NCBI RefSeq assembly: GCF_026210795.1 | Contig: NC_089460.1 | Span: forward strand, 1,488,001 to 1,552,000 | Reading direction: 5' to 3' | DNA: 64,000 nt | Source of the DNA: Rhizophagus irregularis | Lineage: Eukaryota > Glomeromycota > Glomeromycetes > Glomerales > Glomeraceae | In this document: piece by piece, positions 1-64,000 of the stretch | How positions within the stretch are numbered: position 1 is the stretch's first letter | Layout: every line of letters begins with the position of its first letter | Translations under genes and position numbers: made by a program | The notes under the pieces: model-generated | Database searches by the model: none | What the model saw: only the letters and a program-made list of their open reading frames with translations | What the model was told of the DNA's origin: nothing

Positions 1-961
1 ACTTATATTTTTGAAATTAATAACCTTATATCACAGAATGTATCAAATTATTTACATTTTCTGTAAATGGATCTGTGAAAAGCAGAATTTTTACAGAAAT
101 AATAGATAAAATTTTTATAGGGATATAGTATATATAGTACTTCTCAAAAAAGAAATTCTATTTATTATTGATTTTATTATTTAAATAATTTAATAAATAT
201 TTTAAATATATGTAATATATAATAATACTTTGATTATTTTATAAATTTTAACTACTTTTTATTAATAGTAAAATTTATGTAATAGAAAAGCTAGAAAAAT
301 ATAGGATATATATATTGCCAAAATAATTTTTAATTTTGAATTAATTTTAGCTTTGTAATATAATTTTACAGTATATAATATAATTATCTAAAATTTGTTA
401 AAAGATTTTATTAGACTTTAAAAAATTTAATAATTTCAATTAAGTTTGTATAAATTTTAAATATATAAAATTAATTAATAGAATAAAGTAAATAAACTTA
501 ATCAAAATTATTGCCAATAAAACTAAAATTATCAGAAAATTTCTTTATATTTACTAAATTTAGACTTTTAATAAACATTTCTATTAAGTTTTAATTGGTT
601 ATTTTCATACACTTAAAATTATATTATAAATATTATAAAGTTAAAATTAATTTAAAATTTGCAAAATACTTTTATTTTAAAATATTATATTTAACTATTA
701 ATATAAAAATAAATAAATGTATTTGTACATATTTTATTTATAACATCCTTTTTTTATTTTTTTTAATAATAAATTTAGTATGCATTTTACAAATAAAATT
801 TTTATATGCAAAATTTGATTTGAAAAACTTTTTCATAGACAAAATTTTAAATTATAAGCAGTTTCTTAAAATTTTTTAAAAAAAATGAATTTATTTCTCA
901 CTTTGGATGAGTAATATTATTACTCACCCCTATTATGTGATAAGCATTTTAATTGACTTAT
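1..961. other. AT-rich intergenic DNA, no gene seen
   Basis: Extremely AT-rich sequence with short homopolymers. The one longer open frame (595-879, +) encodes only F/I/K/L/Y/N-rich low-complexity residues and begins at a non-ATG codon, so I do not call it. The right edge (954-961) is the left target duplication of the adjacent MITE. Confidence 0.6.
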
Positions 962-1290
962 TAAGGTTGCTTGCCAAAATTAGGTAATTTAGGCCAAGGC
1001 CGAAACTTTTTTGTAGCCAAAAGTTTAGGCAATTAGGCAATCAAAAATAAATTTGCCAAAATTTATAATGCCGAAATTATTGCCAAAAGTCCAAAATTTG
1101 ACTGAAATTATTGGTATAATTCTGGCCATTTTTAGGATGTAATTCTGGCCAAAAAATGATCGACATTAAAATTTCCTAATTTTGGCCAAAATTAAGACCG
1201 AGTTTTAGTCTAATTTCAGCATTTTCGGCATTTGATTTGATTGGCCAAAATCTTTCAGAATTTCCTTTTTAGTTTTGGCAGGCAACCTTA
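962..1290. mobile_element. MITE with 8-bp TSD (hAT-like), 329 bp
   Basis: Terminal inverted repeats begin TAAGGTTGCTTGCCAAAA on the left and, read inward from the right, TAAGGTTGCCTGCCAAAA. The element is flanked by a perfect 8-bp direct repeat TGACTTAT (954-961 and 1291-1298). The interior is full of GCCAAAA/TTTTGGC words and has no coding capacity. An 8-bp TSD is typical of hAT elements; the superfamily is inference, while the TIR and TSD are visible. Confidence 0.8.
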
Positions 1291-1298
1291 TGACTTAT

Positions 1299-3039
1299 TT
1301 TTGATTATAACAGCTAATCAGCGACATAACACATAATTTATTTATAATTTTATTCTTTTGAAAATTTATCATTATTAATAGAAGAATAAAATACAATTAT
1401 TCAAAATTAAAATTTACAATTATTTATCTTTGACATAATTAGTATTAATAATAATGAAAAAATATGGAAAATAAAAGATAAAGTGATAGATATAATTTAG
1501 TAGTAATATTTATTTGACATATAAAGTGATCTGAAAGCCAGAGAAACAGAAATAAACCCAATCAAAGATTAAAAATACATCCAAAAATGATAAATCAAGA
1601 ATAATACAAGAAATATATGAAATGTTTAATGAAACATTCAATGTTTAATAATATCAATGATCTTGATGATTATCTTGATGTTGAAATAAGCAAGATGAAT
1701 GATGATATTAATATCGAAAAGCAAAAATAATAAAGAGTAATAAAAGCAAAGAGGAAGAAACAAAAATGAAAGGCAAGAGAGTGAAGTTAGAGGAAAAATG
1801 AAAGGGAAAAGAACAAAAATAAAAATAAAGGGAAAGGGAAAGATTTAAGAAGAAAAAATGGAAAAAAAAGGAATTAAAATAAAGAGAAATAAAAATGAAA
1901 TGAAGAAGAATGAAAATGAAACAGAAATGAAATAAACAAAATGAAAATAAAACAATGAAAAGATTATGAAAGGAAAAGAAAATGAAAATTATTAGTAATG
2001 AAGACGAGAAAACAATAACTAAAAATTGAAAAACAACAGAAATAAAACTACTTATTTAAAGAGAATCGGCAAATCTAAAAAAGAGAAAAATTTAAGAGTC
2101 ACCAAAATCTAAACAAAGAAAAAATCTAAAAGCCCGAAATCTAAAAAAAATGAAAGGAAAAAATTAAGATTAAACATAAAAACAACAAGAACAAAATTTA
2201 AAAATAAAAGAATCAAAAAGTAGTAAATAAAAAAAAAGAACATACTTTGATTGTGAAACTGGAAGGACTCATCTTTTTCTTACTTTTTTAAGTTTCAGTA
2301 AATCTCCAAGACTTCAGATGAGTGTATTTTTTTTCATTTTTATTTTTCGTTTATAATTTAATTTTACTAACCAGTTGTTTCTTTATTTTTTTATTAGTCA
2401 AGTTTTAAGGACTTAAAGAAAGGAAAAAATAAAAAGAAAATGAAAATAAAAAGAACAAAGATAAAAATGAAAGGAAAAATAAAGTGAAAAAATGTAAATG
2501 AAAATGAAAGGGAAAATAAAAATGAAAGGATATGAAATAAAAAGGAAAATGAAACAAATAGGGATAAATATAAAGACAAAAGGAAATAAATATAAAGTGG
2601 ATGATAAAAAAGAAAAAATTCTATAAAAAGAAATAAAACAAAGTTAGTAAAAAATAAGACCTTAGACATTACATATACAATTCAGAGAATAACTTTTTAA
2701 TAAATTGGCCTAAATTTCAAAAAAAAAATCACATTTTTTGCGATTATCTCAGCATTTAGTAGTTTAATTTATGCAAACTTTTTTTGTTTTGTAGCCCTCA
2801 TCGAGCTCTATAAAATAAAAAAAATTTGCATGAATTGGATTATTGGATGCCAAGATAATTGCAAAAAACTGAAAATAAAAAAAGAGTAAATTGGATCTTT
2901 TTTGGTAAAAAGTCAGTTGTGAGTTTTATAAATGATGTTCGGGATTCTGTAAAAATAAAGCAAAAGCAAAAAAGAAAAGAAAATCAAAGAAACGAAAAAA
3001 ATATATCTTTAAGTGTAAAATCAAAAGAGCTTGTCTATA
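1299..3039. other. Purine-rich intergenic DNA with weak ORF
   Basis: Positions 1700-2260 and 2401-2660 carry long A/G-dominated runs on the + strand (GAAAATGAAA-like words), separated by a T-rich spacer. The apparent minus-strand ORF 2394-2669 is only the F/L/S-rich complement of this tract. A 62-codon + ORF at 2859-3047 is K/E/N-rich, uses a non-ATG start and runs into a MITE-like end; I recognise nothing in it and do not call it a gene. Confidence 0.5.
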
Positions 3040-3128
3040 CTGAATAATTCATTATAGCATTAATGAATTTATTTATAATGAAGTCCTGATTGGTCAAAAC
3101 AGAGGTTTGTTATATCAAGAATGAACTG
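3040..3128. mobile_element. Small mariner/pogo-like MITE remnant
   Basis: An 89-bp segment bounded by TA on both sides. Its right end, read inward, is CAGTTCATTCTTGATATAAC, similar to the ends of the element at 18950-19128. The left end CTGAATAATTCATTATAGC matches it only loosely, so this is a degenerate or chance case. Confidence 0.35.
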
Positions 3129-5187
3129 TAAACTTAATATTAATAAAGTATATATAAATCATTAAAAAAAAAAAAAATATTTATTAAATATAATATAAAG
3201 TGGATTTTGTATTTAAAGTTTTATTAAAATAAAATTTAAAAATAAATATTTAATTTACTTTTTTTTTTGAAATCAGCGATATTTAAAAATTTTATTAGAG
3301 AAATTAAATTTCTATTATAATATACAAATATAAATAAAAATTAACTAATTTAATTTAGTAAACTTTAAACCACTTGTCATCCCTGTAAGAAGACTTCACG
3401 TCTACACTATCAGGTGGAAATTAGGCTATAAAAGTACTTTTTATATTTATACATGTATACTCATTTTTAGAGAAAATCCCCTTCTGAGAAAAAAAAAAAG
3501 AATTTTAAATAAAAAAAATAGTGTAAAAAAAAGAGTTAATATATATAGATATGGTACTAATATGGTAGTGAATACACCCTTTTAAACTATACATCATATT
3601 TGATTCTGTCATCCTGTTAGTTGGCCAGTGATCTTAACAACACCTAAATTTTAGTTAAAATAGTAAGTTTGACATTATTATCAAAGTTTTTATTATTTGA
3701 AGTATATTGCTTTGTATTTCCAAAAGATTTCACTTTCTTATGTTATCTACCATTATCATTTTTCTGCATAACTTTCAGATTCTTATCTTGGTTCTGTTTC
3801 TGACCAGTATCTGTTTTCTTTAGTAATTTATTTTTAGACCAGTTCAAGGTAAAAGAAAAATATCTAATCTAAACATTTTTAAATTCTTTAAAGTTGAATT
3901 CTATATTAAGTACTTTATTCAGGCTTATTCAAGTATTGAAATATACAATCAACTTTCTTCTTTCATGATTTTGAATGATTTTGAAAGGTAAAGTACCATT
4001 TAATTGTGATAGCATAAATTGAGCAAAGTTCTCTGCATTGTAAACAACATTATTAGTAACAAATTTGGACACATCTAACTATCATATAGGCATTTTTTCA
4101 AATGAAGCAATCCAAACTCCATTATTCCAATTTAGTAAAGCCCACTCATTGAGATTAATAGACACGGTCACTATTGAATATTTCTTTTATGTCTTAACTT
4201 TAAATGCAATAACTTTACCTCATTTCTTTAAGTTCGTAAGAATATCAATTTGCAACATGATGGAAGAGATATTGTAAATAATTATTTCCTGAATATTAAC
4301 CTTATCTTGTGATATATATTCAGTTATAATAGTCGATATAGTTTTCTCTAGTATAAACTTAGACTTTTTCATTTTCTACTGCTGCAGTTTGTCAAGTATA
4401 TTACTCTTTGTTGAAGTTTTTTGAGTGTTCCATTTATCCAAAAAGAATGGTGATGTAAACCAGAAATCATTGGAACTGGAAATATTTAATTTACTTATTT
4501 TATTAAAAGAATTTTTATATTATTATTATTTTTTTGCAATGCATTTGTAAATTATTATTATTTTTTTTTTTATCGCAATGTATTTAATAGTTTATTAAAG
4601 TAAATGTTAAAGCAAATTACAAAAGTAAATAAAACTCTAAATCTAATCTAATATTATTAACTACCAAATCACTCGTCATACCAAAAAGCATCTCACATGT
4701 GTACTGTTGAGTAATACGTTTTGCTTAGAAGGTAAAAAGTGTTTGAAACGTCCTATCTTAGCATAAATGCCCCTCTTTCTTCACAAGGTGATTATGGTAC
4801 CACATTTATTTATAAATTATTAAAACAATTAAAGTAATACAAATTACATATAGTATTACAAAAATTATTTTATACTTGTTATACTATTTGAGTATTTTAC
4901 ATATGCACTGTTAAAATAATTGATTATGCTAAATAGATAAACCATGATAATTAGATAGATCATAATAATGAATTATTTTTAGCTAAAAGTCTTATTATTA
5001 TTACAGCAAAGAAAATCATGAAAAATATTTATATTATTAGTATTAATAAAAATTTATATATAATATATAAAGTTATATTAATAGTTTATTTTAATACTGC
5101 TTTTTTAGTTATATCTAAAATTTTTATATTTAAAAATTACATTAAAATTTTAAAGGTATTTATTAAATTTTAATATAATAATTATTA
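3129..5187. other. Intergenic DNA with decayed coding traces
   Basis: Mostly AT-rich. Two segments (about 3370-3480 and 4665-4790) share a loose motif, CACTYGTCATNCC followed by a CTTCACGTCTAC/CTCACATGTGTAC-like stretch, suggesting an old duplicated element. A minus-strand protein-like trace lies at about 3960-4500 and is listed separately. No intact gene seen. Confidence 0.4.
3960..4500 (-). pseudogene. Decayed coding remnant, unknown family
   Basis: Read on the minus strand, this block gives protein-like stretches separated by stops. One runs from about 4490 down to 4385 and includes FWFTSPFFLDKWNTQ. Another lies around 4180-4070 and includes LNEWALLNWNNGVWIASFEK. Composition is less homopolymeric than the surroundings and tryptophans recur, which is unusual for random AT-rich DNA. 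I do not recognise the family. It could be an old transposon gene or a low-complexity artefact. Confidence 0.3.
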
Positions 5188-5375
5188 TAGTGATACCATT
5201 CTAAGTGCACTTCCCTTAGGACATAATAAAAAAATAGTAGAATAATGTGCATTTAGAGAGGGTGTGCATTTATAAAGAGTAAAATATTAAGAGCTTTTAC
5301 AAGTTGAAATCAGATTTACCATATATTTATATAGTGTATGCACTTATAGAGGGTGCACTTATAGAGGTATCACTG
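5188..5375. mobile_element. mariner/pogo-like MITE, 188 bp
   Basis: The left end is TAGTGATACCATTCTAAGTGCAC up to its 20th base, and the right end read inward is CAGTGATACCTCTATAAGTG; they align with few differences. TA dinucleotides flank the element (5186-5187 and 5376-5377), the target duplication expected of Tc1/mariner-type elements. The interior also contains TGCAC-TTATAGAG direct copies near the right end. Non-coding. Confidence 0.65.
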
Positions 5376-5922
5376 TATTTAATTTTTCATTGAGTTATAT
5401 AATATTTAAAATAGTTAAATAAGTTAATAATTTATTGAGATTTATTGAGAGCTGAGAACTGAGAAGAATTATTTAATAATAACAATGAATTTTTAAATTT
5501 AAATTATTAATTAAAAAATATAAATAGTATAATATAAATAAAGGAAAAAGCATTTAAATTTAAATAGTTTTTAATGAAATAAATATGGGTTAATTTAGTT
5601 TAAAAATAATTTTGTAATTTTTTATTTTTTTTATATTACTAGATTATTTGTGATATTATATAAAATTAAAATTGGATATAATAAAATATAATAAAATATC
5701 TGTTATTTACTGCAAAAAAAATCTTTATTTTCTTTTTAATTATACTATTTAAATGACCTATGTAGATTATTTTAACTTTAAGATAATTCTTTTTGCATTT
5801 AAAGGCTTAATTTTTCTCATATAAATATTAAATAATTGCATTTAATTAATATTAAGTATATGATTTTTTTGTCTATTCATTTTATAGCTAAGCCTCTATT
5901 ATAGCAAAATTTTTTTGAATTT
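5376..5922. other. AT-rich intergenic DNA
   Basis: AT-rich stretch between the MITE and the 3' end of the mS41 gene; it presumably includes that gene's 3' UTR. Nothing else recognised. Confidence 0.6.
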
Positions 5923-6546
5923 TTATTTCTTTTTCTTTTTCTTTGAACGAATAAGAATGATATATGGATCAATGCCATTTCGATAATGCTCTGTCCAACT
6001 AAGTATCCATCTAAAATAAATTAATCAATTATAAATAAATATTTATATTTATATATTATTAATAAAAAAAAATACCTACTTTCGTTGCTTTGCAGGTATA
6101 CCCATTTCACTTTTCATTTCATAACTCGAAGCTGTAAAAAGATGTTCCCAATCCTTTTTTAAAAAAAAAATTAGGAAAATCTATATCGTAAATAATAAAA
6201 TTAATAATATTTTTGCTTAATATAATATACCCGAAATTTATCAGCCAATTCATTACATCCTCTACCACATTGTTCTAAAAAGGACTTGGGATCAATGAAT
6301 TGACCTTATTATTAAAATAAATAATTGCAAATTAATATAACATTATAAGATCATGATAGTAGCCCGTTAAAGTTTACAAGATAAAATATAAATTATTTTA
6401 TACCAAGCGTAGTATATACCTCGTGGTTCCGGAACAGATTTTTGTTTATTTTGGATATTTCGTATTATTATTCTAGAAAAACTTGCATTATTAACTGAAC
6501 ATGAAGAGAATAATAATTGAGGAACGCGACTTTTAGATAAAATCAT
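5923..6546 (-). CDS. Mitochondrial small ribosomal subunit protein mS41 (IGR motif)
   Basis: Four exons on the minus strand: 6546-6420, 6304-6231, 6153-6080 and 6010-5923, all with GT-AG introns, giving 120 aa. The product has a Ser/Arg-rich, acid-poor N-terminus (about residues 1-35, consistent with a mitochondrial presequence). An IGR-type domain follows: DPKSFLEQCGRGCNELADKF, then DWEHLF, then GIPAKQRKWILSWTEHYRNG, and a lysine tail ends the protein. This order and spacing match the IGR-motif family of the mitoribosomal small subunit (yeast Fyv4/mS41). The first residue of the IGR tripeptide is replaced (CGRG). Inferred role: structural protein of the mitochondrial small subunit. It is divergent to the SCOC gene, with 232 bp between start codons. 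Splice sites were assigned by eye; each junction preserves frame and motif. Confidence 0.87.
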
Positions 6547-6778
6547 TTTAAATTTATATATCTATATACAGAACTGACGTAAACAGTCCGATTGATCTCT
6601 GGAAGTGTATACCTTTGGCCAAGTATAATATTATGTATAATTGCTTTAATAATGATGTTCAAAAAGATTGTAATGAAAATTTTTTATTATTTTGATGTTG
6701 TGTTACGTGACGTAAGTGTGGCTTAGATTATATGGTTATAGTATACAACAAAATAACTTCTTTTCCTCTAAAATTACT
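6547..6778. promoter_or_regulatory. Divergent promoter, mS41 / SCOC, with two CRE-like sites
   Basis: A 232-bp spacer separates the two divergent start codons. It contains TGACGTAA at 6575-6582 and a near-palindrome TTACGTGACGTAA at 6703-6715. TGACGTAA is the classic recognition core for CREB/ATF-type bZIP factors. One site lies close to each gene, so co-regulation by a bZIP protein is plausible, but transcription starts are not visible from sequence alone. Confidence 0.55.
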
Positions 6779-7304
6779 ATGTCTTATAATAATTCCGCTT
6801 CTTCCGAGACTTTAATTTCATTATTAAATAATTCTTTAAATACAATAAAAAGCGAAAACGTAAATGTGGACGTGAACGAAAATGAAATGATTGAAGAACT
6901 AAATCCGGAAGAAAAATCTAATTTAATAAAGTTGAATTCTTTTTTATTTTATTTCCTTTTTTTTTAAAAAAAAAAAATTGATTTATTTTGAAATTATATT
7001 ATTGTTATTTTAGGGAAATTCTCGAATTACAAGAAGGATTAAAAGGTAGCTTTACTACTTTATATAATTCTTTTTTATAAAAATATATGCGTGTATATAT
7101 TTTATATTTATATATTTATATATTTATTTACTAATTCGCCATTTCAATTATAATGATCAAATAGCTTTAATTCAAAGGACTGAATCAGTTAAAAACGATC
7201 ATGATCAAATGCAATCAGGAAATCAAATTTTACAAACGTATATAAATAATTTAATGTCTTCTGATGTGTTGTCTTCTGCAAATGGCAGCAAAAAAGAAGG
7301 ATAA
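6779..7304 (+). CDS. Short coiled-coil protein (SCOC/Slo1 family)
   Basis: Three exons, 6779-6930, 7014-7045 and 7165-7304, join in frame to encode 107 aa. The first half is Ser/Asn/Glu-rich and disordered. The conserved C-terminal half is a short coiled coil: EILELQEGLK, then VKNDHDQMQSGNQILQTYI and NNLMSS, ending in a lysine-containing tail. This matches the order seen in animal SCOC and yeast Slo1, small proteins that bind the Arl1/Arl3-type GTPases at the Golgi and have been linked to autophagy. I use the ATG at 6779; the open frame extends upstream only through a non-ATG start lying in the shared promoter. The second exon is only 32 bp, so automated prediction could miss it. Confidence 0.85.
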
Positions 7305-8635
7305 ATACTTTTTAATGGTTTAGAGAGTATGAAAGAGAGAGAAAGAAATTATAATTTATTTATTTTTTAATTATTTATTTTAATTTATATTTTTTAATTT
7401 ATTAATAATAATCATCTGTTTTAGCATAATATTATATATATATATATATATTTCATAATATTAGATTTGATGGATTGGATTTGATGTGTTGTATATGATG
7501 TATTGGATTTAATAATTAGATCTATAATTAAGTTAGAAAAATGAATAATCCAAAATAAATGAATCTTTGATCATAGAATCTTTGAATCACAAGAACATAT
7601 TCAAGACGTTTATTAATTATAGCTCATTCTATTTTAAGAAAATTGGACCATTGTGTGACATTTCGGAAAACATTTTAATTGATCTCAAATATTTAACATC
7701 GGATGCGCATATTTTGATAAATTTTTATTACTCCCGGTAAATTAAATCACACAAATGGTAATTGATGTAAATTTATGAATGTATTTAGTTAGTTATTTAC
7801 AAATGATCTTATCTTCTGTTTGTTTGTTCAATAATTATCAGTTTTTGTTTGTTTGACTTTAGAAATTGTTTTCATAAATACCAATCGTATGAATTCAATG
7901 ACGTGGCAGATCGCGGAGTATTTGCTGAGTTAATCGGCTAGTAAATTTAATTCATGTAAAATCAACAATCCCTCTCCAAAAATAATAAATAAATATTTAT
8001 ATTTTATAAACAAAAAATCACTAATCAATTTTCGTATTCATTATTTATTTGTACATATTACGCATATTACATAAATTAAAATCTTAAATTTTTTTTTTTC
8101 TTTTGTTAGTCGTTAAGAAGAAAAAATAATAATTACTTCAAATAAAATCTTATAATATTTCTTTTTTTTTAAAACAGGGATTGTAGATTTTTCTTTTAAA
8201 AAAAAAAGATATGTAAGCATATATAAATTAGGTAAGATTTTCATATAATAAATTATCGAAGCGTGCGCAATTTTTTTAAAAAAAAATCGAAAATAAAATA
8301 AAAATATTTGCGACCGGAAAAAAAAAGAATAAAATCTAAAGAAAAAAAAATAAAATAAAATAAAACAAAAATAAAACGAATCGATTAATCTCTTTGGCTC
8401 TTTTAGTCGGTGGAAAAAAAAAATCTTTAAACGAATGTGTGTGTATGCTTAAAGAAAAAATCGGAATCATATATAAAATTGGGTTTCACATCACAAGAAA
8501 AATGTTTATGGTATGTTCACGTTGTGAAATGTCTACTAAAGCAAAATTTCGAAAGAAAAAATGAAAGAGATAAAGAAGTAAATTGTTCATAAATTCTTGA
8601 TCTTTTTTTAATTTTGACGTTGATCACCTAAATTT
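7305..8635. other. Intergenic DNA between convergent SCOC and bZIP genes
   Basis: Contains the 3' flanks of both genes, an AT dinucleotide run near 7434-7450 and poly(A)/poly(T) tracts at 8090-8360. A slightly GC-richer patch at 7890-7945 (TGACGTGGCAGATCGCGG) shows no coding frame. No RNA gene recognised. Confidence 0.5.
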
Positions 8636-9313
8636 TCAATTTTTATTATTATCGTTACTATTTTTATCCCCACCATCTTTATGCTTATTATTATCGGAAC
8701 GTTGTATATCTAATAGTCTGCTATCTTTTTCAATAAGTAAATTCTTTAACCATTTGATTTCTCTTTCGAGTTCTTTCACGCGATTCTCCAAAACTTCTGC
8801 CTTTTCGGACATTTCCCTTGCATTTTGTTCAAGGGCTTGTTCACGCATTTTCTTTTTTATTCTAAATCTCGCGGATGCAGCAGTATTGCGTCTTCTTTTG
8901 TCCTCTTCAGCTATAAATTTAACAAAATATTCTGGATCAGCGAACGTACTAGGATTGTAATAGGGATGACTCATGTAAGTTGGAGGTGGTGGATAATAAT
9001 ATCTAGAATTCGGCGGTATTGGAGGAGTAGGTGTAAGTGGTTGAAAAGTTGATGGTGGACTATAATTCATAATTGATGGATCATTGGGAAGATCAAGAAA
9101 AGGAGAGACATTATTTTGAGTAGGTAATGACGCTGGTTGTTGCTCTAGTTGCATTAAAGGAAGTTGTTCAGTCGCAGGAATCATCGCTTCTTCGACGGAA
9201 TTACCTTGTGAATTTTCAGGAAGTTCAAAGTCTTCATCTAAAAGCCCTAAACCTGGAGGGACGTTAAAAGAAGGCCAAAAATTTGAATTTCCGGATAATT
9301 CATTTTGAGACAT
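8636..9313 (-). CDS. bZIP transcription factor (CYS-3/Zip1-like)
   Basis: Intronless 225-aa protein. Residues 1-60 are acidic and Gln-rich and 70-125 are Pro/Tyr-rich, typical of activation regions. The basic region spans about 138-158 (KRRRNTAASARFRIKKK, with the Asn143...Arg149 DNA-contact signature). It runs into a leucine zipper with heptad positions Met168, Leu175, Leu182 and Leu189, and a hydrophilic Asn/Lys/Asp tail follows. The sequence RRRNTAASARFRIKKK is characteristic of the fungal CYS-3/MetR and S. pombe Zip1 type, which control sulfur assimilation or cadmium/stress responses; whether this protein has that target set is inference. The upstream 300 bp holds two short uORFs (9476-9514 and 9553-9609, same strand) that would lie in a long 5' leader. 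Plus-strand ORFs overlapping this gene are shadows. Confidence 0.93.
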   Translation of the reverse strand: MSQNELSGNSNFWPSFNVPPGLGLLDEDFELPENSQGNSVEEAMIPATEQLPLMQLEQQPASLPTQNNVSPFLDLPNDPSIMNYSPPSTFQPLTPTPPIPPNSRYYYPPPPTYMSHPYYNPSTFADPEYFVKFIAEEDKRRRNTAASARFRIKKKMREQALEQNAREMSEKAEVLENRVKELEREIKWLKNLLIEKDSRLLDIQRSDNNKHKDGGDKNSNDNNKN

Positions 9314-11724
9314 TTCTCGTGATGTGATAAGCTAGACGTTAAGGGTTAATTTGTGAGGTGAAAGTTGGGGTAGATTTATAAAAGGAGAATAGAAGCGTTA
9401 TTTTATTTTATTTTTTTTTTTCCTCGTTTATAAGTAAGAAAAAGAAATTAGCAAGCGAGAAAAGGCTTAAAAACCTCACAAACTTAAATTGAAAGGTGAA
9501 AAAAATAGAGCCATTTATTTAATAGGACAATTGGATCGACTATTTATGCACTTTAATAACACACTATATCATATAAAGTAATGTGAAAAAGATATATTTG
9601 TATTGACATTATTTCAACTAAAAATTTTTTTTTTCTCTCTTTTTTTTTGTGACCGCGAGCCACAAAAATTGACGTTTAAAGTATTTTTTTGTTTCTTTTA
9701 GTATAAACGTTTTAAAATATTTTTTTTTATTGACAGAATTGAGAAAGTAGATTCAATTGATTAAAGTTAAAATCTTTTAGATATTTTCCTCCAATAATAT
9801 TCTAGAAAGATTTCATCATATTAAAGAAAATTTCACTTGCATTTTATTTGATTTGATGCACAATGTACATATTTGTTTATAAACCAAATTCACAAAAAAT
9901 ACCCGTTATTTTTTTGTCTATAGGCAAGAAAAGAAAGACGAATTATCCCTTATAATTGCACCATTTATATTTTTGGTATAGCATGTTTTTTCTTTCCTAA
10001 TTATGAGAATTCAATAAAAAGAAAAGCTTTATATGGATGAACAACTTTTTTTTCTGGTAAAAAATACTTCAACCTTAAATTAAAACCGATGATTTACGAT
10101 TTCCTTACTAAAAAGATTTATGCAAAATGTGGATAAGATGGTGTCATTTATATATACATTTGATGCACATTGATAATCCCAATTTTTTTTCAGATTTTAC
10201 AGTAAATTGCGTGATCTCAATAATACGTCGCGTCATATCTTAACATTAATTTCTTACTAGCATTACGCGCAGCTTTTTTTTTGGGGCAAATTTATGAATT
10301 CATATGTTAGAAAATCCCGCATAATAAATGCTGTTTAATTCACTTTTAAATATTCATTAGAAGAAGATCATATCATATCTCTCTATATTTGTCAAATCTA
10401 AAATTATCAAAAAATCAAAATAAAAATTTCTTTCTATTTTTTCTATTTTTATTAAAATTACGAAAGAAAATGACATCACAATAATTGAATAATTGAATGA
10501 TCAAATCCCTTTTCTGATCGTAATATATATATATATACTGTATATATATATGTATGTATGTATATATATGTAAATATATATCAAATATTAATCCCTTTCC
10601 TTTTCTGTAATTTACTCGGGAGTTATTATTTATAAAAGGCTCGTGTCGTTGCTCATTTAACCCATTTTGATTTTTTGAGTTTTCGATGATTAATTTGGTT
10701 AAAATCTCGATAACTCGATCAAGATTTTTGTGTTATGTTTGAGTACACATTCATACTGTTGTGCGTCCACAATTCTGCTAATTGTTAAAATTTTCTAATT
10801 TAACTAAATATTTTTATAACAGTATCTTTGAACGAAGATTTCTTTATGCCGATAAAAATATAATCACGTGATCTCGTTCCTGTTACACTGATATTGTAGT
10901 CTTTACCAATATTGTTATTATTATTTATACAATCAATACAAGAAACATGTGACCTTTGCATGATTGTTTTCTGAATTTATGAAATTGATTATGATGTCTT
11001 TTATTTATATTATAGATAAGACTAACTCTTATAACTTTTGAAAACCTATCAATCTCATAATCTCATATGAATATCAATTGAAAAAAAAAATAAAAAATAT
11101 TATGTCAATAAAATGGTAAACATTAACAAAATTAGTAATATTACATTTGGTATAACATCCGACCAGAGTGCTTATTTGGCCTGCATTGTTATGATCTTGC
11201 CTGAAACCAAAAAGGATATACTGTATTGTAGCCACACGTCACAAAAATATTCATTGTCACATGACTTTTTTTGAAGAAATTTATATGTTACCTGTCTAAA
11301 AAAAAAAGATTATTCAAATACAGCTGCTCATCGGTAATCCTATAAAAAAAAAATATGATCTGTTGTTTTTAAGTCTATGATTTTTTCCGTAAAAAATTAT
11401 TTTATTCGATGGTCGCAAAAAATCTTGTGACACCTTACTTCTTGACTAGATTAAAGTTTCGTGTTTAGATTTAAATTCCGATTGTAACCGGTTTTATTTG
11501 ATCCGGATCCGATTTTGGGTCTAATAAACTTAACCTAAATTTTCTGATTTCGTAATAAAAGATGATCACATGTTTTGATTTGGATATAAGATGCCTTTTT
11601 AGAGCAACTTGATTTTTTGTCTCCTGAAATCTTTCACAAAATTAAACAAACGTTATTTACTTATTTATTGTTTATTATTTATTATATTTCTTATTTAATT
11701 TTTCTTTTTTTTGATTCATTAAAA
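9314..11724. other. Intergenic DNA between divergent bZIP and ALO genes
   Basis: Holds the presumed promoter and leader of the bZIP gene (9314-9700, with two minus-strand uORFs of 12 and 18 codons). Also present are a TA/TG-type microsatellite at about 10522-10580, an E-box-like TCACGTGA at 10864-10871, and AT-rich DNA up to the ALO start. No other gene seen. Confidence 0.5.
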
Positions 11725-13587
11725 ATGATTTTGGATGATCGATTAAAACAAATATCGGGAGTAAATAAAAAATTCTCAAATTGGTCAAAAGTATTTGAAT
11801 GTAAACCTGAGTTATTTTTTATGCCAGAAAATGAGGATGATATTATAAAGGTATAAACGATAATAATAAAAAAAAAATTTTTTTTTATTTGAAATTTGTA
11901 TAAAATATATACATACGCATATATTGATTTTCTAAAAAAAAAAAAAAAATCTATATATACTTATTTATTAATTGTTAACAGATAGTTGAACTAGCTAAAC
12001 GATATAACAAAAATGTGAGAGCGATCGGTGCAGGTCATTCACCATCCGATTTAGCATGTACTGAAGGTCTTATGATTAATATGGATAATTTTAATAAAAT
12101 TATCGAGGTATGAAATTTTTTGCTTTGGTTTTTTTTTTTTGTGATCCCGATCATGTGATCTTACCTTTTTTTGTTAGATCGATTCGGAAAATAAAACCGT
12201 AACAGCGGAAGCTGGTACAAGAGTATATAAACTAAATGAAGTATTACAGAAAAATGGACTAGCATTAAGTAATTTAGGTTCAATTTCCGAACAAAGTATT
12301 GCTGGTGCTATATCAACTGCTACTCATGGATCAGGGATTAATTTTGGCAATATTTCTTCTCAGGTAAGTCATGGTCACTTTATATATAACTTTATATATA
12401 TATATATACACAGAATTAATTTTATTATTAGGTTATTAGGTTAACTTTATTAACGGCTTCAAAAGGAATAATAAATTGTTCGGCTGATGAAAATGATGAT
12501 GTATTTAAAGCATCATTATGTAGTATAGGTGCATTAGGGATCATATTAAAAGTTAAAATACGATGTGAATCAGCATTTAAATTAGAATCTAAACAATTTC
12601 CAATGAAATTTAATGACATATTAAATAATTTAGATTCTATTGTTAATTCTGCTGAACATGTTAGATTTTGGTATTTTCCTCATACAGAAAATTGTATTAT
12701 TTGGAAAGCTGATAAAACAATTAAGGTAAGTTCTTTTTTTATAAAAAGTCTCATCTTTTTTACACATAGATTAATTATTTTTTTTATTATTAAGGAATTG
12801 AACCCCCCAAAACAAAATTATTTTAAGGATTATATAATTTCATTTCATTTATATCAGTTTTTATTATACATATTACGATATTTTCCATCAAAGCTTCCAT
12901 TATTAAACCAAAAAATGTTTAATTATAAATTCTCTCAAGAAAAACAATTCGTAGATGATTCTTATAAACAATTCAATTTTGATTGTTTATTTCCGCAATA
13001 TACTTCTGAATGGGCTATACCACTTGAAAAAACTAAAGAAGCTTTGGAAAAGTTATACGATTGGATAAATAATAACAAAGAAAATGTATTTGTTCATTAT
13101 CCTGTTGAAGTAAGATTTTCGGATAAAGATGATATTTGGCTAAGTCCCGCTTATAATAGAAAAGTTTGTTACATCGGTGTTATCATGTATAGGTAAGTAA
13201 AAAATAAAATTTGAAAAGAGTTCAAATTTTTTTTAGAAATTAATCGATTTTTTTTAGACCATATGATAAACCTGTTTCTTATAAAAAACTTTGGGCTGTA
13301 TTTGAAAAAATAATGAGATCTTATGATGGAAGACCACATTGGGCAAAGGTACTTACTTTACATTCTTCTAGAGAAGTCAATATAAAATCTAGGTAAAAAC
13401 TAAAGAAAGAAAATAATTATTCTATTTTTAGGCGCATACAATGACAACAATTGAACTTGAAAAAACTTATCCAAAATTTAAAGAATTTATAAAATTACAA
13501 AAATCTTTAGATCCAAATGGAATTTTTTTAAATTCTTATTTAAAAAGACATTTATTTAATCAAATGGATGTTAAAGCTAAATTATAA
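11725..13587 (+). CDS. ALO1: D-arabinono-1,4-lactone oxidase (FAD enzyme)
   Basis: Seven exons: 11725-11850, 11982-12107, 12178-12363, 12432-12725, 12795-13192, 13258-13348 and 13432-13587. They encode 458 aa. The family catalyses the last step of D-erythroascorbate synthesis, oxidising D-arabinono-1,4-lactone with O2 at the mitochondrial outer membrane. Visible features: an FAD-binding (PCMH) half with AIGAGHSPSD, whose His61 is at the position of the covalent flavin attachment site in yeast Alo1; NLGSISEQSIAGAISTATHG (about 119-138); and a C-terminal ALO domain ending with RPHWAKAH (402-409), the HWxK motif, then KLQKSLDPNGIF. It is shorter than yeast Alo1 (526 aa), mainly from compact loops. 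I start at ATG 11725; an upstream hydrophobic open stretch (from 11617) has only a non-ATG start. A segment at about 250-275 (SFHLYQFLLYILRYF) is hydrophobic and could be membrane-associated. Confidence 0.93.
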
Positions 13588-14711
13588 AGATTAGTCTATT
13601 TCACAGAACTTTAGGATTATAGGATTAAATTTGTTAATGTAACATCTCCTGTATCCACATCATAGTGATGGTCATTTGTATTAATGAATAATTGGACGAT
13701 TGGACTTTTATACTTTTATAAAATAATTCATAATTCAAGTTTAAATAATCATTTTTTTAAATAAATATTTATCGAAGAAAATTCGACTAGGAATTTACTG
13801 AAAACGTTTATGCGTATTTCCCTTCTTTATTATTGACAAACTCGCATCGAACTTAGGAGCCAAAGGTTGTAACAAAACCAACTGCACAAATCCTGATCAT
13901 CTTTGGCGAATCGATTCTAAGAGATGCTTCGCTCATCCCGAAAAATTTAAGATCACAACGAATCACGTCTCCGCTAATATATTCCTGCTCCTGAAGTGGA
14001 AATTACGTGTCAACTAATATCTTGTTATACAATTAGAAGGATTGATTGTATAATTTGGTATGTTTACCGTTTATGGTTTATTTTTTTTTTTATATACTGT
14101 AATTGGCATGAGGTTCTGCCTTATTTCTCACAGGGGTACTGGTAATATTCAACGATTATTCAACTAGATTAAATGAAATATTGGTGGTATCAAAATTTAT
14201 TTTTTTATTTCAATCACACATATTTTCAGTCTACAATCCGAACCATTATCTTTCGTTATATGACAACAATTCCATCACTGTTCGCATCCATAATAACAAT
14301 TATATTTATTCTCGTCTAATTGACATTTGATATAAGAATAAACTAATAAAGGCAAATAAAAATATGTAAAAAGAACCTCTCCCAAAAATAAATGCAATAA
14401 TAATTCAATAAAAATGTAAAAAAAGAAAAAGATGTATAAAAATGTTTAAATACAATGAAATGTTGAAATTTACCAAAAAAAAGTTAGGAAAAGGGAAAAA
14501 AGAATTTACAAAAAAAAAGGAATCACTATACTACAAACGAAATAAATGATTGAATATAATTTAAAAAAAAAATCTATCCTATTGGATATAAATGAATAAG
14601 TTATTATTGTATAATCTAATATATTATAACGGATGATGGCAAAAAAAAATCTAAAATCGTGTAAAACAATGTCTGTTCATCAAACAATTTCGCACCTTCT
14701 AGTCCCAATAA
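13588..14711. other. Intergenic DNA between convergent ALO and hydrolase genes
   Basis: 3' flanks of two convergent genes. Apart from the Cys-rich open frame at 13802-14017 (listed separately), the DNA is AT-rich with poly(A) tracts at 14340-14575 and contains nothing I recognise. Confidence 0.5.
13802..14017 (+). pseudogene. Orphan Cys/His-containing open frame, possible gene fragment
   Basis: A 71-codon open frame without ATG, bounded by stops, lies 214 bp past the ALO stop. It is less AT-biased than the surroundings. It reads LASNLGAKGCNKTNC, then HLWRIDSKRCFAHPEKFK; the order Cys-x4-Cys ... Cys-x2-His resembles a small zinc-binding module, and the residue mix is protein-like. It could be the relic of a transduced or duplicated exon, or an exon of an unmodelled gene. 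I do not recognise the family. Confidence 0.35.
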
Positions 14712-16899
14712 TCATCCAACGCTAACATCCTTTTTATTAATCATACCATTCGTATTTTTTTTTGGTTCATAATTAACATCACTAACTTCTTCAGTTTTAC
14801 CATCAAAATTCACGAAACCAGGTTTATTAACAACAGAATTTTCATTATATTCTTTAGAAACTAATTGTTTTAAATCAGGATAACTTGAAGACCTTAATGA
14901 TCTGATTGTAGGTCGGGATCGTATTTGTTGATGATGATGATGTTGTTGTTGTTGATTATAATGTTCTCCAATTCTATTATTACGATTATAAAAGCAAGCC
15001 GAGGAAGTGCTCATCATAGGATAATTCTGTGAAGGTAAACTCGTAGTTTTGTTATCCTTTCTTTTTGAATAATAATTATTTGACGAAGGGTGATTAATAA
15101 TGATTCCATCTTCTTGTGTTGAAGTTGATTTATCAACTTTATTTGAAGGAAGTAGGCTCATATGACCAGGTGTGGGATTTTGCGATCTTAATAATTCTAC
15201 GGGACATTGTAAATTATAACCTAGTACGGAATATCTTTTGTGATTTGCTTGAGACAATAACGTGTTCCTTTGGTGAATTGGTATAATATTTTTAACAAAG
15301 TAACCCACCGAATCCATAGCCTTTGCTGCTGGTTCAAGGAAGTTAAACATTTGAAAAACATGCACCATATCTAAGAATCCATCAAAATTATTTATTAGTT
15401 GAAATTTTAAACAAGGTAAAAATATTTTAATAAATTTACCTTCATAAACTTCATATTGAACAAATGTTGTTCCAGTTTCTGATGCTTTATTTGCAACTAA
15501 GTAAATTTCATCTTTCAACACTTCAGAATCACCACATTGAATTAATAAAGGGGGTAAATTATTTAAATCTCCAAATAAAGGTGATACGTAAGGATGATTA
15601 ACTAATTTAGCACGTTCTTCATAAGGATGTAAATATAACTTTACTGGATTTAAAGGATCATCATCTTTTGGTTTAAAGAGATAATCATAAGGTTGATTTT
15701 GATCCCAACTTGAACACGACATCGTTAAGTCTAACCAAGGCTATATTAATAAAAAAGGTAAGTAAAGATTACGCCAATAATCAATAAAATAAATTTAAGA
15801 CCTACAGAAAATAAAACTGCGCCTCCAGGTAACGGCATGTGATTGTCCTTAAGATAATACAATAACGCCAAAGCTACAAAAAGTTAATCTGTATAAGTTA
15901 TTATGTAAACTAATTTCATAAAAGTTTTACAACGAAAATATAAAAAGAAATTAATACATACATAAGCCACCTCCTGCACTATCCCCAGCAATAACAATAT
16001 TTTCAGGCTGAATAGCCAAGCCATTAGGGTCAGTCAAATAAAGGAAAGAATGAACAACATCATGAAGACCACAAGGGAAAGGACCTTCTGGGGCGAGTCT
16101 ATAATTTACCGCTATTGTCATATCATGCGTAAAAATAATTTAATAGAATGTTGGCAAAGTAGATCATTTCTAAAATTGAAACAACATACATCATCTTGCA
16201 TCATATAAGTAACTTACCAAAAACCCTTCTTCCAGTTGCCTTTGAAAGACGATAATTTATCTCACGATGAGTCTTAGCAGACATTAAATAATAAGCACCA
16301 CCATGTATATACATGATAACTTTCTCATTTGACCATTTTATACCATCATCATCGATAAAAAAATGAGTACAACAAGAGGCAGATAAACGATAATCATCAT
16401 TAATTTTCCTCCAAAGTGATTTAGGTACGATCCATTCACAGCTTATCTCTCTATTACCAGTTTCTTTCTCTTCAAGGTTTTTAAGTATTCCTTGCAAACC
16501 TTTATTTAAAACTTTAAATGAAACAGGAGTTACAATAATATCAGATGGAACAAAAGTGAAAGGGATATTAATTAAACGTCTTAAAGTTTCTATATCAGCT
16601 AGATGAGTATGATCCGTTAACGCTCTCATTGAAGCGCACATTAAAGTAAGTTGAATTGGCCAAGAAGGTTTTCTTGGACCTGATAAATGATGAGTAAAAA
16701 AATTTGTTGTTAAAATAGTTGCCTGGGAAGTAATGAGTGCCGCATGGTCAAGTAACATCCAACCATCACTATTATTACGAGATGATTTTTTCGATTTATC
16801 ATCATTATTTGTTAATTCATCATCCTTATGTTTTTGACTCTTTAGTAATTTGGGTTCAATTTTTTCAAATGAAGTCTGAGAATATTTAAAATCACGCAT
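14712..16899 (-). CDS. Alpha/beta-hydrolase (HSL/arylacetamide-deacetylase-like esterase)
   Basis: Five exons on the minus strand: 16899-16218, 16111-15962, 15873-15806, 15740-15440 and 15370-14712. They encode 619 aa. The Abhydrolase_3 core has the oxyanion motif HGG at 199-201, nucleophile motif GDSAGG with Ser272, an acid at Glu373 (CGDSEVLKDE, where many relatives have Asp) and catalytic His404 (YEDMVHVFQ). Such enzymes hydrolyse acyl or acetyl esters such as acylglycerols or sterol acetates; the substrate here is unknown. Residues 1-190 form an N-terminal helical extension. The last ~200 residues are low-complexity, with a Gln/His run (about 16 residues, near 14930-14960) and Ser/Arg-rich patches. 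The intron between 15370 and 15440 is in frame and open, so an ORF caller reads through it; splicing it out brings EVYE next to DMVHVFQ, restoring the family motif. Convergent with ALO. Confidence 0.88.
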
Positions 16900-18949
16900 A
16901 ATTTTTCTTTTATTGAATGAAAAGGAAAAAAAGATGTATCAAAAAATAGGATACATTTTTTTTTTTAGTGTATATTTATACTATGGAAATAATGTCGATC
17001 TAAATTTATTAGGATTAGATGATTAAATAATTATACATGCATGATCTACTAATCCAACTAAATAAATATATACAATAGTTACGTATATAAACTTATTTTA
17101 TTGTATATTTAAACTTTTAATAATTAAACTTACCGGAAATTAAAAAAGGGTTAAAGGGGAAGAGATCCCATGTGTCTTAATTTCTTAATATTTCAATTTA
17201 TTTGTTTCTCAGATTATGATTTGCACATGTATCATGTGCTATATCATAAAACCGTTCTCCATTTCTTAATTTAGATAAACGCAACGAAAAATAAAATATA
17301 CTGGTAACTGATCCTTCTAGTAATGGTTTGGTAAAAGATTTAGAAAACCCAGATAAATTTGATCTAATCTTGATTTATTTGTTGAAACAAAATATAAATT
17401 AAAAAAATTTAAACCAAATATAAAAATAAGCGGATACAATTTAAATTTCGTATGTAATAATGCGGAGTATAATTCAAGAACCCTTGCCAAGAAATTCTTA
17501 GCGGAATAAGAATTAGCTTCATTTAATGGGTGATTTCATTAACTTTTATTATTTTTTTTTCTTTTTTTTTTTTCTCCCAATTATTAAAACAAGATAAAAC
17601 TCGATTTCTCATTTAAAGATTACTAATCGAACGTACATATTTTCATGTGTTGGAAAAAAAAAGGATAAAGAAGTGAGTTCCAATTATTTCATTATGTTAA
17701 AAAGTTTTTCGCCCTGAGAATGTAGTTTTTTTAATCATAAGATTTTGTAATATTTCTAAATAAAGTGTAACAGGTAATAATTGTAAATCAAAAAGCCACA
17801 ATTATTTGGATTATCATTTATTTCTCCAGATTTTACCTCCACATTTTTTTTTAGATTAAATCGCTACTAAATTAATAATATCAGTAATAAATTTTAATCT
17901 AAACTTTAATCATGATCTATTTGATTAAGCTCGCATGTGGAAAGATTACACAAAAATATTCATATGAAGAATAATGACTTTAGTAATATAAACACACATT
18001 TTATCATCTGAATTGAACTCCTTTGAACTTGCCTTCAACAGGTTTAACAATGGATTACATTAATTATGTTAATTATGTTAATTATATTTGATTATATAAA
18101 CTTTTTTTTTAAAATTTTCTCACGTCCCACGCTTTTATCATACTTTTTTTTTTTTAATTTGTCATTATTTCCAGGCGCTTTTCCCAATACTGACTAGTTT
18201 AAATCTTCTCGGAAAGGGTTATACAAAGAACTAAAAGAATATTAGAATCATCTACTGCATTAAGGTTTAAAGGTTTACATTTACGGCCGCCAACGTTCCC
18301 GTGCATATTCTAACAATATTTATCAACGTTGATATTGTAGCGCGGAACCTACTTTTATAGTGGTACGTGATGGTGTATGGATCATCCCTAGACTCATCGA
18401 CGTCACCGTTATGTCCAACGTCATTTCCTCATTTATAACTTGTTCACGTTGATAACTTTGAGGTAATTTAGAATCTGATGAAAAAATATTTGTCAAATGA
18501 AGCGTTTTTTATTCAATTGTCTGATGCTTTAATTTGAAAATAACTTCCCCTTTTTTCATGATAAAAACTAATAGATTTAGATGTGTTGGTAATGCAAATT
18601 TTAATATTACACTAAATGATCTAATAGTAACAAAAAAAGAAACTCAATTACTCATCTCGGACGTTTCAAATTGATCTACTTATCAAGTTATTCTTTTGAA
18701 TATATTTACCTACTGTATATCGCATGTTTTAGTAACCTCCTCATGTACAGGGATAGCGTGCAATGGCCTTTTATTGGAATTGAACCTTTCAATCCAATTC
18801 CTTCCAATATTCCGAATATTTTAGAAATGATTTTTCAACACTATATAAATGTGCCGTTAATAATTTTTATTTGAATTGGACATATTGGACATAAAAATAT
18901 TTGACTATAGTAGTACTATGGCCCGTGATACCATAATTCAAATCAAATA
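16900..18949. other. Upstream region of the hydrolase, no gene seen
   Basis: AT-rich DNA with poly(T) runs. A relatively GC-rich island at about 18280-18470 contains a palindrome ATCAACGTTGAT and CGACGTCACCG (18398-18408, a CRE-like core) but gives no convincing frame on either strand. Short open frames at 18671-18874 and 18876-19058 are not protein-like, and the second overlaps a MITE. Confidence 0.45.
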
Positions 18950-19128
18950 CAGTCAACTCACGAACTCGCTTTATAAACGAAATTTTCCCCAACACGTGAC
19001 ATTTAACCAATCAAATACGTCAAACATCTCTTGTTATAATGAATGCTCAGCTCTTTGAATTCTTCGCTATAATCTTGTAGCGAATTTGATATGAAAACCG
19101 GAGGGTTCGTTATATCGAGAGCTGACTG
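18950..19128. mobile_element. mariner/pogo-like MITE, 179 bp, TA target site
   Basis: The left end begins CAGTCAACTCACGAACTCGC and the right end read inward is CAGTCAGCTCTCGATATAAC. Both are followed by an AACGAA-type word, giving imperfect ~30-bp TIRs. TA flanks both sides (18948-18949 and 19129-19130). The right half reads ...TTCGTTATATCGAGAGCTGACTG, the usual appearance of Tigger/pogo-type termini. Non-coding. Confidence 0.75.
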
Positions 19129-19180
19129 TACTTTGACCTTTTAACATGTAATTTTAGAAAATAGGTCCAGTCTTTTTAAC

Positions 19181-19318
19181 GGGCGTCCTTAACGCGGGGG
19201 CGTGGGTGTACAATATTAACGTACGAACTGGCCCGAGTTTAGGAGTTATGCACTTGCACATGATAGCGTTAGTTCGTACGTTAATATCGTACACCCCACC
19301 GTACATTAAGGACCCCCC
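19181..19318. mobile_element. Foldback MITE with 8-bp TSD, upstream of p32 gene
   Basis: A 138-bp element whose two ~48-bp arms are nearly complementary: GTCCTTAA, GGGTGTAC and ATATTAACGTACGAACT appear in order in the left arm and, inverted, in the right arm. TTTTTAAC (19173-19180 and 19319-19326) is a perfect 8-bp duplication, 9 bp if the preceding C is counted. This is the hAT-like signature. It ends only 150 bp before the p32 start codon. Confidence 0.85.
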
Positions 19319-19468
19319 TTTTTAACTCCTCAATTAGGCTAAACATTGTTTGTAAACCATGATTTGATCATTACCGCAGATGGTTAATCATATGATGCTC
19401 ATACATAGATTATCTTTGTTTTTTTTTCACTCATCAAAAAAATCATTTTTTTTTTCTGAGAAAAAAAA

Positions 19469-21238
19469 ATGTCTGCTACAACAATATTTCGAAGAAATTT
19501 TTTAATATTATCTCGATGTCTTCTTAATAATTTTAATAATAATGGTCATTTTAATAAAATATCATCACGAGAAGGAGTAAGAATACTGAATAATAATAAT
19601 ATTAATAATAAGTATAATTTTATAAATTCAAAAAATATCAGGTTTATTCATGGCTTGGGTATGTTCTTTTTTATTCGAATTTTATTTATAAAAAACAAAA
19701 TGTTATTTTACAATATCTATTCTTGGCCTTTTTTTTATAACTTTTTTTGTGAGTTAGTTAAAAGATAACTTGTTTGATATTTAATAACTTTTCCTTAATT
19801 TTACATCAAATTAATCAGTTGATAAAGATTTGAGTACACAATTGGCAGAAGAATTAACATATTATGAAAAGGAAAAGGATACAATAGCTACTTCATCTAC
19901 ATCAACAAAAGATGATGTAAAAAATGGTAAAGAAATTCCTTCTATTATGACCAAATCAATAAGTGTATCATTTAATAATTTCAATTGGGAAGTGAGTAAA
20001 TATCATGCTAAATTCCATTTTATTCTTATTATAATTTAATGTAATTTAATTTATTTTAATTTATATGAAAATTTTTCAATATTTAATAAAAAAAATCGGG
20101 TTTTGTTACTTTAGCTTTTTGATAAAAGGACTTTGAATGAGGTTTATATGACAAGAGAATATAATAATGAAAAGTATATAATTAATTTTTTTATCAATTC
20201 ATGAAATCACTTAATTTTCTACGATTTATTTTAATTTGTACCCCGTCTTTTTTTGTTAAACAAAAGAATTCGAGTACTTTTTAATATTATACCATTAGAA
20301 TATTATGAAAAAGCTGAAGAAGAAGACGAGGATGAGGAGGAGGATGAGGAGGATGAGGATGAAGATGAGGATGAAATAGAGGAGAGGAAAGTTGGTAAAT
20401 CAACCATACCGCCGGCAACAATCATTCCGGAAGAAGATAAAGATGAGGAAGATTTAATAGATTCATCTGATGTAAGTACAAATTATTTGTGATCCAAAAG
20501 AAAAGATTAATTGTATTTTGCGTTCGATTAATGATGATAAATTAAGTAATCAGATAGGGACATCTGAATTTATTTTTGATGAGAATTACTTTTGGGAAAA
20601 TTTATTTCTGATAAAATCGAACTAAAAGAATGAATTAAAGTTAACACTTATACACTTATACGCTTACACATACTTATTGTTAAAAAAAAGAACAATTATT
20701 AATCTTGGTTGTTATTTATTTATAGGAAGAATTTGAAGAACAAAGCCCCGAAAAAACTTTAAGGTGTGCTATAACTATTGAAAAAGTAAGTTACAACTTT
20801 AATCTTATACGTATTAATATATCTAACAATTCGATTTACGATAAAATATTCCTTTTCTCTTACTATTTAGAAGGATAAAGGAGTATTAGCATTTGAGGCA
20901 TTGGCCCGTGAAGGTAGATTTTTAATCGAAAATGTTTCATTTTATGAAGCATTACAAACAAATCATACAAAAAGTGCTATTCCTTTCCCTAATTTAAGTG
21001 CAGTAAGTTTTACAGTATTAATTTTTTTTACTATGAATTATAAGTTATTGTGACTAATTTATTATTATAATAATTTTTTTTTTTCGAAAAGAATTTTCGA
21101 CATTTATTTACTAAATATTTAGAATATCGAGGTATAAACGAGGAATTATCCCAATATATTCTTAGATATTCTACTCATAAGGAAAATCAAGAATATATAA
21201 TTTGGTTGGAAAACGTTAAAAAATTTATTGATTCTTAA
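19469..21238 (+). CDS. p32/MAM33-type mitochondrial matrix glycoprotein
   Basis: Seven exons: 19469-19658, 19819-19991, 20115-20173, 20267-20471, 20726-20785, 20871-21002 and 21092-21238. They encode 321 aa. Residues 1-60 are Arg/Asn-rich with hydrophobics and few acids ([15 protein letters not shown]), consistent with a mitochondrial presequence. The mature part begins near [16 protein letters not shown]. It contains the family's acidic loop (about 157-182, almost pure Glu/Asp), then LRCAITIEK and [12 protein letters not shown]. It ends with the helix [19 protein letters not shown] and [11 protein letters not shown], the usual C-terminal block. Members (human C1QBP/p32, yeast Mam33) form doughnut-shaped acidic trimers in the matrix and support mitochondrial translation and OXPHOS. 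The ATG at 19469 is preceded by a purine-rich leader. Two MITEs sit just upstream. Confidence 0.9.
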
Positions 21239-21950
21239 AAAAAAAAATTAAACCTAAAAAAAAATTGATTCGATAATATATATATATATATATATATATT
21301 TTAAAAAAAGAAAATATATTTATTTTAACAAAAAGTTAAAATATATATATGTAAATAAATATGTATTAAAAGGGGGAATATAGTCCTGCGCGTTTTACGT
21401 TTTACGTTAGTTTGAGACACGTGTACAATCTTTGCGAGATCGACGTTGGCATTCAGAAAGTAGTTAGTCAGACATCATCAATAATGCGATAAAGGTTAAT
21501 GATAGGAATTTTGCATCTTAAAATTCCTGGACGTGTGTCCGGCTCTTTTATGAAATTTTATCCTAAAGACGAAAAAAGGAATATTACTTAAAGGAGTGCA
21601 AACTTGATAGCAAAGTGGATATAGCTTTTCATCATTCAATCTCTTTCAGGCATTTTATCCTCATTTTTTGGTGAGCCAATCGACTTATATTCGATATATA
21701 ATCACTTCAAAAAATCAGGTGATTTGAGCTTAATTCCGGCCAGATTCAAATTTAATTTCAGCATCCAAAACTTAAATCAAACCAATAAGTTTTGGATCTG
21801 TCTTTAAATCCCGGGTATAACATTTGGATATGGTGGATTTTTGGCTATAGCAGTCAAGCACATAAAGTTGACCGTGAAAAATATCTAAAAATTACATATT
21901 TATTTCGTAGAATTTCCGTAGAATTGTTTTTATTAAATCACCTTGCTTAC
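21239..21950. other. 3' flank of p32 gene
   Basis: TA-repeat microsatellite at about 21276-21300, then moderately AT-rich DNA. The open frame at 21792-21989 starts at a non-ATG codon and runs into the minisatellite; I do not call it. Confidence 0.45.
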
Positions 21951-24629
21951 ATTTTCCAAATCTCTTTGATTCATTTCTTTGATACATGATCTATTAGTAC
22001 AATCTGTTTGAAAGTATCTTAGATAAATATTGGATGAATTAACAATAAAAGTCCCCAATCAGGAGGGAGAAGAATTGAACATATAATTGAACGTATATTT
22101 GGCATAGCAAGTGCAGTACAATTGGCGAATAAAGACATTCTTTTTAGTAATGCGATCTATAAACCAAATTTTTTGATTCATTTTTTTGATGCATGATATA
22201 TTAGTACAACTGTTTGAAAAATATATTAGATAAATCTTGGGATGAATTAATAGTAAAAGCGCCAATTAGGAGGGAGAATAAATGAGATCTATTAAAAAAT
22301 TCGGTAATAAAAATATTTTTTAAATTTCTTTGATTCATTTTTTTGATGCATGATCTATTAGTACAATCTGTCTGAAAAAATATTATATAAATCTTGGATG
22401 TAATTAATAGTAAAGGCCGCCAATCAGGAGGGAGAAGAATTGAGCGAATAAAGATATTCTTTTTAGTAAATGCGATCTATTAAAAAATTCGGTAATAAAA
22501 ATATTTTTTATGATTCATTTTTTTGATGCATGATCTATTAGTACAATCTGTTTGAAATATATTTCATAAATCTTGGATGAATTAATAGTAAAAGCCGGCA
22601 ATCAGGAGGGAGAATGAATGCGATCTATTAAAAAAATCGGTAATAAAATATTTTCCAAATTTCTTTGATTCATTTCTTTGATGCATGATCTATTAGTACA
22701 ATCTGTTTAAAAATATATTATATAAATCTTGGATAAATTAATAGTAAAAACCGGCAATCAGGAGGGAGAATAAATGCGATCTATTAAAAAATCGGTAATA
22801 AAATATTTTCCAAGTTTCTTTGATTCATTTCTTCGATGCATGATCTATTAGTACAATCTGTTTAAAATATATTATTTAATAGTAAAAGGTAAAAGCCGCC
22901 AATCTGACAATCAGATCAGAGGGAGAATAAATGCGATCTATTAAAAAATTCGGTAATAAAATATTTTCCAAATTTCTTTGAGTCATTTCATTTGATGCAT
23001 GAACTATTAGTACAATCTGTTTAAAATATATTATTTAATAGTAAAAGCCGCCAATCAGACAATCAGATCAGAGGGAGAATAAATGCGATCTATTAAAAAA
23101 TTCAACAATAAAAATATTTTTTAATTTTCTTTGATTCATTTTTTTATGTATGATTTATTAATACAATCTGTTTAAAATATATTATTTAATAGTAAAAGCC
23201 GCCAATCAGACAATCAGATCAGAGGGAGAATAAATGGATCTATTAAAGAATTCAGCAATAAAAATATTTTTTAAATTTCTTTGATTCATTAGATAAATCT
23301 TGGATGAATTAATAGTAAAAGCCGGCAATCAGGAGGGAGAATAAATGCGATCTATTAAAAAATTCGGTAATAAAATATTTTTCAAATTTCTTTGATTCAT
23401 TTCTTTGATGCATGAACTATATTAGTACAATCTGTTTAAAATATATTATTTAATAGTAAAAGCCGCCAATCAGACAATCAGATCAGAGGGAGAATAAATG
23501 GATCTATTAAAAAATTCAGCAATAAAAATATTTTTTAAATTTCTTTGATTCATTTTTTTATGTATGATCTATTAGTACAATCTGTTTGAAAATATATTAG
23601 ATAAATCTTGGATGAATTAATAGTAAAAACCGGCAATCAGGAGGGAGAATAAATGCGATCTATTAAAAAATCGGTAATAAAATATTTTCCAAATTTCTTT
23701 GATTCATTTTTTTATGTATGATTTATTAGTACAATCTGTTTAAAATATATTATTTAATAGTAAAAGCCGCCAATCAGACAATCAGATCAGAGGGAGAATA
23801 AATGCGATCTATTAAAAAATTCAGCAATAAAAATATTTTTTAAATTTCTTTGATTCATTTTTTTATGTATGATCTATTAGTACAATCTGTTTGAAAATAT
23901 ATTAGATAAATCTCGGATGAATTAATAGTAAAAACCGGCAATCAGGAGGGAGAATAAATGCGATCTATTAAAAAATTCGGTAATAAAATATTTTCCAAAT
24001 TTCTTTGATTCATTTCTTTGATGCATGATCTATTAGTACAATCTGTTTAAAAATATATTATATAAATCTTGGATAAATTAATAGTAAAGCCGCCAATCAA
24101 GAGGGAGAATAAATGCGATCTATTAAAAAATCGACGATAAATTTTGTGCATAATCTATTAGTACAATCTGTTTGAAAATATATTATATAAATCTTGGATG
24201 AATTAGTAAAAATCGCCAATCAGAGGGAGATTTCAAATTTCTTTGATTCATTTATGATCTATTGGCACAATCTGTTTGAAAATATATTATATTAATTAAT
24301 AGTAAAAGCCGCCAATCAGAGGGAGATTCCAAATTTCTTTGATTCATTTATGATCTATTGTCACAATCTGTTTGGAAATATATTATATCAATTAAAAGTA
24401 AAAGCCGCCAATCAGAGGGAGATTCCAAATTTCTTTGATCCATTTATGATCTATTGGCACAATCTGTTTGAAAATACATTATATTAATTAATAGTAAAAG
24501 CCGCCAATCAGGAGGGAGAAGAATTGAAAATATAATTAAATTATTTAAATATAATTGAGCGTATATTTGGAACAGATTCGGATTGTTACAATTGATGAAA
24601 TAAAAATATTCTGCGATCTCGGTAAATTC
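21951..24629. repeat. Minisatellite array, ~18 units of ~95-190 bp
   Basis: Direct tandem repeats recognised by GATCTATTAGTACAATCTGT, which recurs near 21990, 22195, 22352, 22531, 22688, 22842, 22999, 23153, 23414, 23567, 23720, 23872, 24028, 24150, 24255, 24350 and 24446, with small variations. Each unit also has GCCGCCAATCAGGAGGGAGA, then ATGCGATCTATTAAAAAATT and TTTCTTTGATTCATTT. Central units are ~150-157 bp. Some carry a 9-bp internal duplication (CAATCAGACAATCAGA). The last units are shortened to ~95-105 bp. The first and last units carry a longer module after GGAGGGAGA (GAATTGAA...ATAATTGA.CGTATATTTGG), absent from the centre. No conserved reading frame. Confidence 0.95.
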
Positions 24630-25719
24630 AAAGTGCGAATCATCAAATCAATCATACTATAATAAGTAATTGATTCAGTAATTAATTCAATTTGTTATTC
24701 TCAAGATCTCGATCAAAATTTATTCAGCCAGCCACGTTCATTTATTTAATGGCCTATTCTCAATCCTGTTTTATAATACACATTATTCAAACAAACGCCA
24801 TTGTTCGTGTGAAATGACAAAAAAAAAAAATTTACATAAACCTATGTTATCTTGAATCTCAAAACTCCTGAATATTCATTGAATATTCATTGCTATGTAG
24901 CCGACAGATAATAATGATCTTTGAATTTGAAATCTTTTATTTTTATAAATCGTTAAATTGTTTGAATTGTTTGAAATGTTTGAAATGCTAGATAATCAAT
25001 AAAAAAAAAAACCGTTGTTTTTATTTACGCCTTGGAATATCGTGATTTTGAATCTTTAATTAATTGACGAATCAAATTTAAAATTTGATTGGTTTAGAGT
25101 TTAGACAAAGGTAATGGGTCATTAAAAAAAAATATTATTATTACATACAGTATATATATTGTGTGTATGAACATAATATTATATAATATATTATATTATT
25201 TATATATTTTTTTTAAATCGTTTTGAAATATTCTCAATATTCTCCAATTTTTTTTTTTTCAACAATTGAATTATTTTCAAAAAAGATTAATTTGGTTTTA
25301 TTATTATTTATTATTATTATTATTATTTTTTTTTAAACAAAAAAAATGTAAAAAATGTTTCAAATTTTTTTTTAAATAACATCATTCGTTTAAAACAATA
25401 TCATTCGATTATGCAAAAAGACTAGAGTCATTTTACTCCTTAAACTTTAAAAAAAGAATTTTTTTTATTTTTAATTTTTTTTTTTTTTTTTTTTTTTTGA
25501 CATGTAACAAGTTTTTTAAAAAGAAATTTTTTTAGCTCCTTAAATTTCCTTAAACATTTCTTGTTTTTCCGAAAAAGTTTGTTACCTTACGATTAAATTC
25601 GCGTATTTCTCAATAAAATTATTGTTGTTTAAGAATAAAAAAAACCTTAAAATCTTAATGAAGGTAACAAAAAAAGAATTATTGTTTGTCATTATTTTTT
25701 TTATGACTTTTTGAAAAAT

Positions 25720-25830
25720 CTTGTAAAGCATTGTAAAGCATTGTAAAGCATTGTAAGCCATTGTAAGGTACTGTAAAACATTGTAAAAGCATTGTAAAAG
25801 CACTGTAAAAGCACTGTAAAGCATTGTTTT
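25720..25830. repeat. 10-11-bp minisatellite (ATTGTAAAGC)
   Basis: About ten consecutive imperfect copies of ATTGTAAAGC/ACTGTAAAAGC. The minus-strand ORF across it (25582-25845) only translates the repeat and is not a gene. Confidence 0.85.
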
Positions 25831-26494
25831 AGATGATAGATGCAAAATGTATGTAGGCGTTTGAGGTTAATCAAGTTTTTTCATTTCAGGTTTTAAAAAA
25901 AAAGTAACGTGCATTTTTTTTTTTACAGAATGCACGGAATAATCGGAATATGTACAAAGAAACATGCTTTAGAATTAAAATATGCTTAGAACCTAGAATA
26001 TTTTCTCACGTGTATTCAGTTTAATTTTTTAATTATTCTTTTTTCAAAAATTTTTTAAGCCAAGACTACTCGGAGAAGAGTATTCTATGACTAATTCTAA
26101 TTTAGTAATTCCCGTTCGAAATTTCATATTACGAATGTTCGAAAAAAAAAAAATAATTTTTTAGGGGAAAGATCCGAAACAATAATAATAGTAGTACCAA
26201 TTGGCTTTTTTTATTCTCATAAGCCAATAATAATATAATTATAATAAATAAATAATTAAATTATGCATCTCACGTATCATTTATATCATTGGTCTAATTG
26301 GTAATACATGATTGGTCAATAAATTGGTTAGAATTTAAGCCGAGGATTAACGAAATTGGGGCAAAAAAATAATATAAATTTGAAAAATGACTCTCTTGTA
26401 GATCGGTGCAATGTAGATCGTATGTTTGAATATCAGTTAGAATTTATAAATCTTTTTTTTTTTTTTTTGAATGGGACGACATTTTTTTTTTGAC

Positions 26495-26522
26495 TTGATG
26501 GACTTGATGGACTTGAATGAAT
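26495..26522. repeat. 10-bp direct repeat (ACTTGATGG)
   Basis: Three near-perfect copies of GACTTGATG plus a degenerate fourth, adjacent to related GAATGGCCGATTTTTT words at 26540-26570. The minus-strand ORF 26437-26751 spans this and is Phe/Lys low-complexity, not called. Confidence 0.6.
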
Positions 26523-27029
26523 GACTTTTTTTATGAATGCCGATTTTTTTTTTTTTGAATGGCCGATTTTTTCTGAAACTTTGAAATATATCAAATCCCG
26601 GGAAAAGAAAAATGTAAACTAAAACATTAAAAGTATACTGCAAACGTTGTAGAACGCGAAAAAAAAAACAAAAAAAAAAATAAATAAATAATTTTTTTTT
26701 CTTTCTTTCAATTCTATTCATAGAACTTAGAGGCATGTGTATGTTATCCACAATTTTTGAGTTTCGCTATTTCAATTTGTTACATTTTTACTCAATCATA
26801 TGAGAATACTCATTTATAACGCCAAAAAATTAGCTTTATTACTAGTTTTGGGGATTTTAAAGAACTTTACCAAAAAAAAAAAGTAAAAGAGGCTTATAAA
26901 ATTATGCAGATTTACTTGTGAACATAAATTAATTATTTAGTAGGTCCCAAGAAATACTGTATATTCGCAAAAATTTAAGGCTTAAAAAATAAACAAGGCC
27001 GTCAATATTGTTTATTATAAAATTAAATT

Positions 27030-27090
27030 ATAAGGCTTATAAAGTTATAAGAACTATAAGGCTATAAGAGACTATAAGGCTATGAAACTA
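27030..27090. repeat. ~11-bp repeat (CTATAAGGCT)
   Basis: Imperfect tandem copies of ACTATAAGGCT and its shortened forms, continuing loosely to 27135 as AACTATAATACTA. Confidence 0.6.
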
Positions 27091-30000
27091 TAACCGATAA
27101 TATCAAAAACTATAATACTAAAAACTATAATACTAATATTAATTATATCCCGTTATTATATATAAAAAATCACGGGATAAAATTACCGAAAAGTTTTTGA
27201 TCCTAACTCAATAACTCAAAAACTGAAAATCATTTAAATCATTTAAATCATTTTTAAAAATCCATTTTAGCCAATCAGAAGAGTCATCATTGATGATCGA
27301 CAAATTTAAACCTTTTTTGCTATTTGAGTAATTTGAGGCTGAAAAAAAAATTTGCAACATAATCATAATTTGGTTAGATTAAATGATTTTGTAATCTTCG
27401 GACCAACCGAAATCATTTAAAAATAAAGGAAACATTTGACCAATAAAAATTAGAATCGAATAAAAAGATAATCCCATCGCATTTTACAATTTTGATCGAA
27501 ATAGATCTTGTAAAAATTTAATGAACATCATTTCTTAAAAGAGAAACGAGACGTTACTAAATGTAATTAATAAATATCCGATACGTTCGGTTGAGAAAAA
27601 AATTTTTAAACTTTATAACCAAAAAAAGTCATAATTAAAATTTTAATTTTTTTTTTCTCTTAAAATTTTTCAAATTTCAATTGTTCCTTATCTTTTTTTT
27701 AAAAAAAAAAAGAAATTTTATTTATCGATGCAATCAATTCACGTGGTACCAAAATGATATCATATTAAGAAGAAATCATTATAATTACCAAAATTATATT
27801 TTATATGTTTCAAAAAAACCAAGTATTCACACGAGTTTTTCATGATGAACAGTTTCAAAAAATTGGGACGCGATTATTCTATAAATGAAAAAAAAAAATA
27901 AGTAAAGATAAGTAAAGTAATGTATAAATACGCAATTTTCGTATGAAATAAAGAGACAATTTGATTGATTAACAAAATTGGAACAGATTTTATCGTTAAG
28001 TGAATGTCCACTAATATATTATTTAATTATTCCTAATTCATCTAACTAGGTTATAATTGGGATTATTTATAGGATTTAATTAGTTTAGTATAATAATTAA
28101 CTAATGATTAATTAAAAATTTGCCAAATTTCATTTTCATATCATGTGAATAAATGATTAAAGAATGATTTACCAAGATTAAACATATTAAATGCTATGCA
28201 ATGTTTGATTCATTGTCTACTTAATCCCAAGTATGGTTGTATTCTAAACATTCATGCATCATATTATTATTATATTATTATATTATTATATTATTATTAT
28301 ATTATTATTATATTATTACTGATTATTACTGCGGAACACAAATGATCTTGACTATTAAAGATTAGTTGTGAACTTGCGGAGATCAATAAACATTTCCCCG
28401 ATCGTTCCTCCTTTGTCCTCCCTAAATACCGGTTTAAACATGTTTTTTTTATTGAGTTCACGCGTAAAAGGCTTGTGATTTCCCATTCTAGGATAAAAAA
28501 AAAAATTTTTTTATTTTCCTTTTTTTTTATTGTTCATTTAAATGAATGAATATGAATTTAATTGATCGATAATTAGAACAAATTTTTATCTGAAAACAAG
28601 AAGAAATATCAAAAAATATCAAATCTTGAAGCAAATCCAAATCTTAAAAAAAATCTTTAGATTTTCTTAACAATGGGAATTGGAAATGATTGATAATTTT
28701 TTTTTTATGCGGTGGCTTACCTTCAAAATAAAAAAAAAAAATTTTTTTTTATTTATTTATTATTTTATTTACTTACTGTGCAAATTTTCTATATTTAACC
28801 TAAATCAAGTAAATTCACGAAAATTCACAAAGGTTTATTTATCACTTAAGATTTTATTTAGAAATTGTTCACGTAGTGATACAACCATGACTTTATTTTC
28901 CAGTTTATGCGTAATCTTGATAAGAAATATTATGATTTTTTCATGTTTTAAATGTTTTTTAAATTTGTTAAATGTTTTTAAATGTTTTTAAAAAATATTT
29001 ATTTATTTTTTTAAAAAGAATGATCTATAAAAAAGATTTCCTTTTTAGGAAAACTCTTCAAAAAAAAAAAATGTCAAGATCTGGTTTAGATCTTGAATAC
29101 CTTAAAAATTTTTTTAAACTTTTGATGAACCAGTAAAATTTAAATGTTTTATATTTCCTTTTAATAACGGTATTAAATAACAAGTTATTTCAAGCTATTT
29201 TAAATTATTTTTATTTAAACTAATAACGTATTTTTATTAATAATATTCTTAAACTTTTTTTTTTACAAACAAACATTGATAAAATTATTAAAAAGTGATG
29301 TTTTATAACCATAAGAAGTAAAAGCTCGTGTTTTATTCAATACTGAAAAATTTCTCGTGTTAAATAACCGAATTTTAACAAAAAAATATTTAAGAGTCGA
29401 AAAGTCGAAATTTAATTGGTTACTAATGATTTAATATCAAAATGATTGGTTCAAAATATTTTTGGTAAAAATTGGAATATGATTTCGAAAATTCGATAAT
29501 ACCATAATAGGTTAAGACTTGATTATTTGTTTGTTTGTTATAATGAATGTCAAGTAAATTATCGGTTGATTTTAGTATTCTTATTGTAGATTGGGTTGAA
29601 CTTTATTTGGATTTTTGGATTTAATAATAATATATAATAATAAATATATAATAATAAAATATAACAAAATATATTAACGAAAAAATTGAAAATATTAAAA
29701 TATTGTAAAAATTTTTGTAAGTTGAAATATTTTTATAAATAAATTAATTAATATTTTTAAAATATGGTTTAAATATGATTAGGTTTAAATATGGTTACAA
29801 ATTTTATGATTTTAGATTGATTAAAATTTTTTTAAGAGTAAACATTAAAGTAAAATAAATAACATCCGATAAGAAAATAAATATTATTTTTTAAATAGTA
29901 AACAATTTTGTTTTTAAATTATTTTGTTATTATATTATTTTTTTTTTAAAAAAAAAAAACAATTATTTTTTAAAAATAAATATTTTTTTTTAAATACATT

Positions 30001-30164
30001 ACATTACTTTAAAAAAAAAACAAACAAATAAAAGAAAAAATTTTTCAAAAACATCTCATGGAAAATTACCAAAAATTGAAAAAAAAGTAATGGATCCCGA
30101 ATCTGTAATTTCTTTTTGCATACATTTAATTGGTACTTATATGTAAAAATGTAAATATAAAAAA

Positions 30165-30350
30165 AATGTAAACTACAAACTAAAAATGGTAAAAGAATGT
30201 AAACTACACGAACTGTAAATGGTAAAAAAATGTAAGCTTACAAACTGTAAATGGTAAAAAATGTAAGCTTACAAACTGTAAATGGTAAAAATGTAAAACT
30301 ACAAACTGCAAATGGTAAAAAATGTAAACTACAATAAATGTAAACCTGTA
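30165..30350. repeat. ~27-bp minisatellite (AATGTAAACTACAAACTG)
   Basis: Six or seven copies of AATGTAAACTACAAACTG followed by TAAATGGTAAAA, with CTAC/CTTAC variants. The minus-strand ORF 30204-30422 is a translation of the repeat and is not called as a gene. Confidence 0.85.
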
Positions 30351-30424
30351 AAACCGTAAATATGCCAGGCAATGCACCTTAAAAAAAAAAAAATAATTTT
30401 TTTTCTTGATTTCTTGCGACATTT

Positions 30425-30490
30425 GATATTATTTGATGTTAGTTGATGTTATTTGATGTTATTTGATGTTATTTAATGTTATTGATGCGA
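30425..30490. repeat. ~11-bp minisatellite (TTATTTGATG)
   Basis: Six copies of GATGTTATTT/GATGTTAGTT in tandem, the last degenerate. Confidence 0.8.
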
Positions 30491-31144
30491 TTATATTTAT
30501 TAGGTTTTTAAATCGCCTAATTCGGTATAGACTGGTAATAGCAAAAAATTGAAAAAACTTGAAAAATTGATAATTATTTGAAACACTTTATACAATAATT
30601 AATAAATTGTTTCATATTTAAAGTAATTTATGCGATCTTATTCATGTTATGACGAAAATGCGCGAAAAAAACAAATCTTAAACATTAAGATAATTAACGT
30701 TTTAATTTAATGTATATTATTATTTACCTGTTACCTGTTACCAGTTACCGAGTTATTAGAGTTATTTGTAACAGGTTGTCACAGGTTGTCTGTTTCGGGT
30801 TATCTGTTTCGAGTTTAGTTTTAAAAAATAAAAATTTTCTCACACAAGCCTCATAAAAATATCCACATGCTTAGATTTTTTTTTTTTTACTTTAAAAAGA
30901 AAAACGGATTAAACTTATTTAGAATATTATGCGGTATTTAACATATTAAACCATATTACATATGGAAATTTTAGGAAATTTCGCGCGTTTTTGTAAATTT
31001 GTTTATTATGCCTAATACCTATTTGTGATTCTAATATTCTGTTTGTATCTATTTGTGATTATAATAATATATATTCATCATAATTCATCATATTAGATTT
31101 CCTAATATAGTACAGCTATATTAGGATATATCCATAATTGGTTA

Positions 31145-31210
31145 ATTTAAAAAAGATCATAAAAGATTATAATAGATTATAATAGATTATTATAGTTATA
31201 ATAGGCTAAT
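31145..31210. repeat. ~11-bp repeat (AGATTATAAT)
   Basis: Imperfect tandem copies of AAAAGATCAT / AAAAGATTAT / AATAGATTAT. Same period class as the neighbouring minisatellites. Confidence 0.6.
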
Positions 31211-33239
31211 TAATGGTGATAATATGATGATTATATGATGATTATAAATTTATCATATTTATAAAATTCATTAAATTATTATATTGATTACAAATTCGTC
31301 AAACCATGTGTGGTAACATATTGAAAAAAACCGCAAAAAAAAAAAATCCATTATTCCGTTACAAGTTATTATGCAAATAGACTATCATCATAAGTTAGAA
31401 GATTGATTTGTGTAATTCTTTTAAAGTTTACAAACTGCAACTGGACAAATTATATTTGGTCTAGTATTATTGAAATATTATTAATTTATGTTGTATTACA
31501 TCAATAAAACGTAATATTAATAATAAAAAATATGCAAATAAAAGATTTTTTATCTCCTGTCAAAAAAAGTTTTTTATTATAAAATGAATTTTTTTAGTTT
31601 AGATAAAAAATATCAAAAAGCGTGCTAAAAAAAAATCAATGTTTATTATTTTGATCTTTTTTTTCATGTACGTTATGTACGTTAAAATGTATGTTTCAAT
31701 TCGTGAAAATTTCGAAATTTTTTTTTTTTCGGATAATATTATTGATGGCTCCGATTATATAATAATTTTGCACATGTCATGAAAAAAATATATCTTTGAT
31801 TTTTCGTTGTTTACAATATTTACAATAATTCCAAAAACAAAAATTCATTTTTTTTTTTATAGTAAATATCAAATGATATTGTTTTCATTATAATTTATTT
31901 TCATATTTTGAATTTCCTAATCTAATTTATGATGCACATTTTTAAATTTAAAATTATTTATTTTTATTTTTAGGTTAATAACAATTTCGAAGTTTTATGC
32001 ACACAGCACATATGATCACATAGACCATTATTAGAACCGTTTGTAAAAATAAATTATTATTTTAAAAAACCAGTTTTTTTTTATTGTAAATAACTTTTTA
32101 AAAGTTAAAGTTACAACCTTTTTTTTTTTTCTTTTCTTTTTTAAATGGTTACAGAATGTTTGGAATGAAATTTAAAATTCAGCAATTGTTTTGATTCTTT
32201 ACAATAAATAAAATTTCGGTTTCAATTTGTTTCAAACTATATATAAAAATTTTTTTTAATATTACATATATTTACATGAAAAAAAAATAAAATTTTTTTT
32301 TTTTTTTTGCTTGGCTTTTCGAATATATATAAAAAAAAAGTATATTAATAAATTACATAATTTTTTTTATTATATAAAAATATTTTTAATAATCCTTATA
32401 TAAATTCATTAAAATTTCGTAATCATTATTATTTCATTATTTCATTATTATTTTTATGGAATAATAATATATTACAATTATTATAATGAATGTTACAAAA
32501 AAATAAAAAAAATATTAACATTTTTGTTTCGCGTTATGGTCGTGTAACGTGGATAAATGAACACGACGAATATGGAAGGTTACACACCCACGGTTGATGG
32601 GTTCTAGATTGTAACACAACATCTTCTTGTCATACATCATATATTCGGATTTAATTATATGCGAATTGCGAATATACAACAAGTATATTATTAAATATTA
32701 ATATATATATATATATACATATACACACACATATATATATTTTAAATGCATATAATGTTTTCATTATTTATAATTATTAAGTGTTCAAAAACCTTTTGTT
32801 TATTACAGAAAAAAAATAAATAAAAAAGTAATATCAATAAACACTAATATGTTTTGTTTTCAAGTTAAAAAAAATTTGTTATATCAAGAACATGACATTA
32901 CTAAATTCGGATAAGTGCTCTTGATAAAATTCGAAAAAGGTTTAGCGTAAAAATTTTTTTTTAAAAAAAAAAATCATCAAACGTATATAAACTCCCCTTT
33001 ACTTTCTTACACTTTTTTTTTCACAAGTAAATTTTTTACTTCTTTCGCTGATTTGATTTTATTAAAAAAAATCATTTTTTTTTTTATAAAATCATTTTTC
33101 TTTCACTATTCAAGTAAAAATCAAATCAAATATCCCATATTTTCAAAAAAAAAAAAGTCGTTAAATCCGTTCATAAAAAATCCGTACACGTATTTCATCA
33201 TATCATTCCTTAAATATATATATATTTCACCTTATAATA

Positions 33240-34668
33240 ATGTTATTCAACGGAATCTTATCATCAATAAATAAAGCGATGGAATTGGCTCTTTCAAATA
33301 CAAAGCAGGACTATACCGATGCAGATAGTATCATTGACGAAAAGAAATCAATGTATACCGATAATAATAATAATTATGGAATGCTTGAAAGACTCAGACG
33401 CACTGGTAGCAATCGTAGTCTTTTCAAACTTTCAATAAAGAAAAGTTGGAACTTTTCGAGTCAAAGCGTAAACGGTCCTGCAATCGTCACTCCTCCAAGT
33501 CCAACAAAAGTTGCTCCACTTTGGAAAGAACAAGTTGATTCCAATACTAAAAATGGTCTTAACCCATCAGAAATTCATCGTCAAGAAATTATATTTGAAA
33601 TTATTCGAACTGAAAAAGCCTTTGCTGATGATATACGTTACCTTAATGAGGTAAAAATATTTACATATCTAAAATTATATATCAATATACCAAATATACC
33701 GAATTATATACTGATATACCGATTTATACTTTAAAAATTTAACTCATTTCTTAATATAGCATTACGTTAAAACAATTCAATGTTCCGGAATTCGACTTCC
33801 TCCTAGTTTGAATGAAACATTCAAGATTTTACCAAATATCTTGCTCTTACATTTTAATGTATCTTTGGTAAATATATTATCATTTTCCCGAGAATTACCG
33901 GAATTACCGGAAATTACTATTCCTTACCCATATTCTTTCCGAAAAATATTTATACGATTTTTTTTTTTCCAAAATATAGCAACTTCTTTGTATACAAGCC
34001 ATTATGTATCCAATCATACCATCAATAGCACATATTCTTCGGGACTTGGCTACACAATTTCGAATGTACGAATCATATTTAGTACATCATAAAATGGCAA
34101 TTTCCGAGATAGCCAATGCACGTAAAAAGAATAATAAACTTGGACAATTGGTTAAAAATTTGGAGGCTGATATTTTTCCGGGTCCCCCAGGTAGAATTTT
34201 AACACTTGAAAGTTTACTCACTAAACCGTTTCAAAGATTATGTAAATACCCCCTTCTTGTGATGGTAAGAATTTTTCATTCATTTCCAATTTTGGAGATT
34301 GGCGTACATTACGTCACAATTTGTACGACATTCGGGAATTCACACTTTTTTCCTTTATTTAGACATTATTGAGAGCTACCGCACCCGACCATAAGGACCA
34401 TTCACAATTAGTGGATTTACACAATCAAATTGATTGCGCCCTTAGAGAACTTCAAGAACGTAAATCGGAATATGAACGTTTATTAGAAAATGATGATTTT
34501 CCACGTAAATTTGGGGTGAGTATTTATTACTTGATTTTTATTTAATATTGTGGAAAATTATTCTTATCTAAATTTGGTTCTTTTATTTTTTTTTAGTCTT
34601 TTGGACGGTTAAACAAATTTACTTCAAATAGTCGTCATCGTACATACACTTTACCTTTTTCACGATAA
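33240..34668 (+). CDS. RhoGEF, DH domain only
   Basis: Five exons: 33240-33650, 33760-33867, 33980-34264, 34363-34515 and 34597-34668, encoding 342 aa. Residues 1-110 are Ser/Asn-rich and probably disordered. The Dbl-homology domain spans about 113-305: CR1 HRQEIIFEIIRTEKAFADD, a middle block with VLVHHK-like YLVHHKMAISEI, and CR3 LESLLTKPFQRLCKYPLLVM (249-268) followed by LRATAPDHKDH. This matches the CR3 pattern (L.KP.QR..YPLLL) that contacts Rho-type GTPases. The family exchanges GDP for GTP on Rho/Cdc42 proteins controlling polarity and the actin cytoskeleton. No PH domain is visible; the last exon is a 23-aa basic Ser/Arg tail. The last two introns are short and all junctions keep frame. 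Confidence 0.88.
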
Positions 34669-37600
34669 TTAAATTCTGGACAGTTTATCTTTGGTTATTA
34701 ATAGGGATTATTAATTAACTTTTGGGTTTGTACAGTTACAATTATTTGTAAATGGAATTTTCTATGGATTTAATTTTATGGATTTTTTTTTAAAAAAAAA
34801 AACAAAAAAAATTTAATGTATAAAAGTGTAAAAACATATGACACTTTATTATGATTTCCCCTTTTTATATACCTTTTGTATTATAAATCCGTCTTTTTTT
34901 TCTTTAGAGTTCATTATACGTTGTAAGTATTGAATTCACCCCCCATTTTTTCTTGTATTAAAAAAAAGTCACCTTATTTCATCATTTTTTTTTTTCAAGA
35001 GCAATTATTTCGCGATTATTTCGCGATTATTTTTACGGTTGCTCCTCATTTCATTTGTAATTTTTTTTCACATTCTCATTTTTTTTTCTTTTGATCTATT
35101 AATATACTATTTTAATTTGATAAAAAAAAACGATCTTTAATGGATGAAATTTTAAATTTCAAGTGGATAAAAAAAAAATTCTTTTTTTTTAGATATTATT
35201 ATTTAAGATTCCCTAAATAGTTATTATATATTTCCCCCGATACCGTTTTCTAAAATTAATTATTTATTTTTACACACATTCCTTTATATATATATATAAC
35301 AATTATTTTTTTTCAAATTTCCCCTTTTTCATGCTGCTTTATGCACAAATCATAATAGTAATTAATTGTAGTTTAAACCAAGAAAGGAAAAAAAAAATGA
35401 GAGAAAAAAAATTAATATTTTTATTTTATTTTCAACAACAAAACAATTAAGTCATACCAATCAAAATTTTCTTTCGAGAAATAAGTTCTGCTGTGCAGGA
35501 CCATGATTCAAAAAAAAAAAAAAAAATTTTTTTTTTTCAAAAATTTTCAATTATTATTAATTATTATTATTTCCTTTTTTTCTTTTCTTTTCTTTGTATT
35601 ATTATTATATTTTAGCATTTTTTATTTTATTTTAGATTATACATATTTTTAGATTTTTTTTTATTTTGTCTTTTTTAGAAATTTTCACGATACAATTATT
35701 ATTATTAAGCTATGTTTCAAAAAAAAAAAAATTCCCTCCACCCGTCACTAAAAAAAAAAATCAAACCAAAAATGAAAAAAACAATCAAAACTTAAAATTA
35801 CTTAAGAAAAAAAAAAAACGTAATAAAAAACACACACACACACACACACCACTGGTTTTTAACGCCAAAGAAATTTCAGTCATTTTTTAAAAAATTTTTA
35901 AAAATTTTAATCTTTTTGTATAGTGTAATTAATTTTTATATAATATAATAGAAATTTTTATCTTTAATAAAAAAAAAAAGAAATCATAATATAATCATAT
36001 TTAAATACGTTACTGTGCATTATTATTATATGTATAATATAATATATATGTATAATTATTTTGTTAAATAAATTTTATATTTTATATCTACTTTCGATAT
36101 ATATTACACATACTTTACATTTACTATATATTACACATATATTATACTTTACTTTCGATATACATTTACGATTTACTTACACTTACTTTTCTCAGTATGC
36201 TAATTCAATATTCCAATTCAGTAAACCATCCATGTATGGCGTTGCGTTGGTACTTAATACTACTTATCCATTATCATTGAATCAATGAATTCAAATTTTT
36301 ACCAAAAGTTTTTGACGTTACTTTCAGTTGTCATTATGCTGATCAAAAAATAATTATTACGCCTACGGCTGAAATTTAATATTTGTTTACTAAACAAAAA
36401 AAAAAATGAGTATCTATCGAGATTTCTTTTTCCATAAAATGATAATTTTTTACCAAGTAATTTAATTCGATATTTCCTAAAACGTATTAAAACTGGGGTA
36501 CAGACTATCTCCTTGTTAAAAAAAAAAAAAAAAAAAAATGTCTAAGCCCTGGTAAAAGGAATAAATACAAAAAAAGAATTATTTTGTTTGAATATAATCC
36601 GAAAAGGGATAAATAATTAATTAATAATAATTTAACAAAAAAAAAAGGAGAACATGTTATGCATGTTACAATTGTTACACGATAGCCTTTTTTTATTTTC
36701 CATTGGACGTACACAACTTCTTTTTCGTGTATCGAAGCGCAATTATAAGATTTTTATCGTTCGTAAGTATGCATAATTGGACCTACTACTTCGCATTAAT
36801 GCAATTAAAAGCAAAACAATTAAAACATGTTCTTCATGTGTTCCAAAATTATGGGCTTTGTTAAAAGAAAATAATGTTTTGTTATAAATATTATATTTTT
36901 TTAATTAATATAAAATTATTATTTTCAATAATTCTTCTTTTTTGAAAAACAAGAGAAAAAAAGAGATTAAGAGAGAGAGAGTATGTGTTACCTAATAAAT
37001 ACTGTAAATAATAATCACTGCAAATAATCTACTAATCTCTTTTTTTTTAAAAAAAGAAAATCCACAATTTTTTTTTACTGTATCATAGGCAATGTGCATT
37101 ATCGTTTATCAATTGTGCATTGATGATGCAAAAAAAAATGCAAAAAAAATGCTTAACGCATAAATAAAGATCTTCGAAAAGAAATTTCATTGAATTAATT
37201 GAACAATGAAAAATTTTTTTATGATACATAAAAATTTACATTAAATTTATTTAATTTATTTAATTTGTAAAAAAAAAAAAAATCTTTGTTGATTTTTAAT
37301 ATAAAAAAAAAAAATTTTTTGTGTGAGAAAATTTAATGAACGTTTCAGATTAAAAAAAAGTCCCGCATTCAATTATTTCAAAAATAACTTGTTTTACTGA
37401 AAAAAATTTTTATAATAAAAAAAATTTATTACATCACCACCTATCCTTCTATCATTACTAAATAGGGTTTAGTACATTCCTTCTAGAATTTTTTTTTTTT
37501 TTTTTTTTTTTATGATTGTTCTTTTTTAGTGATCCAATTTAATTCATTATATAAACTCTTTTTCGTTGTTGTTGTTTCATTTTTGTAAAAGAAGAAAATT

Positions 37601-37839
37601 TTGATTTTGTTTCAAAAATTAAATTAAGATGTTTTATAATATTTCATATTGTTTTAAAAAAAAAAATTAAATGTTTAATAATAATTACCAATCATATCAA
37701 ACATTCCTTGTCGTACAATTTTGAAAAAACAAAGTTTAATCGGTTTATCCGAATTTTAACGGTCTTTGTTAAACAAAAGAGAATTTAATATTTATTGTAA
37801 TTGAATCACGTATCAAATTTTTTGATCTTAATTATTTAA

Positions 37840-37995
37840 CTATTATTCAACTATTATTATTCAACTATTATTAAACTATTATTCAACTATAATTCAACTA
37901 TTATTCAACTATTATTCAACTATTATTAAACTATTATTAAACTATTATTTAACTATTATTAACTATATCAACTATTATCAAACTATTATTATTTA
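37840..37995. repeat. 11-12-bp minisatellite (CAACTATTATT)
   Basis: About a dozen copies of CAACTATTATT / AAACTATTATT in tandem with minor length variation. Confidence 0.85.
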
Positions 37996-40017
37996 ACTAT
38001 AAATAAGAAAATAATAATAATCATTATTTAATAATATTCAGAAAATATGAAATTTAATGTACTGTACTTCCTGTAAGCCAAGCCCGGGCCAAGCAAAATT
38101 TCAATGTTCCTACATAAAAGGAAATTATGTGTACTGTATAAAGATTCCCTTTAAAAGTATGATTATTATTTGTTTTAAACATAAACATTAATGACAAACA
38201 TATCTGTCATACAAGTAAAAGTACCATGTCTCTCACTTTAAATCTTTTTAACTAGTGGTTTTTTTTAATTTTTAACTCAAAGCCTCTTGTTTATACCGAT
38301 TTTGTGTTCAAACCTCACCTCCTTAAAGTTTTCTCTTGTTATAAGGTAACAGGTAAATGGTAAATGTAATTTTCCACTCAAAAAACTTTTTCCGGTATTA
38401 CATGCATGAAGTAAATGAGTTAAAACTCTTTATCTGATTAATCAACATATATAATATTAATATAACTATAACTTTTATATAAAAATCTAAAAATCTTTTA
38501 TTATTATTATGCATTTAATTATGCAATTTGCGGTCTATTGTTTATTTTTTAGCTTATCAATTAATTATAATCTATTAAAAAAAAAAAATGTTTGCGCCCA
38601 ATTTTTTAAATCTTTTTCTTTGTGTAAAAGAAGGCTTGAGAGTGAGAGATATTTAAAAATAATATGATTATAATCTTTTTTTTGAAAAAAAAAAATCGTT
38701 TTTTAATTTTTTTCTAGTGTAAAATTTCGATTAGCCGAGTTTGGAAGTAAAATTATGGTACAATATGATATTATAATAATATAACTATTTAAGGATTGAA
38801 TGGCAAAAAATTATAATCTGGGCCAGGTTTAAAAGTCTAATGCTGGTAATATTTTCAGAAATTATGAATTTTTATTAGAAATTTCTGTTACGCAAATAAA
38901 TAAACAAACAAATAAATAAATAAAAAAAAATGCATCCAAAAAAAAAGCCCCAAAAAAAATTTTAAAGTTAATATATAGAATAAATAACCAGAATTTTCTG
39001 CGCCACTATTTCTTGGCGTACATACAGTACATAAGTTTAAAAGATTATCTGACCTAGCGGAAAAACCAAATATGTTTTACGGAAATTCCTATCAAAGAAA
39101 ATCTATTCAAATTTATTAAATTTTACCACCGAATAAACACACGTTTTAGTTTACAAATAAAAATTCCCGGGTACTCATATTACAATGAAAAACAATGAAA
39201 CAAAATTTACCCCTGCTGATTAAATAAAATGTTAAAAGGGGTTATTATTTCTTTATGATATACTTATTAACCAATCGCGTTTAAATGTGTAACTATTAAT
39301 ATTCTTTTACTGCGTAAAATGTTAAACAATAGTAAAAAGAATTTAAAGAATTTTCAGTTATTTCTTCGAATTTTTTTTATAATGATACCATTCGTTTAAG
39401 GGGGAGTTTCAACAAAAAAATCTATCACGTGATTGCTACCAAATTTCGCGTCATGATTTCTAATGATTTGGTTTGATAGTGCAAGTGTGTAAGTGTGTAA
39501 CCGAATTCGTTTAATTCGGTTCTTATATTAAACAAACACATTCATTGATGCATAAATATATCATAAGACTAGGCATTGTTTGATACCCAACCGTTATCTA
39601 TATGGTATCTATTTTATAAAACTTGATATTACTGTTTATTACTTATTGTATGGTACATGTATTCTAATTAATAATTCCTTCTTCTTTTTATTTTTTTTTT
39701 TGTTTCTTTAAAACTTTCGAAATTTCGTTTTTTTATTGCAACATTTTACAATTTAATATAGGATCTTCTTGTTTATTATTTATTTATTGTTGGTCTTTAA
39801 TTATTGTTATTTTATCGATTAAAAAATTTGAAAAAACCCATTTTCGTAATTGTGCATCAAATATTTATTAATCCGGGGATGTTTTTTTTTATAAGCTTAA
39901 TGATAGCTTGCATATGTCAAAAATAGGTAAAATCTGAGACAGATAAGTCATTGTATTCAACCCCCCGTTTATTTTGTTCTATGAAACAATAAAAAGTAGT
40001 TATTTAATATTTTTTTT

Positions 40018-40049
<32 letters not shown>

Positions 40050-40654
40050 ATCTAATTTAGATATAAAAGAAAAGAAGAAAGATTCTTAAATTCTTTTTTT
40101 CTTTCAAGAATAAAATTATTTTTTATAGATAATTATTGATTACTAAATAAAAAAATATCCTTTTAAAGTGTCATTCAAATACTTTTTTCTTTATCTAAAT
40201 AAGTAATTATTTTTATAAACAAATGATAATAAATGCATAAAAATATTTATTTCCCGTGCTTGTCAAAAAAAAAAAATTGATTTTTGTGTGCATGATTATT
40301 CGTTTATTCGTTGAGATTATCATCAATAAATCAAAAAAAAGAACGTGAAAAAATTCGCGACAAAGTTATTTTAAAAAAAAAAAATTATTAGCAAATAAAT
40401 ATTGATTGTATTCAATATTCAATTTGAAATTCAAACTTGGGAACTTCCATATATATTCTCTTTTATCTGTTATTACTATTTGTCGTTTTATTGTATGTAT
40501 ATACGGTATACACGACATTGACGGCACTGACGGCAATGCATATAATCATATATTGTATTTCAAAAAATTTTTTAAAGTTTTCATTAAAATTACCATCTGT
40601 GAATTGCGACACTTTGCTTTTTGTCAAAAAAAAAAAAATTTTTTTTTTGTATTG

Positions 40655-40710
40655 AATATGTTTGAATATGTTTGAATATGTTTGAATATGTTGAATATGT
40701 TTGAATGTGT
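40655..40710. repeat. 11-bp minisatellite (TTTGAATATG)
   Basis: Five copies of TTTGAATATG, the last (TTTGAATGTG) diverged. Short plus-strand frames crossing it are artefacts. Confidence 0.8.
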
Positions 40711-41346
40711 TCTAACAGATATGTGTAATACGCCATTTATTAAATTTTATGATACGTATGTGTATCCTTGACGAACTTTAATATTTAAAAAACTTTTGAA
40801 ACGCGTTTTGCTGTAGATTTTTTAAGATTTAGATTAAAAAGATAAAGATTTAGATTATAACCAACGATTTATTTGATTTATTTGATTTCACGTGAATTTT
40901 CTTACTAATAAACCGTGACTGTTGTAATTTTGGTCGTAATTAACATATTCAATGAATTTATATTGTAATCGAAAATTTCAGTTTCTATCATTTTTTATTA
41001 TATTCTAATACTGTAATCTTTCATTACATTATTTGTATTATTACATTATACAAGTATTCTAAATAAAATATCCTTCAGGATTTTCTATTATGTCTTTGTA
41101 ATCAGTATTAAAAAAAAAAAAAGTTTCTTTTAATTATTAAAAGTAATGAAGAAGTAACGATTTAAAAATTTTTTATCATGTGATTGGGCAGTCACATGAT
41201 TTTTACAATTTCAATAAAGTGGTGGTGTTTCAATTTCATCAATTTGTTTAAAAAAGAAAAAGGTTATACAAGTGACTAATTTCATTATTACAATCTACTA
41301 ACTTTTGTAATATAGATTTACAAAGAATTCTTATATACAGTATATT

Positions 41347-41488
41347 CAGTAATGTGCATTTGTACTTCTAATGACATAAAATTTGGTTGGAAGCTTTCAA
41401 TCCAAATGGTTTTATTAGAAAATTATGCTTCCAATCTTTCCAAAGGTGCTTCCAATAGTACTTCCAATATTCCAAGAGCACATCACTG
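41347..41488. mobile_element. hAT-like MITE, 142 bp
   Basis: TIRs are CAGTAATGTGC on the left and CAGTGATGTGC on the right (read inward). A perfect 8-bp target duplication AGTATATT lies at 41339-41346 and 41489-41496. The CAG terminus plus 8-bp TSD fits hAT. The interior has GCTTCCAAT words repeated on both sides. Confidence 0.85.
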
Positions 41489-41496
41489 AGTATATT

Positions 41497-43529
41497 TCTA
41501 ACATCAAATGGATTCCTGTTAAAAAACTATTTAATTAATCTGATTAGCTAGTATTTATTTTTTTATTATGAGTACAGCCAAAACTCATTATAGTGAACCT
41601 TCAGTTCCAACTATTTTCATTCACTATAACAAATATTTACAAATTCTATGTATATTTAAACCAATGAATTATTTATAATTTTTTTATCTGATAATAATTT
41701 TATTAGTATTTCATAATATGATCTTGTAAATTTAATTTTTTATATAAATAATTTTATTATTATCATTCAATTATCAATAATAAAGTGAAATACCAATTCT
41801 AATTTTGTGTTTAAAGTGATTTATGAATAATATATCTAATGATTTTACATAATATTCACTATAACAAATATAAATTTATAATATTGTTTTATATAAAATT
41901 CTCAAAAAGTTTATTACTATATTTAATATTGAGATTTTATTAGTAAATTTATTATCCCTTAAATGGTAAAACATTGCAGGCAAATTTGCCTGCAATTTTA
42001 CTGAAAATTCAGTTCTTATCTAAGGGGAGTTACATATATTACGTAATATTCAGTTTAATATAAATTTACTCCCCCCCCCTTGTCAGATTTAATAACCAAT
42101 CAAATTATAATATTTATAAATTATATATTTTATTAAGTGTAATGTAAGATTTTAGTTACCTCTTCCCTTCCTTTAATAATTACATAATATCTGTAAGCTT
42201 CCTAATTTTATGAAAAATGAAGTTATTTTAATAAAATTTTTTTTTTGCAAAGAGCTTAAATCATAATTTATGTGACAATAATCATTATTTATTAATTACA
42301 TATTATAAGATTAAAGATTGACCATTAGTCAAAAGTTGTATTTTTTAAATTTTGAAAAATTTTGAAAAATTTTGCATTTAATTTTAACAATCTCATTAGG
42401 ATTTGATTGCAGCTATATTAAAGCTTAATAGAATATGTAGAATTATTTATGAAGAACAACTTTTGTTATAATGATTTTTAATGTTTAGAAGTGGCATTTT
42501 GATTTTATATAGAATCCTAAAAAATGAATTATTTTTGTGAACTTGTAAAAAATGCATAAAGTTAAATTTTATCATCTTTATTTTGTTCATTAGAGTGTGA
42601 AATTCTGATGTTATTTTTTTGAAATTAATTTATGACTAATTTTGGTGATTAGCAATCATTAACCATATATCAAAATCATACAATTAATGCTAGAATAATA
42701 GGATAATTCAAATCATATTGACAAACTTTATATTTGGATATAAATTTATTTTAAAAAATTGCAGACAAATTTGCCGGCAAAACCGTTTAAAGAAGAATTA
42801 CTTTGAAAATATATTTTGCAATATTTTTTTGTTAAATTAATTAAAATAATATTGCAAAAACATTTTTTATTAAAATTATTTTGAAAAAATAGTTCATATT
42901 ATTTTTTTAATTAAAATTACTTTGAAAAATATTTTGCAATATTTTTTTATCAAATTAATATTAAATTAATTAAAAATATTACAAAAACATTTTTTTAATT
43001 AAAATTTTCATTAAATTGATTATAAAAATGTTACAAAAACATTTTTTTTTATAATAATATATAGATGAACTTATTTATAATAACTATTACATAACTTATT
43101 TATAATAGCTTCCATTTTTAAAAATTTATATAATAAGTATTTTTTTATTTAATAAAAAAAAAGGAAAATTTAAAATGTATTATAAAATTATTGCAAAAAA
43201 CATTAAAAAAAAATCATAAAAATTGTAAAAAAAAATACCATAAGAGTTATAAATACCAAAAAACCATAAAAATTAAAGAAAAAAATATCATAAGAGTTGT
43301 AAAAAATCATTATAAAAATTGCAAAGAAAACATCAAAAAGACATCATAAAAATTAAAGAAAAAGTACTATAAAGTTGCAAAAAAAAATACCAAAAAACTA
43401 TTATAAAAGTAAGAGAAAATATCATAAGAGTTGTAAAAATCATTATAAAAGTTGCAAAGAAAACATAATAAATTTGCAAAGAAAATACCAAAAAAAACTA
43501 CCATAAAAGTTAAAGAAAACATTATGAAA
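41497..43529. other. Non-coding region with decayed repeats
   Basis: 41574-41600 resembles a solitary pogo-like terminus (CAGCCAAAACTCATTATAG) next to TA. 41957-42790 is bounded by inverted copies of a GGCAAATTTG-centred motif. 42780-43060 holds loosely repeated ~120-bp units (TTTTGCAATATTTTTTT / AAAAACATTTTTT). 43180-43520 holds ~25-30-bp repeats of AAAATTAAAGAAAAA / ATCATAAGAGTTGTAAA. No gene seen. Confidence 0.45.
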
Positions 43530-44172
43530 CACAGGTCGAAATGCTAAAAATCGGCAAAAAAATGGCGCGAAAAGCGGTGGCTATTTTTGGCTATTTTTGG
43601 CTGTTTTTGGCTATTTGCGAATTAACCTATATTATTTGTAAATAGTTTATATAAACACAGGTCGAAAAGTGAAAAATTAGGCACCAATCGGTCACCAATC
43701 AGGTAGCTGATTGGTGACTGATTGGTGACCGATTGGCATTTTCGCCAAATACCGTCACCAATCAGGCAGTTTGCTAACTTTTGATCCAGTGATCAGAAAA
43801 GGATGAAATATAGCTCATTGGACTCGTCATAACATGACGAATCTAATGGTAGTAAAATCGCATTTCTAGGATTAATACTTGATGAGAAATTAAGTAAAAT
43901 ATAAAAATAAAAATGTATTATTTATATTTTATTTAATTTTTTATTAACTATTAATCCTAGAGATGTGATTTTACTACCATTAGATTCGTCTTGTTGAGAT
44001 GATTCCAATGAGCTATATTTCATTCTTTTCTGATCACTGGATCAAAAGTTAGCAAACTGCCTGATTGGTGACTGATTGATTCCTGATTTTTCACTTTTCG
44101 ACCTGTGAAATTTGCGAATAGTTTATGCAATTTGCGCCATTTTTTTGCCTGTTTTTGGTCATTTGACATGTG
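43530..44172. mobile_element. Outer CACAG-type MITE, split by a second element
   Basis: Left end CACAGGTCGAAATG...GGCAAAAAAATGGCGC; right end read inward CACATGTCAAATG...GGCAAAAAAATGGCGC. AAA flanks both sides. Removing the inner element (43656-44107) leaves a ~190-bp inverted-repeat element. CACTA/EnSpm-type elements have CAC termini and 3-bp TSDs, so an affiliation is plausible but unproven. Confidence 0.65.
43656..44107. mobile_element. Inner foldback MITE, 452 bp, CACAG termini
   Basis: Long imperfect hairpin whose arms exceed 180 bp. CACAGGTCGAAAAGTGAAAA begins both arms. GCAAACTTTTGATCCAGTG-like, ATATAGCTCATTGGA and GAATCTAATGGTAGTAAAAT words follow in the same order and reappear inverted. 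AAA lies on each side (43653-43655, 44108-44110). Inserted in the outer element, with which it shares the CACAGGTCG terminus. Confidence 0.85.
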
Positions 44173-45168
44173 AAAGTTGTAAAAAAGCATCACAAAAGTT
44201 GCAAAAAAAAAATACCATAAAAATTAAAGAAGTAACATCATGAGAATTGTAAAGAAATATTATAGAAGTTGTAAAAAAAACATCAAAAAGAAAATGCCAT
44301 GAAAGTTGTAGTATTAATATTATTTTTCTATAAAAAAATAACTTACAGTATTCAAGTTACTCATTTTCAAGTTATTCTATAATACAGAATCTCTATAATA
44401 GAAACTTTAATTTAATTTTAGTTTTATCTTTTTTTTTGCTCTGAACTTATAAAAGTCTCAATTTTTTAGATTATATAAGCATCATATAATATATATATTA
44501 GCTAATCAGAAATTAAAAATTTATAAATTATATAATATAAAAATTATATAATATATTTATTTATTGTATTTTATTATAAAATGATGAATCAGGTATACGA
44601 TAATAAGATTTATATTTTATTATGTGTAAAATTACTTAGTTTTTGAATTCTTTTGTTTATAAATTTATCATCTGAACTGTTTTTAAATATTTACTTAATA
44701 GTATATAATCATTATTTATAACATTAAATAAGCTTATCATACTTAAATAATTTTATTTATTAAATTTTTTTTTTGCAGTTTTAGAACTTTTTTTTTTTTA
44801 GCATATTGAAAAAAAATTTGAAGTATAATAATGATTAATATTACAATAAATATAACTAAAAAAAAATCTGTAATTGATGCAAAAATTTAGATTAGTTTTA
44901 ATTTTAATTAAATTTAATCAGTATATTTTTTTTTTTTATATACTTTATTATAGATGCGATCATGTCTTATTATAATCACACTTACTTACATATATAAACT
45001 TATAAATATAAGATAAACAAATACATATAAGAATTAAGCATTATGAAACAAGACTACTTTTCATAAAGAACAAGTCGATTCTGTCACCTAAACGATCACA
45101 TCATTGTTAAAAACCATGATGCAACCTCAAATTCAAAGGTGACTGTCATGATCTATCTAAAAATTTGC
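44173..45168. other. AT-rich intergenic DNA
   Basis: Begins with a continuation of the 25-30-bp GTTGTAAAAAA-type repeats (to about 44310), then AT-rich DNA. From about 45050 it becomes less AT-biased, probably the 3' UTR of the minus-strand split gene. No other gene seen. Confidence 0.5.
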
Positions 45169-46884
45169 CTAATGACCACCTCGATGAAATGCCAAATCAT
45201 TCCATTTATTCCAATTACTTTCTAACATATTACAGTCAACATCTTTCACATCCACTTCAGTGCGTTTATTATGTGACTTAGCTTTTTTATCTTTACCACT
45301 AATACCGCGCCACTTTTCTTCCTTTACTACACATTATAAATAACGTGCATGTATGATTCTTTCTTTATTAATAAAAGCTGTATGTACATACTATCAAATA
45401 CAGAATGATGAAATAAACAAACAAAAGTTTCTAAATAATTCGTTAAAACTACTAAAAGAAGTTTACATATTTTTTTTTCAAACATAGTTTGCCATATATA
45501 AATATAATCAAATATGGAATGATGTAAATACTATAACAAAATTCAATAGATAAACTATCTATATATTTTTCTTTCTAACTAAATAGCCCTATGTAAATAT
45601 TATCAAATAAGGAATGTTTAAAAACTCATTTTTTCGTTTTGATAATTTTAATTCTAAACAATTAGTCATCCCACAAAAGAAAATAGAAAAAATAAAACAA
45701 GAATAACTAATTATATACTTATATCTTAATACAACATACCTTGCTCTAATTTACGAGCTTTAATTGCATACTGATTAACCACGTAGTCATGAGTAACACC
45801 ACGTGCACGCCTCCCTCTTCTAACACCATTACAATATGTCATTAAAAGACGTTTATCTCTAATACTATTCAATTTCTGATGAAATTCTGCCCTTGTAATA
45901 GGTTCTTGCCTCCCGAGTATTTCTTGCCAAGGAGCGACATTATCCTGTCCACTAATTTCCATTTCCTGAAGGTCCATAATAATATTATCTATTGTAGTAC
46001 CTTGGCCAGCACTACTCGACTGTTCTGCTACCTTACTATCTTTTCATTCAAAAGAAGCTTCTTTTTTCTTTCTTAATTCCAAAAAATGTTCTTCATTAAA
46101 AGAATGATTTATAAAAATATCATCTTTTAACATTTTGTATCCGATTTCACTTGTAACTTGATCTACCAGAAACTCCATTTCTTTTTCTGATATATAATGT
46201 TTCTTAAGGATATCACTTCTACGTTTCAACTTATGTTTGGAAATGAGTACTTTTGATTCAATTCCATTATTTGTAAACTGCCATTTATTCTTGTTACTCT
46301 TGAGACTGTTTTTAAACCTCTTTTTATACTTCTCTTGTTCTTTCAACGTCTTAAATTGCTTATTTACCCGTAAATTTGAATACGTAACTGCATATTTATG
46401 TGTTCCACCATCCATTGAAACTTTTTTTGTATAAGACACGCCTACGCTAGAGATCCTGGGTGAAACTGAAATATTTAGTCATTTGACTAAACCAAAATAG
46501 TTTAGACATTTAAAATTAAAAGACGAAATGCTGAAATTCAATATTTCATAGTATTTCCATGGATTTTTTATAGATTTCCATAGATTTTTAATTATAATAA
46601 TTACTTATAAAAAAAAATAATAAATTTATATTAAAATATAATATTTTTTAAAGGAATTTATAAAACTATTTTATGTATAATATAATTTAATATATTTTTA
46701 TAATAAAATTATAATTTTATATAAATAAAATTTAAACTTAAAAAATATTACTATATAGTTTAGTCAATGACGAAACCGAAACTAGTTGGTGACGAAACCA
46801 AAATTTTTGGCAAAAAGAGTTTAGCCAGGTATCACTAGCCTACGCGTTTACTTATTACTTGTTTAACTTGACTAAAATCCTTAA
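45169..46884 (-). pseudogene. 3' part of a transposon-split gene of unknown function
   Basis: Downstream portion of the minus-strand gene whose 5' part is at 63572-64000. Coding pieces: 46884-46845, then across the CCTACG insertion 46446-45740, an intron with GTATGT donor and TAG acceptor, and final exon 45326-45169. The protein is Lys-rich (SYTKKVSMDGGTHKYAVTYS near its start; IRDKRLLMTYCNGVRRGRRA later) and ends FHRGGH. No family recognised. An in-frame TGA at 46044-46046 interrupts it (after EASFE), so it is either decayed or has an unrecognised intron. GTG at 46439 is not a real start: the frame continues upstream once the 392-bp element is removed. Confidence 0.6.
46447..46838. mobile_element. 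392-bp TIR element with 6-bp TSD CCTACG
   Basis: The left end is CTAGAGATCCTGG and the right end read inward is CTAGTGATACCTGG. A perfect 6-bp duplication CCTACG lies at 46441-46446 and 46839-46844. The AT-rich interior has no ORF but has TTTAGTCA/TGACTAAA words near both ends. Deleting the element plus one CCTACG joins the host reading frame exactly, which independently supports the boundaries. Superfamily not assigned. Confidence 0.82.
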
Positions 46885-47175
46885 CACTGGTCAAAAACTA
46901 ATATATCGGGTAGCAGATATGTATCAGATATGTACCTGATATGTGTAGTATTAATGCTGAAAATCGGGTACCTGATATGTGTAAGATATGTGTAAATATA
47001 TATATCGTCTACATATCATTTACATATCATATACATATCGGTATCGATATGTATATGATATATATATTTACATATCTTACACATATCGAGTGCCCAATTT
47101 TCAGCATTAATACTACACATATCAGGTACATATCTGATACATATCTGCTACCCGATATATTAGTTTTTAACCAGT
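46885..47175. mobile_element. CACTG foldback MITE (interrupted by LINEs)
   Basis: Near-perfect hairpin of about 290 bp. CACTGGTCAAAAACTA opens the left arm; the right arm is its inverse up to AGTTTTTAACCAGT. The last base of the element (G, completing CCAGTG) lies at 63571, beyond the LINEs. TAA flanks it at 46882-46884 and 63572-63574. CACTG termini with a 3-bp TSD are the signature of CACTA/EnSpm-type elements. Arms share GGGTAGCAGATATGTATCAG and ACCTGATATGTGTAGTATTA in inverse order. Non-coding; the transcript would be a strong stem. Confidence 0.88.
47162..47175. repeat. LINE target site duplication, left copy
   Basis: AGTTTTTAACCAGT, one base different from the other two copies (AGTTTTTGACCAGT at 55355-55368 and 63557-63570). 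The original base is given by the left TIR of the host hairpin, which predicts G. Confidence 0.8.
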
Positions 47176-47291
47176 AAATTTTTCAAAAACAAAAATTCCG
47201 ACGAAAATATTTTTTATTATTTTTAAAAAAATAATACAAACTACTAATAAAATTTTATATTTTATATATTCCCAACTCAAAGCCCTCTACT

Positions 47292-49447
47292 ATGTCTGGT
47301 AACTATGCCAAGAGAGGCCGTGGAAGTCATAACCCTAACAGTAGGAAAACTTCCCGTCAAGAACGAAAAAATAATAATATCTCTGATAACTCGAAATTTC
47401 GATGGTGAAAACACTGTCCAGCAGAAACGTAATCGCACGATTACCGAAAATTCATAAGGAAGAGAAGCTACGTTGCCGATGACCAGACGGCTGACGTTGG
47501 AGTAGATGGATTTTCCTCTTCTCCTCAACAAAATATCTCTGGCGAAAATACTTTCGACCTCCTCCCCCGAAAAATCTGCTGCGCCAACTGCGCCCAGTCA
47601 CGTCGCGTCTTCTAAATGCGGACGCGTCCACGACGCACCTTTAAACAAAGATTTGCAACAACCCCCTAACGCGTCGCCCCAACTTTGGATATCAATAAGG
47701 CGCTCCTGATGGCGATCGAAACCCCGGATCCGCAATGTGACCTTTCCGCTATAACCAGAGATGATTTTCAGGCTTGCGGCTGCGGAATGCTGCTCCTGAA
47801 TCACTCAAGAAATTTCCTACCAATAAAGCCCTTATTGAGGCTGTGAATAACCTTTTCTTAGAAACGTACGAGTCATTCACTGGAAAAGCTCGTATGACAG
47901 GTTCTGGTGAGGCTAAACGCCTCGTTATCCACTTCCATACCGCTGAAGCACGCGATCTGTGCGTTAGTTCCTCTCATCCCGAGTTCCCTGACTTGATTTT
48001 TCAGCGTACGACCCTCGCCAACTCCGATCTAATGAAGATCTCCGGGCTATCCAAGTTACCGATATCCCTTTCTTTATCAAAAAGGACAACCTCATGGCCT
48101 ATTTCAAAAAATTTGGTAATATTACCTCTTGTCGCCTCTTCCAGGCCTAATGCTAAAGTCCAGCAAGCCCGTATTGTGTATGATCACGCCGATTCAATTG
48201 CTCGTTTTACCGACCAATGGGCTGCTTACTGTTTCTCCACCTGTCTCCGAATTACTCCATGTTTCTATACTGTGGATCAAAAGGCTGCGCGCCGTCAATA
48301 CGTTGCCACCCTCACTCAACTTCCTCCCAATGTTAAGGATATCAACTTGGCTCCTCTTACACGCGATCTTGGTGCAAAAGCTGTCAACGTTCCTCTTTCT
48401 TTAAATTCCTACAAACCCAAAAGATGGGCTATGTCACCTTCAACTCCCAAGCCATGGATGCTCCGCATGGAACAGACAGTAGGCAACCGCAAAGTGCTTT
48501 TCTGGTCCTCCACCCCCGATAATATTAATAAACTTTGTCACACAGTGTGGCAAACCTAGGTTGTGCTCCTAATTTTTGCCCCCTCAAACAAACCAGAGGT
48601 AGGCCTGCACTCGCGACCCTGTTGCAAACGCTCCAAGACAACGATTAATCACCTCGCTCCAATTCTAATATTGCCAATGCACGTTCTCGCTCTCGATCTC
48701 GCTCCAAATCTAAAGATCGATCTGCTTCCAATTCTGGACGAACCAATAACGCTCCCCATGACCGCACTAACAATGATAATAGTAATCATAACAAACCCCC
48801 TCCCAATACTTCTCAACGTGCCCGTCATAATAGTAAAGAACGATCTGTCTCCTTTTCTTCCTCCTCTCGTTCTACAGCACGTCCCTTACCCCGCCAAACT
48901 CCTAACTCTGCATTATCTCCTGATGATGCTAACAACATTCTAAACCTTTTACGAGAATTACAATGTGAAGTTGCTAACTTTCACAAACGCATCTCCGCTT
49001 TTGAACTTGCTGACCAACGGATGACTCGTATTGAATCACACCTTGGCCTTGATCCACTCCCTATACCCAATGAACCTGAACCGGACCTCACGCAGAAGAT
49101 GCCCCGTAACTCCACGTTCCTCTTAATATTCTGTCTTCCGCTAAATCTTCGCCGCCTCCCAAAAGTATTTTAACGCGACCTTCGCCTACATTCACTATTG
49201 TTCCCGACACATCACCTCCTTCTTCTCACCTTTCTCCAAATGCTCCTCCTTTTACTCCCATCTCCTCCACACAAGAAGAAATTAATGATCTCAAAAATAG
49301 TCGTGTCGCTTATTGAAAGTAAATTGGACCAACTTACTGGTCATATCAAGCAATTCATTCGCTCCCTCAGGAGGCAGTTCCCCTGGAACAAGCTGATTCA
49401 GCTTCTTCCAATTAATTCCTTTCTTCAAATTTTAACTCCTCGACTGT
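47292..49447 (+). pseudogene. LINE copy 1 ORF1 (RRM/zinc-knuckle RNA-binding protein), broken
   Basis: Starts at an ATG (MSGNYAKRGRGSHNPNSRK) equivalent to 55502 in copy 2, then breaks repeatedly. Recognisable pieces: SPEKSAAPTAPSHVASS near 47560-47610; a middle block at 47800-48430 (PTNKALIEAVNNLFLETYES, ARIVYDHADSIARFTDQWAA) with RRM-like character; a decayed Cys/His knuckle at about 48530-48590; an Arg/Ser/Asn-rich hinge; and a C-terminal coiled-coil-like stretch. ORF1 proteins of this type coat the LINE RNA. Frame changes and stops make it non-functional. Confidence 0.8.
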
Positions 49448-49465
49448 TTATATCATTGTGTTTTA

Positions 49466-50425
49466 ATGTCGGACAATAATTTTAATTATGACACCTTTGT
49501 ACGAAACCCTCCCAACCCTGACAATGTTACTGAAATTTTTTCGCATGAATCGTTATTTTCCTCTTCCAGTAACACTTCCCCTATCCCCAATTCATTTAAT
49601 ATTTCTTCCTTTAATGTTAATGGCCTTAAAATGTATGGTCAGACTAAATTAGAAGAAATTTCTACTTTCTTTTCCTTAAAACATATTTCCTTTGGTGGTA
49701 TCGTGGATACCCATCTTCACCCTAAACAGATGAAGTTTTTATCCAAACGTATTTCTAATTATACTGTGTTCTCTTCTAATTTGGATACTTCTAAACAAGT
49801 TCTCTCTTCTGGTGGTGTTTCTCTTTTTATAGAAAATTCTCTTTCACATGTTCAAGATTTTAAATCCCATTCTTCACTAAGGTTACTTTCTGTTGATTTA
49901 TATTTCAAAGGCAATATTAAATTGCGTATATTTGTTATTTATATCCCTCCCCCTGCTGAAAGTGTTCTGCGCACCGATACTATTGATTTGCTCATTCAAC
50001 AACTTACCCTTACTAAACATGCTGGCTTTTACCATGCTGTTTGTGGCGATTTTAATATGCATTTAGACAAATATTACCCTATTTACTTCAATCAACCTCA
50101 AGTTGCTTCAAAACATATTCACCGATTATTTTTTCATCTCCTCTCTCACGGATATGAAGACTATACTCCTATTAATCTTTCCGACTCCTTAGGTACCTTT
50201 CATCGCAATGACCATATTACTCGAGTTGATTATGTATGGTCCTGCCCTCTTCTCAAAGGATTTGCTCTTACTGCTTGCATTTTTAATGCTCAAGATGTTT
50301 GCACATCTGATCATAACCCCGTCATAACATACTATGATATGTCTTTACTTTTGCCTCTACCAAATTGGCTCGCGCTCGACAACTTAAGCGCCGAACCCGT
50401 CGCGTCTTCAAATTTGATTCTGTAA
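49466..50425 (+). CDS. LINE copy 1 ORF2, APE-type endonuclease part
   Basis: A 319-codon open frame from ATG 49466. It has the exonuclease-endonuclease-phosphatase fold motifs: NISSFNVNGL (about 45-54), a GIVDTH stretch, CGDFNMHLDK (about 193-202) and the C-terminal TSDHNPVITY with the catalytic Asp-His pair. A catalytic Glu is expected between the first two motifs; the block LEEISTFFSL lies there. The enzyme nicks target DNA to prime reverse transcription. The frame ends 25 codons after the SDHN motif by running out of frame; the RT continues in the -1 frame from about 50360. Confidence 0.85.
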   Translation: MSDNNFNYDTFVRNPPNPDNVTEIFSHESLFSSSSNTSPIPNSFNISSFNVNGLKMYGQTKLEEISTFFSLKHISFGGIVDTHLHPKQMKFLSKRISNYTVFSSNLDTSKQVLSSGGVSLFIENSLSHVQDFKSHSSLRLLSVDLYFKGNIKLRIFVIYIPPPAESVLRTDTIDLLIQQLTLTKHAGFYHAVCGDFNMHLDKYYPIYFNQPQVASKHIHRLFFHLLSHGYEDYTPINLSDSLGTFHRNDHITRVDYVWSCPLLKGFALTACIFNAQDVCTSDHNPVITYYDMSLLLPLPNWLALDNLSAEPVASSNLIL

Positions 50426-53400
50426 CTGAAATTCAATGGACGGAATTTGCTGATAAAGCTGATGCTTTATGTGACGTCTTACCTTCAACCTTTTCCTCCT
50501 GGCATATCAATCAAATGTGCGAATATCTCCAATCACGAATTCTTAAAGCTGCCAACGCTACACTACCTTCTTCCACTGTTGGCAATAATTATACTCCTAA
50601 GGGTTCCTAAAGATCTGGAAATTTTAACCCAACATTATCGGTTTTTAAATCGCCTTATGCATTCAATACGTTTATTGCGCAAATATCCTTTAACTTATTC
50701 TGCCGCTCACGAACATAAGTGGTCTATTCATTTAATCAGACTTCAAAACATTTTGCAATTATATAAGAAAGTATTTACTTTCGTTCCTACTTTGCCCTCT
50801 TCTCTCTCATCATGTCGACAAGATGATTTCAAGTCACTTCTTGATGATTTATCCAATATTTCAAAATCCTTACGGGGATTTCATTTACTTCAAGAAAAAG
50901 AATTCCAAGATTCCTCCATTCGTGCTCATTTGGACGATAGGAACAATAATTTTGAAACTGACCTTTCCTCTTTCATCGATTCAGCGCTTTCTCGCACCCG
51001 CCGCCGTATCACTTTGGATCGTGTCTTTGTTGATCATCCCACTCACCCTCAGTTATTAACTGCTCCCAAGGATATAGACGATGCTGTTGTTAACCATTTC
51101 CAAAACTTTGTACCTATAAAATCCACTCCTCCCTGTATCAGATACATTACCCATCGATCGGTTCTCGTTTACCAACCTATGGATGATGTGCTCCTCCTCT
51201 ATCTAGATTCTTTGATGAATCCCCCTACCCTTGACGAATGGTTAACCACCGTTTCTTCTACTCCTAACGGTAAAGCCTCAGGTCCTTCCACCGATCACTT
51301 ATGAAATGCTCAAACACCTTGGATCTTATTCCTCGGCTCTACTCCTTATTTTAATTCAAGCTTGCCTTTCCAAAGCGATATTCCCGACTTATGGCGACAG
51401 GCAATGGTTTTTCCCATTCCCAAACCTCACGAATGGAAATGTCAATGAAAAATACTCGTCCTATTACTTTACTTGAAGTGATTAGAAAATCTCTTGTCAA
51501 ACTCTTTTATAATCGCCTTTCTACTATTATGGCTACACATGATGTTCTTAAAGGCTGGTAACTTCGCTGGTCTTCCTGGTGGTTCTTGCCGCGACCCTAT
51601 TATTACTCTAGAATCTATTATCCATGATGCTGATGTCAATAAAAACCCACTTTGGATTCTCTCTCAAGACATTTCTAAAGCTTTTGACTCGGTTGATTTG
51701 ACAATGTTACGTTTCGCTTTAGAGAATACGTCTTCCAGCTTCTGCTATTAAGTTTATTCTTTCCCTTTTCACAAAACGCATTAATAGCGTTTTCACTGCT
51801 CATGGATCCACGCCTGCTTATAGGGTTCGCATTGGTATTGACCAAGGCGAAGTTATTTCTCCTCTCTTATGGGTTATTTATATTGATCCCTTACTTACTG
51901 TCTTGAAGCATGAAATGATGGACCCTTATGTTCTTTCTACACCATCCTTAATTGATTCTCCCAATCCTTCTTCCGATTTGAAGATTAATAATTTAGTATT
52001 TATGGATGACTCCACACTTATTTCCTCGTCGAAGACTGGCATGGAATTTATGTTATCCATTACAGAAGAATTCTATCAAATTAATAACACTTCTGCCAAT
52101 CATAACAAATATGTGTTAATTACTAATTCGTTGCCTTTGACTTCGAATTCCACTTTATCTCCTATTACTTTTAATTTAGATTTATCCTCATTAAATAATG
52201 TTCCTTCCATTACCATTACCCCAATTTCTATGACAACTTCTTTTCGTTTTTTAGGTGTTTGGTTTAACATTAAAAGCTCCCGGGATTTTGTCAAGAAACA
52301 ACTCAAACGTGAATGCTGCTCCTTCGCTGCAACCATCCGCCTTGCAAAGCTCTCACCCAAACAGGTTGTTTATTTACATAATGCTGTCCTTATACCGAAA
52401 CTTGAATACCGGATGCAAGTTACTCACTTGTCTGAATCTGACTGCCACCTAATAACGAGAAGTATACGATCTGTTGTAAAGCACAAAGCAAATTTTTCTC
52501 GCTCTTTACCAAATCCCATTTTATTTTTATCTCAAGCCTTGGGCTTGATAAATTTATTTGCTCATCAACGACAATGTCATATTACTAATTTATTTTTAAT
52601 GGCTAATTCCTCCTTTTCTTTTATTCAATCTCTTTTTATTTATAGATTGAGTTTGATTCAATATAATTTTTTAATTCCTATTTCTCCCCTTTTAATTAAG
52701 GATTGGTCTATATGGTCTTCTCTTTTTTCTTTTAAGAAAGATTATATCGCATGCACTATTGCTCTCTTATCCTCTACTCCTTTTCGTTTGCTTCACACTC
52801 AACTTTCGAAGGCTTCCGAACCTGACTTTGATGGATGGACGCGTTCCCTTATTTGAATGCATGACACCTAAAGCGTTTAAAGCCTATTTCCCTATTTTGC
52901 GAAAACGGCATTTGTTTTATCTATCTCAGCTTGTTACTCCCCAAGGGACTCATTTAATTTCTTGGAAAGCCTACTATGACAATTTGGTTGGACGACGTGG
53001 CCCTGGCTGTATCCCCTTATTGGTATAAAGATATCCAGCAAGCTTACTACCATTCCTGACACCAACAATCGTTTGCTGAGCCAGTTCATTACTACGCCTA
53101 CGATTGACTCTTCATTTTATGAATTGACTCCTTGCCTGTCCTCTCCTACCACTACGAAAAATTGGATTGTCACGTTAGACGACTACGGTTCTCCCATCTT
53201 TGGCAAACAACTTTTAGTTCAAGCAAGTCGTGGTACTTGTTCTATTGTTCACTGGGTCTCTCCTGATTGCGAATCTTCGCCTGGTGATCTCATTAGACTC
53301 TCTCCTGCCCCTGGTTGTGCTGCTCATACTCCTTTGCCTCCTTCCAAAAAACGGAATGCTGATTTAACCCTTTGTACGCCTACGGTTTCTCTACAACATT

Positions 53401-55093
53401 CGCTTATTCTGCCCACCATCAATGAGCGCATTAAACGTAATACTTCTGCAGTATCCTCTCCTTTTACCTGGGCTGATATCGAAGATGGTGTCCGTCTTTA
53501 TTACAGTCGATTGGATTTTGATTTTGACTCTCCTCCTGATGATATTGTTGAAGTTTCCGCTCCTCTTATCACTATTGAATCCTCAGCTGCTGCTGTTTTT
53601 GCAAATTCGCCGTTGGTTGCGTCTTCAGACTCACGTTATATCTTTTTCACTGATGGGTCTCTTATTAATCTAGGCACTCCTAATGTTTCTATGGGCTGGT
53701 CTTGGATGCAAATCGTACCTGATGCTGGTTTTCCTAATTCCATTGCTACTTATGCACATGGCATCATTCGAGATAATCCTTCTTCTTCTCGTGCTGAAGC
53801 TGCCGCTATTTACGCAGTTTTAACCATTTCTCCTCGCGACTCAGAAGTTACTATTTATACTGACTCGCAAACTGCCATTGATGGCCTTCGAAGTTGCTCT
53901 TCCTATGTCTACTCAAATAGCCGTCTTTACTACAAAACAACAAATTTTGAGCTTTGGGCCATTATTGAACGAACTATCCTTACCAAGAATTTGACAGTTC
54001 TTCCTGTTAAAGTTAAAGCTCATTCTGGCAATTATTTGAACGATTTTGCTGACTCCTGGCCAATACTGCCCATACTGCATCATCCAGTATTTTGATTTCT
54101 GGAATGGACCTTGCTCCGCTCGCCCATGATTTCGTCTTGACTTACGACAACGACGCCGTTTGCGAATCTAATCCACGACACCTTCTTAAACAGTATTATC
54201 AAACGCAGTTAATGCGTGATTTGTTAAATTTAACGCGATTTCACTTTATTTCTTTATTATTATCTAATATAGAATATATTGTCGACTGGGAACTTACTTG
54301 GTTTACCTTGAATTTCAAGCCTTCTCACGATGCATCTTTTACTCTTGAGCATGCTTCAAGACACTTAACCTTTAAATTCAAACTTTTCTTGGACGACTTA
54401 CCTACATTGGAAAAGCTTAAGCGGACTCGACCAGACTTATACATGGACGAATTAACTTGCCGTTCTTGTATCGATCGCATGGAAGACCTGATGCACCTTT
54501 TTACGTGCAAAAAACGTCGTCTACCTATGCAACGAATTCTCCAATCTTATCAAAATCATTTGATTTCTAAAATTCAAGAAGCTGGAAAATTGGCTGATAT
54601 TGATCCTACTCCCTTTATTGCTAAACTCACTTCTCTTTCATGCTGGTCCTTTTCTTCTACAAATTGGTCCTCTTACGCCCTCGTCCGTGGTTGTTTACCT
54701 ACACTTTTTATTGACATCTTAGTCGATTTGTCTATTCCAAGAATCTCTGCGATTAAGGTTATCGCTGCTATTCATAATAATTTTGTCCAAAAATTCAGAA
54801 AACGAATTTGGAATCCGCGTTCTTATGAGAAAAGTAGATGGGAAAACGCGATGAATATTACTTATAAGTTGAAAACTACTCCGAAGCCTTCTAATTTGCC
54901 ATTGTCTTCGTACATACCTTACTCATCTTTACCACCTCCGACCCTACACGATTTACGTGACTCCGGAACTGATTGGTTGAAGAACTCGATGAAATATGGT
55001 TTGCCTTGGTTTAATCACTTTTCGGGTTTTATGGGTCGTCTAACGGTGCTACTTAATAACAGCTTTTGCAGGATGGAGTGTCGATTTTTATAG
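50365..55093 (+). pseudogene. LINE copy 1 ORF2, RT/RNase H/zinc finger, multiply broken
   Basis: Fragments in several frames. RT pieces include GGSCRDPIITLESI and LWILSQDISKAFDSVD (motif A) at 51570-51705, and LVFMDDSTLI (motif C) at about 51992-52022. RNase H is at about 53630-54050, with FFTDGSL, SSSRAEAAAIYAV and YTDSQTAIDGL; the region after HSGNYLNDFADS is frameshifted. The C-terminal ELTCRSCIDRMEDLMHLF zinc-finger block is at about 54440-54520. At least five frame changes separate these parts. Confidence 0.85.
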
Positions 55094-55354
55094 TGGGCGC
55101 GCTATTCGTTATTTTGTTAGCATAGTTGCTTCTACTTTGGTTGGAATATACCAAGGGGAAGATCTGGGGAAATTTAGTGTAATGCGATTTTTCTTTTTTT
55201 AGATTAATTTTTTTTACTTTATTTTTTCTTAGGAGACTATATAGCTTTGTTTTTAGTTAGTTTTATTTTTATATTTTCTTTTTATTTTTTTTTTGTAAAT
55301 TGTAAAGTTCGAATAAATTTAATAAAGATAAAGGCTACTATGCCACGTTTGCCT

Positions 55355-55368
55355 AGTTTTTGACCAGT
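55355..55368. repeat. LINE target site duplication, middle copy
   Basis: AGTTTTTGACCAGT, shared between the 3' end of copy 1 and the 5' end of copy 2. Confidence 0.8.
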
Positions 55369-55501
55369 AGTAGTACTCTCTCCTGAATTTTTCAAAAAAC
55401 GAAATTTCCGACGAAAATAATTTTTTATTATTTTTAAAAAATAATACAAGCTACTAATAAAATTTTATATTTTATATATTCCCAACTCAAAGCCCTCTAC
55501 T

Positions 55502-57627
55502 ATGTCTGGTAACTATGCCAAGAGAGGCCGTGGAAGTCATAACCCTAATAGTAGGAAAGCTTCCCGTCAAGAACGAAAAAATAATAACTCTGATAACTCG
55601 AGCTCCGATGGCGAAAACACTGTCCAGCAGAAACGTAATCGTACGATTACCGAAAATTCTATGGAAGAAGACTACGTTGCCGATGATCAGACGGCTGACG
55701 TTGGAGTAGATGGACTTTCCTCTTCTCCTCAACAAAATTTCTCTGGCGAAAATACTTTGACCTCCTCCCCGAAAAAATCTGCTGCGCCAACTGCGCCCAG
55801 TCACGTCGCGTCTTCTGGAAATGTGGACGCGTCCATGCATGCACCTTTAAACAAAGACTTGCAACAACCCCCTAACGCGTCACCCAATTTGGATACCAAT
55901 GGTGCTCCAGATGACGATCGAACTCCAGATCCAGTGGTGGCCTCGCCATAACCAGAGATGATTTTCAGGCTGCGGCTGCGCCGAATGCTGCCCCTGAATC
56001 TCTTAAGAAATTCCCTACCAACAAAGCCCTTATTGAAGCTGTTAATAACCTTTTTTTAGAAACTTACGAGTCGTTTACTGAAAAAGCGCATATGACTGGC
56101 TCTGGGGAAGCCAAACGCCTCGTTCTCCACTTCCATACCGCTGAAGCACGCGATTTGTGCGTTGGTTCCACTCATCCTGAGTTCCCTGACTTAATCTTTC
56201 ATGCACATGACCCTCGCCAACTCCGATCCAATGAAGATCTCTGGGCTATCCAAGTTACTGATATCCCTTTCTTCATTAAAAAAGACAACCTCATGGCTTA
56301 TTTTAAAAAATTTGGTAATATCACCTCTTGCCGCCTTTTCTCCAGGCCTAATGCCAAAGTTCAGCAAGCCCGCATTGTGTATGATCACGCCGATTCAATC
56401 GCTCGTTTTACCGACCAATGGGCTGTGTACTGTTTCTCCACCTGCCTCAGAATCACTCCATGTTCTTATACTGTGGATCAAAAGGTGCTGCGCGCCGTCA
56501 ATACGTTGCCACCCTTACCCAACTTCCCCCAATGTTAAGGATATCAATTTGGCTCCCCTTACTCGTAGCCTTGGCGCTAAAGCTGTCAATGTACCGCTTT
56601 CTCTAAACTCTTACAAGCCCAAAAGATGGGCTTACGTCACTTTCAATTCCTTAAGAAACCATGGATGCTGCTATGGAACAAACTATCAGCTTCCAAGGAA
56701 AGGTACTTTTCTGGTCCTCCCCAGATAATACCAATAAACTTTGTCACAGATGTGGCAAATTAGGCTTGCGCTCCAAATTTTTGCCCACTAAAACAAACCA
56801 GAGGTAGAAGTCGCACTCGCGACCCCGTAGCAAAACTCAAAGAACGATTTAATGTCAATCAACCTCGCCGCCCCAATTCTAATGCTGCTAATACACGTTC
56901 TCGCTCCCGATCTCGCTCAAAATCCAAAGATCGATCTGCTCATGATTCTGGACGTGCTAATAATAATAACAGTTCTCATGACCGCAATAATAATGTTAAT
57001 AATCATAACATACATAATCCCAATACCTCCCAACGTGCCCGGCATAATAGTAAAGAACGATCGGTCTCTTTTTCTTCCTCTTCTCGTTCTACCGCTCGTC
57101 CCTTGCCTTGACAAACTCCTAATTCTGCATTATCTTCTGATGATGCTAACAATATTTTAAACCTCTTACGCGAATTGCAATGTGAAGTTGCTAATTTTCA
57201 CAAACGCATTTCCGCTCTTGAACTTGCTGACCAACGGATGACTCGTATTGAATCACACCTTGGCCTTGATCCGCTTTCTAGTCCTAATGAATCTGACTTG
57301 GATCTCATGCAAGAGGATGCCCCTGTATCCCATGTTCCACTTAACATTCAGCCCTCCACTACATCTCCCTTACCTCCCAGAAGTATTTTATCGCGACCTC
57401 CGCCTCCTACTATTCTTGTTCCCAACACGTCGCTTCCCCCTTCTCACCTCTCCCCCAACGCTCCTCCTTTTACCCCTATCTCCTCCACGCAAGAAGAAAT
57501 TAACGATCTCAAAAATAGTAGAGTCGTTATTGAAAGTAAATTGGACTAACTTACTGGTCATATCAAACAATTCATTAGCTCCATTGGTGGTGCTCCCCTG
57601 GAACAAGCTGATTCAGCTTCTGTTTAA
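55502..57627 (+). pseudogene. LINE copy 2 ORF1 (RRM/zinc-knuckle RNA-binding protein)
   Basis: Starts at ATG 55502 (MSGNYAKRGRGSHNPNSRK). The first 150 codons are Ser/Asp/Lys-rich. After a frame change at about 55940 comes an RRM-like fold: LWAIQVTDIPFFIKKDNL and MAYFKKFGNITSC (RNP2-like, near 56240), then QQARIVYDHADSIARF (RNP1-like). A Cys-rich knuckle beginning KLCHRCGKLG lies near 56737-56766, followed by an Arg/Ser-rich region and a coiled coil (ELQCEVANFHKRISALELAD). A TAA at 57547-57549 replaces a CAA that copy 1 retains (TTG GAC TAA versus TTG GAC CAA), so the natural end is probably the TAA at 57625-57627, 50 bp before ORF2. Confidence 0.82.
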
Positions 57628-57677
57628 ATTTCTTCTTCAAATCTTATCTCCCCGACTATTTTTATCATTGTGTTTTA

Positions 57678-58637
57678 ATGTCGGACAATAATTTTAATTA
57701 TGACACCTTTGTACGAAACCCTCCCAACCCCGATAATGTTACTGAACTTTTTACACATGAATCATTATTTTCTTCTCCTAGTAACACTTCTCCTATCCCC
57801 AATTCATTTAATATTTCCTCCTTTAATGTCAATGGCCTTAAAATGCACGGTCAGACTAAATTAGAAGAGATTTCTACCTTCTTTTCTCTAAAACATATTT
57901 CCTTTGGCGGTATTGTTGATACTCATATCCACCCTAAACAAATGAAGTTTTTATCCAAACGACTTTCTAATTATACTGTGTTTTCTTCGAATTTGGATAC
58001 TTCTAAACAAATTCTTTCTTCTGGTGGTGTTTCCCTATTTATAGAAAATTCTCTTGCATCACATGTACAAGATTTTAAATCCCATTCTTCACGACTGCTT
58101 TCTGTTGATTTATATTTCAAAGGCAATGTTAAATTGCGTATATTTGTTATTTATATCCCTCCCCCTGCTGAAAGTGTTCTGCGCACTGACACTATTGATT
58201 TGCTTATTCAACAACTTATCCTTACTAAACAAGCTGGTTTTTATTATGCTGTTTGTGGTGATTTTAACATGCATTTAGATAAATATTATCCTATTTATTT
58301 TAATCAACCCCAAATTGCTTCAAAACATATACACCGATTACTTTTTCATCTCCTTTCTCACGGTTATGAAGATTTTACACCCATTAATCTTTCCGACTCT
58401 TTAGGTACATTTCATCGCAATGACCACATTACTCGTGTTGATTATGTATGGTCCTGCCCTCTTCTCAAAGGATTTGCTCTTACTGCTTGTATTTTTAATG
58501 CTCAAGACATCTGCACATCTGATCACAACCCTGTCATCACATATTATGATATGTCTTTACTTTTGCCTCTACCAAATTGGCTCGCGCTCGTCAACTTAAG
58601 CGCCAAACCTGTCGCGTTTTCAAATTTGATTCTGTAA
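57678..58637 (+). CDS. LINE copy 2 ORF2, APE-type endonuclease part
   Basis: A 319-codon open frame with the same length and motifs as in copy 1: NISSFNVNGL, CGDFNMHLDK and TSDHNPVITY. Two 3-base indels between the copies (around 58050 and 58095) keep the frame. The last ~25 codons after PLPNWLA are out of register; the RT continues in the -1 frame. A frame-preserving pattern of change between copies suggests this domain was under selection after they diverged. Confidence 0.88.
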   Translation: MSDNNFNYDTFVRNPPNPDNVTELFTHESLFSSPSNTSPIPNSFNISSFNVNGLKMHGQTKLEEISTFFSLKHISFGGIVDTHIHPKQMKFLSKRLSNYTVFSSNLDTSKQILSSGGVSLFIENSLASHVQDFKSHSSRLLSVDLYFKGNVKLRIFVIYIPPPAESVLRTDTIDLLIQQLILTKQAGFYYAVCGDFNMHLDKYYPIYFNQPQIASKHIHRLLFHLLSHGYEDFTPINLSDSLGTFHRNDHITRVDYVWSCPLLKGFALTACIFNAQDICTSDHNPVITYYDMSLLLPLPNWLALVNLSAKPVAFSNLIL

Positions 58638-59755
58638 CTGATACTCAATGGACGGAATTTGCTGACAAAGCTGATGCCTTATGTGATGTTTCACCATCAA
58701 CCTTTTCCTCCTGGCATATCAATCAGATGTGCGAATATCTTCAATCACGAATCCTTAAATCCGCCAACGCTACTTTACCTTCTTCTACTGTTGGCAATAA
58801 TTATACTCCTAAGGTTCCTAAAGATCTGGAAATTTTAACTCAAAATTATCGGTTTTTAAATCGCCTAATGCATTCGATACGTCTATTGCGCAAATATCCT
58901 TTAACTTATTCTGCTGCTCATGAACATAAGTGGTCTATACATTTGCATCGACTTCAAAACATTCTTCAATTATATAAGAAAGTTTTTACTTTCATTCCTA
59001 CTCTGCCCTTTTCTCTTTCATCATGTCGACAAGATAATTTCAAGTCACTTCTTGATGATTTATCCAATATTTCAAAATCCTTACGGGGATTTCATTTACT
59101 TCAAGAAAAAGAATTCCAAGACTCCTCCATCCGTGCTCACTTGGACGATAGAAATAATAATTTTGAAACTGACCTTTTCTCCTTTATTGATTCAGCGCTT
59201 TCTCGCACCCGTCGCCGTATCACTTTGGACCGTGTCTTCATCGACCATCCTTCTCAACCTCAGTTGTTAACTGCTCCTAAGGACATAGATGATGCTGTTG
59301 TTAACCATTTCCAAAACTTTGTACCTATAAAGTCCACTCCTCCTGTATCTATTGATACACTACCTGATAGATGGTCTTCTGCCTATCAACCTATGGATGA
59401 TGTGTCCTCCTCCATCTATGATTCTTTAATGAATCCCCCTACCCTTGATGAATGGTTATCCACCGTTTCTTCTACTCCTAACGGTAAAGCCTCTGGTCCT
59501 TCCATGATTACCTATGAAATGCTCAAACATCTCGGATCTTGTACCTCGGCTTTACTCCTCATTTTGATTCAATCATGCCTTTCCAAAGCTGATATTCCTG
59601 ACTTATGGCGACAAGCAATGGTTTTTCCCATTCCCAAACCTCACGAATGGAAGTGTCAATTAAAAAATACTCGCCCTATTACCCTACTCGAAGTGATTAG
59701 GAAATCTCTTGTCAAACTTTTTTATAATCGCCTTTCTACCATCGTAGTAGCGTAG
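58577..59755 (+). CDS. LINE copy 2 ORF2, linker and N-terminal RT
   Basis: An open frame of 392 codons overlapping the endonuclease frame by 61 bp in the -1 phase (start shown is a non-ATG codon; translation would have to arrive by frameshift). It includes a basic linker (LKRQTCRVFKFD), a long helical region and the first RT blocks: NPPTLDEWLSTVSSTPNGKA, GPSMITYEMLKHLG, WRQAMVFPIPKPHEW and NTRPITLLEVIRKSLVKLF. It terminates where a short deletion relative to copy 1 shifts the frame. Confidence 0.82.
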   Translation: MARARQLKRQTCRVFKFDSVTDTQWTEFADKADALCDVSPSTFSSWHINQMCEYLQSRILKSANATLPSSTVGNNYTPKVPKDLEILTQNYRFLNRLMHSIRLLRKYPLTYSAAHEHKWSIHLHRLQNILQLYKKVFTFIPTLPFSLSSCRQDNFKSLLDDLSNISKSLRGFHLLQEKEFQDSSIRAHLDDRNNNFETDLFSFIDSALSRTRRRITLDRVFIDHPSQPQLLTAPKDIDDAVVNHFQNFVPIKSTPPVSIDTLPDRWSSAYQPMDDVSSSIYDSLMNPPTLDEWLSTVSSTPNGKASGPSMITYEMLKHLGSCTSALLLILIQSCLSKADIPDLWRQAMVFPIPKPHEWKCQLKNTRPITLLEVIRKSLVKLFYNRLSTIVVA

Positions 59756-59756
59756 T

Positions 59757-62700
59757 CCTAAAGGTGGTAACTTCGCTGGTCTTCCTGGAGGTTCTTGCCG
59801 CGACCCTATTATTACTTTAGAATCTATTATCCATGATGCTGATATCAACAAAAACCCGCTTTGGATTCTTTCCCAAGATATTTCTAAAGCTTTTGATTCA
59901 GTTGATCTAACGATGTTACGTTTCGCTTTAGAACGTATACGTCTTCCAGCCTCCGCTGTTAAGTTCATCCTTTCACTTTTTATGAAACGCACTAATCGCG
60001 TTCTCACTGCTCATGGATCTACGCCTGCCTATAGGGTTCGCATTGGTATTGACCAAGGCGAAGTTATCTCTCCTCTTTTATGGGTTATTTATATTGATCC
60101 CTTACTTACTGTTTTAAAGAATGAGATGATGGACCCTTATGTTCTTTCTACACCGTCTTTAATTGATTCTTCAAGTCCTTCTCTTGATTTGAAGATTAAT
60201 AATTTAGTATTTATGGATGACTCTACTCTTATTTCCTCGTCAAAAGCTGGCATGGAATTTATGCTATCCATTACTGAAGAATTTTATCAGATCAATAACA
60301 CTTCCGCCAATCATAACAAATATGTGTTAATTACTAATTCGTTGCCTTTGACTTCGAATTCCGTTATATCCCCTATTACTTTTAATTTGGATTTATCCTC
60401 TTTAAATAGTGTTCCTTCCATTATTATTACCCCAATTTCCATGACAACTTCTTTTCGTTTTTTAGGTGTCTGGTTCAACATTAAAAGCTCCCGGGATTTT
60501 GTCAAAAAGCAACTCAAACGTGAATGCTGCTTATTCGCTGCGACTATTCGCCCCGCAAAGCTCTCTTCCAAACAAGTTGTGTATTTACACAATGCCGTTC
60601 TTATACCGAAACTTGAATACCGGATGCAAGTTACTCACTTATCTGAATCTGACTGTCACCTAATAACGAGAAGTATACGATCTGTTGTAAAACATAAAGC
60701 AAACTTTTCTCGTTCTTTACCCAATTCCATTTTATTTTTGTCTCATGCCTTAGGCTTGATTAATTTGTTTGCTCATCAACGACAATGTCATATTACTAAT
60801 TTATTTTTAATGGCTAATTCTTCTTCTGTTTTTATTCAATCTCTTTTTATTTATAGATTGAGTTTAATTCAATATAATTTTTTGATTCCTATTTCTCCCC
60901 TTTTAATTAAAGACTGGTCTATATGGTCTTCTCTATTTTCTTTTAAGAAAGATTATATCGCATGCACTATTGCTCTCTTGTCTTCTACTCCTTTTCGTTT
61001 GCTTCACACTCAACTATCGAAGCTTCCGAATTTGTCCTTGTTAGATGGACGCGTTCCTTTATTTGAATGCATGACGCCTAAAGCCTTTAAAGCCTATTTT
61101 TCCATCCTGCGTAAACGACAACTGTTTTATTTATCTCAGCTTGTTACTCCCCAAGGAACTCATTTAATTTCCTGGAAGGCTTACTATGACAATTTGGTTG
61201 GACGACGTGGCCCTGGCCGTATTCCTTATTGGTACAAAGATATTCAACAAGCTACCACTATTCCTGACTCTAATAATCGTTTGCTGGATCAGTTTAATTT
61301 TACGCCTACGATTGACTCTTCCTTTTACGATTTGACTCCTTGTTTATTTTCTCCTCCTACTACAAAAAATTGGATTGTCACGTTGGACGATTATGGTTCT
61401 CCCTTTTTTGGCAAACAACTTCTAGTCCAAGCTAGTCGTGGTACTTATTCTATTGTTCACTGGATTTCTCCTGATTGTGAATCCTCACTTGGTGATCTCA
61501 TCAGACTTTCTCCTTGTCCTGGTTGTTCTGCTCACATTCCTCTGCCTCCTTCCAAAAAACGGAATGCTGATTTAACCCTTTGTACACCTACGGTTTCTCT
61601 ACAACATTCGCTTATTCTGCCCACCACCAACGAGCGGATTAAACGTACTACTTCTGAAGTGACTTCCCCTTTTACTTGGGCTGATATAGAAGATGGTGTC
61701 CGTCTTTATTATAGTAGATTGGAATTTGACATTGATTCTTCTCCAGCAAATACCACTGTAGCTTCCGTTACTCCTGTTACTATTGAATCATCGGCTACTG
61801 CTGTTTTTGCTAACTCCCCGTTGGTCATTTCTTCAGACTCGCGTTACATCTTTTTCACTGATGGGTCTCTTATTAATTTAGGCGCTCCTGATGTTTCTAT
61901 GGGCTGGTCTTGGATGCAAATAGTCCCTGATGTAGGCTTTCCCAACTCCATCGCCACCTATGCTCACGGTCTTATTCGTGATAACCCTTCTTCTTCTCGA
62001 GCTGAAGCTGCTGCTATTTACGCTGTTTTAACTATCTCTCCTCGCGACTCTGAAGTCACTATTTATACTGACTCACAAACTGCCATTGATGGTCTTCGAA
62101 GTTGTTTTTCCTCTATCTACTCAAATAGTCGTTTGTACTATAAAACTACAAATTTTGAACTTTGGGCTATTATCGAGCGAACCATCTTCTCTAAAAATTT
62201 GACTGTTCTTCCCGTCAAAGTTAAAGCTCATTCTGGCAATTATTTAAACGATTTTGCTGATTCCTTGGCCAATACCGCCCATACCGCGTCATCCAGTATT
62301 TTGATCTCTGGAATGGACTTGGCCTCTGCCCATGATTTTGTCTTAATTTATGACAATGATGTTGTCTGTGAATCTAATCCGCGACACCTTCTAAAACAAT
62401 ACTATCAAACGCAGTTAATGCGCGATTTGTTAAACTTAACGCGTTTTCACTTTATTTCTTTATTATCAACTAATATAGATTATATTGTTGACTGGGAACT
62501 TACTTGGTTCACTCTAAGTTTCAAGCCCTCCCATGACGCGTCCTTTACTCCTGAGCACGCTTCAAGACACCTAACCTTTAAATTCAAACTTTTCTTGGAT
62601 GATTTGCCTACGTTGGAAAAGCTTAAACGGACCCGACCAGACTTATACATGGACGAATTAACTTGCCGTTCTTGTATCGACCGCATGGAAGACCTGATGC

Positions 62701-63221
62701 ACCTTTTTATGTGCAAAAAGCGACGTCTGCCTATGCAACAAATTCTCCAATCTTATCAAAATCATTTGATTTCCAAACTTCTGGAAGCGAGCAATTTGGC
62801 TGATATTGATCCTTCTCCATTCATAGCTAAACTTACTTCTCTTTCATGCTGGTCCTTTTCATCTACAAATTGGTCTACCTTTGCCCTTATCCGTGGTTGC
62901 TTACCCAAACTCTTCATCGACTTATTTGTTGATCTATCCATTCCAAGAACTTCTGCGATTAAAGTTATCGCTGCTATTCATAACAATTTTGTCCAGAAAT
63001 TCAGAAGACGAATCTGGAATCCGCGTTCTTATGAAAAAAGTAGATGGGAAAACGCGATGAACATTACCTATAAGTTGAAAACTACTCCGAAGCCATCTAA
63101 TCTGCCATTGTCGACGTACATACCTTACTCATCTTTACCACCTCCGACCCTACACGTTTCACGTGACTCCGGAACCGATTGGTTGAAGAAGCTCGATGAA
63201 ATATGGTTTGCCATAGTTTAA
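59757..63221 (+). CDS. LINE copy 2 ORF2, RT palm, RNase H and C-terminal zinc finger
   Basis: A continuous frame of over 1,100 codons (first ATG 59913, but the domain begins earlier at GGNFAGLPGGSCRDP). RT motif A is WILSQDISKAFDSVD (59862-59906), motif B GIDQGEVISPLLWVIY, and motif C FMDDS (60210-60225), which supplies the catalytic Asp pair. RNase H is at about 61840-62290: FFTDGSL, SSSRAEAAAIYAV, YTDSQTAIDGL and HSGNYLNDFADSLANTAH give the D-E-D-D set. A Cys-x2-Cys...His-x4-Cys knuckle (LTCRSCIDRMEDLMHLFMCK) lies at about 62656-62720. The frame ends LDEIWFAIV. Minus-strand ORFs inside are shadows. Confidence 0.9.
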   Translation, partial: PKGGNFAGLPGGSCRDPIITLESIIHDADINKNPLWILSQDISKAFDSVDLTMLRFALERIRLPASAVKFILSLFMKRTNRVLTAHGSTPAYRVRIGIDQGEVISPLLWVIYIDPLLTVLKNEMMDPYVLSTPSLIDSSSPSLDLKINNLVFMDDSTLISSSKAGMEFMLSITEEFYQINNTSANHNKYVLITNSLPLTSNSVISPITFNLDLSSLNSVPSIIITPISMTTSFRFLGVWFNIKSSRDFVKKQLKRECCLFAATIRPAKLSSKQVVYLHNAVLIPKLEYRMQVTHLSESDCHLITRSIRSVVKHKANFSRSLPNSILFLSHALGLINLFAHQRQCHITNLFLMANSSSVFIQSLFIYRLSLIQYNFLIPISPLLIKDWSIWSSLFSFKKDYIACTIALLSSTPFRLLHTQLSKLPNLSLLDGRVPLFECMTPKAFKAYFSILRKRQLFYLSQLVTPQGTHLISWKAYYDNLVGRRGPGRIPYWYKDIQQATTIPDSNNRLLDQFNFTPTIDSSFYDLTPCLFSPPTTKNWIVTLDDYGSPFFGKQLLVQASRGTYSIVHWISPDCESSLGDLIRLSPCPGCSAHIPLPPSKKRNADLTLCTPTVSLQHSLILPTTNERIKRTTSEVTSPFTWADIEDGVRLYYSRLEFDIDSSPANTTVASVTPVTIESSATAVFANSPLVISSDSRYIFFTDGSLINLGAPDVSMGWSWMQIVPDVGFPNSIATYAHGLIRDNPSSSRAEAAAIYAVLTISPRDSEVTIYTDSQTAIDGLRSCFSSIYSNSRLYYKTTNFELWAIIERTIFSKNLTVLPVKVKAHSGNYLNDFADSLANTAHTASSSILISGMDLASAHDFVLIYDNDVVCESNPRHLLKQYYQTQLMRDLLNLTRFHFISLLSTNIDYIVDWELTWFTLSFKPSHDASFTPEHASRHLTFKFKLFLDDLPTLEKLKRTRPDLYMDELTCRSCIDRMEDLMHLFMCKKRRLPMQQILQSYQNHLISKLLEASNLADIDPSPFIAKLTSLSCWSFSSTNWSTFALIRGCLPKLFIDLFVDLSIPRTSAIKVIAAIHNNFVQKFRRRIWNPRSYEKSRWENAMNITYKLKTTPKPSNLPLSTYIPYSSLPPPTLHVSRDSGTDWLKKLDEIWFAIV

Positions 63222-63556
63222 TCACTTTTCGGGTTTTATGGGTCGTCTAACGGTGCTACTTAATAACAGCTTTTGCAGGATGGAGTGTCGATTTTTATAG
63301 TGGGCGCGCTATTTGTTATTTTGTTAGCATAGTTGCTTCTACTTTGGTTGGAATATATTAAGGGGGAAGATCTGGGGAAATTTAGTGTAATGCGATTTTT
63401 CTTTTTTAGATTAATTTTTTACTTTATTTTTTCTTAGGAGACTATATAGCTTTGTTTTTAGTTAGTTTTATTTTTATATCTTTCTTTTTATTTTTGTAAA
63501 TTGTATAAGTTCGAATAATTTTAATAAAGATAAAGGCTACTATGCCACGTTTGCCT

Positions 63557-63570
63557 AGTTTTTGACCAGT
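63557..63570. repeat. LINE target site duplication, right copy
   Basis: AGTTTTTGACCAGT. Followed by G (63571), the last base of the interrupted CACTG hairpin, and TAA, its 3-bp target duplication. Confidence 0.8.
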
Positions 63571-63571
63571 G

Positions 63572-64000
63572 TAAACACATTTTGTGGTGGAGATGTAGGA
63601 GTTACTATCACCTTCGAATGACAATTTTGACAAACTTTTCTATTTCTTGACATCACATAAGCACAGACGTTACTACAGAACGAGCATGGGATATAGAACC
63701 CCAAATACCATGTTCGTCTGCCATGACTAAATTTAATATAAGTTGTAGTTTGTCTGTTCTTTTCTTGTTTCTTCAATCTATTTTCAATAATTACAAGTTT
63801 ATCCAATAATAATTGGCGTATTCTTAAAAAATACTTGTTTTTAGTTTTTATGTCAATAGGTAACCCACAAAATACACTTGTCAAGTATTTTGAAATCCTA
63901 TATTTAGTATTCATCATAGGCCGATCTGAATTTATCAAAAAAGGCCTTTCATATTTCTTTATTATATGTCGATCTATTATTGGTGACAATCGTCAACATA
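63572..64000 (-). pseudogene. 5' part of the transposon-split gene, with Cys4 motif
   Basis: Minus-strand open frame entering from the right edge of the window. It encodes a Lys/Arg-rich segment (NRLKKQEKNRQTTTYIKF, RRTWYLGFYIP) and then a Cys-x2-Cys-x14-Cys-x2-Cys motif (IPCSFCSNVCAYVMSRNRK, then VCQNCHSK), a likely zinc-binding ribbon. It then gives TPTSPPQNVF, where the hairpin insertion begins; beyond the insertions it resumes as KDFSQVKQVISKRVGVSYTK in frame at 46884 and below. Upstream a TGA at 63993-63995 closes the frame, but an AATAATAG acceptor just before 63973 suggests this is an exon boundary. No family recognised. The true 5' end lies outside the window. Confidence 0.6.

Follow-up and report, generated by a model that had tools for sequence, protein, structure and literature searches.

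The right-hand part of the window (the whole 64,000-nucleotide stretch of DNA that was analysed) is very probably a nest of mobile elements, in which a retroposed chimeric element received two MITE inserts and two copies of a LINE, here LINE-A, came to lie on the tip of one of these MITEs, a CACTG hairpin. As read from the sequence, the stack of hairpin and LINEs extends over 46885-63571 (16,687 bp) and comprises a hairpin MITE of 291 bp (complete, it has 295 bp) and two head-to-tail LINE-A copies of ~8.2 kb each, the tandem array lying at C32:1534-1552 kb. The features of the locus are as follows.

44926..46446, minus strand: interrupted chimeric retroelement, 3' part
46441..46446, no strand: small-insert target duplication CCTACG, left copy (single copy in paralogues)
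46447..46838, no strand: small insert, repeat of 392 bp, termini CTAGwGAT
46839..46844, no strand: small-insert target duplication CCTACG, right copy
46845..46884, minus strand: interrupted chimeric retroelement, 40-bp piece left between the inserts, encoding KDFSQVKQVISK
46882-46884: stack target duplication TAA, left copy
46885..47175, no strand: hairpin MITE with a CACTGG.. terminus and arms of 118 nt, 93% complementary
47161-47175: terminal 15 nt of the hairpin MITE, the landing site of the LINE
47176..55353, plus strand: LINE-A copy 1, frames broken, with EN-like, RT-like and RNase H pieces
55354..55368, plus strand: target duplication TAGTTTTTGACCAGT terminating LINE-A copy 1 and abutting copy 2
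55369..63555, plus strand: LINE-A copy 2
57678-58637: EN-like ORF of LINE-A copy 2
59913-63221: RT and RNase H ORF of LINE-A copy 2
63556..63571, no strand: target duplication TAGTTTTTGACCAGT plus terminal G, by which the hairpin MITE's right end is regenerated
63572..63574, no strand: stack target duplication TAA, right copy
63575..64000, minus strand: interrupted chimeric retroelement, 5' part, extending past the window to about 64407

The first-pass annotation had left the stack unresolved into a hairpin MITE and two tandem LINE copies. Its two inserts, with their edges and target duplications, were borne out by the uninterrupted site at all 19 paralogous loci compared in the same genome (L022-L040), where both inserts are absent. 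These loci were the genome matches with closely spaced flanks, wider-spaced places on C8, C12 and C31 being left out. Their alignments (139-160 bp) reached over both joins and were free of indels in 17 loci, L034 having a 7-base gap and L036 one gap per side; L030 also had a second, more divergent stretch with four gaps. With one target duplication retained, the reading frame is open through both joins, and the absence of a frameshift there, also claimed earlier, held. The frame had further been called exactly recoverable, which is true locally at the joins but not overall: in its 5' part, near 63.97 kb, the window copy has a frameshifting insertion of 4 bp, and it also has a nonsense TGA at 46044-46046. 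Because of these other disabling lesions, the recent disruption that had been deduced from the surviving frame is unsupported. The small insert is a 392-bp MITE that was inserted separately from the hairpin MITE; genome-wide, the best 40 of its 147 candidate places were scored.

The interrupted unit is a chimeric retroelement: its 5' module bears the ORF and is joined to the 3' end of another, unrelated LINE (LINE-D). Its two flanks gave 39 and 40 matches in the genome, at about 36 dispersed places. The window copy begins at its 3' end with a poly(A) (T12 at 44926-44937), followed by a LINE-D-derived tail (386 bp of 2,383) that ends at ~45326, and then by the 5' module, whose ORF has its stop codon at ~45.73 kb. 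Among the copies examined, this part matched LINE-D at about 92-98% identity. Neither a blastn match to the 5' module nor a meaningful tblastn match to its ORF (best E 5.1) was found in the LINE-D copy L135, and an origin of the unit as a merely internally deleted LINE-D was rejected on this ground. The longest stretch shared between the two flanks of the element was 9-19 nt at 18 loci (L026, with its 3' end outside the compared stretch, was omitted), and at 12 of these it exceeded the maximum (13) of 306 mismatched control pairs, which had a mean of 7.8 and reached 9 in 30% of cases. The 443-aa ORF was broken in 18 of the 20 copies examined. Its median dN/dS among copies was 0.29-0.35, and a value near 0.3 supports the view that the ORF was once protein-coding; Pfam gave it only sub-threshold matches, treated as noise (WH1 0.01 and 0.036, zf-LITAF-like 0.082).

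These results bear on the earlier proposal that the coding sequence is one exon of an unannotated host gene disrupted by the stack. A single-copy host gene would account for the frame that is open across the joins and continues through both in the paralogues, and for the past coding constraint suggested by dN/dS. It is nevertheless very improbable, and for the window copy already refuted, given the dispersed matches, the poly(A), flanking repeats that at 12 of 18 loci are longer than in any control, the LINE-D sequence of the 3' part, and the frameshift and stop of the window copy; neither the low copy number nor the freedom from marks of retroposition expected of such a gene was found. An unfused source gene elsewhere remains compatible with a gene origin of the 5' module.

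The MINE (WEIRD-MGL) of Magnaporthe, as described in the available part of its report (PMC2104539), joins a full-length 5' module to 5'-truncated LINE copies, has flanking repeats of 10-20 bp, and is explained there by template switching. The chimeric retroelement resembles it, as far as that part goes, in having an unrelated 5' module joined to a LINE 3' part at differing points and 10-20 bp flanking repeats, and differs in that WEIRD is non-coding whereas the 5' module here has the 443-aa ORF. Across the 19 loci and the window there were five or more fusion points, at LINE-D positions 7621, ~7335, 7437, 7162 and 6616; on the 5'-module side the joint was nearly constant in 16 of the 19 loci, and on the LINE-D side it varied. 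It is possible, if somewhat doubtful, that the family goes back to one fusion followed by internal deletions of varying size, and not to repeated template switching. L028, with the longest LINE-D part, could then be ancestral, and two fusion points do dominate; against this, the supposed deletions would share a nearly constant left edge and vary at the right one, which is the pattern of MINE in the same partial source.

CACTA (CMC/EnSpm) MITEs have CACTG/CACTA ends and a 3-bp target duplication. The hairpin MITE has CACTR terminal inverted repeats, as is characteristic of CACTA-type elements, and shares with those MITEs the CACTG ends and the 3-bp duplication, while differing from them in its long foldback arms. 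Pairs of termini spaced 3-5 kb apart, candidates for an autonomous CACTA relative, lie at C1:3882759-3887271, C13:3515914-3520864 and C17:21371-24385. The duplication was sought at 20 solo-hairpin loci, nine of which were set aside (adjoining LINE or end not located); by eye, it was present at nine of the 11 readable loci and failed at L062 and L069. Around hairpin-plus-LINE composites a matching 3-bp duplication was seen in only three of six testable cases.

Many loci show hairpin and LINE-A 5' end side by side: of 40 hairpins, 14 had a LINE-A 5' end within 51 bp, and five more also adjoined one. This association would be expected if the hairpin were a structured 5' region of LINE-A and not a separate element, a reading that is scarcely credible beside the solo hairpins with duplications of their own and the other LINE-like 5' ends that adjoin hairpins. 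The LINE-A junctions also argue against it: among 50 of them (a set partly overlapping the exact 5' ends below), 29 were with a hairpin, 15 with the 3' end of another LINE-A in tandem and without an intervening hairpin, three with the 3' end of another LINE and three with other sequence.

The LINE-A family is site-specific and inserts almost only into the tips of the hairpin MITE. A MITE-type terminus was assigned by script at 47 of the 50 junctions, and one more was a decayed hairpin by eye. Fifty-one exact LINE-A 5' ends were found in the genome with a 22-mer that favours little-changed copies (reversed-pattern control, 0), and 39 of these distinct ends (from 41 rows, two ends being listed twice) had the exact MITE terminus TTTTTRACYAGT within 30 bp before them (control, 0). 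By eye, the remaining 12 comprised nine ends behind a variant terminus, one behind a decayed hairpin, and two at other places. The LINE-A samples were the best 40 of 94 for 5' ends and the best 40 of 268 for 3' ends. An over-specific LINE 5' pattern gave one match.

Each LINE-A insertion duplicates the 15-bp MITE tip. Within the tip, a variable A/G letter was identical on both sides of LINE-A in all 20 readable pairs (22 pairs were made, two without a readable 5' copy being excluded), an agreement equalled by one of 20,000 shuffles; the 20 pairs are not all independent, because pairs within one array share target copies. The target copies differed at other letters in two pairs (AACC vs GACC at window copy 1, CCGA vs CCAG at L047/L048). 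Nearly the same 15-mer terminates most LINE-A copies read, as it would if it were the LINE's own sequence, mimicking the MITE. That reading is most unlikely because the A/G letter agrees with the upstream copy in 20/20 pairs; in addition, L082/L130 have a private variant, GGCC, in common, and the off-target insertion L089/L131 ends in local sequence instead. The 15 nt are thus better read as duplicated target. With each insertion of LINE-A the end of the transposon is made anew, and with it the landing site, which gives rise to tandem arrays.

The order of events at the locus would begin with retroposition of the chimeric element, the ORF-bearing module with its LINE-D 3' end, which the CACTG hairpin MITE and, separately, the 392-bp MITE would next have entered; two LINE-A copies would then have inserted at the hairpin's right tip. 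At each landing, the LINE-A endonuclease is presumed to nick one strand of the MITE end about 15 nt inside the tip, and the exposed ..CAAAAACYA-OH could prime reverse transcription of the LINE-A RNA from its 3' end, ..GTTTGCC. A cut of the other strand one nucleotide from the terminal G of the MITE would give the 15-nt duplication TRGTTTTTRACYAGT, and the far end of the LINE would again be a MITE terminus, offering a landing site to the next LINE. Junctions, duplication, site preference and tandem arrays are observed; the nicking order and the enzyme responsible are inferred. Alternatively, the composite of hairpin and LINEs arrived as one cut-and-paste unit, which we consider unlikely: the perfect 3-bp TAA duplication and both CACTG ends agree with it, but stepwise assembly in place would look the same, each of its steps is seen separately elsewhere, and no second copy of the composite with other flanking duplications was documented. 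A speculative extension, with a rather low probability, is that several LINE families of this fungus dock at the tips of a single hairpin MITE, a site that is renewed, and that the composite stays a substrate for the CACTA transposase because a complete transposon end can be restored next to the original 3-bp duplication; the retrotransposon would then copy itself onto the cut-and-paste element without disabling it and could be carried along by it.

Tx1L of Xenopus laevis is a target-specific non-LTR retrotransposon whose target lies inside another transposable element, Tx1D; it is not known to have an RNase H domain. LINE-A resembles it in having a defined target inside another mobile element, and differs in that it targets the very tip of the hairpin MITE, which the duplication regenerates, and in possessing an RNase H domain. 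The site-specific R1, TRAS and SART LINEs target rDNA and telomeric repeats; they are like LINE-A in that a staggered cut yields a fixed duplication and a reused site yields tandem arrays, whereas the target of LINE-A is a MITE tip. LINEs targeting other transposable elements are already known, according to the available part of PMC8869645, whose reference list includes the paper on the Tx1L endonuclease. A LINE directed at the ends of MITEs was not recognised in the literature, for this fungus or elsewhere, as judged from titles and the starts of abstracts with partial coverage and few subscription journals; the terms "target site" and "MITE" occur in neither PMC11075540 nor PMC8647823.

Site-specific LINEs are models of target choice by endonuclease and reverse transcriptase, and retroelement proteins are under trial as gene-insertion tools (PMC11371274, available part). 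By recognising about 15 bp at the tip of a transposon and restoring its site, this fungal LINE family provides a natural self-propagating target, and the pair of LINE-A and hairpin MITE lends itself to the study of parasitism between retrotransposons and DNA transposons. For annotation, a multi-copy ORF in such genomes may be a chimeric retroelement and not a gene.

A PDB sequence search with the EN-like ORF of LINE-A, taken up to E 1, found nothing, and the ORF's Exo_endo_phos_2 match was weak (4.5e-5, 23.7 bits), below the Pfam cut-off of 27.4. The reverse transcriptase was above its cut-off (RVT_1, 2.7e-8, 34.2 bits vs 29.6), as was RNase_H (5e-11), and the best PDB sequence match for LINE-A was an R2 protein (1.2e-5).

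The genome searched comprised 146.7 Mb in 32 contigs, with the window at C32:1488001-1552000. The first-pass annotation had read a minus-strand gene exon split by nested transposons, and its insert edges and duplications were as claimed (46885-63571, flanked on each side by TAA; 46447-46838, flanked on each side by CCTACG). The proposed insertion history was borne out, the site being uninterrupted in 19 of 19 paralogous loci fetched (L022-L040), which were picked from genome matches with both flanks close together, leaving out places with wider-spaced flanks (e.g. C8, C12, and C31). Paralogue alignments cross both joins over 139–160 bp and are indel-free in 17 of the 19; gaps occur in L034 and L036, with four more in a second, more divergent stretch of L030. 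The claim that transposons alone had broken a clean frame failed: besides the inserts, the window copy has a 4-bp insertion and a TGA. Three genes in the window are ordinary by Pfam:
8636-9313, minus strand, bZIP_2
12603-13196, plus strand, D-arabinono-1,4-lactone oxidase
14712-15722, minus strand, alpha/beta hydrolase

The two parts of the interrupted sequence had at least 39 and 40 genome matches, or at least ~36 places each after joining split matches. The 5′ edge of the repeat unit hardly varies (~64407 in window numbering, beyond the window), and its 3′ end is poly(A) (T12 at 44926-44937 on the plus strand) preceded by AATAAA. The flanks of the unit have 9–19 nt in common at 18 loci, and at 12 of the 18 the common stretch surpasses the maximum of 13 nt seen in 306 mismatched control pairs; because these controls (mean 7.8) reach 9 in 30% of pairs, the shortest values are uninformative.

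The unit is a chimeric retroelement. Its last part is ~92–98% identical to 3′-terminal sequence of a different LINE (LINE-D), and its first two kilobases gave no match to LINE-D. The single LINE-D copy fetched (L135) has a 1387-aa ORF and a 364-aa ORF, the latter looking endonuclease-like by eye, and in one chimera the RNase H tail matched Pfam RNase_H at 1.4e-11. The fusion point in LINE-D varies among copies (19 loci and the window):
7621 or 7622, nine loci; 7621 in the window
7334-7336, six loci
7313, one locus
7437, 7162, and 6616, one locus each

On the 5′-module side, 16 of the 19 loci have the fusion within unit nt 1954-2007, and the remaining three (L022, L024, and L031) have it shifted. 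MINE elements of Magnaporthe have the same architecture, which the paper on them attributes to a change of template while a LINE is being reverse-transcribed (PMC2104539). The chimeric family could also stem from a single fusion and later deletions. The ~443-aa ORF of the 5′ module, for which a Pfam search gave nothing above cut-off, carries a stop or frameshift in 18 of 20 copies (19 loci and the window); its median dN/dS among copies (0.29–0.35) suggests that it was formerly under coding constraint. The L022 copy holds an inserted element with ORFs resembling, by eye, Tc1/mariner-type transposase.

The stack at 46885-63571 has a CACTG-ended hairpin in its left part:
46885-47175, hairpin, arms of 118 nt, 93% complementary

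Downstream are two direct copies of one LINE (LINE-A), offset by 8.2 kb. Its reverse transcriptase and RNase H domains exceed the Pfam cut-offs, and its endonuclease match is weak. Candidate places for the hairpin family number 194 in the genome, 40 of which were scored, and the exact terminus pattern occurs 157 times versus 0 in the control. Solo hairpins with both ends readable (n = 11) measure 295 bp, with a 3-bp duplication at nine; the hairpins are CACTA-type MITEs. In the 100 places listed out of these 157, the terminus starts with CACT in 66, TACT in 28, and AACT in six; a LINE-A landing leaves TACT, and mutation can also produce it. Hairpin-type terminus pairs 3–5 kb apart (C1:3882759-3887271, C13:3515914-3520864, and C17:21371-24385) are possibly longer MITE relatives.

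LINE-A 5′ ends were found by exact 22-mer at 51 places versus 0 in the control, and exact TTTTTRACYAGT lies ≤30 bp upstream of 39 of them. The other 12, read individually, were placed as follows:
after a terminus variant, nine (L047, L059, L082, L099, L105, L106, L136, L137, L138)
after a decayed hairpin, one (L095)
elsewhere, two (L089, L139)

A set of 50 junctions, partly overlapping these 51 places, comprised 29 hairpin tips, 15 other LINE-A 3′ ends, three 3′ ends of a different LINE, and three others (L089, L095, L139). A LINE-A 5′ end lies ≤51 bp from 14 of the 40 scored hairpins, further reads adding five, and in the junctions read the hairpin-facing end of the LINE is the 5′ end. Six 5′ junctions (L083, L093, L096, L099, L107, L126) show variable (AGT)n and extra MITE-tip pieces, a pattern suggestive of slippage or template jumping at the target while the 5′ end forms. 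The tandem junctions L099 (C5:1983 kb) and L106 (C5:1886 kb), which are oppositely oriented and separated by ~97 kb, have the same rare junction sequence, suggesting that a LINE array was segmentally duplicated or moved jointly.

The LINE-A body terminates in ..GTTTGCC, and the next 15 nt, TRGTTTTTRACYAGT, repeat the tip of the upstream element. The A/G letter is concordant between both target copies in 20 of 20 readable pairs, equalled in 1 of 20,000 shuffles; pairs in one array have copies in common, and the 20 are not all independent. Other letters differ in two pairs, namely L047/L048 and window copy 1, which has AACC on its upstream side and GACC on its downstream side. Both sides of one copy (L082/L130) carry a private GGCC variant, and the off-target copy L089/L131 ends in local sequence, TAGATCACTTTTAACC. 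After landing, the MITE's terminal G and 3-bp duplication stay outside the LINE (window, TAA/TAA; L049/L050, TAA/TAA; L053/L054, GAT/GAT); no matching 3-bp pair was found at three other testable composites (L043/L044, L055/L056, L057/L058), and L041/L042, L045/L046, L047/L048, and L051/L052 were set aside, one outer end being missing or another LINE-like end coming next. LINE-A landing can therefore renew the landing site as well as the MITE end, and this accounts for the tandem arrays (15 of 50 junctions).

Among non-LTR retrotransposons that target other transposable elements, Tx1L is the one usually cited. Such targeting is already in print (PMC8869645, accessible text), and the accessible text of two Rhizophagus irregularis TE surveys names LINE/L1-Tx1 and LINE/L1-R1 families (PMC11075540) and LINE R1 (PMC8647823); the terms “target site” and “MITE” are absent from that text of both.

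At least two other kinds of 5′ end, which look LINE-like in the short stretches inspected by eye, lie next to hairpin tips or LINE-A ends, beginning GATGATCGTACTTTCTCC (L063, L072, L077, L109, L116) or GAATTCTCTCCTAC (L064). A different LINE, likewise judged by eye, has the 3′ end CAAGCTATGTTTRCC and, like LINE-A, terminates in the 15-nt target (L085, L088, L137). Both it and LINE-A end in GTTTRCC, and from these sequences the docking site may be common to several LINE families.
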